DNA from: Ulota crispa
Lineage: Eukaryota > Streptophyta > Bryopsida > Orthotrichales > Orthotrichaceae
Assembly: GCA_963920765.1 (NCBI GenBank)
Contig: OY987250.1
Span: forward strand, 15,058,409-15,122,408
Reading direction: 5' to 3'
DNA length: 64,000 bases
The notes below the pieces were generated by a model. It was not told where the DNA came from. It did not search any database and saw only the letters and a list, made by a program, of their open reading frames with translations. Positions within the stretch are counted from its first letter, which is position 1, and each line of letters begins with the position of its first letter. Position numbers and translations under genes: made by a program. Positions 1 to 64,000 of the stretch are shown here, one piece after another.

Positions 1-2094
1 TAGTCATTTCATAGTCAATTCATAGTCAACTTCAAAAAATGATAAAAAATGATGTTTTTTTTACTTTATACATGTTGGTGACACTCATTGTTGCCAACAT
101 GAAATCAAAATGTGGATTTAAAGCCATATTATGCAACAAAAATGAAAAATGAAAAACACTGATTTGATTCTTCTCCTTTTAGGTCAAAAACCCTAAAAAT
201 ACCCTAAACAATGAGAGAGAACATGCTTGTCTGTCTGCCCGCCCGTGATGTCTGATAACAAAATCTTGCCCAAAGTAACAACCTTGTAGTGTGTGAAGTT
301 TAAGTGCATTGTACAGAGTGCTGCTGGTTCTGAGTAGCGAGTAGGAAAAACCCTAAATTTGGAACCCTAGAGTTTTATTGGCTCTGGACCGCAAGAAACG
401 AGGCTTTGCATCATCAAGAGAAAGAAAAGCTACCCTGAAAGAAGTTTGGTGTTACCTTACACGAAAAGCCAGCCATTCCATTTTTAAGAGCAAAAGTAGG
501 AGGAGAACTATTGTCCATGCCACAATGCTACTAGGACAAAGACAGAGCCGTTTCATTTCATGTCTTCGCGCTTACGAGTTACTACTATACAAGCTTTGCG
601 TGAGTTGGACATATATGCAGCTTAGCATTTTTTTGTTTTATAGCATATGGTTGGAGGGTATTTGGTGTTTCATATTTGGGGTATCCTTTATTGTTTCAAC
701 TTCCACCAAGAAGTTCTAGAAATTTTTGGAAAATGACATAGTTGGAGGGCATTTGGTGTTTTATATCTTGGGTGTCCTTTGTTGCTTCAACTTACAACAA
801 AAAGTTCTAGAAGGTTCTAAAAAAGGGTGCACTTAGGGAAATCCTCCCACTTAGTAGTATAGATAGATATAGATGGGGCTGCTCACTTGGAATTGACGAC
901 TTACGTGATTTTAGGTCTAGAAATCTGCGAGTATGGGTAAAAAAATGATCTTGTGAATTGTGAGGCTGAGCTTCTAGGGTTACTACTTTGTGTTTTCAGC
1001 AGTTGGAAACTATGTCTTGGGATCCTAATCTGGGGCATCGATCTTAAAAATTGTTTGGAAGGTCTTTGAATTCATTGAGGCTGTTTTTTTCTATGACATT
1101 ATATTTGAAGATGGGACAATGTTTTAAGTTCTGCGGATGCTTAGTTTGAAACCAATAATAACAAATGTATCAGGGGTGGAGTTGCTGGAAGGAAAGACCT
1201 GGATGCTCACTGGACTGGATGTTCGTCGCTGGTTGAACTGCAAGCAAGCTTGAACTTGTTTGGCAAGCATCGATCAAGATTGCTTCTTGGTTGTAATCTA
1301 ATCAAGGTGTGTCTCTTCGTGAGGTTGGTTTACAAGGGTAGACACTTGTGTGATGCAAAACTCTTGTGTGGATTTACCTGCAAGGGTAGAAGCTTGATGA
1401 TGGGGAATGCTTTTGCTTGCACTTTGAGTATGCATGTTCGTTGAGCAAGAGAGGTGCTTAAGGAATGTTCTTGCTTGCAAAACCAAAGTTGTTAAAGTTT
1501 GTTTGTCACTCTACTCTTGTAACTTTCCAAGTTTGTCTTAATTCCTTGCCCTCAAATGTGGTTTTTATAATAAGCATACATGTATGAGTCCAAAAATATT
1601 CATCAAGGGCTCACATGTGATTTTAGGTTTTTTTTAAACTACAAATAATAAGTTTTAATAGAAAAAGTATACAAATTTGGCAACATATCAAAAATAAAAA
1701 ATTACGATGAGTTTAAAAGATTTATTCCAAATTCCTTCTTAGGCATACTTGTTTCTTTAAATATAGTAACCATGTATCAAAAATTTATCTACAACGTACA
1801 TCCAAGTTTAAATTTCTAGCTTTTTTTTAGATTATATTGGAACATGAGGATGTTTTATACCCATCCCAAAATAAAATAAGTACAAAAATAGGTTCATCCA
1901 CACGTAATGCCAAATTGGACCATAGTCACCATACACACTACACAAAGAAGAGGATGATGAAATTTGAAGACATGGTCATAGGCTCCGTTCTGACACGGTT
2001 GGGGGTAGCAATGATGCTAGAATGGTGCTTTGGGAGTGCTCTGATAAACTTGGGTCTGGCCATTGGAATGAAGGTTTAGGGTTTACCCTTGGCA
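1..2094. other. 5' flank, no recognised gene
   Basis: No known protein domain is visible on either strand. The stretch holds several telobox-like AAACCCTA motifs near 188-205, 345-360 and 2072-2085, often found in plant promoters and 5' leaders, so a promoter or leader may lie here. The remaining open frames are short and have no family signature. Low-complexity AT-rich DNA fills 1620-1800. Confidence 0.5.
650..830. repeat. ~92-bp tandem duplication with TTCTAGAA motifs
   Basis: A unit beginning GTTGGAGGGTATTTGGTG at about 650 is repeated, slightly diverged, from about 741. Each unit ends in AGTTCTAGAA. The second ends TTCTAGAAGGTTC, which fits the heat-shock-element pattern of alternating TTC and GAA blocks two bases apart. 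No gene is recognised downstream, so the regulatory reading is only a possibility. Confidence 0.55.
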
Positions 2095-5000
2095 ATGGTG
2101 GACCAGCAGCAGCAGGATCACTACAAAGTGGTGGTGGTAGGCGGAGGTGTGGCCGGCTTGGCTGCGGCTCGCACGTTGGCCAATTTCTTCGGCCGTGACA
2201 ATGACCATGCCGTGCTGCTTTTGGAGGCGGCTGCGTCACTTGGCGGTAGGATCAAGCACATCACTGGGCTTGCACCCTGGCCAGTCGAGGTGCGTGTTGT
2301 TTTGTTGCCACCACTTGCCTTAGTTTTCGGTCTCTCGGTACAAATAACTGAATTCATCCGCTTCTTGTGATTCCGTGTGTGGTGGGAGTTTGATGCTATA
2401 GACCTAAGGGTATGTTCAAGAGGGATAGTAGCAAGGGAAAATTAGATGTATTTGGACACACCTTTAGACTACATTCATATTGCTAATACCCCTCCTAATA
2501 TCAACTGTGGACATACCCTAATTCACCTAGTTTAACTTAAGGGAAAATTTCATGGGTACCTCTGAAGTCCTCTGAAGTTTACAATATTTTCATGGATACC
2601 CCTGCTTTTTCAGAAATTTCGCAAATATCCTTGGATCAAACTTTTCCAGTGTTTGTTTTATTGTGCATGTCACTTCCCTTCTTCCTTTGTGTGCACGTAT
2701 AACAAAAAAAAAGTAGCGTGCGCATGAAGGGAGAAGGAAGTGACATGCACAACAAAACAAACACCTGAAAGCTTTGGTCCAAGGGTATTTGTGATATTTC
2801 TGAAAAACAGGGGTATCTATGAAAATATGACAAACTTCAGGGGTATCCATGAAATTTTTCCCGTAATTTAATTTTGGACTTTCTGGATTCTTGTCAACTT
2901 CTCTGGCCCGCTCACCCGCCTGCCTGTGGAACGTATGCAATGGGCTCACAATTGGGGACGTGGCAGAGGGTACGATTGTAAGTTATGTATGTACTTCTGT
3001 GTGATGGTAATAATGCATCTTATGAAGGAAAGGCTGTTGCTGATGATTCATAGTTTTCTTCAAATGATCGCTGCCTCACGAGTTTGTGTGAAAATAAAAT
3101 GCATGTACGTGCATGCTGTGTGTCATGCAATATCATTGTAAGATCACAACCACGTGTTAACTCTGAAGGCTTTGATTGATGGCTTAGGTTGGGCCTGAAT
3201 TTATCCACGGCTCGATGAACTCATCCTTCAAAGACGTCGTTGACGAAATGGGCTGTCAATTGCGCGAGCTCCCGTATCATATCCTTGCTTGCCATTTCCA
3301 CCCTCATCATGCTGTATTCTTTTGTTTTTGTTTCTGTTTCTATATCTTTTTCTTTTTCTTCTACTTTTCCTATGTGACCAGTTTAGAAGTAGTTCCAATA
3401 AAAGATGGTAATAATGATATAGTGCATGACACTTATAACCAACAACTATTGGCCAAACAAGAAATACCAAAGCACAACACGTATACCCATTAGCTTAAAA
3501 GTAATTCCACCACCCAGCGGCACAAACCCTAAGCTTTTCATCTTGGTGAACTCAAATTTTTGATAACCTTTTTTTTGACAAAACCTTAGGCTAACCACTT
3601 AAATTGGAAGTTTTTGGTTATAAGTGTCATGCACCGTAGTATGGGGACTTGCCCACGTAAGAGTGCGTTATGACAATGGTAACAGTAACATTTGGTATAC
3701 AATATTTAGAAAAGTCTATTCTAGTTTACTAACTAGTATATTACTTGCATACCAAAGGTGTAAAGCACACATTGCAGTGAAGGCGGCAGCGCCCATATCC
3801 AGTAGCATCTTGTTTTTGCTGATGTTTGTTAGCAATGTTTGGGTCTTCACACGCAGCATTTCCTTTTGGATCAAAGGGGGTTTTATTCTTACATTATTAT
3901 GCACCAGATCGATACTATCTCGGAAACGAGCGTCGGATCTTAAGCAGTACTGAAGCCGAGGAGCATGAAGATATCCAGCGCGTCCACAAATATTTCCAAG
4001 GGATAGCTTCCGAGGATCCAGATGCTCCGGACATATCCATGGCTGAGTATCTTCGCCGTCAAAACGTCAGTGACACTGTCACTCAGCTTGCTGAATGTAC
4101 GTGTATCATACTTGGTCATTTTTGGAAGTGTGGCTCTGCATGCGTCAATTTCTTTTTTAATGGGAACACAATTCTTATCATGAAATGTAGAAGATCCTTT
4201 CTTACCCAACCGTCAGAGTATCGTGGGAATGAAATCGAGTATTCCATGGTGTCATTAGCTAACGTCCAACATATGTCGTGTGTATGTGATGTGTCTAGAA
4301 TTTGTAGACTTTGCTGTATTCGTTGGATTGTGTCATTCTACGCACGTAAGGTGTCGGAGAGACTTGGTCTCTTTCAACGCATTGTGTAACATGCTTAGAG
4401 AGAGCAGTATCTGTGCGCAGCGATTTATGCGAATGATTTTGGATGCTCCTTGAAGCAGCTCGGTGTGCGGGAATGCATCCAAGAGGCCCAAAATTGGATA
4501 TATGGAGACACCTACCTCATTCTTGACCGTCCAATGTCGTCTGTTGTGGAATTCATTGCCAAAGATCTCAAGGTAAGGTAAGGTAAAGTGGTGTATTCTC
4601 TCATCGTATTGTGTGTCTTCCGAAGCCTTCTAATTACAGTCAGCTGCCATAGGGATATGATCATGAGTCCTCTGGTGCCTTTTGGGATTCCAGAAAAGAG
4701 TGGCACGTGGGACGTCGTCTCTGAAGTGGAAACTCTGCTACTTAGGTGATTCAAACAGGTTGGACAATCTTAGAAAAAAATTGTGAAATGCGCAATGCAG
4801 GTGTGTTTGGACTGGGCCGTGCAACATGTAGAGTATTCGGCACATGGAGTAAAGTTGCAAAGTTCTGATGGCCGGGCTGTACTGGCAGATTATGTGATAT
4901 TGGCGATCCCAGTGGTAAGTTGCATGTGTTCTCCCGCCGCCCTACAATCATGAAAACAATGTCAATAGAGATGTTTTGTCGGTGATGATTTTCCCTTTGG

Positions 5001-6481
5001 AGGATTTAATTCGGCTACTTATCTGATCTTCTGGATTGCTCTGACAGAGTATTCTGCATCGCGGAATTCTCACATTCAACCCCTCGCTGCCTGAACTGAA
5101 GCTGGAGGCAATTCACTCCATCGGCATGAATAACTGTATTAAGGTAATGATGTTTGTTTCTTTGAGTGCAAGAAAACGCACTGACCGTTCAAGATGCTTC
5201 TTTGAAGAACTTGTACTCCCTCTGTCCATCTAAAAAGCGCCAAATTAGACACATTTCTTGTACCACTAAAAAGCTCCCTTTTGCTGATTTCAAACGCTGA
5301 GAAAGCGTTTGCCATGTTCAATCATCTCATGGGGGCAATTTAAGCGATTAGAGAGAGCATTCCTCTCCTAGCAAGCTTGGCCTTGCCCATATGAGGTATC
5401 ATTGTTGCTACTAATCTTTAAATCATCAATAATGAGAAGCTGGCAACATGCACAAATATGGTACTTTTTGCATGGAATTTGAGTGCCCAAACGGCAACAT
5501 CAAAGCTAGTGATTTTGCATACATTTTGTAGATGGTGTATTGATTCTAGAATGCATGTGTCACTAGCACAAAGACTAAAAACACAGTTGATCCTTTGCAA
5601 GGAAGTTTTTTGGATCTCTTTAGAGGGACAGAAGGAGTAGAATTCTTGCAATTTCGTTTGTGATGCCAATTACCGTCGGCGGTAAAAAACAAACCGTCGA
5701 TCAGACTTTATCAAGTCATTGTGGTGTACAAGTTTTTTTCTGCTGACAATAGAGTGTTTTGTGTGTTTGCGCTGTTTGTTTGTAGGTATTGATGGCATTT
5801 TCTGACAGGTTCTGGCCGAATGATATGTTTGATGTGGTATGCACGAACTGCTTTCTACCAGAATTCTGGATCACACAATATCTGTCAACATCCAACCATC
5901 TTGCAGTAGAGGAGATTCCTTTGGGGAAGTTTGTTGTTGTTGGCTTCATGGCTGGGGAGAGTGCTACAGCTGCAGCAAAACTTCCGGAACCAGAAGTTAT
6001 GCGCCGATCTTTGCTGCAGTTGGATGAAATCTTTGGTCAACTATCCGAGACAGGAACAGGAGCAGGAACAGAAGAGAGAGCAAGTGCATGTTGTCACCAT
6101 GTAAAAGTGAAGCCTGTGAAAGAGATTCCCCTTTTATTCGCAAAGCAATACAATGTCCTCACTCGAGATCATATCCAAAACCTCAGCAGTGGTGGTGGTG
6201 GTGGGCCATGTGCAAGGACGAGACCTGCATCGACGTATTTTCAAGGGGGTTGTGTAGTGAACTGGGAAAAGGAGTCGTTTGTGAGAGGGGGTTACACGCA
6301 CCCCTCCGTGAAGGCGCATGGAGCAAGATCCGTTCTAGCAGAGCCTTTGGTAGGGCGTGTGTTCTTTGCTGGTGAAGCTACACACCCGGGTGTGAATCCC
6401 TGTTTGCAAGCCGCCATCGATACAGGCAGGCGTGCAGCGTGCGAAATCCTTAGTCTAGATGAGTGCAGCAGCCGCTTGTGA
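2095..6481 (+). CDS. FAD-dependent amine oxidase (polyamine oxidase/LSD1-like)
   Basis: Predicted flavin amine oxidase, which would oxidise an amine substrate using FAD. Exons read by eye: 2095-2289, 3188 to about 3265, about 3908-4096, 4421-4572, 4801-4914, 5048-5143 and 5786-6481, giving roughly 510 residues. The first exon carries the FAD dinucleotide-binding loop VVVVGGGVAGLAAA followed by GGRIK. Exon 2 encodes GPEFIHG, typical of the family. The last exon ends with the second FAD-contact block GRVFFAGEATHPGVNPCLQ. The ATG at 2095 sits just ahead of the FAD loop. The join between exons 2 and 3 could not be placed in phase. Introns contain an inverted-repeat element (2540-2866) and a Stowaway-type MITE (5216-5637). 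No stop interrupts the conserved exons, so the gene looks intact. Polyamine oxidase and LSD1-like histone demethylase cannot be told apart here; no SWIRM domain was seen. Confidence 0.85.
2540..2866. mobile_element. Foldback (long inverted repeat) element in intron 1
   Basis: The two halves are near-perfect inverted copies. For example TCCTTGGATCAAAC and GTGTTTGTTTTATTGTGCATG on the left reappear as reverse complement on the right, around a short centre near 2700. The outer ends read CATGGGTACC and GGGTATCCATG. A diverged relative lies at 37866-38275. No protein is encoded, so this is a non-autonomous DNA element. It lies wholly inside the first intron of the amine oxidase gene. Confidence 0.75.
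5216..5637. mobile_element. Stowaway-type MITE, copy 1, in amine oxidase intron 6
   Basis: Terminal inverted repeats read CTCCCTCTGTCCATCTAAAAA at the left and the complement of CTCCTTCTGTCCCTCTAAA at the right. The element is flanked by TA on both sides (5214-5215 and 5638-5639). The TA duplication and CTCCCTC-type ends match the Stowaway group of Tc1/mariner-related MITEs. It has no coding capacity. It shares interior sequence with the copies at 6543-8034 and 39464-40045. Confidence 0.85.
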
Positions 6482-6542
6482 GAGTTTCTTTTCTTGTTGA
6501 TATTTCAACCTTTAAATCTCCGCTTGGACTCTATGTTCCATA

Positions 6543-8034
6543 CTCCCTCTGTCCCTCTAAAAACGTCCAAAAATCTTCATTGCAAAGGATTAACTGTGTT
6601 TTGTGTGTTTTTAGTCTTTGTGCTAATGACACATGCATTCTAGAATCAATATACTCTACAGTACGAGGCAAGCATGAATTGTCTCGCATGCATTGTCCGG
6701 TGTCTCGCTGCAGTTCAAAGAACTTCACATAATACATAGTAAAATTGGGGTTTTGTTGTTTTGAATCATAGGGATTGATTTTTATGCAATCCCAATTGAG
6801 CATACCAAATTTTGATTCTGAAAAATCAAAACCTTATTTTTGGTGAATTATTTTGTATTAAATCCATGATTTTACATGAAAATTGATTGAAGAAAATTGG
6901 TGATGAATTTTTGAGATTTGATTGCAAGGATATGTTGGAAACATCCATATGCACATTTTCCCTTCTAAAAAGAACCCCCTTAAGTAACAAAATTATGATT
7001 GACAAAGAGTTCAATGTGGGTTGTGGTAAGACCAAAATTTGTAAAGTAAATATTTCAATTTTTTAACTTGTTTTTAGCTAAGTAAACATATTGTCATGTT
7101 CAAAGGTACAAATTTAGTCATAGTGTATGAATCAAATAACATAAATTGATTATCATAAAGAAATATCTATTTCACAAATTTTGGTCATACCACACCTCAC
7201 ATTGAATTTTTTGTTGATCATAATTTTGTTACTTAAGGGGTTTCTCTTTAGAACAGAAAATGTGTGTATGGATGTTTCCAACATATCCATGCAATCAAAT
7301 CACAAAAATTCATCACCAATTTTCTTCAATCAATTTTCATGTAAAATCATGGATTTAATACAAAATAATTCACCAAAAATAAGGTTTTGATTTTTGGAAT
7401 CAAAATTTGGTATGCTTGGTTGGGATTGCATAAAAATCAATCTCTATGATTCAAAACAACAAAATCTCAAATTTGCTATATATTATGGGAAGTTCTTTGA
7501 ATTGCAGGCACCGGACAATTCATGCTTGCCTAGTACTGTAGAGTGTATCAAATGTATGCAAAATTTGCAATTTTTATGTTGCCGTTTAGGCACCCAAATT
7601 CCATGCATAAAGTATCATATTTGTGCATAGTTTGTGAATGTTGTCAGCTCCTCATTAGTTTAGTCTTTGTGCTAATGACACATGCATTCTAGAATCAATA
7701 CACCATCTACCAAATGTATGCAAAATCACAAGCTTTGATGTTGCCATTTGGGCACTCAAATTCCATGCAAAAAGTACCATATTTGTGCAATGTTGCCAGC
7801 TTCTCATTATTGATGATTTAAAGATTAGTAGCAACAATGGTACCTCATATGGACAAGTAGACCAAGCTTGCTAAAAGTGGAATGCTCCCTAATTACTAAA
7901 CTTGTCCCCACAAGATCATTGAACATGACAAATGCTTTCTCAGCATTTGAGATCAGCAAAAGGGAGCATTTTAGGGGTACAAGGGAGCTTTTGAGGGGTA
8001 CAAGAAATGTGTTAGATTTGGTCGTTTTTAGAGG
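6543..8034. mobile_element. Stowaway-type MITE, copy 2, split by a nested element
   Basis: The left end (TA then CTCCCTCTGTCCCTCTAAAAACG) starts 60 bp after the amine oxidase stop codon. The MITE sequence is interrupted after GAATCAATATA by a foldback element (6651-7541). It resumes near 7545 and runs to a decayed right end around 8034 (TTTTTAGAGGCCAAG). The interior contains a duplicated module (TAGTCTTTGTGCTAATGACAC and onward at 6611 and 7660) also seen in the 39.5-kb copy. The right terminal repeat has lost its last bases. Confidence 0.75.
6651..7541. mobile_element. Foldback element nested in MITE copy 2
   Basis: Long inverted repeat of about 350-390 bp per arm around a ~140-bp centre. 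The ends read CTCTACAGTACGAGGCAAGC on the left and the complement of GCTTGCCTAGTACTGTAGAG on the right. The two arms even translate to nearly the same 69-residue open frame on opposite strands (6826-7035 and 7181-7390), which is a by-product of the inverted repeat and not a gene. There is no transposase. Confidence 0.85.
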
Positions 8035-8935
8035 CCAAGTCAAGCCAAAAGCCTACCTAGAGAAAATCTCAATATCATATCGTGACAAGAGAACATGGAT
8101 GCTACACTGTTGCTCCTAGGTCGAGTTTTTGCACAAGCAGCATTGATTTATGACAACTTGACCTAATTGTGAACAGTGCTAATACGACCCTCTACTAGTC
8201 GAAACCGATCTTTACTGAGGGGACTAGCACCATGTATATTCTTGTTACAGCCATTGGAGCGATGATGGTAATGTAGAAGCACCCAAAAGCGACGCTTACC
8301 TTAGATGTGGTAATTGGGAGGGCCATTTGACAATGTAAGGGCATGTGCTTGCTAGGAAATGGATTTAGATGCAAGTAAAATTGTTTTTGGAATCTACTAA
8401 GATGGTATACACAAATTATGAATTGTTGAAGGGAACTCCCTAGATTGACCTATTATGGACATTAGATCCCCAAAAAATCGACAAAAAAAAGATCATGTCA
8501 AACCCAATCACAAACTGCCACCTACACATTTATTGTTCCCTTATGTTAACTTATGTGTCTCACAAGCATGCCAAATGGATACAATAAACAAACCTTCATA
8601 AGATAACCTCTACAACAACATTCTAAATTACCCTATATCATCGCCACAATTCCCACATTCAAACTATACCTACAATCATTCTTCAAGATTTGAGGGTTGT
8701 ACTAAAAAGTAGCATAATCATAAATAAAAAATTATGTTTTAGCAAGTTTTTTGCAAACAATTCAAATTTTTAGGAACCTAAGTTTTCAAAACGGGGAAAA
8801 TGCAAATCACCATAGTTGTTAATTCCAATGCAACATGGAGATTTGCCCTTTGTCAACATAAAAAGGTGAAATTTCAACATGTTAGAGTGTAAACAAAGTT
8901 ACAACACTCAAGTTGGGCAAATGTGCACATATAAA
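8035..8935. other. Intergenic, nothing recognised
   Basis: AT-rich sequence without a recognisable domain, structural RNA or terminal-repeat pair on either strand. Confidence 0.4.
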
Positions 8936-9127
8936 TTACGTTACAAAATCCCAAAGTTTCATGAACCTCTCAACTGCTAGAATGAATTTCAAGGAGATGT
9001 TGTTAACATAATGTCTAGCTTCAGTAGGGGTAGCAAATCCCTCGCCCTTTAACACGTGGCCCAAGTGCCCTCCACAAGTTGCACACATAATTTCTACACG
9101 ACGCCCATCTGAATCACATTGCAACAA
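8936..9127 (-). pseudogene. MsrB (methionine-R-sulfoxide reductase) C-terminal fragment
   Basis: The minus-strand frame reads GRRVEIMCATCGGHLGHV, then GEGF.TPTEARHYVN and ISLKF. In the SelR/MsrB family this is the second zinc CxxC, the CGGHLGHVF block and the segment ending in the region of the catalytic cysteine (family usually RYC.N or RHC.N). Here the family cysteine reads tyrosine (ARHYVN), so the fragment would be inactive. Only this last exon's worth was found; a splice acceptor (CAG) precedes GGGCGTCGTG. I could not find the N-terminal half within the next few kilobases upstream. Probably a gene relic or captured exon; an expressed distal exon of a larger gene is less likely. Confidence 0.6.
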
Positions 9128-10253
9128 AAAAAATCAACAAAAAAAACTTCAAAACCTCATGATATAAGGACTTGGTACCATTGGTGCAGATAAAATATTA
9201 GGTAGTAAATGAACAAATGGTGGTTCAACTATTTAGCAAGAGACCAATTTTCTTGATGATAATAGAGATGCTCGGTTACTCTATAACTAATCTAATGTGG
9301 AGATGCTCTAGATATGTCAATCTACACAGGAAAAAACTTCAAATATATGAATACAAATATAACAAGATGGGAAAAAAGTTCCATAGCTTGTGAATTTAGA
9401 ATTTGGTTCATTAGTAGACATAAAAGCTAAAGTTTCCATTGGAAAATAGAACTCTTGCATGACATGTGTCACAATCCACAAAAAAACTAGAAAAATAAAT
9501 TTACATGTCCTTGTTAAAGTATGTGCAATATTATCCCTTGTTGATGATAGAGATATCAAAAACCTCAAAGTCCAACCCCTCCTTTTTATTTTTCAAACTG
9601 ACTAATAAAAGGAGTCTATAGTTAGTTATCTTAGATTTTCAGCGTATTTTTAAAAACCTAATTTCTAAATAGTGCAACAAATATTCCAATCTACTAACTA
9701 TCCATATTCTATCAATTGTTTCCTCGTTTGCCTAGGAACTCTGTAAGCTCTAGATAGTCAATACTAGCCTCAAGAAATGACAATGGTAATAGTAGGAAAT
9801 TCTCTCTACGCATGGCCCAAGCCTGAACATAGCTAAAGTAAATGTACAAGTTGATTGTACTTTCCTCAAGCATTCTCCTCCATCTTACAAAAAGTTCAAG
9901 CATATATAATCACAATAAAAATTTTCTCTTGATTTTCAAGCATTAAAGGATGAAAAAAGATGCTCACAAAGTTGATGACAAGGGTTTATACACAGAGCTC
10001 TCCAATGGATTTTACTCCCTCGTGGCAAAGTAATCATTCATTAGTAGGTGGGCAATTTTAGATGTAAGTATTACTTTCAACTAAGGGACTATTTTAAAAT
10101 GGACAAGAAACAAGCTTTTGTTTACAACCAATTTGGAAAAGGTACGTATTGTGTTCTATTGCAGATAACCAAATTGAGCAAAGATTAAATAGGAAATCAT
10201 CTTCATATCTTGAATTGTACACTATAGAAGTCATCCAATTCTTGCACTCCAAA
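9128..10253. other. Intergenic, no recognised gene
   Basis: AT-rich DNA with only short frames lacking family motifs. No repeat copy elsewhere in the window was noticed for this stretch. Confidence 0.35.
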
Positions 10254-10900
10254 TGGATTACTTAACGCATTTTAGAATTGACGTGCAGTATAATATAGTA
10301 AGAATTATATTCATTTGAGATAAAAATTATAACAAACTTACAAACAAAAAAGAGAATTTTTAATCCTAAATCAACTATAAATAATATAAGTACACTACAA
10401 ATCTCAGGCATTAATTTTTTCTTACAACTAATATATGAGCACAAGATTTGGACTTGTCCTAAGCACAAGATTGTATTTATTATAGATTTATGTAGATAGC
10501 TAGGTAATGAAGGGGCCAAGTTGTATTGGATAAGAAGTCAAAGCAAAAGTGACTTAACAAATAAATTATGAAGTGAAAAAACTCAAAATTTAATACTAGC
10601 CAAAGTTTCATAGCCTATATTAAAGCAAAAACTTGAGTATCAAAATCAAATATAAATTTAAGCCCAACAAAAATGTTTACAAAAAAAATGGAGAGTGAAA
10701 TAAATATCAAAGCTTTGTGTAAACAAAGCTTGAAACAAATATTCCCTAATTTGGGTCCAAACAAAAAAAATAGAATCTAAAAAAATCTTAAAATATAACA
10801 TCAATTCAAGCACCAATCAAAATGTCTTAATAAAAAATATATGATGTAAAAAAGAAAATTGATTTTCTTAAAATATTAAATTCCAACCATCAAATATTCA
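10254..10900 (-). mobile_element. Element E copy 1 (inverted relative to 57.7-58.4 kb)
   Basis: The end segment TTAACGCATTTTAGAATTGA at 10261 recurs near 35740 (direct) and, reverse-complemented, near 58375 and 63480. The interior also matches in inverted orientation: the GCACCAATCAAAATGTCTTAA segment near 10811 matches TTAAGACATTTTGGTTGGTGC near 57820. It is therefore a dispersed repeat about 650 bp long; its class is undetermined and no protein was recognised. Confidence 0.6.
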
Positions 10901-11310
10901 TATGTTTCTTTTGTACCTCTTACTCATACCCATAATTTGTTATTATATTTGCATCCACTATAGTAATAAAAAAAATTCCAAATTTGATCAAAACAATTAA
11001 ATTTTTTGTCATCTGTTAAAGTAGTCCAAGATAATTAACTCATTAGATGATTAAAAGTATCACAAAACTTTTTTTGAGCTAACAAATCAATTAAAGATGA
11101 TATTGGAGTAATAGAATATAATTCCTTTTTTATAATATATATTTTCTTCAAATAATGTAACATTTTAGTTTTGACTAAAACTTGTTTTATTAGAACACCA
11201 AAAAGGTAACCTAAAAAAGAAAAGCAATTTTTTAGAAACTTTTTTGTACTTATTCTAAAAGGTTTAAGTAAATAATAAACATAATAATCCCACAATTTAT
11301 AAAGGAGCGT

Positions 11311-11825
11311 GGAGAACCTGCGGTTTATGTATTGTCAGCAAATATTGCCAAGACCACGCGCGGTGAGTGCGGCTGTCATTTCCATGATCTTTTTTTAGAT
11401 TCTTTGGTCAAGATTTTTATAGTTGCTTGTATGCAGACAATTACATAGTATTTTTCTCTTATGGTGGTCTCATGGAGGTTGAAGATCAAGTGCGTACTGG
11501 GGAGCAAAAATCCTAGTCAAACAGTTGCCCAGATAGCCTTTTTGCCTTTGAGTGCATATTCTTTCGTTTCTAATTGATTGGGTACATTTTTTTGAATCGT
11601 GGCCTTGTTTTAGTGTCATAGTTGAACATTTCCTATCATACCATAAACAATCTTCAAAATAAATTTTAAGATTTGGATTTATGAGGGCAAGATAATCCGG
11701 CTATGTGGAGAATCCGCGGTTTATGTATTGTCTGCAAGTGTTGCCGAGACCATGCGCGTTGAGTGCGGCTGTCTTTTCTATGATCTTTTTCTAGATTCTT
11801 TGGTCAAGATTTCCGTAGCTTCCAT
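11311..11825. mobile_element. Insertion within matK bearing ~110-bp direct repeats
   Basis: The segment GTGGAGAACCTGCGGTTTAT and the following ~110 bp (from 11312) recur with about a dozen differences from 11704. Both copies continue through GAGTGCGGCTGTC to TTCTTTGGTCAAGAT. They bracket about 280 bp. The arrangement resembles short terminal direct repeats, but no coding capacity or target duplication was identified. It replaces the middle of the matK relic. Confidence 0.5.
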
Positions 11826-11951
11826 TTTTGGCTAAATAATTAGAACTTTTTATTGCAATAATATAATTATTCTCATATCTTACATAATAAAAAGAGTTTT
11901 CTTTAATATTTTTTTTGGTAATTATGTCCTTAAAAATTTATTAACAATATA

Positions 11952-12046
11952 AATAGATAGATAGATAGATATACATATACATAGATATATATACATATAT
12001 ATCTATATATCTATATATATACATATACATATATATACATATATTT
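11952..12046. repeat. ATAG/ATAC/TATA microsatellite
   Basis: A compound array of ATAG, ATAC and TA units between the two halves of the matK relic. Simple-sequence expansion here may have contributed to loss of matK sequence. Confidence 0.9.
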
Positions 12047-12879
12047 TGTACAGTATGTTTTATCAAGGAAAGTCAAATATGATAAAGTTTTAAAATGATC
12101 TAAGACTTTCCACTTATTAATTAAAAAAAATTCTAATTCACAAATATAATAATGCCATAAAAATATAGATAATCTAGTCATTTGTTTTTGAGAATTTATA
12201 AGCAAGGTAATTAAATTTTTATTTTTATAAAATATGAATTTTAATAAATGAGAAAAAGAAACATCTTGTATTTGTTGACGCAAAATTTGGATTAAAATTT
12301 TTGGATGAAATAAATAAGGTATTTTTGCATTTAAAATGTAATTATAATGTAAAAAATGATCTTGAATATAAAGAAATATAGAGTGAATAGATTGATAATT
12401 AGTCCAGTTGTTAAATTCTTTTATAATTTTTTTTTCTAATTGAATAGAAAAAAAAAATTCAAAAATTGTAGCAAAACCTTCTTGAATTATCCTTGAATAA
12501 AAATGATTATTGCAATTAATATCAATAGTTTTGTTGTAGTTTTGTTGTAGTTTTTTAAAGAATTTTTTATGATTTATTTTCAGTGCATTCTATTAATTAA
12601 ACATTTAATGTTAAAAAACTAAAATTATCACTTAAATTAGAACTGTTTAAAAAAATTGGCTTTATTTTATTGAAAGAATGATTATAAGCAATTGCATAAA
12701 AATCATCTTGAAATAAAAGTTGTTGTCTTTGCTTGACAATTTATTTTTTATTCTCTATAAAAAAAACAGCATGAAAAAAAGTAGAATCTCTTACGCTTGG
12801 GGGGTCTCTCCTCATTTTTTTGATTACGCGTGCAACCAAAATCTTAGACCCATATCCAAAACCACCAACCAAAATATAG

Positions 12880-14815
12880 TTGCATGTTATGGATTATTAG
12901 GAGCATCTCCGTGATGCGGCTTATCCTCTTAATCAAGCCATTCATTGGATGGAGGAAGCACATGTGGCAAAAATATTCCATATAATGGACAACAGCCAAG
13001 AATGAAAAAACGGGGAGCGCAATTTTGAAGTTGTTTATGGGAAGAAAGTCAACAAAGTTCCATAGTAGGTACATTTCTTCTACCGTTTGTTCATTTACCA
13101 CCTAATGTTTTATTTGCACTAATGGTACTAAGTCCAAATATTATGAGGATTTGCAATTTTTTTGTTCATTTTTTTTATTGCAACGGCATTCAAACGTGAT
13201 TGAGATGGGCGATGTATAGAGATTACATGTGCAATTTGTAGAGGACGCTTGGACTATGTATTTAAAGACAAGGGATTTGCTTTAAAATATTGTTTGATAA
13301 CAGAAATTGTTTATAAAACATGGTTTAATCATCAACTTTGTTGAAATTGTTCCTTATATTTTCAAATACTTATGTTTATAAAATATAATTTGGAACAAAA
13401 TTTTCATCTATTTTCTGGTCTCTACTACGTCTCTTTTAGTTTATGGAGGGTTTATTTGTAGTCATTTGTGTAAAACCTCTCATATCCAACAATTGAATAA
13501 TTCTAAAAAAGATGTAGTAGAGCACAAAACATAGATGGAATAAATGTTCTTGATTATATTTTATAAACATAAGTGTTTATAAATGTAAAGAACAACTTCA
13601 ACAAACTTAGTGATGGAACTATGTTTTGTAAATAATCTCTATAATCAAACAGTTTTTCAAAACTTTCAATGTGAAGACCCAAATCTAACATGCCAATTCA
13701 GGAGGGGTCAGTTTGTAAAAATATACAAGGATAGGTGCAAACTCCAAGTATTTTTTAGGGGTATTAATTTTTATTTTATTTTATTTAACCACCCTATCAT
13801 TATGTAATTTACTACTTTGGATTATTAAAAAAGGGGCTTGCATTACTTATAATTCTAAATTGATATGGTAAATTAGATAAAACAAAAAATTCTACTAAAT
13901 GTTTTGATAGACCTTAAATTTCTATCAAACTCATTTTTTCCTTACTAATGACATTTTCAAGTTTCAACTATAACTTAACAAAAAATGTACTCACTACTAC
14001 TATTGTATCTTTCATAAAAGTTGTCATTGACGCTTGTTTACTAGGAAGGTATCATATTATTGAACAAGTTGAACTTTAGGTTTAGGTCATTTTTACATGA
14101 TTAATATGAATGATATAGAGATCGCTTTTGGATATTAACTTTACTTTAATCTGCATTGTTTGATTCAATGTACTGTAAATGTCTTCACAATATGCAAAAT
14201 AATATGCTTTACTAAATTGAGATGCACAACAAGAAATTATCAAAAATTATTTATATTATGCAAACTCTTAAATTGGCAAAAACATGCGGTATGTATGTTT
14301 GCTTTAAGGTACTGTACATGTCTTTACAATATGCAAAATAATATGTAAGAAATATTTTTTGAATAATAGCCAAAAAACAAAGCCAATAGAAAAGATATAC
14401 TGAGTGATTTCCAAATCCCAAGTTGGACCCTAAACCTTGAATTAGAACAACAAACAAAGGACTCAAAGCATGAACAGTCAATTTCCAGAATTAAATGACA
14501 ACCATCTAAAGCCAGCCAACATCTATTGTAGAAATTAGTAAAGTTGATAAAATTATTGAACACTTTGAAAATGTCACTCACGAGGTAGCAACATTTAGTA
14601 CTTTTGGCCAAAAAAATTAATAAAAATGGGGTATCTTAGGTCTAATTTTTTTCTAATTGAACCTATTTTTTTATACTCTATAGTAATTTGAAGACATCTC
14701 ATGGTCTTTTTGTACCATGTAGTATAAAGAATCAAATTATATTTTTTATCTCAAATGTTTTTTAGGCACCCTATCATTTGTTCACACATAGTTTTCTACT
14801 GCTACCTCTCACTGC
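12880..14815. repeat. Dispersed repeat, left copy of 61.69-63.19 kb
   Basis: Sequence from AGCATCTCCGTGATGCGGC near 12902 onward parallels 61697-63190 in the same orientation over most of its length. Shared landmarks include TTCCATAGTAGG followed by ACATTTCTTCTACC, CCAAGTATTTTTTAGG, TTCACAATATGCAAAATAAT and the closing TTTTAGGCA....ATCATTTGTT..CACATAG. The left copy has an extra ~370-bp foldback insertion (13280-13655). No intact protein is visible, so this is probably part of a large, old transposable element. Confidence 0.7.
13280..13655. mobile_element. Foldback insertion inside the left dispersed-repeat copy
   Basis: The two arms are inverted copies. The left begins TTGTTTGATAACAGAAATTG and the right ends AATCTCTATAATCAAACAG; matching blocks such as TTATGTTTATAAAATATAAT and its complement lie inside. 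The corresponding part of the right-hand copy near 62 kb lacks it, which supports a later insertion. Confidence 0.65.
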
Positions 14816-16646
14816 ACCCCGGAGGTGTTTGGTTTGGGTGCATGCGTGTCTTGTTTGGGTGCAGGAGTGCTTACTTTTAGATTTGATTTCAGATGTTGCT
14901 AAACAGCTAGTGTTGCTTATGGTTGCTCCTACCTTATATCATGGCCATGGGGTTTGATTAGATTAGTTTGTGGAGAAGTTGTGTTCCATTCAAAGCTATG
15001 GCAAATGCTGTAGTGGCATTCTAGTGTATTTGATCCTCTTCATAGGATTTTCCAAGCTTAAAATATGACAAGGTAGTTTGCTTGAATTTTGCTCACGTAT
15101 TTTGAACTGTCCATGAACCGGCCATGTAAGGTAAACATACCATACACGACCATTTAAGAGTTTGGAGTACCTCAAGGTCTCAAAAAATTTAAGAAAAGAA
15201 TTTGTATGGTTAGCCTTTCAACAAGCTATCATGGAACATAATTTTTTTGAAAAAATAATTGTAGATTGTTTTATTTTAAAGGGCAAAGTTGCAGCACATA
15301 GGGTCCCTATTAGCAACTCTAAACTAACCTTGAAATTGCTTGGATGTGTTCCTATAATGGCACTTGATGGTCCCAATCCCAACCCTCTCAAACTAGTTTA
15401 ACAATTGACATGTGGCAAGATTTACTTGTGCAAGTAGGGTTCAATACTCCACTATGGGTTCAAAAGTTTGAAGAGTCTGTTAAGAATAGTTTAGTTATCT
15501 AAGTTAGGTGGTAAATTCCATCCTTCAAGCGTCCATTGGAAAGTAGACCTTATCTAAGCATCTCCATTGGGAAGTTGGGAAGTGGACCCTATCTAAGCGT
15601 CTCCATTGGGAATAGACCCTATCTAAGCTTCACATCTCCATTGGGAATTCACGCCCCCATTGGGAATACATGTCTCCATTAGGAATTCACATCACGTCTT
15701 CATTGGGAAGTAGATGCTTTTAAGCTTCATGGACCTAGATGGTAAATCTCCATTGAGAAGTAGACCCTGTAAAGAATGAGCATGTTCCTTTCCCAAAAAC
15801 TCTTGGGAGTATGGACATACTATGATGGTAAGCACCATGCTGACACCCAAATTTGAACTCATTACAACCTCAAACCTTGTCCGTACCTTGTCCGTAGTTT
15901 GTGATCCAAGTGAATGTAACTAGCTAGATGGATTCCAACTTGGGAGATCATTAGACTCTTTTATCCTTGAAAGCTTTTTGCTGGGGCTCGAAATTGGGGT
16001 GCTTAGTTTCATTGCGCCGGGACATGAATCGTCCTTTCAGTTTGAACATGTTGCACCATTGGTATGTTTGAAGCTCTCAGGATTCATGGATGTGTATGTG
16101 AAGCCCTGAAGTTTGCACGATCTCTTACTTTGTTCTTAACTTAAGGAAAGTCCATACGTTTTCGCTTGTCTTGAGCTACTATTGTGTTGACCTTGAAAAT
16201 TGTAGCTCAAATGTTTATTTCTAGAATTGGCTATTTTCAACACTAAAAGTTCACTCAATTGTGGCAGAGCTACAACCACAGGCAATCGAGGTTAGGACTT
16301 CACCGTACTGGCGTACTCTAGTATTGTGCATCGCAAATGCGGGTTCCCGCTGACGTTCTCAACTGACGTGATGTTTCTCCATATGAAAAAATCGCATTGA
16401 AGGGAAAAGGAATGGTTGTTCTATTGGTGATAATTTTTTTGCTGTGCTTGGCTTCCTTGAGCCCTAGCAAAACTGCACTAACCAGTGTGAAGACTTTTTG
16501 GGTCCAGATAAATCTCATCGGACTGCCGGCTCAGTCATACTGACGATGATACCAACTTAACGGAAGTCGCAGTTACTGATGTTAGATCAATCCTTGGGAT
16601 TCCTTTAGCAAATAGTTGTTCGCAAAATTGAATTCTCCATAAGAAT
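14816..16646. other. Intergenic, no recognised gene
   Basis: Apart from the minisatellite at 15520-15790 no structure was recognised. Short open frames (for example 15162-15401) have no family motif. Confidence 0.4.
15520..15790. repeat. Minisatellite based on TCTCCATTGGGAA
   Basis: About nine imperfect repeats of a 20-35-bp unit containing CATTGGGAA, several followed by TAGACCCTATCTAAGC. Spacing varies by small insertions, so it is an eroded variable-number repeat. It is non-coding in all frames as far as seen. Confidence 0.75.
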
Positions 16647-19600
16647 CTACCTTTTCTTCTTTGCCATACCTCTCTTCTTCGTAATACCTCTCTTGATCCT
16701 CAACCAAAAGGGAATCCCTGACAAAGCTCCCGCAACTGCTCCAGCATGAGTGGTCCGAGTACCATCCTGCAGGTGGAACTCATAATCTATGAAACAACCA
16801 TGAAATAAAAGAGTGTTCATTAAATCACATGTAATCATACTATACTTTCTGACTGTGACATGACATTACAATTTAAGTAAATTTATCAGGTAAGAAAATG
16901 TATGTGAAAGGGATATGTGACTGACCTGATACATATCATAGATATCAGCCAGTAATAGATATGCTCCCTGCACCAATGAATTTTCTGAGGTTAATTGAAA
17001 AACATGTATTCGTCTGTGGAATTCTGATATTTGAAGCTGCATCAAGTTATGCATGAAAAAGTGGCACATTTATCCCTTTCATTGTGTATATGATGTTGTC
17101 CCTTCTGCAAGCAGTTGGTGGGTATAAATGGGTTTGGGACTGTAGCGGTGGTTGGATAGAAATCAGGAATAGTAAAACGTTTAAACCAAAAATCTACGGG
17201 TAACGTAAGGTTGTTGACTGATAGTAGCAAAACATGGTCAAGAATTTCGAGTATCTAGTATGATCACTTACAAACACAATTGCAGGGACCGGAAATAAGT
17301 AATTTGCCAGAATGATGTGATGTGGAAATAGCAGAACATGTATTACCACCAGTGCATTTGTTGGTGCAGCTGCCCCCTACAAACAGGAAACCAGCCCAGT
17401 TAATATGCGACATTGGCAGATAGCCCCTCAGACGGGCAGCCCTAGTGACAGCACAAGAAATGCTATGCCCTGCTTCAGGTGCTTAAAGAACCAATGTAAA
17501 TCGAGAGGTAGGGCTTGACTTTATTTCGGACAGTCAATACTAGGAAACCATCAAAATTCAATTCTCACAACTCAAATTAAGTTTTTAAAAGGATTGGGAT
17601 TCGACATTGGGATGGCAAATCGATAGCAAACGTTTACTGCAGAAAGGTGAGGAGAGAGTCAGATCTAGCGATGAAGAATCTGCCAAAAAATGATGATGCG
17701 GCAACTCCTCAAGACAAATTGAAAATAACTTATATCCCTAAAAATGTTAGCAAAAGTCGGTCCATGTAATCCAATACAAATCAACAGAATATCTCATTGC
17801 AGAAAGAACTCATAAAAATGACAACTTCAGCTATCACTGGAATCTAAATTCCACCTACATCACGCAGGGCAGTGAGCTTCCAATGATCCCTACCAAAGTC
17901 TTCAGAATCACCAGTGGGTGTCGTTAGGAGCATATAAACCCGCTCAAAACAATCAGGGGTTTAAGAAATGAATTCAGCAAGAAATCAGCAATGAAAATTA
18001 GACGTTTGGAGGGTCAAATTGTCGTATCAAGTTCAAAGTGACGTACCAGAATATATGGAGTCATACTGTAATTGAAGTCATCGTAGGGAGCTTTCTGGTG
18101 CAAAACAAAAAGATCAGATACGTTGTTTGCAATTGTTGTGTGCTCATTAAAAAGTCACGTATATCTTTTTGCAAGATATTTATACCTCAAGCCAAGGCAC
18201 CAGAAATGTGCAGTACGCTAAGTGGCCAACGGACCCTGCAATCGCGCCCACCAGGTAGACCATCAACATGTAAGAGCCTCCGTATATTCGTGCAATCTGG
18301 TCCCATGCACAATCATTGGAACTCTTATTAAACTTTGACACCAGGATTGTTCAACAGCACTCTGGGAATGCATTTCTACAACATTGCTATACACTGATAA
18401 TCAATGAGACGGGCAAGAGTTGAATTACAGAAAATACCTCGCCTCCGAAAAAATATAGGCCCAGCATGTCCTCGATGAGATGGTCCAACCTGTTGTTACT
18501 GATGCTATAGGTGAGCATCGTGTGCAGTCTACCATGTAGCACCGAATCAACGGAGACCTATTAAAAGTCCATCACAGATAATAAAATCAGTATCATTCAT
18601 CAATCTCAGCCTCTAAGGTGGAAAGCAACCAGCTTCAGGAGATTTAGATTGCCAAGGGAATGGATGCTGCCCTGAATGAAGTATATTATAGTTTACACAT
18701 TGAGGTTAATAAGCAGTGAAATCTGTTAGATGTGAAGGCTGTCAAAGTTAATGATTCAAAACGACAACACATGTGCGAATCGCTGCTGAGCTGTAAAACC
18801 AATATTCTAGACTAGAACTGATCGTCAACTGCACACAGCTGAACCAATCTAGAATCCTTCTGCACAACTTCTTGCAACATCAAAGAAAGACTTACCATCC
18901 AGTTCCTAATCATCCAATGCTCTCTTGCGTTTGCCACAAGAAGTAAACCGAAAAATTCACGATAACCAAACCCCACATCGGCGCTTGTGATAAGCTGTTC
19001 CACAATTACATGAAACTTGTAGTCAGTTATCAATCTATCACAATTGCCTTTGAATTAAATTTTGGATCATACAGACTGATTTTAAGATTATCTGCAATGT
19101 TAAGTTCTTCTCCATCAACACTCAGCGTGGTTCTCTTCAACCGATTCGTTCGAGAAAGAAAGAACTTGAATGAGAAGAAACTATTAATTTGTTATCACAC
19201 GAGACCTTGGTCATGATAAATCAGGAATGCTTCAAGTTCCTTTGGCAAAAGCATTTTGAAACACAATCTTATGTAAGCTTTCTTGATCAACTGGCATAAC
19301 TTAGACTGTTAGTGGTTTTCTTTCAGGGCGGTTCTTTGATCATCCTCTGTCCTAGTATTACTCCTCTCACCAGCTACTTCTGTAGGTTTGTCGTTGAATC
19401 TGAAGCTATTATTTTCAGGTTTCTGTACAGACGAAGTTGTACTCATTCTTCTTCTAAACCGTTCAAATGCACAAATTCTTCATACCGGTGTTTTCTACAG
19501 GTCTTCAAAAGATTCGGCCACTACAGGAGGACGAGCAAAGTCTGGACAATCCATAGCCGGAAGACTATGTACGAGCAACACTTCGATCGGCCGTTTCAGG

Positions 19601-20488
19601 AGGCTACTCTCGACAACAGATTTATTCTAACGGAGCAGTGAAAGTAGGGAGGCTTGCCCGAAGGTATTGGAGGTACTGAAGCCACGAACCGTATCTTGTT
19701 TTGGCATTTTCACTCTCGAATTTCCAACTCCTCCCCATCTACTTTGATGGATGAAGCCTTTCTGTGGTGATCCATGAATCCACAAGGATCGAGTTGCTGT
19801 GAACTCCATAGGCTTGCGACGCGATAAGCCCTTTCCTAATCACACAAAATCAAATAGAATAGAAACGAGATAAAATCGTATATCGAAACGACTTCTGGCA
19901 TCATCAAAAGGATCAAAACCGCATTCGTAAGCTGACAATTTCTCTGGATAAGCCGAATTAGAAGAAGAAGCAAATACCACAATAATAAGTGTTGTCATTC
20001 GTAACTGAAGCTGCATTTCTGGAGTCAAGTATATCAAAGGTATGAAATGGGATATGTCTGTTGACAGTAACTCGATTGCCTTTCAGGAGCGGCCAAACCC
20101 TTGATTGTGACACATTAACTCACGAACGCCTGTGCAGGCGTCTACAAAGGAAATTTCACTAAAATCGGGCTACGTTCAGACATTTGAAAGCAGAAGCACA
20201 AACCATGTAATAAATACCAGAGAGCAACATGAATGGAACATTACCAGAGAAGGAGCTCACAGATCCTTTCATGAGAGGTGACACCTCCATAGGGTTAGCT
20301 GGACCCTTCGCAGAATGAATCCTGTGTGCAAATGTTTGCATATCTAGTGTAGTGCGGCAGGCTTGAGAGGATACGTCCTTAGCAGATGAAAGGGAATGAT
20401 ACTTCGAGGATATTGAGCAGCGGATAGCATTTTCCGCAAAGACGATCTGTTTTGAGGTAATTCGTCTGATCAGCAACTGTGCAAGCAT
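16647..20488 (-). CDS. Rhomboid-like membrane protein, probably mitochondrial and catalytically dead
   Basis: Rhomboids are intramembrane serine proteases; this one resembles plant mitochondrial (PARL/RBL12-like) members. Confident exons on the minus strand: 18994-18896, 18557-18438, 18296-18186, 18100-18053, 17376-17272, 16967 to about 16922 and 16786-16647. They give [13 protein letters not shown], then [48 protein letters not shown] and [13 protein letters not shown]. The usual GASG with the catalytic serine reads GAAA, and the usual HxxxN reads HxxxD; both histidines remain. Upstream, 20488-20218 starts [13 protein letters not shown], a basic, acid-poor presequence consistent with mitochondrial import, and continues in phase into 19835-19632. 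Beyond that one in-frame TAG near 19629 must be spliced out, or it breaks the gene. The N-terminal half is therefore uncertain. Confidence 0.75.
19852..19990 (-). pseudogene. nad3: Mitochondrial nad3 fragment (NUMT) at an intron 3' end
   Basis: The minus strand encodes [19 protein letters not shown], then [18 protein letters not shown] and SILF. This is the signature segment of NADH dehydrogenase subunit 3 of mitochondrial complex I. After SILF the frame runs DFV-stop instead of the family's IIFDLEV, so roughly nine bases appear deleted and the rest of the gene is absent. Upstream only a few residues can be aligned. It is flanked by rhomboid exon candidates at 20218-20488 and 19632-19835, and its pyrimidine-rich end lies 16 bp before the proposed splice acceptor. 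A nuclear insertion of mitochondrial DNA is the likely origin; a functional nuclear nad3 is not supported. Confidence 0.85.
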
Positions 20489-20789
20489 GGCGCCTGCGAC
20501 GATTAACCAAAACTGCGTGCCTTTTTGGTAACATACGGGGCAATGCATACACAGCACTTCCAAGTAATAGGTCGCATCTTCTGACCTAAATGACATTTGC
20601 ACCTCATATCTTTATTGTCCCGTAGTAATGCCGGTAGCCTAACAGCATGTTGCTGACCTGAATATTGTTTAAGTTGCTTTCAGTACAACTCTTAAGAAGT
20701 CATACTTCGACTCACTTGTGATCATTTCTCTGTCCAGTCACTCACTGCAGTACCTTAAAAACACTCCGGAACACTGAAATTGATCTTAC

Positions 20790-21044
20790 TTCCTAAAACA
20801 TTTGAGAAACCTGATATTCTCAACCTCTTCTTCCTCTGTTCGAAACACGGAGACAACGCTTACAACTAACATCCTGAGTGCCAATGCGTCGGCGTCCGTT
20901 ATCCAACCTCTTGCAATATCGACATAAAGCAATTTTTGAATTACTGCCTTTTGTTCGACGGCAGAGAACGACAACCTGAAGCCATACGTAAAAATCTTCA
21001 ACCCCGAGTTGATCTACCATAGAACCATCAATGCATTCGTTCAA
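20790..21044 (-). CDS. Unidentified coding exon(s)
   Basis: The minus-strand frame reads LSFSAVEQKAVIQKLL, then DIARGWITDADALALRML and FRTEEEEVENI. Its composition (balanced charge, heptad-like hydrophobics, no low complexity) looks like real protein. A preceding segment, MVDQLGVEDFYVWLQ, in another frame ends at a CAG that could be a splice acceptor. I do not recognise the family. It may be the 5' part of the rhomboid transcription unit or of an overlapping gene; no continuing exon was found. Confidence 0.35.
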
Positions 21045-21529
21045 TGCATTTCATCGGTACATCTATTCCATGCACTCCATACATGGCAGAGTTAGCCTTC
21101 GTCTCAGCCTCTCAGTATCCATAACCTCAATTGCCTGAAGGCTGTGATCTCCTTTTACACAAAGTTGTCAACCTCTCCAATGAAAGAGCTATGGAACTCG
21201 ATATGGACATCCAAGCGCTATAACCTACCGCCACAGAGCATAATCACACAGATTCTTCACGCTGTTTTTCTTTTCCATAAATTTTATTCCAAACAGAGCG
21301 GCGCTTTCACTATACTTGCATGCCGACTTTGAAAGGGCCGAAACATTAGAGATTGGGAAAGGCGCATCATGCTGTAAACCCTTTCACACCTCTACTTCAT
21401 CAGCATTTGCCGCTAAGCGCATCGACTCGAGCACCAAATGTGAGAGCAGGTTGACAAGAATAATTCAAAAAAGAACTGTAAAACACGAACAAGAAGCTCC
21501 AGAAACAGATGACGAAGGCATCGTACTCA

Positions 21530-22245
21530 AGAAACATGCAAACTCGCAACAGAGCTTCCGGTCCTCAACCCGAAAACTTATTATCCGTGAATATGAATCT
21601 GTCGTGATATCCGCGGATATAAATCCTCGGTGTCTTCTTCTTCATCTCGCAAACTAGCAAACCAGTCTTTCAAATGTTGCTGCAAGGTGTAACGTGCAAA
21701 CTCGCAACAAAGTTTCCAGTCCTCAACCCGGAAATTTAATATCCGTGGATATCATTATATGATGATATCCGCAGATATCAATCCTCTGTGCCTTCTTCTT
21801 CACCTCCCAAACTAGCAAACCTGTATTTCAAATGTTGCTTCAAGGTGTAAAGTGCAAATTTGCAACAGAGCTTCCGATCCTCAACCTGGAAACTTAATAT
21901 CCATCGATATCAATACGTGCTGATATCCGTCGATATCAATCCTTGGTGTCGTCTTTTCACCTCTCAGACTAGCAAACCAGTCTTTCAAAAGTTGCTTCAA
22001 GGTGTAAGCTTTAAACGTAACTTGTAGTTTGCTCTCCATCGTACTCAAAAAACATACAAACTCGCAACAAGGCTTCCGGTCCTCAACCCAGAAACTTAAT
22101 ATCCGAGGATATCAATATGTGATGATATCCGCAGATATCAATCCTCGATGTCTTCTTCTTCACCTCCCAAGCTAGCAAACCAGTCTTTCAAATGTTGCAT
22201 CAAGGTGTAACGTAACTTGCAGTTTGCTCTCCACACTCCACGTTC
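21530..22245. repeat. ~160-bp tandem array between the rhomboid gene and SPO11-1
   Basis: Four units start near 21540, 21700, 21857 and 22061 with (A)ACTCGCAACARAGCTTCCG, giving spacings near 160, 157 and 204 bp; the last gap has about 45 extra bases. Every unit carries one or two near-palindromes of the form GATATCCGCGGATAT and ends with AGCAAACCAGTCTTTCAAA...TTGC..CAAGGTGTAA. The units are diverged, so the array is not new. It lies in the spacer between divergently oriented genes. Confidence 0.85.
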
Positions 22246-23014
22246 TGTATCGATTTGCTACAGTTTGACAAAGCGATATGACAGGTAGAGGATGCACAGA
22301 GTTCATGGCTGGTAGAATTTCCGATTCCGCAAACTTACTCTGGCACATTCATTGTGACTTTTGAATTCTCAATTATCGGATTCTTGTTTCTACAATTGAA
22401 TTACGCTCATGTTGATTGATTACTCCGCTACTCCTTCCTCCAGATCGTGTAGGTTGATGTTATCGCTTTACTTTATTGGCTTACTTGTATTGGCATTGCA
22501 TCGTGACAGGCAGAGAATGTACAGGCATGATCGCGGGCGGAACTTCTGATTCTGCAAACTTACTACTACACATTCAGAGCAAGTTTCAACTTCTTGCTGC
22601 TCCTTCTACGTCTGAAAATTCAGCTCTATAATTTAAATTCGTCTTGATTGTGATTCTTGATTTAATTGTAGATTGCGAATGCTGTGTGGTGATTCTGTCT
22701 CCTGCATTAGGTAGAAGATTCGGAGGCCTTGCCTTTATGCTTGTACCATAGCTGTGTTACCTAATACTAAGACAGAAGCATATCCTAAAATCTGATTTTG
22801 TCCGTATAAGGATTGCAAAATTTAATGAACCTGGTCAAATGTTTCTAGTGCAGAAGATCTACAGCACAGCTAAGTATGTTCTTCAATCATGCAAAATGTT
22901 GTTGCTTTGTCGATAGTATGAACGTAGCTCATTTCTCAGATGTAGCATGTGGAATTAGCTGCGGTCGAATGCCTAATATTCTGGCAGCGTTCTAATTTTC
23001 TTGATGTTCCACAG
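22246..23014. other. Presumed upstream region and first exon(s) of SPO11-1
   Basis: The first confident SPO11-1 exon starts with a splice acceptor at 23014, so at least one 5' exon with the start codon should lie here. I could not identify it convincingly by motif. Nothing else was recognised. Confidence 0.4.
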
Positions 23015-26000
23015 TATTTTTGCGTGAAGTTCTCCACGAGATATCGCGAGGTGGTCAAGCAACAATAAACATACCAATTTACAAGCCTCGTGAATATCCG
23101 CTCCAGACAAACAGGAATTGGTGAGTAGGTAACGTTGATTTAAATTGAAACAAGTCGCTCATTAGAATGCTGAGGAAGTGTGTAAGTATAGGCCAATCTC
23201 AATAATTCTTGCTCTCAGCTCAAGTGGAGAAGGTTTTCTTCGACAATTTTAACTAAGTACGACCTTACATTCTGTTGCAAAGCTTGACAATATTTGAAAA
23301 AACGACAAAGTGCGAAGAATTATCGTGCGACTCGGAAGGAGGTTCTCAGAGACTAGGTAACTTCTCCTGACCGAGAGCTCTCTGTCGTGAGAATTTTTTC
23401 GGCACTATGTAGTTTTCAGATACAAATCTGCAGATGACGTAACAAATGCTTTACAAGAACTTAAATAAGAATTAACTATTCTACACGAGTATTGACGTTT
23501 TGCAGTAGCAATGCTAAGAGTATTACAAATCGTAGAAGGATTATTGCAGCAGAGCAGACGCGCCACTAAGAGGGATATTTACTACACAGATCCTGATCTT
23601 CTGAAAGGTCACAATGCTGCACTGGCTTGCTCTCTGCCTCTTACCATTTTCTGGACATGCATACAGTTGACGCATAATTTTCTTTTCATCATTAGAGCTT
23701 ATATCATCTTGCAGTCTGTAACAGCGTCAGCCTCTAAAGTACAATTTGTGAAAGTTCACGCTCAATATTTTTGAAAAGGTGCTAGATGCCCTTAAGTTAC
23801 TTTTACTGTCATCTTCCCAGGTCGACTAGACCAATCAATCAACGATATATGCTCGCTCTTTCAATGCAGCCGTTTTTCGCTCAACCTGGCAAGTCACTCT
23901 CTTCTTATTGCGGTTTGTCATGGTTTCATTTTTAACATCTTCATTTTCTACTGTCCTCGCAATGTTTGCTCCAACTAAGACGCTGTCTCTGCTAAAAGAG
24001 TTTGCAACTCGGTGTACCAATTGGCAGTTCAAACATTTATCCTCTGCTTTGAAACGAAAGGCTGATTAATGACATTTTCCAACTTCTCATGCAGGTTGCT
24101 TCCAGCAAAGGGTGCGCTATCAATACCATAAGTTCTTTCCTGTCAATCCTCTTTATCCCCTGAAAATAGACACCGGCTGACACTAGTTCTGAAGGCACGA
24201 ACTTCGGGTTTTCTAGTCCAATCATGGGAATAACTGATTTAGATCTGTATTTTTCAAACCCTTTTCAGTTGATAGATATATTTTAATCTTCTTAAGACTG
24301 CTTCGGATGTCGCTCTTATAAATGTTTGAATCTTGAACTCTTGAATTACAAAATAGATTGAGCCGTGTTTGACAGCAGGTTGGTGATGGGCCAGTTGTGC
24401 TATGTCGAGGAAGGAAGACTAATCAATTGTTCCAAGAGAAACACCAGTAACGTAAGTTCTTGAAAACAGCACCTGTCGTTTTAGCAAAATTATCCAGTAT
24501 TGTCGTACTAGAAGAAGAAAAAGAACTAATGCTGCAACATCAGTATCATGCTTCAGGATTATCCTGGGACTTGTGTCCGTGGAAATCCCCTACCATAATT
24601 TCCGGTTCCTACCCTCTTATTTTCGTAGATCTATATTTTCTCGAAAATTTGACAATTGAGTGTTTGTAATCCAACTTGAGGCATATTAACACTTGAGACA
24701 ACTGAAAGTGAACGTCAATTGCGGCGTATGACGGCAGAGAAAATAGCTTAGCGAAATTAGTTCAAAATGTATTCAATGAAGCTTTGAAACCTAAGAATTT
24801 CAGATGAAACTTGTTGACAGGGCGTACTTGTTCCGGTGTGCATAAGTGAAGTGAGCCGTATCCTTTCCAATTCATCGACAAATTAAATAATTTTCTAAAT
24901 CTGACGATTATTGAGTTTCGAAACTTGGTACTTGCATGTAGATGATTGCCTTTGTCATGTTTTGTACCGATAAGAACGCAAGAACGACAATACTTGTCTT
25001 GCAAAACTTGCAATCCTTCACTGCAAGCTCCTAAGACATAAGCAGTGGTGCGGAATTTATCCTTGTAGTTGAGAAAGAGACAGGTTCGCTCATCCTTTTT
25101 CTGTGTCATTACTTGAGTTCCGAAGTGCATGAAAGCCACGTGAAGAATGGTCAGACCTGCATCCCAATTTCATACAGGCTTTGGAGTGCTTGCTTCGTGA
25201 GCTACACAATCTGGTAGTACCGTCGCGTAATAATACTCGCTTGTAACGATCACGGATATCAAATTAACTCAGGCACTGCGGCTCTCTGTTTGTTCAGTCT
25301 TTCATAGGTTAGCGAACGACAAATTCTGTGCCAAGAACAGCTGCATCCTTTTAACCGTAAGTTGTGACTGACTATCCTCAGCTTAACATCTCGACGAACT
25401 TATCGGTTCTCTACGACTGATTGTGAGCTTGTTTGCAGGGGAAGGGTTACCCAGATGTCGCCACAAGAAAGTACTGTGAACCCTCTTTATTCCTTCTCTT
25501 TACCCTCTTCACCTTCATACTGAAGATGTCCATCCAGCTTCATTCTTGGGCTAACCAAATAACCAATGAATCTTTTTTATTTATTATTATTATCATAACG
25601 AAATCATGTCCATGTAGCAGTTTTCTGCGGCACTTGGTCGACACTCTTCATTTGCCAGTCTATGGGTTAATGGACGGAGACCCATACGGGTTGGACATTC
25701 TTTCAGTCTACCGTTTTGGCTCCTTGGTAAGTGAAACCATCGTTTGATCATCGTTCCTCAGAAGAGATTAAGAGTAAGCTTCATGCTTATTATTGTAACT
25801 TCGTCCAGAGAATATGTAGAAATTGGACAGAGTCTCATGCCGGAGAGAATACTACTCTGTGTGGTAACAAAATGCATATTGCAGACAATGGCCTACGATG
25901 CAGAGACTTTGGCTGTGCCAACAATTCGTTGGTTAGGAGTATTCCTTTCTGATGTAGTCACTTTCGACCTGCCTGAGAGCTGCCTTTTACAGTTGACCGA

Positions 26001-26668
26001 GCGAGGTGAGCAATTGACAGCTAAAGGCACACAAGGCATTTGTGGATCCGAATGCCTGGAAGTGACGGTAGTTTACTTTCCAAGTTATTGTGGTCAAAGC
26101 TGGTCCTCACTATTTTCTGAAAATGCTTCAGGATAGTGGCTTATGACTGGGATTCAGAAAATAATAATGCCCACGCATATACTCATCCAGGATATTTGAT
26201 TGGTTTGTTGGTTGTGCCTGGGATTCTCGCCTGGGATTACCAGACGCGAGGAAGGCAGACATAATCTTAAGTAGAAGCTACCTGCAACATCTTGCTCCCA
26301 CTTGGTGGTATGATTACTAAACCTTGCCCAACACTGTACGATGATCGCTGGTTTATTTTTCCTAACGTCAGTCGATAAACATAATTGCAGTGGACATTAT
26401 TGCAGAAACCGCGCTGTGACTATTTGTTCCAATCATTTTTTCTATGTAGTAAAACCTTGAAAACTTGCCTAAGGGTTGTGAGATTAAACGTTAGAGATAT
26501 AGTCAAGCAGATTGAGAGTGCTTCTTGCATTTTTTGTACAGGGCGAAACTTGCAGAATATCGAAGCCGTGGTGTCAAGATGGAGATAGAGGCAGTATCGG
26601 CTACTGCCTTCTCGTTACTAGCAGATCTATATATTCCCTCTAAAATTCACGGACAGGGCTACATCTGA
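23015..26668 (+). CDS. SPO11-1: SPO11-1 meiotic recombination protein (5' end unresolved)
   Basis: SPO11 is the topoisomerase VI A-like protein that makes the DNA double-strand breaks starting meiotic recombination. Exons read in phase: 23015-23120, 23283-23356, 23506-23607, 23821-23888, 24095-24111, 24379-24451, 24821-24857, 25036-25083, 25298-25356, 25439-25470, 25621-25726, 25885-26005 and last 26542-26668. Key motifs: RATKRDIYY with the catalytic tyrosine (exon 3), INDICSLFQCSR, the Toprim acidic residue in FILVVEKE, RLANDKFC, GKGYPDVAT, the Toprim pair in MDGDPYGLDIL, and the C-terminal RGVKMEIEA and YIPSKI. These match plant SPO11-1 better than SPO11-2 or TOP6A. Oddities are a 17-nt exon at 24095 and a GC donor after 23888. 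An exon between 26005 and 26542 (perhaps near 26391) and the start codon remain unplaced. No stop breaks the conserved exons. Confidence 0.88.
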
Positions 26669-27453
26669 GCATCATCATACTCTCCAAACCGACAGCTATA
26701 CTCCTCCAACGCACGCTCCTTACATATAAAAATTCAATACAACTTCAAGCTCCAATTCTTGAGTTTCCTTGTGTCAAGCTAAACTCACTCAACCATCCTG
26801 TCAAACTCTATAAACAACATCAAAAAAGTTAGTGTACATCAGGGATGTCAGGGCTAAGCCTTCAAAGAATGCATTTCAAAACTATATTCCAAAACTCCAT
26901 GATGGAGCAAATACTTAGATGAAAGAAGAACTGCATTCTACCCAATTTGGTAAAGACCTCCAAACTGGTAGCCTGTGTTGAGGCAATCTAGCAGTTTAAC
27001 TTGTTGACTGTACCGAAGTTGAGCAAAAACAGCTTTAGCCTCAAATGATCGACAACAAACACCAAATTTGTCAAATTGCAAACAATGCCGGCAGTCGTCA
27101 CACGAAGTACATCGTCTTCGAAGCTTTTACGAGAAAAAACCCCTCTTAAGAAGCCTCTCAGGTAATAATTCATTACGCAAATGCTCAACACTTGCCTTCA
27201 GTGCACAATTTTTTCCTAACAGATTCGACCAATGTCAGTCAGATAGACCTTGACAACGTGTAAAATAGTACTCCACATGTCCCTTGACTCTTCTCTCAAA
27301 AAGGACCTGCATCCAAGCCGGCTACAACAATGCAGATACGAGCAGGCTCCAAGAACTAAGCTTCCAAGAGCACTTCACATGAAGAGAGTTCCATCCCAAT
27401 ATATCTACAACACCCGCGACTCAAATTTTGAAGTGAGGTAAGATTCCGCTGCT
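26669..27453. other. Convergent spacer between SPO11-1 and GCP3
   Basis: The two genes are transcribed toward each other, so both 3' untranslated regions should lie here. No further gene or repeat pair was recognised. Confidence 0.5.
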
Positions 27454-30400
27454 TCAGACCAAGGCAGGCTCTGCTCCAAATGAGGGTTTCTGCATCTTAA
27501 TAGGAGTTCGCTGGAGTCGGATTGGGGTGGTGGACATGCCCATGTGCTGACGGGTGTAAAACTCCGAAAAGTCAAGCCGGAAAGAGAGGAACTTCAGGTC
27601 GACATGCTGTTGCACTGGCAGCTGCGCAATGAATCCTTCCAGCAATGAAGAGTATTCCACTGCAACCCCGTCCATCTCGTCTCCAAGGCTTCCTAGAAAG
27701 TCACCTGACATCTGTGCAGTGGACAATTTCCTTTGCCCTAGGCGAGACTTCGACATTGTGTCACTCTTTCCTTTCGACCTCAATGATGTCTCTCCCCTGT
27801 CGAACATCAAAAAAACATCACTAGTTATCGTATGCTCACATTATAACGAAGAAAGCTAAGGGGACATACATAATCATCGTAGGGTCTAATATCTTAAACA
27901 ACGGGTACTGCTTGATAGAAAGATTCTGACCACCTGTGTTCAGTGTTGGTTTCAGATCATCCACCAAGAAAACTTGCATGAAGTGTTCAGGTACCCCATT
28001 CTTTGATGCGTTGTAATCCTCTTCCATTTGCTAACATATAAATTTTTGACCAGTCTAAAAGAAGAACTATGCTCATCCTGCCTTGGAGAGATGTGGTTCC
28101 TTCTTAGGATGTTGCCTACCAAAAGTATTGGCTGTATTCATACGAGGACTTTTTAGTACTTGGAGAAATGGCTTCCTGGCAAATGTCAAAAATTCCCCAA
28201 AAAATCCTAGTTGACTAGTAGTATGTCTATGACTTGGCTTAAAATTTACAGCTCCAATAGGATTCATGTGCTACCCAAACACCCCGTCCGTATACAACAC
28301 AAGAGAGCGTATACTAATACATAAACATCCTTTAGGGGTTAAAAGAAATTGACATGTGTCAAATAACTATTGGTTGCAACCCATGGAACAGTATAGGTGG
28401 CACAGATTAATTTGATATCGCAAGGCCAAGTGTCGAACTTGCCAGGGTATGTGCACTCTTCACATACAATTGCAACAAGTAATAATATCCTGCTGAATTC
28501 CAAATGAGTAAGTAGAGAAGCGTACCTGGTTTGAACTTCACGAGCATTCTCGTATAGCCTGTCTGCTAGGCCTCTGAACCGCAGGATGAGGTCGAAGAGG
28601 CTGAAGAGCGTCTTGCAAAGCAACTGAGAGCGCTCACCCAACAGAGCCTTCTCCAGAATGGAGCCCAAGTACTTGTCGTGGGCAGCGATCAATTCGTCAA
28701 GGTCATGGGCCTCTTCCATCTCTTCCAGAAAGTTGGACCAAGAGTACTCCAGCACCTCAAACATGATGTAGTACTGAAGGTTGGTCACAAAATGGTTCAT
28801 TTCATTGCGCAGGGTCTGACACCGCTTGAGCACTGCGGTGAGCTGAGACTGCCCCCCACCTTCTTTGTTGTTGGACCACAAGCGAGCGATCATGCAGTTG
28901 GGCTTCATGGTCTGCCAGGTTGCACAGAGCGCATGCTCCACACGCTTCAGCCTCCAGAGAAAATTAAACACTTTCAGGTACTTGCCCATCACTTCTTCCG
29001 TGAAAAGTGTCGTCAGTGGCTCTCGAGCGTTGTATTCCAGAGAAAAAACATCCCATCCTCTGTCACCATCGCTGTGCGGCATCATGCGTACCCTCAATCG
29101 GTCGAGGACATCTCCGTCATCGTACTGGGCATTGGACGCTCGAACTGCGCTCTCCAAAGTCCCAGACAGCTTGAAAGAGCTTAAGGTGTTGGCTGGTTGC
29201 GCAAGCTCTGGTCCCACCAGATCCATCAAACATTGTATGAAATCACCTTGCCCCAAAAGGAGGTACCTCTTTATGGCCAAACAGTGTTCCGGAAATCGAT
29301 ACCTGGTAAAGCAAAGAGTTTTTCAGCGAGGTACTTCTCATAAGGTAGCAGCACCCCATAACCGTCAAATTAAGGGTTTTGAACATGATGATTATTAATA
29401 AACTTCTACCAAATTATAGGATCCTATTAGCAAGAGAAAAATGATGAGTTTGCACTTTCGAATGTATTATTTGGATACTGTGAGAATAAGTTGTGAATCT
29501 TTATAGAGCCAACTGCAATTGCACCTAATACCAACACTTAAGTTTCATGTTCACATGTTGTACATCCTTGTAATTACATCTATTCACTTCCACAGATTTT
29601 CCAAGATTTTAGAGGTGATGGTTATGGGTACAGTGATGGTTATGGGTGTTGCTACCTTACTAGCCAAAGTCAATTAGTAGCCAAAGTCAATTAGTAGCCA
29701 AAGTCAATTAAAAAAAAGGTACAGAAGGGGAGGAAAACAAGACCCTCTTCGAGAGAAGCAGAATTTCAACATGCATATAGACAAAGGTAGATAGAAACCA
29801 GACAAGAGATTAAATCTAAAGGAAAACACTTAAACAGAATCTTGGTACTCCCTTAACCTGTAAGTGCCCAAACACCATGCTTCATATCGATAGGAGTTGA
29901 AATGAGGCAACTACGAAGGTTTGAGGAAGATAACAAAATGTGTCAATAAAAACATGCAAACTTACGCTATATTTTTGAGCTACATAATATGCTTGAAAGT
30001 TACTATAATCGACTATCATCTTCCAAAAGTGGACCTTCATTTATTAACTTCGACATTTATGGGCTAAGAAACAGATAAATTATATATTACAATACCTTTT
30101 ATACATGATTTGAATGAGGTGTTTGTCAATTCGGCCAGCTGCTTCGGCAACAAGAGCCTCCAGCACCTCAATTTCACCATAGCCAAGAATACCGCCGCTG
30201 GCAGAGGCTCCAGCGGCAGCGACTGCTTCGGAGGCAGCTTGCGCCCATCCTTGGTCGGAACAACAGACTCGAAGAAAGTTGATGGATTTTCCTGTCCTCA
30301 AAATACGTTGAGCTAGGGGTTCAGGAATAAAAGACGGAAGCATAGTAGTCTGGAGTTGATAACCCTCCCGCCAAAGTCCTTCTGCCTTCACTGCCCGGGC

Positions 30401-33400
30401 CGAAACAAAAAACTCTCCATAGTAGTCATCAATCTCACCTTCAAGTACCCACCTACAGCAGTTACAAACAAAGACACAAAATTACACGATATCCTGAATC
30501 ATAACAGCTTGGTAAGAACAATAATACAACGTAAAATGACAAAACATACAAGAGCCCTATAAACCCCTAAAGGATGTTGCCCACCAAAAGTGTTGTCTGT
30601 ATTCATACGAGGATCATTTAATAATAGAAGAAATGACAAATGACAAAAACTCCCCAAAAAATCCTAGTTGACCGGTAGTATGTATGTGACTTGGCTTAAA
30701 ATTTACAACTCCAATGCAATTCAGGTGCTATCCAAATACCCATCAATACACAACACGAGAGAGAGTATGCAATACAGCGACGTCATTTAGGGGTTAAGAC
30801 ACTAAGGTTAGTTGTACAAGAGATCTGAAACTAGGAGCGTGATGTAACAACTTCTTAAAATTAAGAGTTTGGAACATGATGATTATTAATAAACATCTAC
30901 CAAATTATAGGATCCTATTAGGAACAGAAAGAATGAGTTTGCGCTTTCGAATATATTATTTGGATACTGTGAGAATAAGTTGTAAATTTTTAAAGAGCAA
31001 ACTGCCATTGCACCCATAACCAACACTAAGGTTTCATGTTCACATGTTGTACATCCTTGTAATTACATCTATTTATTTCCACAGATTTTCCAAGATTTCA
31101 GAGGTGACGGTTATGGGGACACTAACGCATATGGGTGTTCCTACCTTAACGCGTGCTATAACTTTTTCTTCTACAAGTCATACATTTTGCAAATTTAAAG
31201 AACTAACCTACCTCCGAACCATTTCAAACAGCGGTGAGCAGACTTGGCGCAGAAGACGCCTCAAGAAGGCTCGGACCAAAGGGTCTCCATGTTGAGCGTG
31301 CATGTGTATGGCCCCCGCCATCGCTCCACCTCGCAACGTTTTGCAGTCATCCACCAAGACAGCCATCAACCGCATCCTGACCAACGGCTCCCCGAGCCAC
31401 ACCACCAACCTTCTCAAGGACAAATAGTTCCCAACAGAATTTGCAGAGTCGGCTGCAACCATCAAGGGAATGGGATGATGGACCTGACCCTCAAGTACTG
31501 CCATCAATCTGTAGTAATCTGCCAGCTCTTCTTGAAGAGCAGCACAGAACGCTTGACCCACTGTCCCTATCGCTTCCAGTGGTCCGTTTTCAAGGCTCTC
31601 CGAAATGTGGTTCTTGACTCGCAAGTACAACCATCCTACTTCGCAAAGCCGCCGCACTAGAGTTCTTGTAGATTTCGGCACCTTGATGGATTCATCAATC
31701 ATGTATCCATCGGCATCTTTGTTGAACTTCACATAACGGCCATCAATGCCCTGGCACGCATATAAGACATCCCGGACTATGGCCATCTCCGAGACATCTG
31801 ATTCTGATTGAATGATCTCTAAAAACTCTCGCATTGCAGAGGCCTTCGCGTTCCCATCATCTTTGGTCAAAACGAGCACTCCACCGGGAGAACTTGGTGA
31901 TTGTGCGCGTGAAGATTGTGACCAAGTTTGAGGGGTGTTACCATTCCTAGAGGAGTAGGATCTGCCTGGCGATACATCAGACTCCGTTCCATAGCTCGGG
32001 AGCTTAGGGTGCGTTGTATTGGATGGAAATGCAGGAAGGCCTCCGTGAGCCGCTGCACCTGAAATACAACACGTTTGAGCTCTTGCTTTCGAGTTCAAAT
32101 AACCAAATTGTTAAGGCAACTAGATATAGTAAACACGAGATATAATAAACACGCCTCTGCACGTAGTTACTCTAACATACCTACAAGGTAAAAGTTCGTC
32201 ACACAAGATAGTTCCATAAGATTCTGCAGTCCATGATTAAATGGATTGAGTCACGAAAAAGGGAATCAATTTTCATACAATGCAAACCAAAATGACTTGC
32301 AATCATTCAGCACGGTTGGTGTCAGGTTAGAGTGTGTGGTAAGAGCATCTCCTGCAACCCTCCAAATGTCTAGGTCCCTTCAATTCCTCTCTATCACATT
32401 TTAGAGGGAATAGCCACTTGTATCCCCAACAGTACAATCCGCTAAGTATAGTGCCAACCAATCACAAGTCAAGGAAGTTTCAAAAGCAATATAGTTAGCT
32501 ATGACCACAAGAAAGGTTTGAAGACCCCTTCAAATAAGCCATATTTGAAGGGGGAAGGTAAATGTAACTGTAGAGGCTGCCACCACTAGAATTGATTGCT
32601 TTTCATACAGATTTGAGCGGAGGGCCTGAAAATTTGGAGTGTTGCAGGAGACGCTCTTACTGCCACCCACCAAATGTTCAGGCCCCGCTCCTTTATGGAT
32701 GGAAGCAATTAATTTTAGTAGTGTTGGCCTCTACATTTACCTCCCCCCTTCAAACAAGCCATATTTGAAGGGGGGCTCTAAACCCTCTACAAGCTATATT
32801 TTATGCTGATCATAGTTTAGTTTATTGCTTTTGGAAGTTCTTTGACTTGTGATTGGTTGGCACTACACTTCGCGAGTTGCATTCTTGAGGATACAAGTGG
32901 CCATTCCCTCTAAACGGATAGAGAGGAATTTGAGGGCCTGAACATCTGGAGGGGTTCCAGGAGACGCTCTAAGTGCGCAAAAAAGGCAAAAACGTGTGAA
33001 ATTCCGAACCTAGTACAGCGCATGAGATTTTTTGCAATTAAAGTCAAAAATATAAAAAAGGAAGAAAGCAAAGAAACGAAAGGGCTTCAATATCAACCTG
33101 AGAGGGTGGACGTATACGGAATTGCGGTGCCTCTAGTTTCCGCTCGTTCTCTTCGTTGGTCTTCAGCAATGGCGCGAAGGAGATATAACAATGCCCATCG
33201 ATTTTCAATAGAACCAGGCCCGCTGTAAGACGATAGCCTTCTGTGCAAATCCGCAAAGCTGAGGGCGTCAGCGGACCTGTTCTCTTGCACTAGTTGTCTC
33301 TTGATCGCTTCCGCCATTGCAGATTCATCGTTCGCAAGTGACGGCGCAATCCGACTCCCAATGATCCGCATCGCGTACTGGTGCGCCCGATGCAGAGTCG

Positions 33401-33527
33401 CATCCCCCTGTCGTTTCTGGTGCCCCCCGCCATTTTCCACACCTCGACTCCCACTCGGAAATATCCGCACCGCAAGCTGCCACACTAAATCTGAGACCGC
33501 GTCTCCTTCCATCGCCTCTCCCTTCAC
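27454..33527 (-). CDS. GCP3: Gamma-tubulin complex protein 3 (GCP3/SPC98)
   Basis: GCP3 is a core subunit of the gamma-tubulin small complex that nucleates microtubules. Five exons join in phase: 33527-33098, 32058-31212, 30452-30096, 29302-28526 and 27796-27454, giving 917 residues; from memory Arabidopsis GCP3 is somewhat shorter (about 840). Exon 1 (residues 1-143) is the helical N-terminal domain (GPGSIENRWALLYLLRAIAE), the region reported to bind GIP/MOZART1. Exon 2 carries RDVLYACQGIDGRYVKFN, FCAALQEELADYYRLMAVLE and GGAMAGAIHMHAQHGDPLV. Exon 3 has ILRTGKSINFLRVCC. Exon 4 has AIKRYLLLGQGDF, then SGDRGWDVFSLEY and RNEMNHFVTNLQYY. Exon 5 ends DLKFLSFRLDFSEFYTR. The introns hold several mobile elements. 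No frame damage is seen. A second copy of exon 1 and upstream DNA lies at 47285-49150. Confidence 0.95.
28100..28338. mobile_element. Short TIR element (family F) in GCP3 intron 4
   Basis: The body matches 30563-30793 over its length (shared CTGTATTCATACGAGGA, CCCCAAAAAATCCTAGTTGA and TGACTTGGCTTAAAATTTAC). The right end is TTTAGGGG followed by TTAA; the left end is decayed. It is non-coding. Confidence 0.7.
29350..29680. repeat. Intron 3 segment duplicated from or to intron 2
   Basis: From AACATGATGATTATTAATAA at 29379 to AGAGGTGATGGTTATGGG near 29628 the sequence closely matches 30870-31120 in the same orientation, including the GAATAAGTTGT and ACATCCTTGTAATTACATCT landmarks. No terminal inverted repeat was seen, so this could be an intron-segment duplication or a member of an unseen repeat family. 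Confidence 0.75.
30563..30793. mobile_element. Short TIR element (family F) in GCP3 intron 2
   Basis: The ends read CCCCTAAAGGATGTTGCCC and the complement of CGTCATTTAGGGG. TTAA follows the right end; TAAA precedes the left. The CCCCTAAAGGA terminus is shared with family B, suggesting the same mobilising transposase. The TTAA target preference is the habit of piggyBac-like elements. About 230 bp, non-coding. Confidence 0.7.
30840..31150. repeat. Intron 2 copy of the duplicated intronic segment
   Basis: Partner of 29350-29680, in the same orientation, separated from it by exon 3 and the family F element. The match stops before exon 2. Confidence 0.75.
32340..32974. mobile_element. Foldback MITE (two joined units) in GCP3 intron 1
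   Basis: The left end AAGAGCATCTCCTGCAACC is mirrored at 32641-32660 (GTTGCAGGAGACGCTCTTA) and again at 32953-32973 (GTTCCAGGAGACGCTCTAA). The two ~320-bp halves are inverted copies of each other, sharing CCCCTTCAAA..AAGCCATATTTGAAGGG. It looks like a MITE of about 320 bp joined to an inverted second copy. It lies entirely within the first intron and is non-coding. Confidence 0.75.
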
Positions 33528-34750
33528 TAAATCACACCAATGCCATGACCTCGACTCTCTCTCCCCTTAACAAGACCAAACTCTTCCGCCATATACAATC
33601 ACTCGCCGCTCTAAATGCCTCCACTAAACGTTTAAAGAACTAAACCCTAGGTGAACACAATAGCAATGCAATCAACGAGAGAGAAAAAGAAAAGAAATCC
33701 ATTGCTTCTTACTATAACACACCAACCTACACTTTCTCCCATTGACAAAAAGTAACACTCCGCCTCACACGATCACTCAAGGCCCTAAGCTCACGAACAG
33801 CCGACATTCACCAGCGTTCTATCAAAGCACTTAGAAAACCTAAACCTAGTTGACTCCAACAGTAGTGAAATCAAGGTAAGCGAGCGCAAAATGTATTGAT
33901 TGTCTCAGACGCTATACACCGCAGTACTCTTCTCATCCTCCACACCAAAGCCAAGACCTAAACTGATCGCAGCCTAGTCCGCCATAAACAGAACTCGAAA
34001 TGCACAAACAGGCTACAATCACTAAGCTCCGAAGAAGCGATGCAAAGATCTAAACCCTAAGTAGAGTGTAACATTAGTTGAAATCAAGGACAGAGCGACC
34101 TAGTCCGCCACATAAAGAACTCGAAATGCACAAACAGGCTGTAATCATCAAACTCCGAAGAAATGGTTCAAAGATCTAAACCCTAAGTAGAGCGTAACAA
34201 TAGTTGAAATCAAGGACAGTTTAAGAGGGGAAAAGCACATTGCTTCTACAACTGCACAGTACTCTCTTCTCATTCAACTAGTCGGAGCTGCCAGTGAGAG
34301 TTGCAAGCGAGCTTGAAAACTAAGTGACGCAGATCTCGCATTGCCAAGTGCAGAGTGCGTTGCAGAGCGAGGTTTGAAACTAGAAAAAAATTGGCCAAGG
34401 CAGAAGGCGAGGTTTTCTTGTTTGAAATAAATACCGTGAATGTGAGCTCGCATGTGATGATCCGGGAGTGGCAAGAGGCGACTTGAAGGTAGAAATGTCC
34501 GGCATGCCGGAGTACAAATTCAAACACTCGCTCCGCTCCGCTCCGCTTGCGAGTTCGTGTTCCTGCGGCGTTTGCTTTGCTTTGATTCAGCAAAACCACG
34601 CTTCTCACACTTCGTCGTTCTCATCTTTCCCCTGCCTCGCCGGCAAGCGGCCCGGCACGCAGCCCGGCACGGGCTGCTCCCGCGGTACTGGCGGAACTAA
34701 TTTATTTTTGAAATTTTCAAATAACTTTCGGACCAAACAAAAACTACTCT
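33528..34750 (-). promoter_or_regulatory. GCP3 upstream region with telobox-bearing repeats
   Basis: Immediately upstream of the GCP3 start. It has a telobox-like AAACCCTAG near 33643 and two ~125-bp tandem units (starting near 33978 and 34100). Each unit contains ACTCGAAATGCACAAACAGG and ATCTAAACCCTAAGTAGAG. The part near 34540-34690 is locally GC-rich (TCCGCTCCGCTCCGCTTGCG, later GCCCGGCACGCAGCCC), unlike the AT-rich surroundings, as expected of a promoter or first-exon region. The transcription start cannot be placed. The whole block is duplicated at 47830-49150. Confidence 0.6.
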
Positions 34751-34756
34751 AAATAG

Positions 34757-34800
34757 TGCATTTAGGTTGCCCTATGCTAGCTTCTTGACATTTTGAACTA
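34757..34800. mobile_element. Family D terminus next to the GCP3 5' region
   Basis: AGTGCATTTAGGTTGCCC followed by TTCTTGACATTTT is the end found also near 38276, 46996, 51424 and (reversed) 51380-51417. Only the end of the element is present; it is cut off by the family C-like sequence that follows. Confidence 0.6.
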
Positions 34801-35340
34801 AACCGGTAGGATCACCCATTCCCAATCGTTTACCCCAAAATGATCCTGGATATTCCTGAGCTTTTAGGAATTTGCTTTGATTTGAACATAAAGCCATAAA
34901 AGTTGTATCAAATTTTTTTAAATTGTAACCATACAAAATCAAACTAGACATGTTAGAGATCGCATTACACAAAAAAACATATAATGTTTGATCGTGAGGG
35001 TGTTAAAACTGTAAAAGTGATTTGAAGTTTTTAAATCTTCTATTCACATGTCAAACTTAAAAAGTTGGTCACCAAAAAAATATGAGGTTAAAGGGCCTAA
35101 CATGCATAACCCCAATCAATTTACAACTTTTCAAAATCTACTCTACAATTCTTTTAAATGAATTTTTATTGTGATTTTTTCTTAAGGATTTAGTGTATTT
35201 GAGGCTCACTCCCACGAGCCCTCAACACTACATAAAGTCAAGATTGCAATGAACACCCATGCACAAAATCTTGAATAGAAAAATCATAATCAATCATTTG
35301 CAAAATCAGATTATTGAAGCTAAAACTAAACCTCAAAAGG
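34800..35340. mobile_element. Family C element, diverged copy
   Basis: Parallels 55830-56230 in the same direction. Shared landmarks are ATAATGTTTGATCGTGAGGG, AAAGTGATTTG, the GTGTATTTGAGGCTCACT block and TGCACAAAATCTTGAATAG. The termini are not preserved. Confidence 0.65.
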
Positions 35341-36570
35341 AAATTTTCAAAAAAAAACTACTAAAAATAGTAATTTGGTAAGGTTTTATATAACTTCAAA
35401 AATTGGTTGAAGACACATTCTATCCTCAATGTTGTTTTGGGGTTTAGCTCCTTCTACTGGACATTACATTAGAGCAACAATGTGGTGCAAATTTTTTCTT
35501 TGGTGGCTTCATACAAAATATTGCGACCACAAAAGAATTCAGATTTTTTCTTGCAAAATTGAGTTATATAAAAAAAATCGAAGTGCATAAAGTGTTTGGA
35601 ACCCATATACAATCACTAGACTATCCTAATCCTAATTATGGCCAAAACACTTCTCGCTCACTACTTCCTACTTTCTTTTTAGACATGCACATGTCATGAC
35701 CTCATTCATCTTAATCTCAACCCCCGGGTGGATAACTTAACGCATTTTAGATTCGACGTGCGGCATAATATAGAGAGGGGTTTATTCTTTTGAGGTAATA
35801 ATTTTAAAAAATTTACAACTAAGAAAGGGTTCATTCAAATGGCACAATTGAGTATAAGCAATATAGGTAGGTTTTGAACATGCCTCATTACTTCTTTTTA
35901 CAAGTAATTAAGGGGCTAGTATCAAGGGGTATCCTATGGTCCTACTATATTTACGGTGGGTATAGGGTATCCAATGTTCCAATGAGGGTGCCAAGTGTTG
36001 GGTAATGAAAAATGAGGGCAACAAATGTGGATGAATGGTTAGGGTCTACTTCACTTTTGGGTCATGGTTTTGTTGCTTGGTGTTAGGGTGCACGTTTTAG
36101 CCTTCTAAGTTTCAGCTTGTTTCATTTGACTTGTGCGCAATAGGGTTTTTTTAATACATACATGTAAATGGAGTTCATTCACATGCTTTGACTCTTAGTT
36201 GATTTACTCTTGAATTTTTGGAGTGAAGAGGCATTTCTATTTGCCTTGTATATTTCCATGAAGGATTTGATCTTTGTCTTGAAATTACTTATGAAAGTAT
36301 AGTGCATTCACATCCTAACCCCTAAAGCATAAGTTGTCAAATTACTCAACAATTCAAAATTTTCAATTTTAAAGATGATAATCTAAGAAAAAAAAATTGC
36401 TTAGCCCTTATAAGTAATTAAAAAGTGCCCTAAAATTGGCCATTTGACCTAATTATATAATTATAGAGACCTTTTTATTTGGCCCAAGGAACTAAATAGC
36501 CCCCTATAAATTACCCTCTTGCCGCACGTGGAGTACCCAACATACAAAGAGTGATCCACCCAAGTCTTAA
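35341..36570. other. Repeat-derived spacer
   Basis: The element E terminus recurs at 35733-35835 (CTTAACGCATTTTAGATTCG and CGTGCGGCATAATATAG). The rest is AT-rich without a recognised gene. Confidence 0.45.
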
Positions 36571-37490
36571 CCACTAAAGAACCATTGTCCCTTTGGGGGA
36601 CAAATGGGATTTTGGGCATGTACCTATGGTTAAACTACTATAATTGTTTGAAATGTTATAGAAGATGGGGAATTCAAAGCTCTACCTGAGCATCTAATAT
36701 TGTCCTCATTCTAGCATTTGACAAAGAAGTTATGCAAGAATTTTGCAACCCGTGGGAGGGAGGGTAATCCGGGCAACCCAAAAACTTTTTTAAAAATTGT
36801 ATTTTTTTAAAATAAAAATTTGAAATGGGTTCTTTAGATTTTTTTAATACTTGGGACGCTTTGAATCATTCAATTTCAATCAATGAGATGAAAATTATGA
36901 GGAGTTTTTGTTTGTAATGGGCAGTTTTGGATCTTGTACTCTAAAATAAACTTTGAAGTCCCATATTTTCCACGTTTTTCAATATTTTGGAAAAAACTAA
37001 ATCTAAGCAAGCTAATTGTTTATTACAACATTAGAACCATTGAGATTTGAGTTTTTCATTTCAATAATTAAATTCTTAACAATTTAGCAATTTGACTCAT
37101 TCTCTACTTCTTTTTACTTACTATTTTTTCCCATGTGTTGTATAGTTCCAATTGATTTGAAAATTCTCCCACACATGCCTAACTTGGTCTTCTACATGGA
37201 AAAAATATACCTCAAATTTGTGTTAAGCAATTTTTTCATACAAGAGTGGTCAAAAGCTTTTGAAATTTTTGGACAGCACGGAAAAAAACATTTTTTTTCA
37301 CTTCAAATGTACATATCTCCCTCCTCTCCATCTAGAATGACCTGATTCTTTTCCCACAATTATGTCTTCTAGTCCAAGGCAAGATACTATAGTTGATTTC
37401 CCAAAAAAAAAAACTTACCTTCTTACTCATCCCCTAGAAGTAGCAATTTTCATTGATTTTGACAAAAAAAAGGGCTTGGTCCTTTACGGG
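36571..37490. mobile_element. Family B TTAA element, copy 1
   Basis: About 920 bp flanked by TTAA on both sides (36567-36570 and 37491-37494). The ends read CCACTAAAGAACCATTGTCC and the complement of GGTCCTTTACGGG. The interior matches copies 49558-50494 and 52254-53160, for example GGGATTTTGGGCATGTACC near the left end. The exact TTAA flanks resemble piggyBac-type insertion. No transposase is encoded, so it is non-autonomous. Confidence 0.8.
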
Positions 37491-37865
37491 TTAAAAAGGG
37501 AAAAAATATGCATTCCAAGGCTTCCAAACTAGGTTGGTTGAAAACAACACACCCTAGAGGTTGGGAATACCCTGGTTGGGAATGGGTGGCTCTACCTTCT
37601 GTTAATTTGGAAAAAAAATAATATGTACCTGCAATGTGCAGGAAAAATTGGCAGCTAGTTTAAAGCTGGAGGAAGTAGAAAATAAAATGGTTACATTTTG
37701 AAATTGCTAGCAAAAAAAATAGTCAGATTTTATTTTAAAATCTAAATATAGTAAGTTAGAGTATAAATTTAGAAACATAGCCGGTTCATTATGGCAATAA
37801 ACCGACTAAGTACAAAAAATGCTAGATTTTAGCTAGTAAAGTCCAAAAAAATTTCAAGCATTGGA

Positions 37866-38275
37866 TAACACTAAAGTTGCCATATTTGTATAGATACCCT
37901 TAAAGTTTGCCATATATGTATAAATATCCCTAAAATTTTCATATATGTATAGATACCCTTGTTGTTTGTCATATGTGTAAATATTCCTTTTGTTATATAT
38001 ATGTATAGATCTCCAAGGTTTTTCAAAATTGCACAAGTATCCTTGGACCACAATTTTCAAGTGTTTGTTTTATTGTGCGCACTACTTCCTCCATGACGGA
38101 TGTTAAAGTAAGAAGTGCATGAGAACAAAATAGAGGCAGCATGTACACACTAAAGAAAGAAGTGGCATGCACAATAGAACAAGTGCTTAAAAATTATGGT
38201 CCAAGGGTATTTGTGCAATTTTTGAAAGCCTAGAGGTATCTATATAGATATGGCAAATTTTAGGGTTATTAGTGT
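37866..38275. mobile_element. Foldback element related to 2540-2866
   Basis: The inverted halves share TCCTTGGACCACAATTTTC and its mirror AATTATGGTCCAAGGGTA, with TGTTTTATTGTGC inside, as in the copy in the amine oxidase intron. The left arm has extra repeats of a ~35-bp GTATAGATACCCTTA unit (37880-38010). Confidence 0.7.
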
Positions 38276-38903
38276 AGTTAGTTTGCCCTACGGTAGTTTC
38301 TTGACATTTTATACTATATTAACATTAAACAGAGACTTGATATTTGTACTACACCCTTTCAATTATTTTACCACACCTAATGTACATGGCCAATATTTAT
38401 GGTATTATAATAAGTGTGGACCATGGGTAGAACATCATGAATTTGAAAATACATAGATTTTTTAATTGATACAACAAGTGGGATTTGGAATTGAAAAAAA
38501 TAGTTGAAGTGGCAACTTCTATGTCAGGTTGTACCTTCATATTAGTGATGTTATGTTTGTGGTTGACACCTACTATAACATAAATATGGCCATATATAGT
38601 AGGTGTGGTAATATAGTCAAAAGGGTATGTGGTACAAATATCAATTCCCTATTTACTAATATCACAATAAATTTCATCAAAAATGAGTGCAATAATAATT
38701 TAAACATTGATCAGGGCTTGGCAACAACAATAACTAAGTGTACAAACAAACTAGTGGCATCTAGGTTGTAAACCATGTGAAATCTTAATTTCTAGAAGAA
38801 TTACATGTGCCTCCAAGTGGCCAAGGAATGAGTCATGAGGTATCATTTAGGATAAGGCAACCCAAGTGTTGAGGCAACCTAGATGCACTATTTAGTGTAC
38901 TAA
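38276..38903. mobile_element. Family D element
   Basis: The left end is GTTTGCCCTACGGTAGTTTC then TTGACATTTTATACTA. The right end is GAGGCAACCTAGATGCACTA. About 620 bp, ending in the GGCAACCTAAATGCA-type terminal repeat shared by copies at 46996-47283 and 49152-51417. Non-coding. Confidence 0.65.
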
Positions 38904-39150
38904 TATTGCAATAATTTTCATCATTAATTACTAGAATGACTAAATTCTTAACAACAATAAGGATTTGGCAACAACAACATTGTTGTGGAAAGACACACTA
39001 GCGTTATTTAGGCCACAAAGCACATGAAATACTAATAATTAGAGAGTTGCATGCAGCTTCAAGTTGCCAAGCAATGAGGCATGAGGTAACTTTCCAAGGT
39101 AAAGCAACATGATTGTTAGGCAACCTAAATGCACTGTTTAGTGTAGATTT
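38904..39150. mobile_element. Family D 3' fragment in tandem
   Basis: A second right end, AGGCAACCTAAATGCACTG (39122-39140), preceded by the same ATGAGGCATGAGGTAAC block as the neighbouring copy. Confidence 0.6.
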
Positions 39151-39360
39151 TGCATACTTACTTTTTAAATAAACGTGTTGAATATACTTTTCAAGTTATT
39201 TCAATTATTATGTCCCACTTAACAATGCTAACTTGCACTAATTCAAAAAATAAGTGAATTTGCAAGGTACACTACAAAATAGTTCATTGGAGTTTTTATT
39301 AATGTAGTATATTGTGTGCTTATAATTCTTAATACTATTTCAAATCTTGTGGCTAAAGCA

Positions 39361-40240
39361 GGTTTTTTTTTTTCATTTTTTAAGAAGTGTCAAAGTGGCA
39401 ATTTAAAATGTTAGAGTGGTGCTCCAAATTTCAACATTCATCCCACATATTGGATAGAAAATACTCCCTCTATCCCAATATAAACCTCCTAAAAACTTCT
39501 CCACAAGGAATTAATTGTATTGTTAGTCATTATGCTAGTGACAAATGCATTCTAGAATCAATATACCACCTACCAAATATGTCCAAAATTTCAGGTTTTT
39601 ATGTTGTCATTTAGACACCCAAACTCCATGCCAAAAGTACCAAATTTGTGCATAATTTGTTGAGGCTAGTGGCTCCTCATTATTTTAGCTTTTGAAATGA
39701 TGACACATGCATTCTAGAATCAATATACCATCTACCAAGTGTGTGCAAAATCTCTTGCTTTGATGTTGCCATTTGGGCACCCAAGTTCCATGCAAAAAGT
39801 ACCATATTTGTGCATGTTGTTGGCTCCTCATTATTGATGATTTAAAGATTAGTAGCAACAATGGTACGTCATATGGGCAAGGCCAAGCTTGTTAGGAGAG
39901 GAATGTTCTTTAATTACTTAACTTGCCCCCATGAGATCATTGGACATGACAAACGCTTTCTCAAGAATTGAAATTAGCAAAAGGGAGCTTTTTAGTGGGA
40001 CAAGAATTATGCCTAATTTTGATCTTTATATTGGGACAGAGGGAGTATCACACTAGCACATACTACATGTCTATAATTTGGTTTTCATCCACAATTTGGC
40101 AATTTCATACAAGACTTTTCTTTTTTAATTTGAAGCTTTTCTGACGATTTCATCCAAGTTTTTTGGCAAATTTTCTGACATTTTTTAGCCACATTTTTTT
40201 TGGGTGCAATTGAGCACCAAATCGCCACAAAAAAAATGCT
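39361..40240. repeat. Host repeat of MITE copy 3 (matches 49223-49500)
   Basis: Flanks of the MITE at 39464 match an uninterrupted stretch near 49230-49370: AGTGTCAAAGTGG, GTGGTGCTCCA.ATTTCAAC and TTGGATAGAAAATA before, then ATCACA.TAGCACAT and GTTTTCATCCAC after. It is probably family D internal sequence. Confidence 0.75.
39464..40045. mobile_element. Stowaway-type MITE, copy 3 (full length)
   Basis: The ends read CTCCCTCTATCCCAATATAAA and the complement of TATTGGGACAGAGGGAG, flanked by TA at 39462-39463 and 40046-40047. The interior contains a duplicated module (ATTCTAGAATCAATATACCA near 39548 and 39710). It is the best-preserved copy in the window. Confidence 0.88.
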
Positions 40241-43166
40241 GACCAAAGTGGCCACAATTCATGAAGTGATTTTGCAAGTAAGCTTACATTACCCAATTAG
40301 AAAGTGTGTTAAGAATGCATTGCTTATTTTGAAATGCATAATGTGCATGCGTCGTTAGGGTTGTGGAGTGGGTTCACGCTATGGGTTAATTGACAATAGT
40401 TCATAGAGAATCGCTTCGAAAGAAATCTGCTCAAGAGAGAGCGTGCTGTGAATTTTGGATAGAGGTATGTCACTTTGCGCAATTTAGTGTCACAACTTTT
40501 GAATTATCACTTGAATCTTTGCCATAATCTCAAATATGCAAATTCGTTATGAGTGAGTTCAAGTGGGAGAGGGTGAGAAACAAGACTTCATTGTCACTTC
40601 TTAAATTGCCGTTTGAACATGTGTGGAAAGCAAATGCCATTGTGTTGAGGAATCTGCACTAGGGTTTCTGCTAACTCATGTGCCTGTCCACGGAAGAGCT
40701 TTGAGCAGCAGGTATCTCATCTTGGAAGGCGATCTATCTCCATGACTTAGTCAAGAAATTCTCCTAGGGATTTCTGTCTGATGAGAAGCTAGCAATCATG
40801 AGCGATGACGAGCTGGTGACGGCGTTGACAACGGTGAGATAAACATTAGGTTCAATGTGGTCCTGTTGGTAGTGTAGGAGTTAACATGTTGAAGCTGCAC
40901 TGGGTTTACGCTGAGTTTTTGTTTCAAAATCCTTAATTTAGAACATCAAAAGCTAGGCTGAGAATCGCAATGAAAGGAAATGGAATGGAATGAAAAATGA
41001 ATCCTTCGTTTACATTCATCCATGTTTGCTTAGAACACACACTGCTTGCACCAATTATTGACTTTGTCCATGGTCTTTGTCTTCGCAAGTTGGACAAATT
41101 TTCTAAGGTAGGAGGAGGTTTGTCTCTTTGGTTTGTAGAACTATCTGTAACAATAGAGACATGCCCGGTTTATTCAAGGATCACTTATTTAATTCGTGCT
41201 CACTCGACGTGCTAACTAGTCCTTAGTACTAGCAGACAAGATTGGGTCCCTAGTGCTTTCAATACCCTGTACCTCAAAACTATGAACAGTATGGAGGTTC
41301 TAAAACTTTTAACATGTTATTTTTTTTTGTGACAGGCTACAGATGAAAGGATAATACCTATTACAGTGGTGCCTCGATAAGATCCGGACACCATATTCAT
41401 TTCATGTAAGGAAAACATTCATTGTAACCAAACACATTTTTTGTAGCTCCCCAACCACCAGGGACAGTCATCTCCTTCATCTTAGCTGAGCGTTTTTTCT
41501 TATAAAAGTTCACCTTAAAGAGGCACTACTGTATGTGGATCTGGTTTATAGGGAGTAGTACCGTTGTCTCTCGCTCAGGAGATCGTTGAAGCAGCTCGTG
41601 AAGGAAGATCCCTCCTTGTAGGTTATTCCTGTCTCCTGCCAAAGCTTCTATCAGTATTTATAGTTGAGTATCTGGTAAATGGAGTTGGTGCCACACACGG
41701 GAGGCTGCTCAAAGATTGTACTTTTCAAGGTTGCAGTATGGTTTCCTAGTCCCACTTTTTTTTGAGAGATTTTGGTAAAAAGGTGAACCCAGCAGAGATT
41801 AATCAGTTTCCAATGAGATAATTTGATAGTAAAACTAGTTACGGTTTGCCAAACTTGAATGTTGCAGTGTTGTGTGAGCATCCACATTCTAAAGTGTACA
41901 GCTATTGTACATTCAACCTCAATCCCCAAAGTTAAGTTAGTCCAGGAGATTTTCTGAGAATGGGGTCAGTAGTCTGCTTTAGTATAGTTTTCATTACCAG
42001 ATTGAAATGTGGGTACTTTGGTGGATACTTGAAAGAAAAGTGGCATTGGAAGAGATCTCGCATGATAGCTTGACAGTTGTGCCTATTTACATTTATTGCT
42101 CCATGTACGTCAAACTCCAAAACCTGATAAAAGTGACCAATGGCCACGTCGTAAGATTCAGGTCTCAAAATATTCTCATCGATTTGCTGCTACGAAAGGC
42201 TTCATTCCTAATCAGAGTTTTGATGAGAAGATTCTTTTGAAGTCTACCAGAATTGTCTGTAAGACATCATTTAGTGGTGGGGATTGTATGATCGAGTCGC
42301 TTGTCAATGGCTTAATTTATTTACAGCAATTGCGTTATGTAGAAGTTATCAATATGCAGCTTCAGAATTCAGTGCGTCGATGTACTTACAATCTTGTCTT
42401 TTAGTAAGGTAAGGTTCCATACGAGCTGTATGAAGGACACTATTGGCGGTCTTTAGTGTTTATGTACTAGAATTTTCTGTCCACGTCGGCGAGCTATTTT
42501 TTAGATTTTTGAGCCCTTGTCGGGGTGTTGGCAGCACTGTCAGAAATAACTCAAAGTGCCACCAACTTATAGTTGTGAGTGGAGAGTTAGTCTAAAATTT
42601 GAACCTTTGCAATAATGTTTATCCTTTCAGTGCAATTAGACGATTGCACTGCACCCAATGCGCATATAGCAGTGGTTGTCGTTTCCATTCAACGATTTGG
42701 ATTATGGCTTGCTCTTTAGCCTTTGTGTGTCTCGTGTAATGTACTTTCTTTGCTTCTAATTATACTTGTCAGTTGTTGAAGCTCCACAGTCTGTGGCCTA
42801 CGCTAACTAGTGTAAGGTGTTGCATGCAACTCTTTTAGAAGATGAGAACTGGTCAGAGTAAGTTGGTACCACTGCAAGATGACAATCGAGCCAGCTTCTT
42901 GTAGACGAGAGTCCTGGTGCCAGGACGCCAGATTTGAGCAACCCTTCCAAGAGAGTGTTCCTGCACAGGTGCCAGCGTTGTTGCTCCTACCCATGTACTT
43001 TGTGGTGAGGGTTGGTACTCTACATGAATAAGCTAGTCTGGTAGAATGGGGCGACGGACAGGGGAAGACAATAAAAAGAGCGTTGGGAGCATTAAACAGC
43101 TAATTCTTAAGGAAGTCATTCATGTCAATGACAAACGCACCTGTAGGGTAGACCAGCTGAAAGGCA
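40241..43166. other. Upstream region of the DUF688-type gene; unassigned exon-like pieces
   Basis: Base composition becomes less AT-rich and gene-like after about 40400. Short plausible coding pieces occur, such as MSDDELVTALTT ending at a GTGAG donor near 40834, and LAQEIVEAAREGRSLL near 41567-41616. I do not recognise them and could not join them into one frame. They may be upstream untranslated exons of the gene at 43167 or relics of another gene. Confidence 0.35.
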
Positions 43167-46064
43167 ATGGCGGAGAATTGCCTCTTTCCTTCCAAAGGTA
43201 GACCTCATCTCGGTAGCAAAGCCAATGATCTGGACGTTGATCATATATCTGTAGAACCTAGATGGCCGCTGAGCAGCCAAGAGAGTGGTTCTTGGGCCAG
43301 TAGCTTCCGGTTTGAACTAGAGAGTGACAGTGGCGAGAGGTTGCAAGCGATGTTGGAGCAAGATAAGCACAGCTCTGCAGGTGAAACAAATGTAGGGAGA
43401 AAGCTCACCAATCTTTCGAGCTTGACGAACCTAGGCACTTTTGAAGGTGGAAGTTTTCGGTTCATAGGAGATGTTGGAATTGAGGAGTTTCGTACTGAAT
43501 ATGAGCCTCTGAAGTCGCATAGGCAATCGGGCTCTTTAAGGTTTACCACGGTATTTAGTGCCAACGAGAAGCAAGGATACGATGCTGCAGAATCAGGCAA
43601 TAGTTTGAATATCAGCCACTCTCACGTCAAAGCCGCCGTGAATAGTCATGTTACCGCCTCAACGAGGAATGAGGTTCTACAAAGACTACGAGACTTGAAG
43701 GCTCACCCGTTAAGCCCAAGGTTTTCTCCAGAGGATGCTGCAAGCTGCCAGAAAGAGAAGGCCAACGTTGCTGCCGTAAGGGATGACATTCATCAGAGGC
43801 TGAATCCGTTGTTGAAGAACAAGTCTTGTCGCAGGAAGAGCGCCGGCACTATCAGCCAACATCATTGCACACTCCCAGAGGGCGTGCTGAGCGAGTTTGA
43901 GATCATGGAGATCAAAGAGAGGAGACGACTGAGTTTTAATTCTCCATCTGAGCTCCAAGGTAGTTCTCGGAGAGCTCCACAGCCCTCATCAATGCACTTG
44001 ACTACTCCAACATCGAGATTCAGAGATGACAAACACAAGCTGCATGGCGGATGCTCCATACAAGAAGAGATTGTTAAGCAATCACAAAATGTGGAGAGCA
44101 TTATCAACAGCCCTTCTCCTGATCACATTCTTTCCAGACCTGTTGCAATTCCATTCAAGTGGGAGGAAGAACCTGGTAAGGCCAAAACCATAGCAGCGGC
44201 CGTAGATCGTGCAATAGCTCGGAGACTACCACGAGATGGGATGGATTATATGGAGTTGCAATCGTGTTTGCAGAAAGGTGCTGTCAAGTCTTCTGTTGAA
44301 ACTGGGAAAGGAATCGGACCAGATGCGCCGGGACGAAGTTCGCCGAATTCTAGCATTGTTGATCAGCGGAGTGGCAGCCATAGATATTACAGTAGAGAAT
44401 ATTTGAGAGGGCTTTCAAGAGAGGCGAGTTTGAGAAGGTCTAGCAGAAGATATTCTACTAGTGAGAAGGAGGTAATCATTGACCTTGATGGATCTGCAGC
44501 TGCAAAATTCTTGGTAGAGGCGTTTGAATCACCTTCTAGATCACACGGCTCGTCGCCCACATTTGGTGTGCCTTTCAGGTGGGAGGATGCCCCTGGGAAA
44601 GCCAAAGCGGACACGATAGCACAAAGACCTTACAATGTGCTTCAGTTGCCTCCTCGGTTAGCTGTCACTTCACTTGGTAAATCCGAAAGCTTCTCGTGTT
44701 GCGAGCATAGGATTTCATCTCCGTTCACTGGTTTTTTCCTGCCCTGTTTGGCAGCGTCAACGCCGGCTCATCGAAAGCAGATCACTCCATGTAAAAATCT
44801 GCCTCCTAAAGTACCCAGTCCACCTAAGCGTCGTATTCGCCTCAGCTTGATTGGTCGCTGCAGCTCAATCCCCAAAGAAGGATGCCAAGTCAGAGTGTCA
44901 AAATCCAAAACCTCAAGCCACATCAGCACTGAGAAGTTGTTCATCAAATCTCCGCTGACTCCGGCTCGACAAGCCAGAAATATGTCCACCTCGGAGCTGA
45001 AAAGTAAACCCAACACACCTTCATCACCTATCAGCATCTTGTTCGGTCCTGACAAAGGCAACATCCAGACTTCTGGGTCGAGTATCATGTTTTCAAGTGG
45101 GGATCTGGAAGATTTCACTATATTGGCGTCTAAGTCGAGTTCAAGCACTTCGTACGAAAATGCGGAGGAAGATTTTGCAGAATTTCCTCAAGCTGCAACA
45201 ACGACATCGGCTGAAGACACTGGACTTCTCAGCAAGCGGCGAGGTTCAACATCGAGAGGTTATGCTAACAACGAAGGCGAGCCTCTTATTCTGGAAACCT
45301 TGCCTACAGTTCAGTCAGAGGAGACTAATACGAGCCGTGAAGTCTCTCCCAAACGTCCTTCCAGGCTTCCTTACAAAATGCCTGTTGTTGCAGAACAACT
45401 TTTGATTTCGAGCAGTTCTTCCGGCAGAAGACAACTCCTTCAAGACTTCAGTCCCCCATTACGGCGCCATGCAGCTGGAAAGCGGCTCTCCGGGAGCCCA
45501 TCCGTTACCAAAACTCCTTACCGACCTTTAACCTCTCCTAGCCATGCGAAGGCTGTGTCTCCATCGCCAGCACACACTGCCTCCTCAGAGTATTTTCCCC
45601 TTGCTGCAAACCAGGGGCGCAGAGGGCCAGCGACTCCCAAGACACTTGTTCCCAAGTCTCCCCCTGCCAGACTACGCCGACGCGTCCGACTCATGGTGAG
45701 TATGAGCGTGTTCTTTTCATACACAGTTGAATATCTTAAGGGTGAAACCCTTTGTATTCTAACCTCTTAAAGGACCAAGGGGCCTTTTTTGGTGTAGGAA
45801 TTTATGCTTCTCTTTTTTGTGTACACCAATTTGTAAGAAGTTCAACGCATGCTTAAACAAAATACAGTTTAGATTTAAGGGAATATCATATGCGCAATCT
45901 CATATTCTACTAACACAGGAGTTCCTGGAATTTTTTTTCAGTCATCAATCCTCAAAACTTTGAAGCGCGCTCTCAGCAGAAAGAAACGACGTCGCAGACG
46001 AAGTGAAGCAATGCTCACGCACTTCGAAGATAAAATACCACGTTTCAAGACAACCTACACCTAA
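43167..46064 (+). CDS. DUF688-type plant protein with paired PFKWEEEPGK motifs
   Basis: Two coding exons, 43167-45695 and 45942-46064, join in phase (ATG|GTGAGT donor, TTTTTCAG acceptor) to give 883 residues. The protein is Ser/Pro/Arg-rich and mostly disordered-looking. Two copies of a short conserved motif, IPFKWEEEPGKAK (about residues 328-340) and VPFRWEDAPGKAK (about 468-480), mark the plant DUF688 group, whose function I do not know. A middle part reads GFFLPCLAAS. The second exon encodes ILKTLKRALSRKKRRRRRSE, a strongly basic stretch that could act as a nuclear localisation signal. The start is the first ATG of the long frame; a noncoding 5' exon is possible. No signal peptide or membrane segment was seen. 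Confidence 0.85.
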
Positions 46065-46995
46065 GGTATGAACATTTCATTCCTTTATAACTCTCACGTT
46101 CCCTATACCAAGTCACGGTAACACATAATATTGTCGTCATTTGGTTTTTAAATCAGCCACGTTTTTCAATCTTTGTAAGTGTACGTACAGCTTACGAATA
46201 GAGATTTCAAAACAGAGCCGAACTAGGCAATCAAATAACGTAATCGAAAAATTGTATGAACGAGATATTTTGTTTTCCGAGAACACTATAAATCTCTATG
46301 TGATTCTCTTCTTCGTTAATCTCAATTGTGAATCAAATACCACTTCCCTCAATCGTCTTATTCATACTTGTGGCGATGTATTTTCCTTGCAGTCAAAGTT
46401 GAGGGCCTAAAGAACCTAACTGCATAGCACATACAGGTGTCTTGACTGTGGAGAGAGATTAGGTCGTTCTCCTGCAGCTCGTACACAAAACCTATACTAG
46501 CAATTGAAAAATAGTAGCGTACACAACAGTCAATTCTAAGATTTTAGCCCATTCTTTGACACAGCAATTGAAAAAGCGTACCTGGAGTTTAGATATGCGG
46601 ATGCCGTTGCGACTGGTGACATGATAATGTTAGAGAGGTGTGCAGCTTGCCTCTGCAGCCGAGCTTGTCAATTGTGTTGAGCGCAATTCCTTACTGTACA
46701 ATGTAAACATTGTACCATCAAATATACTACATGAGCTATTTGTTGCTACAAAAACTTCGCATGAGCATCATTAGCTCGTAAGATTGCAAAGTGTAAGAGC
46801 GAGAGAAGGAGACGCTTGCCTGTCACTTGATGCTTGGCCGCAATTGTATCACCTGTGAGCAGAATGCAAGAGACTTGGCGAGACAGACCTGTTGCTGCAA
46901 ACTCCCCTTACGAACACATTCAAATGCCTTGCGAACTAAATTTTTGTATACGACTTTTCCTCAAACCCCTGAAGATAAATAGTACACGGAATTTT
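46065..46995. other. 3' flank of the DUF688-type gene
   Basis: Contains the presumed 3' untranslated region. No second gene, RNA or repeat was recognised before the family D element. Confidence 0.4.
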
Positions 46996-47283
46996 GCGTT
47001 AAGGTTGCCCCACACTAATTTCTCGACATTTCACACTACATATATATTTCCGGCTGATACAGTAGTTTTCATGAAAAAATACTGCAACAAACAATTTTTG
47101 AAGGGCCTGTCAACAGCAATGAAGCAGCAAAAAAACAAACTAGCGGTTCCCAAGTCATAAATCATGTGAAATCTAAGTATTTATAGAGTTACATGCGACT
47201 CTATGTGGTCAAGTGATGAGTCATAAGGTAAATTACCAGGGTAAGGCAACCTAATTGTCAAGGCAACCTAAATGCAATATTCA
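46996..47283. mobile_element. Family D element (short, ~290 bp)
   Basis: The left end is AAGGTTGCCCCACACTAATT then TTCACACTA; the right end is AGGCAACCTAAATGCAATA. It stops within a few bases of where the GCP3-derived duplication begins (GCAGCGCATGAG at 47290). Confidence 0.7.
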
Positions 47284-49150
47284 GTGTAGTGCAGCGCATG
47301 AGGTTTTTTGTAATTAAAGTCAAAATTATACAGAAAGAAAGAAAGCAAAGAAAACAAAAGAAAAGAAAGGACTTAGATATCAAGAGAGTTCTTCCACCTG
47401 AGAGGGTGGATGTGTACGGAATTGCGGTGCCTCTAGTTTCCGCTCGTTCTCTTCGTTGGTCTTCAGCAATGGCGCGAAGGAGATATAACAATGCCCATCG
47501 ATTTTCAATAGAACCAGGCCCGCTGTAAGACGATAGCCTTCTGTGCAAATCCGCAAAGCTGAGGGCGTCAGCGGACCTGTTCTCTTGCACTAGTTGTCTC
47601 TTGATCGCTTCCGCCATTGCAGATTCATCGTTCGCAAGTGACGGCGCAATCCGACTCCCAATGATCCGCATCGCGTACTGGTGCGCCCGATGCAGAGTCG
47701 CATCCCCCTGTCGTTTCTGGTGCCCCCCGCCATTTTCCACACCTCGACTCCCACTCGGAAATATCCGCACCGCAAGCTGCCACACTAAATCTGAGACCGC
47801 GTCTCCTTCCATCGCCTCTCCCTTCACTAAATCACACCAATGCCATGACCTCGACTCTCTCTCCCCTTAACAAGACCAAACTCTTCCGCCATATACAATC
47901 ACTCGCCGCTCTAAATGCCTCCACTAAACGTTTAAAGAACTAAACCCTAGGTGAACACAATAGCAATGCAATCAACGAGAGAGAAAAAGAAAAGAAATCC
48001 ATTGCTTCTTACTATAACACACCAACCTACACTTTCTCCCATTGACAAAAAGTAACACTCCGCCTCACACGATCACTCAAGGCCCTAAGCTCACGAACAG
48101 CCGACATTCACCAGCGTTCTATCAAAGCACTTAGAAAACCTAAACCTAGTTGACTCCAACAGTAGTGAAATCAAGGTAAGCGAGCGCAAAATGTATTGTC
48201 TCAGACGCGTACTCTTCTCATCCTCCACACCAATGCCAAGACCTAAACTGATCTCACGCAGAGGAGACTAGTCCGCTACATACAGAACTCGAAATGCACA
48301 AACAGGCTACAATCGCTAAGCTCCGAAGAAGCGATGCAAAGATCTAAACCCTAAGTAGAGTGTAACATTAGTTGAAATCAAGGACAGAGCAACCTAGTCC
48401 GCCATATACAGAACTCAAAATGCACAAACAGGCTACAATCGCTAACCTCCGAAGAAGCGATGCAAAGATCTAAACCCTAAGTAGAGCGTAACATTAGTTG
48501 AAATCAAGGACAGAGCAACCTAGTCCGCCATATACAGAACTCAAAATGCACAAACAGGCTACAGTCGCTAACCTCCGAAGAAGCGATGCAAAGATCTAAA
48601 CCCTAAGTATAAGTGTAACAATAGTTGAAATCAAGGACAGTTTAAGAGGGGAAAAGCACATTGCTTCTACAACTGCACAGTACTCTCTTCTCATTCAACT
48701 AGTCGGAGCTGCCAGTGAGAGTTGCAAGCGAGCTTGAAAACTAAGTGACGCAGATCTCGCATTGCCAAGTGCAGAGTGCGTTGCAGAGCGAGGTTTGAAA
48801 CTAGAAAAAAATTGGCCAAGGCAGAAGGCGAGGTTTTCTTGTTTGAAATGAATACCGTGAATGTGAGCTCGCATGTGATGATCCGGCATGCCCGCGTCCA
48901 AATTCGAACACTCGCTCCGCTCCGCTTGCGAGTTCGTGTTCCTGCGGCGTTTGCTTTGCTTCAGCAAAACCGCGCTTCTCTCACTTCGTCGTTCTCATCT
49001 TTCCCCTACCTCGCCGGCAAGCCGCCCGGCAAGCGGCCCGGCCCGGCACGCGGCCCGGCACGGGCTGCTCCCGCGGTACTTTGGCGAAAATAATATACTT
49101 TTGAAATTTTCAAAAAAAAATCAAAACTGACACATACTAAATGCTATAAG
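47258..49150 (-). pseudogene. Duplicated GCP3 exon 1 plus upstream region, with chimeric reading frame
   Basis: From about 47290 the sequence matches 33016-34750. Between about 47420 and 48190 I saw no difference from 33120-33890, including all 143 codons of GCP3 exon 1 (47827-47399). Exons 2-5 are absent. The intron 1 start differs: TCAGGTTGATATT in the gene is TCAGGTGGAAGAAC here, so the immediate stop is lost. The frame runs on for 46 codons to a stop at 47258 inside the family D element. The added tail includes FLFFCFLCFLSFCIILTLI, which could span a membrane. The upstream block has three ~126-bp telobox repeats (from about 48268, 48393 and 48519) against two in the gene. It could be a non-functional duplicate or an expressed fragment of the MOZART1-binding domain. 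Confidence 0.85.
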
Positions 49151-49557
49151 TAGTGCATTTAGGTTGTTTTACCTTGCAAAGGTTACCTTATGACTCATTG
49201 CTTGGCTACTTGGAGGCCCGGTTTTTTTTGGTTTTTTTTTCATTTTAGGAAGTGTCAAAGTGGTGATTTAAAATGTTACAGTGGTGCTCCATATTTCAAC
49301 ATTCATCCATCTACATATTGGATAGAAAATATCACATTAGCACATTTTACATGTCTGTAAGTTGGTTTTCATCCACATTTTGACAATTTCACCCAAATTT
49401 TTTTAAAGTTTGAATCTTTTTTGACAATTTCATGCAAGTAATTGTGTTATTTTTTTCTATAGGCTTGGTGCCAGTCAAAAAAAATTGGTGCAATTTTGCC
49501 CCAAATTGCCAAGAAAAGAAACCGTGCTAGTTGGAGGCACATGTGACCACCCTTTAA

Positions 49558-50494
49558 CCTCTAAAGGATCGTTGTCCATTTGAGGGACAAATGGGATTTT
49601 GGGCATGTACCTATGGCTAAACTACTTTGCGTGATTTTTTGAAACTTTTATTGAAGGTGAGGAATTCAAAGATCTACGTGGGAATGTAATTTTTTCTTCT
49701 TTCTGACATTTACTGAAGAAGTTATGCATGAATAATTGAAAAACAAGGGACTATCAGGCAGCCAAAAAAAATTTGAATTTCTTTTTTTTTGAAATTGGTT
49801 CTTTAGATTTTAATGTATTTGGGAAGCTTTGAATCTTTCAATTTTGATAGATGAGATGAAAGTTATGAGAAGTTTTAGTTTGCGGTTAGGTATGGGACAC
49901 CCAAACCTCCATTCCTTTTCCCCCTTGTAAAACTTTTTGCTTTACTTTTTTGAGCTCTTTGTGTATTTGTTTTTTTACTCTTTTTTTTCCAAGTTTTAGT
50001 AGACTAAGATTCCTTGGTTTTCACCTTTTGGATCAAAGTAATTCAAATTTCTAAATTTTACATAAATCCTCCAATTTTACCTAGTGTATTTTTAAAATTC
50101 TAGACCTTCCGGCATTGCAAGATTTTACAAAGTATGACCCACATGTCCAATTCATTTGAAAATTCTCCCACACATACCTAACATGGTTTTAGACATGATA
50201 AAAAAAACCTCAACTTTGCTTAGAGTAATTTTTTTGGGTTATCAATGGTCAAAGGCTTCTGAAAATTTTGGGCAGTAAAGAAAAAAACTTTTTCTTCAAT
50301 TTGGATGTAAATATCTCACTCCTCAACATTTAGATTGAGCTGATTTTTTCCCAAGAAGTACCTCCCATAGTCTAGGCTAGGATCCTACGGTTGGATTTTC
50401 CAAAAAAAAGTTTTTTCTTTCTATTCTACTCACTCTCCCAAAAGTGGCAGTTTTACACTGAAATTCACAAAAAAAGGCCGCAGTCCTTTAGGGG
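49558..50494. mobile_element. Family B TTAA element, copy 2
   Basis: TTAA flanks at 49554-49557 and 50495-50498. The ends are CCTCTAAAGGATCGTTGTCC and the complement of AGTCCTTTAGGGG. Length about 937 bp with the same interior as copies 1 and 3. Non-coding. Confidence 0.82.
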
Positions 50495-50514
50495 TTAAAC
50501 TTGAAAATGACTAG

Positions 50515-50901
50515 CGGGACACCCCCTAGTTGCTACGTGGACACCCCTATAGCCCAACTTATCAAATTTGAAATTATTATTACATTGAAATATGAAATAA
50601 AATCAAAACAATATTTTAGCACCCATTTGCATTTATAAGTGTTGCAAACATACAACAAATATGTCTCATTTGCGACATGGTCTCAAGAGTTAAACTTATA
50701 AATGAAGGGAGCAATTGGTTTAACTCTTGATCACGTCACAAATGAGACATATTTGTTATATGTTTGCACCTCTTGTAGACGCAAATGTGCGTTAAAATGT
50801 TGTTTTTTAGTTTTATTTCATATTTCAATGTAATGATAATCTCAAATTTAATAAGTTTGGCTGTAGGAGGTGTCCATGTAGCAACTAGGGGGTGTCCCTC
50901 T
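50515..50901. mobile_element. Foldback MITE with GGGACACCCCCTAGTTGC ends
   Basis: The arms of about 170 bp are inverted copies. Left GGGACACCCCCTAGTTGCTA then CGTGGACACC; right GGTGTCCATG then TAGCAACTAGGGGGTGTCCC. The CATATTTGTT..ATGTTTGCA blocks mirror each other near the centre. It sits just after family B copy 2. Confidence 0.8.
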
Positions 50902-51417
50902 AATCATTCCCTTAAATTTTTGGCATCTTTTTATACGAATCTTACTTGAATTTGTGATTGGCTACCATAAAACTAGAACAATCAAGGAAAACAATATGGA
51001 TTAAATTGCTAGGTCCCTCTCCAAGCAAACACAAGGTTTGCTAGAATTTGGATGAAAACTACTATTGATTAGTAAATTCTCGAGAATAAATTTTATGCAT
51101 GAACCTGCACACTTTGTTGATTTTATCCTTTTCTATCCAATTTTTCCTTACCTGCTTGCATTGTTAGAGGCATGTTATGCAACTAACAAAAAAACAAAAT
51201 TAAAGATTAAATGTGATTTTTTAGATATTAAGATTTCACATGGCTTATAGCATGGACAATACTAGTTTTTTTTTTGCAACATTGTTGTTGTTGTCAAGTC
51301 CTTATTATTATTATTAAAAAAAACTTATTGCAATAACTTTTGATGAAAATTGCTGGGATATTATTAGGTGTTTCACATAGTGTGAAATGTTGAGATCTTA
51401 GTGTGGGGCAACCCAAA

Positions 51418-52253
51418 TGCATTATTAGGTGTAGTGCATTTAGATTGTCCCGCATTTGTTTCTTGACATTTTACACTAAATATATACTTATTGATATTAA
51501 AATAAATTTCATTAATAATAAATAGAATAAATAACTTTTTAACAACAATAAAGATTTGGCAATAAAAGTGAATTATGGGAACTTCCAATATTCCCAAAGA
51601 AAACCAAAGGTATAATTTAATTGGCATTTTTGCACAAAACCAAAGTTAATTTTTAAACTTCAAATAACACAAGGGTACATTTTTATATTTCAAAATAGAA
51701 GAGCTTTTTTGATATTTTTCCAAAATACTAGGAATACAATTGATACTCCTACAAAATGTTAGGAGTATTTTTGATATTTCAAATCATTAAGAGATAAGTT
51801 TGATACATTGAAAAAAATGAAGGGCACTTATTGATATTTTCCCTTCCTTTATTGACTAGATCAACAAAAAAAATTAAAATCTCATGAATTATTTTTAGAA
51901 TCTTTAAAAAAAATTAAAAGTCTTCAAATATTATAGAATCTTTTTTATGCTTTTGAATCCTTTGAAATTTTGATTGTATAATTGCAAGGTTTTATTCCCA
52001 TAACTTTTCACAATTTGATGTTTCTTAAAACTAGCAAACCCTAGAGGCTATTAACCTAATAAAGGTTTCTTTTCAAAAAATTAGAAGTAAGCTTTTAAAG
52101 AAATGAAGCCAAATTTCACATGCAACAATCTTGAAGAGATTTATGTATTCCAATCAAAAGTTACAAACAAAAATCAAAGAGGTGGAACTAAAAATTTATA
52201 CAAAAATGAACACCCTCCTTGATTTTTGCTCATAACTTCTGAACCCCTAAAGG
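51418..52253. other. Family D fragment and AT-rich spacer
   Basis: A forward D left end (GTGCATTTAGATTGTCCCGC then TTCTTGACATTTTACAC) starts at 51434 and matches 38276 onward for roughly 150 bp. After that no gene or further repeat was recognised. Confidence 0.5.
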
Positions 52254-53160
52254 ACTATTGTCCATTTGGGGGACAAATGGGATTTTAGGCATGTACCTAT
52301 GGCTAAACTACTTTGCATGATTTTTTGAAACATTTATTCAAGGTGAGGAATTCAAAAATCTATGTGAGAATGTAATACTTTCTTCATTCCAACATTTATT
52401 GAAGAAGTTATGCATGAAAATATGGAAAAGGTTGCTCCCTGGGCAGCCAAAAACTTCTTTCAAAATTTCATTTTTTTCAAATAAAAATCTGAAATAGATT
52501 CTTGAGACTTATATAAATGTGAGGAGCTTTGAATCATTCAATTTTGATAGACGAGATGAAAGTTATAAGGAGTTTTTGTTTGCGAGCAGTTCTAAATTCT
52601 CTACTCCAAAATAAACTTTGAAGTCCTTTATTTTACTCAATTTTCAATATTTTGAAACAAAAACAAAACAAAAGGATGTAGATTGTTTATCACAACATTA
52701 CAACCGTTGGATTTGCATTTTTCTTTCAATAATTAAATTCTTAACAATTTAGTGTTTTGACTCATTCTCTACTTCTTTATACTTACTAACTTTTCCATGT
52801 GATTTATAGTTCCAATTGATTTGAAATTTCTCCCACACATACCTAATTTGGTCTCCTACGTGGGAAAAATAAACCTTAACTTTGTGTAGAGTAATTTTTT
52901 TGCTCTAAGAGTGGTCAAAGCCTTCTGAAATTTTTGGGCAGCAGAAAAATAAAATAAAATTTGCAATTTAGGTGTAAAAATCTCACTTAGTTTTGTATAA
53001 ATTGAGCTGATTTTTTTACCACGTGTATCTCTTGTAGTTTATTGTACAATCTTAAGGTTGAATTTTTGTAGTTTTTTTTTTTCTTACCACTGTACTTGCT
53101 TCTACAAAAGTGGCAATTTTTTGTGTTTTTCACCAAAAAAGTGGCTTGGTCCTTTAGGGG
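52254..53160. mobile_element. Family B element, copy 3
   Basis: The ends are CCCCTAAAGGACTATTGTCC and the complement of GGTCCTTTAGGGG. The interior matches copies 1 and 2. The flanks read TGAA and TTTA rather than exact TTAA, so the target site has decayed or the ends are misplaced by a base. Confidence 0.78.
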
Positions 53161-53344
53161 TTTAGTATTGAAATCTGAAAAAAATTGTTGTAGGTGAAAG
53201 TAGACTACATTAGCCAACTTTTTTAGTTTTCAATGGAAAAATATCTTTTATTAGGTTGAAATAGGCTTTAAAGTCTACTAGACTTTCAAGACAACTAACA
53301 TAATAATAATACAAATACGGTTTTAGTCAACTATTGCACATTCA

Positions 53345-53520
53345 TACATGGAGATGGTGTAGTAGTGAGGGGTGAGGGTTCTTACCCACAAGGTGGTGAG
53401 GTTGATTCTTGCCTCCGTCAGCCTTGCTTGAAGCTGCCAAGGCCAAGGCTACTCCACCGCCACGTTTTTGCGTTGAATCTTGCCGCCTATACACGGAGCT
53501 AATTTTTGTTTTCTTTTTAT
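53345..53520 (+). mobile_element. Probable tRNA-derived SINE
   Basis: TGGTGTAGTAGTGAGGGGTG resembles a Pol III A-box region and GGTGGTGAGGTTGATTCTTG a B-box (GGTTCGATTCC-like). They are about 40 bases apart, with TCTTACCCACAAGG between, as in tRNA-derived heads. A T-rich tail follows at 53503-53520. The match is by eye and only one copy was seen in the window. Confidence 0.4.
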
Positions 53521-55725
53521 TGTGAAATTTTGTACTATTAAAACAAACAAATTCTAATGAAAAAAATTAAAATATAAACAACACAAAATGAACAAAAAAA
53601 CAACAAAAATCAACAAATTGGAGTACAAAAGTATCCAAACTAACACGTCCAAAGCAATAGATGCAATCAATTGATTGCTGTTACAAATCTATGGATTTAT
53701 TATTTCATTTTCTACTAGTGTTTGTATGTGAATTCCAAATTCAAGTGGAAAAAGATTCAATGGGTTCCACCAAAGATGTCCTTTCACACACAACGCCCAT
53801 GTTCATCACTTTGCCCCTTAACCCTCAATCAATCACAAATTTTTTACTTTACCTCTTGGCCCTCGACCAATCACAAATTTTTAAATCATATTTTGCTTAC
53901 AACTACCCAACTAACAGAGATAAGACTATTATAGAGATAAGATTTAGAAAGGCTATTATTAAATAATTAGACTGTTTATGATTTTTATTTGAATGTTGCT
54001 ATCTGTAATATTGAAAATTTATCATACTCATGAGAAGCTTATCATTTTATAAAAGAAAGAAGTATTCTGAAAGTATTATTGAAAAAGCAGGATAATTTAC
54101 AGAAAAAAGTTCAAGGTACACAAAAAAAAATTGTGCAGCAAAACATAACTTTGCAACCATAACTTTGCAACCTTACTACAATATGTTTTCGAGACATTAT
54201 TTTTTGAAGCAAGGATATAATATTTTTTGTTGTGGTTTTTTTTTTCTAACTTCAAAGATTCTTGAGTTAGCTTTGTATATTTCTGTTGCAGTTTTATGAA
54301 AAGAAGTATGTCCTGATTGGCAATTTCAGTATTCGTAACAGCATTCAAGACAACTGTTCAACAAGTGAATTATTTGGCTTTTTATAACCACTTTGGTACT
54401 TTTCATATTGCTAGTTATTCTCCTTCAAATTAATATTGATTAATACAAAAGTCTTTCAAACTTGCTATGTCTTAGAAGTCATCTTACTAATTAACAAGGC
54501 AATTAACGGATATGTTGATATGACCAAACATTATGAATTGATATAGATACAGTCTTAAATTTTATCATAAATTTTATCAAAATCATGTGAGTGAGAGTTT
54601 GGAGAATAAAAAAACATATTTAGAGATAAGACAACAATAAAAAAGCCAAATTGTCTTAAAAATTCAATTTGTAACTTTGAAATATTTGATATTTAAGTAA
54701 AAAATATGTTGAATACAAAGAAAGTATATTACATTTAACTAAATATGGACCATCCAAAGTTCATCATTCATAACCCTAAAATTCTTTTGGTTTGTAAAAC
54801 ACTATGTAATACTTGCAAAGCATTTAGTGATATGTCCAAATTAGAAAGCATGCCTAATTTTGAGAAAAACTTATGCAAAATATTTGAAGATTTGCAATGT
54901 TCAAAAACATAAATAATTCATAAACAAAGAAATAGTCTCTAAGTAGTTAAGTGTGTCACAACATTAGACATAAAACATGTTCTAAACAACTAATTCACAA
55001 CAAATATAAATGTCCTAAACAACTATATAATGATTCAATTATAGTTGTTTATGACATTTATAGTTGTTGTGAATTAGTCATTTAAGACACATTTTTCTCT
55101 TAGTGTAAGAGCTCATTTGTCTAAAATTTTAGTTGGAATCTAGCAAAATCTATCAAATCAAAAGCCATCATTGAAAAAAAGATTTCTAACATATTTCTCT
55201 AACCAAGTGCTCAATCCATGTTTGTTGAGTAAGGGTGATTTATTTGTTCCATAAATAGTTGTGGTTTCTTTAGCTTTAACACCTCAAATTACATTTTCCT
55301 AGACAAGTGCATTAGAGGTAACATCTCTAGCCTTGCAAGAGATTAGGTGGAAAGATAGAAGTAGTATCAAGTGGTGAAGAAATTCTTGCGTCATGGGCTA
55401 AACAAAGTAGGTTGCTAGTTCTTGAAAAGCTATCAAAAGCAATTTGTAGAGAGTTTAACTGAAGCAAGGATTTAAGTTGTAAGTGTAACAATAGTTATTA
55501 AAATTTGACAACTTCAAAATCTAGTGCATGAGATTCAGAGTGTGAAAAGATGAATTGCAGGAGGAATTATTATGAAGATATGGCATGCCATGTTTAATAA
55601 AAAAACTAGGAACCTTCAGATTTTTTATTGTGAGAATTTTAGAAAAGCAAGGTAAGAGCTAAAAGCTACGGTAAGGTAAAAAAAATGGGAGTCTACCACA
55701 ACTTTCCACCATATATGACCCTTAA
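53521..55725. other. AT-rich intergenic DNA
   Basis: No gene recognised. One clear palindrome lies at 54984-55086: TGTTCTAAACAACTAATTCA through its complement TGAATTAGTCATTTAAGACA, with ACAACTATA..TATAGTTGT in the middle, enough to form a hairpin of about 45 bp per arm. Confidence 0.5.
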
Positions 55726-56369
55726 CCCCTGAACGCCCCTGGTATTTTTGAGTATCTCAAAATTTGCTTGAAAGCGAACAAAATGCCTATATTTTAATCG
55801 ATCTTATTATTTTCTTTATAAGCGTAAGCATACAAATTCAAGTTAAACATGTCATAGATCACGTAGGAAAAGAATTCACAACAATATCACTTATGGATTG
55901 AAAGATTATAATGTTTGATCATGAGGGTGTTAAAATTGCAAAAGTGATTTGCGGTCTTTTAATCCTCTTTTTGCATCTCAAACCTGAAATTAAGGGTGCC
56001 AAAAAAATATGAGTGTGTAAAGTATAACTTGCATAACCTCAATCAATTTACAGCTTCTCAAAATTTATTCTACAATTTTTTAAATTGAATTTGTCCTGTA
56101 ATTTTTTCTCCAAATTCTAGTGTGCTTGAGGCTCATTTCCAAGAGCCTTCAACACTAGAAAGTGAAGATTTGCAATGGACACCCTGCACAAAATCTTGAA
56201 TAGACAAATGACTTTAATTCATTTTCAAAATTAAACTCCTATGCTAAAATGAGACTTCAATCAAAACTTTAGAAATAACAAAAACCACTAAAAAAATCTC
56301 AAAGAAACTTTGGGCATTTCAGAATAAAATTTAGAGGGGCGCAGTTTGCGCCCCTTGGGAGTTGAGGGG
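55726..56369. mobile_element. Family C TTAA element
   Basis: 644 bp flanked by TTAA (55722-55725 and 56370-56373). The ends read CCCCTGAACGCCCCTGG and the complement of GGGAGTTGAGGGG. The first bases resemble family B and F ends (CCCCTAAAGG), so all three may share a transposase. A diverged relative lies at 34800-35340. Confidence 0.75.
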
Positions 56370-57269
56370 TTAATGTTGGAAGGCTATAACTTGTACAATA
56401 CTTACCTAAATGAAATAAACGGTTAAGGAAATAACAAAAGTCAACACTAAATCCTTTTAAAGTATTAAAAAGTTTGCATTGGTTGGGGGTAACTTGACAA
56501 GTTGTTATTGGCTTTATCATTGCCTTGCTTTGCTATGCCATGCACATGGTAAGCAAAAGATGGATTTGTTTGCAGTATTTGTAAAAAAAAGAAATCCAAT
56601 ATAATGCATTGAAATTTAGTTTTCAATTGAACTAATTTTCTCAACTTAGGAAATCAACCGAGTAAAAATAAAAACTAAGATTATTGGCCAACCAAAAAAT
56701 ACAAGTCTAGGTCATGACCGATTTAAAAAAAAAAAAAACCGAATAGACCAAAGAAGAGTAGGAAATGTACCAAGTTTTTTTAAAAACCTCCCCGAACACT
56801 AGACGGCACTAGTGTTGGACTATTGAAAATGCCATTGCCAAATTTGAATTTAGGTTGTCAACAATATTTGGGTGAAATAATACCTTTCAATTACATGTTA
56901 TTTGAAAATACAAAACGTTTAACTTACTTAAGAAAAAAATGTGATAATATAATTATTTATAACTAGGGATGAAAATGAATTGGTAAATGTAGACACTAAG
57001 AATTTCAAATGTTGATTTGAAGATACTTATTAAGTTTCATATGGCAATTTAATATACAATCAATGACTTTCAAGCATTTTTTTTAAAATATTTTACACTT
57101 CATGTACCATTTGCTATGACCTCCATGTAAAAGCATCACCATTGACCTAAGTCTTGTTTTTCATGATTGTACATTAAAATTTGGATGTTTTTTCTTGTGC
57201 AGTCATTTTTTTTTTCAAAAATTTGTGGTGTGTTATTTTATAAATTTTAAAGTACAATGCCAATTATGA

Positions 57270-57361
<92 letters not shown>

Positions 57362-57735
57362 AACATATTCAAACAATCTCAGAAAAACTATTTTGAATAA
57401 ACATTATGATGAAATATCTATTACATATCACCTAATCTTACTAAATGAGAAATTTTGCATGAAGAACACATACTTTGTTGCATGATTTAAGATTCTAGTA
57501 GTCAAAGTTGCAATTATTTTATGCTATTTATATTTCATCTTATTTCCAAATAAATAGAAATTATTTATTAGATTTCATTTTCTATTTTTCAATCACATGA
57601 AAAAAACCAATGTTTAATAAGTCTTACAAGATTATTTTGGCTAAGGTACATACTCAAATGGATCACATTTTGTATGTAGGGTATCTCTCGTGCGGCAATG
57701 AGATTTATTTTAGAGGGTTATTTGGGTAAGTTATA
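56370..57735. other. AT-rich spacer with microsatellite
   Basis: No gene recognised. The (TA)n tract is listed separately. Confidence 0.4.
57273..57356. repeat. (TA)n microsatellite, ~42 units
   Basis: An uninterrupted run of TA dinucleotides of about 84 bp. Confidence 0.95.
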
Positions 57736-58420
57736 CAAAAAAAAAATGTGAACATTTGATGGTTGACGATTAATATTATATGAAAATTAATTTTCTTTTG
57801 TGCATCATATTTTGATTGTTAAGACATTTTGGTTGGTGCCCAGGTTGATGTTAGATTTTCCATTTTTTTCACATCCTATTATTTTTGTTTGGACATTTGT
57901 TAGGGCAATTTAGTTTACACAAAATTTTGATACTTATTCCACTTTCCATTTTTTGGTTAAATGCTCTTTTTGGGCTTAAATTTATATACATTTTTATATC
58001 TCATTTCTTGCTATGATATAGGCTATAACAATTTGGATAATTTTAAATTTTGAGTTTTTTTTCATTTTTTAATATTCTTATTAAGGCACATTTGCTTTTA
58101 TTTTTCATTAAATACGGCATATTTTCTTGAATACCTAGTTGCCTATACAGATTCATACTAGATACATTCTTATGCCTTAGAGAAGGGCAAATCTTGTGAC
58201 CCTATATAAGTTGTACAAAAAATCAATGTCTTAGATGTGTAGTATACCTATATTATTTATGTTGAATTTAGTATTTTGAATGTTTTCTTTTTTATTTATA
58301 AATTTGTTATAATTTTTGTCTTGAGTGAAAAAAATTCTTATTATATTATGTCGCATGTCAATTCTAAAATGCAATAGGTGATCACCAAGGAACTCATACA
58401 ATTTTAAATATAAGAGCCTT
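57736..58420 (+). mobile_element. Element E copy 2
   Basis: Inverted counterpart of 10254-10900. The right end TGTCAATTCTAAAATGCAAT near 58356 matches the complement of the 10261 end. Another terminus copy is at 63330-63500. Confidence 0.6.
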
Positions 58421-59136
58421 TAAATAGATAATGTATAAACATCTAGAATTACTACTTGTTTTCAAAGATATGATGAAAAACATTTGTATCATGCAAATTT
58501 AATTAAAAAAAACTTAGCACTTATAAAAAGTTTGATATGATTTTGTTTTTTAGTTTTCTCTTTTATTATAACTAAAGGAAATTGCTTACAAAAATATATT
58601 AGCATTACTTCAAATATTGTGAGATTTTATTTCCACAACAGAACATATTTTATCATGATGAAAATTGTGCCACATCAAGCAAATCAAGAGTGATAATGTT
58701 TTTCAACGTCAAAATGTTGTATGGAATATGTTTTCTATGAATATATTGGTCAAAAATTTCATATTTTTATTGATAAATTATTTAAGGATTTAACACATGA
58801 AAAATGTTTTTATTACATTCAACAAAAATCATTTGTTATGGTATAGTTCTGTATTGGATTTTATATATTTTTTAATTTTCTATGTTAATGTATTTTTAAT
58901 TATTCTTAGAATTTTAGCTTTATATGTTTACATAATCTAATTGGTCATCGATTTGCTAAACCTTAAAATTGGTCATCAATTTGCATTTTTTTATAATTGT
59001 TTTTGTTTTTATCTAAAAAATCATTTTTATACTTTTCTTAAAATTGTATTGTGTTTTAAATAGAAGAGAAGAATTTCATTTGCTTGGTGTTTGATATAAT
59101 ATATGATCATATAGTTTAGACAGTTGACACTTGAAA

Positions 59137-61350
59137 ATGGCTGAAGATTGGTACACGAGGTATCAACGTAGATTTGTTCAGCAAGACAAAAATTTCATTG
59201 AGTAGGCAAAGACGTTTCAAGAGGAGATTAAAGAGCTGAAGAAGAAGAGCTCGTGGGATGGTCTAAAGAAGTTAGAGGGAGAAATGAAGAACATGAAAAT
59301 TGTGAATACAAACAAGGATGATCAAATGTGAATGATGGCGGGTGAAATTGAAGAGTTGTAAGGTGAACTAAGTTATTTGATGGATGGATCTTCTTTGGCA
59401 AACTTCGTTAAAAAGATGTTTTTTCTTTCAAGTGTCAGGGAGGCAATTGCCACGATTCTGTCACGGACATGAATGGATTGACTAATGCATAAAGCATAGA
59501 AACTACTAGAAGGTTCTAAAAGGATCTAGAGGATTAGAAAGGTTCTAGAAGGCTTTAGAAGGATAGAAAATCTTGGTTTGCACTGCGTTTTGAGAAAAAT
59601 TCTTCAATACTCAATAAATTTGAAGCATTTCTAAATGCTTCTGGAGAAGCATTTGACGAACATGACAACATACGTTCTGCAACAACAAAATTCCAATGCT
59701 TACGACAAGGACGGCATTTAGTATCAATCTATACTTCAGAGTTTTGTCAGTTAGCATGCGATATAAATTGGAGAGAGCAAACTTTGATAAGCTAATTCTA
59801 TTATGGTTTACGGGACAAAGCGAAAGATTTATTACTTTCATTACTAGACCCTACAACATTGAATGAGTTTATTAGTCAAGTTGTCAAATGCAACAATTGA
59901 TTATTCGAACGACAACAAGATAAACGAGTTAGATTACGCCGCGATTGTAAAATGGTTATTTTATCTCTTCTTCAGCTTCAAATATTGGCAAATAGACAAA
60001 AGCAAAAAACATGCAAATTGATGGAGTTTGATTCAAACCTCTTACGGAGCAAGAAAAGAAACGCCAACGCAAAAAATAATTATATCTCTATAGCGGAAAA
60101 GAAGAACACAAGGTTAGTAACTGTCTTAAAAACAACAACACACGACGCAACTTTGAAGCACAAGACAAAAAAACAACAAAGTCTAAATATAATATAAACC
60201 GTGCGGCTAGATTCGGCAATATTATCAACATCTTCAAGTCTTGTATTATCTGCAAACCCTACTTTTTGCTTTACTGTACCCATATGTTTGGATTTAAAAA
60301 ATATTAAAATTCAAGCTTTGATTGATTCATGAGCATCAGCTTGTTTTATAAATGAATCTTTTGTGAAACGTTATAAGATTTCTATTGTCCAAAAACTAAA
60401 AGCCGTTGAAGATATTGATGGACGACCGTTATCTTCTGGCAATGTTACTCATGAGATAACTCTTTTATAAACAATAGCAAAAAATCATAGTAACCGTGTG
60501 GTTTACAATATTATCCGTTCTCCGTCTAGTTCTATGATTTTAGGACTTTCATAGCTTGAAAAATTTAATTATCGTATTAACTGGACAAATCGTAGTATTA
60601 CCTTTCTATTTGAAAAAACTTCTATAAGTATTGGTGCCAAAGATCCTTCCGGCCAGAAAACGTCAAAATCTTTATTTTTTAGAGCCCAAGTGTTTATGGA
60701 AGCTGCTAAAGATGCTGATATATTTGTGGCTTATGCAATTCTAACATCTAAGCAAACCACTACAACGACTTTGCTTCCAAATGAGTACAAAGATTATCAA
60801 GATGTCTTTGAGAAAAAAAAATACGGATATTTTGCCCAAGCGTTGACCATATGATTGCGCAATCAATCTTCAAAAGTATACTCAACCACGTTTTGGTCTA
60901 CAACCTATCGCAAAATAAATTTTCTGCGTTAAAAAAATATCTTGACAAAAATTTGGCAAAAAACTTCATTTAACACTCCAAATCTATAATTGGTGCACAT
61001 ATTCTATTTGTGTAGAAGAAAGATAGATATTTACGTATGTGCGTAGATTACCGCAATTTTAACAAAGTAGCAATCAAGAATCAGTATTCATTACCTCTAA
61101 TTAGAGAGTTCCTGGATCAAGTTGGATAAGCAAAGATTTATATCAAAATTAATTTAAGAAGAACTTATAATCTTGTACAATTCAAAAAAGGGTGACGAAT
61201 AAAAGACAGTTTTTCAAACAAAGTATGACCATTTCGAATATAACTTCATGCATTTTAAATCTACAAATGCACAAGCTATTTTTCGACATCTCATGAATGA
61301 TATATTCAATTAATTCTTGGATAATTTTGTTGTTTGCTATCTAGACGTGA
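59137..61350 (+). mobile_element. Ty3/gypsy retrotransposon relic (gag, protease, RT pieces)
   Basis: Plus-strand frames, interrupted by stops and shifts, show in order: a gag start (MAEDWYTRYQRRF, 59137); a gag core (FLNASGEAFDEHDN, RQGRHLVSIYTSEF and LRDKAKDLLLSLLDPTT, 59620-59860); a retropepsin-like site in which the usual DSGAS reads DS-stop-AS (about 60325); and a reverse transcriptase ([19 protein letters not shown] near 61041-61100, and a YLD.V remnant of the YxDD box near 61340 with one acidic residue missing). Part of gag is displaced by a repeat insertion (59465-59575). No integrase, RNase H or matched LTR pair was found. The element is clearly dead. The gag and RT flavour suggests the chromovirus side of Ty3/gypsy, by impression only. 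Confidence 0.8.
59465..59575 (+). repeat. GAA/TTC-rich repeat inserted in gag
   Basis: The segment GAATGGATTGACTAATGCAT and onward, with GAAAGGTTCTAGAAGG and TTTAGAAGGATAGAAAATC, recurs at 61360-61490 and inverted at 61485-61590. It contains exact alternating GAAnnTTCnnGAA blocks. Confidence 0.75.
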
Positions 61351-61352
61351 TG

Positions 61353-61592
61353 TTACGGATATGAACGGATTGACCAATGTATAGAGCATAGAAACTACTA
61401 AAAGGTACTAGAAAAATTTAGAGGATTAGAAGGCCAGAAGATTGTAAAGGATTAGAAGGTTCTAGAAGGCTTTAGAAGGATAGAAAATCATTCTAAAGCC
61501 TTCTAGAACCTTCTAATTCTCTAGATCCTTCTAGAATTTTCTAGTAGTTTCTATGTTCTATGCATTGGTAGATCCGTTCATATCCATGATAG
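61353..61592. mobile_element. Palindromic double copy of the GAA/TTC repeat
   Basis: Left half GAACGGATTGACCAATG to GAAGGATAGAAAATC; right half mirrors it, ending CATTGGTAGATCCGTTC. The hairpin arms are about 110 bp. It lies immediately after the reverse transcriptase relic. Confidence 0.75.
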
Positions 61593-61689
61593 ACTTTTGA
61601 CAAGCCGAAGAAAGACAACAAGACATGGAAAGCTTATTTTTTTGCCTTAAGCGCATGAGATTGAGAGGTGGCAAAGATCATATATTTGA

Positions 61690-63190
61690 ATTATCATGAG
61701 CATCTCCGACATAGAGCCTACTTTATGAACTATGCAGTTTATTGGATGCAGGAGGCGTACACGGCAAAGATCTTCTAAAAAATAGACATTGTCTTATAAC
61801 AAGAAAGGTAGAAGTGCAATTTTTAATTTGTTTATGGAAAGAATGTCAATAAAATTCCATAGTAGGGTATATTTCTTCTACCACCATTTGTTCATTTACC
61901 ACCTAACATTTTATTTGCACCAACGGTACCAAGTTTTAATTTCATAAGGTTTTGAATTTTTTTGTTGCAACGTAATTTAAATGTGATTGGGCCAACAACA
62001 ATGAAGCTGTTGAAATGGTAAGGTTAGCTATGATTTTGGTACTTTTACCCTACTAAATTGCACACTCGAGAGAATTTGTATGTAAAAAAAATAAAGTGAT
62101 AGATACGAATACCAAGTATTTTTTAGGAGAGTATTAGTTTTTTTTTTAAGCATCATATCATTGTGTAATTTTCTACTTTGACTTATCAAAAAAGAGACTT
62201 GCATTATTTATGATTCTAAATTGATTTGAATAAATGATATGATAAATTAGATCAAAAAAATTCTATTACAATTTTTGTCAGACTTTCAGTTTCTTTCATC
62301 TTTTTTTTTTCTCCTACTAATGATTATTTTTCAAATTTCAAGTATAACTTAACAGAAAAGTGTACGCAATACTACTATTGTATTCTCTATAGAAATTGTC
62401 GGTGACGCTCGTCTACTAAGAATGTATTATATTATTGAATGCTATAAATTGAACTGTAAGTTCAAGTCCTTTTTATATAATTAATATGAATGATATAGAG
62501 ATTGCTTTTTTATATTAACTTTACTTTAATTTACATCGTTTTGATTCAATACACTGTACATGTCTTCACAATATGCAAAATAATATGTTTTACTAAATTC
62601 TGGTGCACATCAAGAAATTATCAAATGCAATTTATATTATGCAAATTCTTTCATTGTCAAAAACATGTGGTATATATGCTTGCTTCAAGGTAATGTACAA
62701 GTCTTTATAATATGCAAAACAATATGTAAGAAATATTTTTTAGATAGTAGCAAAAAACAAAAAATACTGGAAAAGACATACTTGAGCAATTCCCAAATTC
62801 CAAGTTGGACCTTCAACTTTGAACAACTAGAATGACAAACAGAGGGTTTGAAGCAAGAACATACAATTTCCAAAATTAAATGACAACCACCTAAAGCCAA
62901 CCAACATTTTTTGTAGAAATTAGTAAACTCTATAAAATTATTAAACACTTTGAATATGCCATTCTCAAGGCAACATCATTTAATACTTTTGGCCAAAAAA
63001 TAAAATAAAAATGGGTATCTTATGCCTAAATTTTTCTAATTATACCTATTTTCTATACTCTATAGTAGTTTGAAGACATCTCATGGTATTTTTGTACCCT
63101 ATAGTATAAGAAATCAAATTATAATTTTTATCTCAAATGATTTTTAGGCAGCTAATCATTTGTTTGCACATAGTATTTTACTGCTACCTC
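61690..63190. repeat. Dispersed repeat, right copy of 12.88-14.82 kb
   Basis: In the same orientation as the left copy and colinear with it apart from the foldback insertion in the left copy. Landmarks include TTCCATAGTAGG, TTCACAATATGCAAAATAAT and TTTTTCTAATTA.ACCTATTTT. No gene is recognised. Confidence 0.7.
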
Positions 63191-63329
63191 TCACAAAATC
63201 CATCGAGATTGCACAAAGTAAGGAAAAACAAACATCTTTATGGATTGCAAGTTTATTCAAAATTTTAGTTGACAAAATAACAGGTGATTTTGAGATGTGA
63301 TATGATTCTTTTTATTTTTGTTAAGTCAA

Positions 63330-63500
63330 CTCTACTTGTTTTAGATTTGTGGTGCACCTATATTATGTATATTGGATTTAGTACTTTGAATGTTCTCTTC
63401 TTTAATTGTAAATTTGTTATAATTTTTATCTCAAGTGAAATAAATTTTTATTATATTGTGCTGCACGTCAATTCCAAAATGCGCTAAGTGATCCATATGA
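63330..63500 (+). mobile_element. Element E terminus, copy 3
   Basis: TTGTAAATTTGTTATAATTT through CACGTCAATTCCAAAATGCG matches 58230-58400 and, inverted, 10262-10440. Confidence 0.6.
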
Positions 63501-63939
63501 GGGAAAGTTCTTACCAAATCCTATTGGCATTATTCCAAATATTGTGAAATTTTATTTCCACAATGAAATATGTTTCATCATAATGAAACTTGTGCCAAAT
63601 CAAACATGTCATGGGTGATAGAAATTTCCAACATTGAAACCCTCTATTGTCTAATGTCTTTCCTATGACTAAACTGGTAAAAAATTTCATGTTTTTATGA
63701 ACAAATGATTTAAGGTTTCAGTAAATGATAAATGTTTTTTTAAAATTTAATATTGGATAATTTTTTTATGGTATACATGTTGAATTTTGTAATTTTTTGG
63801 TTTCCCATGTAAATGTACTTTTAATTAGTCTTGGAGTCTTTGTTTTGTACATTTTCATAATTCTAGAGATTGCATGGAAATAAATTAGTATTTTGTAAAA
63901 TTATAAAATTACAAATTGAAAACTTAATTTTATATATAC

Positions 63940-63975
<36 letters not shown>

Positions 63976-64000
63976 GTATATATATATATATATGTATATA
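63501..64000. other. AT-rich end of window with TA/TG microsatellite
   Basis: No gene recognised. A compound (TA)n array with TG and CA interruptions runs from about 63933 to the window end. Confidence 0.6.

Follow-up and report, generated by a model that had tools for sequence, protein, structure and literature searches.

The DNA analysed here is a 64-kb window (C9:15058409-15122408) of an assembly of 275 Mb in 157 contigs, which was searched as a whole. On its minus strand lies a GCP3 gene, here gene A, whose 5' module is found a second time further right in the window.

27457..33512, minus strand: GCP3 gene A, with the exon 1 ATG at 33512; extent given without modelled exon borders
31211-32110, 30083-30481 and 28342-29322, minus strand: domain-bearing ORFs of gene A (Pfam PF17681 and PF04130)

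The GCP N-terminal domain is matched by the ORFs at 31211-32110 and 30083-30481, and the GCP C-terminal domain by that at 28342-29322 (Pfam). For the C-terminal exon the best PDB match is GCP3 (2.9e-70, versus 3.3e-23 for the best GCP2), and the best PDB match of exon 1 is likewise GCP3 (8e-19). With both GCP domains present and GCP3 nearest among the solved structures, gene A can be assigned to GCP3 on sequence grounds. Exon 1 runs from the ATG at 33512 over 138 codons plus one nucleotide, given that the GT at 33097 serves as the splice donor, as it probably does. The exon resembles residues 25-114 of vertebrate-type GCP3 (the matched entry group includes 6x0u) and matches the MZT1-binding domain of that protein. 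Binding of MZT1 by the N-terminal extension or helical domains of GCP3 is described in PMC6065531 and PMC11257966; the plant side of this link is represented by titles on the GCP3-interacting proteins GIP1/GIP2 in the reference list of PMC6065531.

The first-pass annotation of this DNA had reported that the 5' module of GCP3, namely exon 1, about 80 bp of intron 1 and about 1.2 kb of upstream DNA, reappears 14.3 kb away. Self-BLAST, alignment and exact matching confirmed this second copy, which we call B, and refined its extent. Three further points had escaped that annotation: a third copy, the divergence of A and B in their flanks and middle, and an insert of about 2 kb that splits the D element to the right of B.

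33011..34744, minus strand: copy A of the 5' module
47287..49132, minus strand: copy B of the 5' module; right end approximate
47812-47398, minus strand: exon 1 of copy B, open
A 33973..34219: two copies of a tandem unit of about 125 bp (self-BLAST, alignment)
B 48259..48640: three copies of the same unit (self-BLAST, alignment)

Copy B consists of exon 1, the 5' part of intron 1 (87 bp in A, 111 bp in B) and the upstream region, of which about 1.23 kb is included in the duplicated module. Homology between the two copies extends from A 33011 / B 47287 to the tip of a transposon-like element of family D, described below, at A 34745 and at about B 49133; in the main tract the offset is 14,300 bp. 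Repeat counts differ between the copies, as stated at first pass: the 125-bp unit is present twice in A and three times in B, and a single time in the third copy, C, described below. No homology was detected between A 27000-33030 and 40000-47300 (E up to 0.1); B therefore has exon 1 only, without the body of GCP3, and, with the GCP domain exons absent, it does not qualify as a full GCP3 gene. A tandem duplication of the entire 14-kb unit was considered and rejected, because within the window the DUF688-type gene that separates A from B has no match other than itself, and the DNA flanking it on the 3' side matches the genome once. Further A-B homology to the right (34913-35367/55811-56294 and 36565-37373/52238-53038) was also discarded as evidence, since both stretches fall in repeats, for each of which at least 40 places were scored and the first look gave thousands of candidates.

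A consensus for family D was built from 12 copies selected for an exact motif at both ends; it is 306 bp long and runs TACACCAAATAGTGCATTTAGGTTGCC...GGCAACCTAAATGCACTATTTGGTGTA. The 13-mer at the tip, TGCATTTAGGTTG, has 2423 + 2403 exact copies in the assembly (4,826), versus 1 + 0 for a reversed control. Among the selected copies, TA stands at 17 of 24 tips and at both tips of 5 of the 12. Family D is thus short and abundant and has terminal inverted repeats (about 27 bp), as MITEs do, and we regard it as a MITE-like element. TA-flanked MITEs include Stowaway and Tc1/mariner types, which D resembles in general features only, i.e. its length of about 306 bp, its terminal inverted repeats, the frequent TA at its tips and its thousands of exact tip motifs.

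How are the D elements placed around the two copies? The motifs that the first-pass annotation had recorded at the borders occur where it had placed them, and the original copy is indeed followed directly by a D end. Alignment to the D consensus gave the following arrangement.

34745..34800, plus strand: left end of a D element, truncated, directly right of copy A; high-copy repeat from about 34829
46983..47288, plus strand: complete D (aligned to consensus 1-306), its right tip abutting copy B
49142..49216, minus strand: D(-) to the right of copy B, first piece
51211..51433, minus strand: D(-) to the right of copy B, second piece, beyond an insert of about 2 kb (49217-51210)
51432..51621, plus strand: D(+) without its first 9 bp or so, abutting the outer end of D(-)

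The motif GGCAACCTAAATGCA at the left border of B is the right-hand tip of the complete D that lies further left (46983-47288), and TGCATTTAGGTTG at the right border is the tip of the D(-) further right. The block is thus located outside both elements and is faced by the outer tips of two separate Ds. This orientation bears directly on the Pack-TE style of capture suggested at first pass. In such a model a D element would have picked up the GCP3 5' module, enclosed it within its terminal repeats and brought it to the B locus. Pack-TYPE and Pack-MULE elements carry gene fragments within the tips of DNA transposons. Copy B is like them in being a gene fragment with transposon tips at its edges, the left one coinciding exactly with a D end. 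It is unlike them in lying outside the elements, with only one edge clearly at a tip: both interiors point away from the block, which is the opposite of the Pack-TE orientation, and each tip belongs to its own D (consensus 1-306 on the left, two pieces on the right), so that the fragment does not sit between the terminal repeats of one element. TA stands only at the D ends, and as a target-site duplication around element plus fragment such a 2-bp sequence is uninformative. We consider such a capture extremely unlikely. The inverted repeat 47199-47231/49183-49215 was also tried as the terminal repeat of one large element and rejected, since it represents the same end of two opposite D copies.

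On the left, the homology to A ends exactly at the TA of the D (47287-47288; A 33011-33012). The DNA left of 46983 is single-copy, with one match in the genome, lies downstream of the DUF688 ORF and has no homology to A 27000-33030 (E up to 0.1). On the right, the 9-bp stretch 49133-49141, left of D(-), resembles the start that is missing from the D(+) at 51432, which suggests insertion of the D(-) into another D. The claim that D ends bound copy B is therefore borne out exactly for the left edge and qualified for the right. Boundaries lying off D ends had been named at first pass as evidence against its reading, and of the two edges only the left one clearly coincides with such an end. Copy A is adjoined on its right by the first 56 bp or so of a D(+), followed by the high-copy repeat.

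Could the two inverted Ds and the block between them have moved together as a composite transposon? Such a macrotransposition would draw on the fact that both flanking elements are essentially complete and inverted, and that the left junction is the outer end of a D with single-copy DNA beyond it. However, the D(+) on the right lacks its first 9 bp or so, and the remnant that this model predicts left of 46983 is not there; copy A has no D at 33011; and a similar 9-bp stretch is found inside, left of D(-), although this last point is weak, since 13 nine-mers out of 1830 in the block are just as similar to the D start. Taken together, we judge a composite transposon to be unlikely, though less so than capture by one element.

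The exon 1 protein and the DNA of B, used as separate queries against the assembly, led to the same three places, A, B and a third copy, C, at C9:13300716-13302259, 1.8 Mb away. Copy C sits in a near-full-length copy of GCP3, with BLAST matches that span A 27753-34660, and its reading frames are broken in several exons: a stop at codon 45 of exon 1, a loss of about 413 bp from exon 2, a 1-bp deletion in exon 3, and a stop together with a 4-bp insertion in exon 4. By these lesions, C is a decayed near-full-length GCP3 pseudogene. In the assembly search the C-terminal exon was located only at A, where it is open, and at C, where it is broken, and A is the sole copy found with both exon 1 and the C-terminal exon open. 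The pseudogene (G000:C9:13300716-13306267) is broken, yet it shows few amino-acid changes in its open parts, and constraint on it seems to have ended only fairly recently. Parts of a hairpin-like inverted repeat in intron 1 of A, adjoining exon 1 (32342-32970; 75.8% over 660 aligned columns), match C also.

With C as a third sequence, the A-B comparison revealed two tracts of complete identity.

A 33115..33898 = B 47415..48198: identical tract 1, 784 bp (exact matching)
A 34194..34428 = B 48615..48849: identical tract 2, 235 bp (exact matching)

The longest exact match between A and C is 89 bp. In the alignment, A and B show no substitution within the tracts (0/777 and 0/235). Outside them they differ at 20/109 sites in the intron flank (33009-33117), at 1/51, 6/136 and 14/122 sites, with indels besides, in the stretch of tandem units that separates the two tracts, at 3/47 and 8/141 sites upstream of tract 2 (34429-34662), and at 18/95 sites beside the D tip (34663-34757). 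The contrast between 0/1012 differences in the tracts and 52/581 outside gives a Fisher p of 3.7e-24, for segments that were picked post hoc, with the 18/95 segment excluded and one denominator trimmed against overlap. Among 109 ungapped variable columns at 33009-34662, C is the odd one out in 72, A in 19 and B in 16, and in 2 all three are different. The longest run in which A equals B comprises 41 variable sites and was reached in none of 20,000 shuffles (maximum 28); once it was removed, a second run of 15 was likewise reached in 0/20,000.

This mosaic, and above all the run of 41 that no shuffle attained, argues for a recent conversion between older copies rather than for one recent capture. 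Significantly long identical tracts between diverged paralogues, here the runs of 41 and 15, are what ectopic conversion leaves, and the tracts very probably arose in this way. Constraint alone does not explain the identity, because inside the same tracts C differs from A at 41/779 and 14/207 sites; at these 55/986 sites C differs from both A and B. The rule of three puts the A-B distance in the tracts (0/1012) at less than about 0.3%, or roughly 5% of that between A and C (55/986), and by these distances homogenisation of the tracts can be placed much later than the split of A and B. This explanation needs two tracts, or else one that is patchy.

The first-pass annotation had left the choice between a recent event and gene conversion. 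The identical tracts inside diverged sequence speak for the latter. A recent date suits the conversion but not the duplication, since outside the converted parts the divergence of B from A is much the same as that of pseudogene C from A. In the three flank segments A is odd at 16 sites, B at 12 and C at 13. The copies are about equidistant there, which suggests that B split from A at roughly the time of C, and these counts favour no particular branching order. A single recent duplication of A with edges that diverged by later mutation would account for 784 and 235 identical bp; it is contradicted by the confinement of the differences to the flanks and the middle, seen in both the Fisher and the permutation results, and by the insertion AAGAGAGTTCT and several bases that are common to B and C and absent from A. 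We therefore give it next to no weight. An assembly or polishing artefact is hardly more credible as the source of the identity: all three copies were read from one assembly and tract 1 does end at an indel on one side, but the tracts end at substitutions too, and the flanks and tandem-unit counts of A and B are so unlike that long reads should separate the two.

Which copy was the donor? Because the flanks of A, B and C single out no tree, the direction is argued from selection. In exon 1, A and C are separated by 16 changes at 101.7 synonymous sites and 4 at 312.3 nonsynonymous sites, one of the four being the stop of C itself, whereas A and B differ by 2 synonymous changes, both at the tract edge, and 0 nonsynonymous ones. 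In the other parts compared, A and C show 10 synonymous and 6 nonsynonymous changes in exon 2, 21 and 3 in exon 4, and 0 and 3 in a short part of exon 3. Thus, the exon 1 that A and B share bears the mark of purifying selection, which favours A as the donor; provided that conversion took place, it probably ran from A to B. The reverse, in which sequence of the fragment replaced the 5' part of the working gene, is consistent with the flank distances, which cannot tell donor from recipient. However, a non-functional fragment should have brought amino-acid changes with it, while the 16 synonymous versus 4 nonsynonymous changes point to a constrained lineage. We consider conversion from B to A rather improbable.

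In sum of these comparisons, copy B is likely to be an older GCP3 copy, situated outside the D elements, in whose core ectopic gene conversion has recently replaced the sequence, the working gene A being the most likely donor. We speculate that B was once longer and was trimmed from an old GCP3 duplicate by a D-associated rearrangement, which is the most likely origin of the fragment. Exons 2 onward would have been lost when a D in intron 1 recombined with one past the 3' end, or through another D-associated break, with a single complete D remaining where the ends joined. The left border is most simply read as a break or recombination at D. The full scenario of a longer B cut in this way is possible, at somewhat short of even odds. 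A deletion between two Ds has left no direct trace, for only a TA flanks each D and no remnant of a GCP3 body was detected at B. A duplication that was partial from the start and was joined at a D would be equally compatible with the sequence.

For the right border, we suggest that the D(-) inserted later into the terminal repeat of the D(+), perhaps one inherited by A and B alike. That the D(+) piece beside A and the one beside B descend from the same element found no support in their similarity, which is no higher than among other D copies: it amounts to 0.80 between the two pieces, against 0.71-0.82 between the A piece and 11 other D copies and a mean of 0.845 among those 11. Perhaps the two pieces do share an origin, as judged by their position and the 9-bp stretch only. 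In view of this similarity and of the nine-mer comparison, we lowered our estimate for a later D(-) insertion into a D(+) inherited by both copies from reasonably probable to slightly better than even.

Ectopic, or interparalogue, gene conversion has known examples in GOT1 of Tigriopus and RPP8 of Arabidopsis, as far as the portions used of PMC3728101 and PMC6771003 describe them. The present case is like them in having identical tracts between otherwise diverged linked copies, and unlike them in that the partner B is a 5' fragment only and that the tracts extend over the first coding exon and the DNA upstream of it. A limited set of search terms returned no direct parallel in the open-access literature. 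The conversion event itself is of an ordinary kind, and it is its details that are instructive. An apparent transposon capture becomes a clear case of conversion between a working gene and its own fragment, with a third copy as the yardstick, and it illustrates that the tips of an abundant family of MITE-like elements can pass for Pack-TE borders if their orientation goes unchecked.

Does copy B have a role of its own? Its exon 1 is open, and reading through into the intron yields 184 residues, i.e. 138 residues of GCP3 and a 46-residue tail derived from the intron, with the stop inside the D element. A putative stand-alone interaction-domain peptide is therefore a possibility. With the upstream region of GCP3 and an intact exon 1 retained, B might be an active mini-gene that conversion holds close to GCP3 in sequence; its product, consisting of little more than the MZT1/GIP-binding domain, would compete with full-length GCP3 for MZT1 and thereby tune microtubule nucleation. 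This strikes us as a long shot. For an incomplete plant gene duplicate in which a protein-interaction region is retained there is a precedent in HvARM1, a partial duplicate of HvPUB15 in Triticeae with a demonstrated role in barley, according to the part of PMC6092874 consulted. In that account HvARM1 has experimental support for its function, in which it differs from B. If B were expressed, it would represent a naturally isolated GCP3 interaction domain and offer a direct test of whether this domain alone can regulate microtubule nucleation in plants. Any transcript of B would approach the DUF688-type gene, which lies on the opposite strand, from its 3' side.

That neighbour is an 869-residue ORF between A and B (43161-45767, plus strand) with a DUF688 match at 2.4e-5 and a single-copy 3' flank; DUF688 is plant-specific, and this ORF together with a MatK_N ORF in the window suggests that the DNA comes from a land plant. 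Further D elements are present at 38270-38326 with 38650-38899, and at 38909-39145; they are arranged head to tail and one is split by an insert, so that in this region D elements nest in and beside one another. Two repeat families occupy 34829-35447 and 36565-37495; for each of them at least 40 scored places were about 80-90% identical along most of the length. An Rfam scan of the 64-kb window returned 0 matches at the gathering score. Further left, a 231-residue ORF (5786-6478, plus strand) resembles the C-terminal end of the Amino_oxidase family (4.8e-14), and a 192-residue ORF (12014-12589, minus strand) matches Pfam MatK_N at 1.7e-50. The latter is a plastid-type matK fragment in a 19-Mb contig and perhaps a nuclear plastid insertion.
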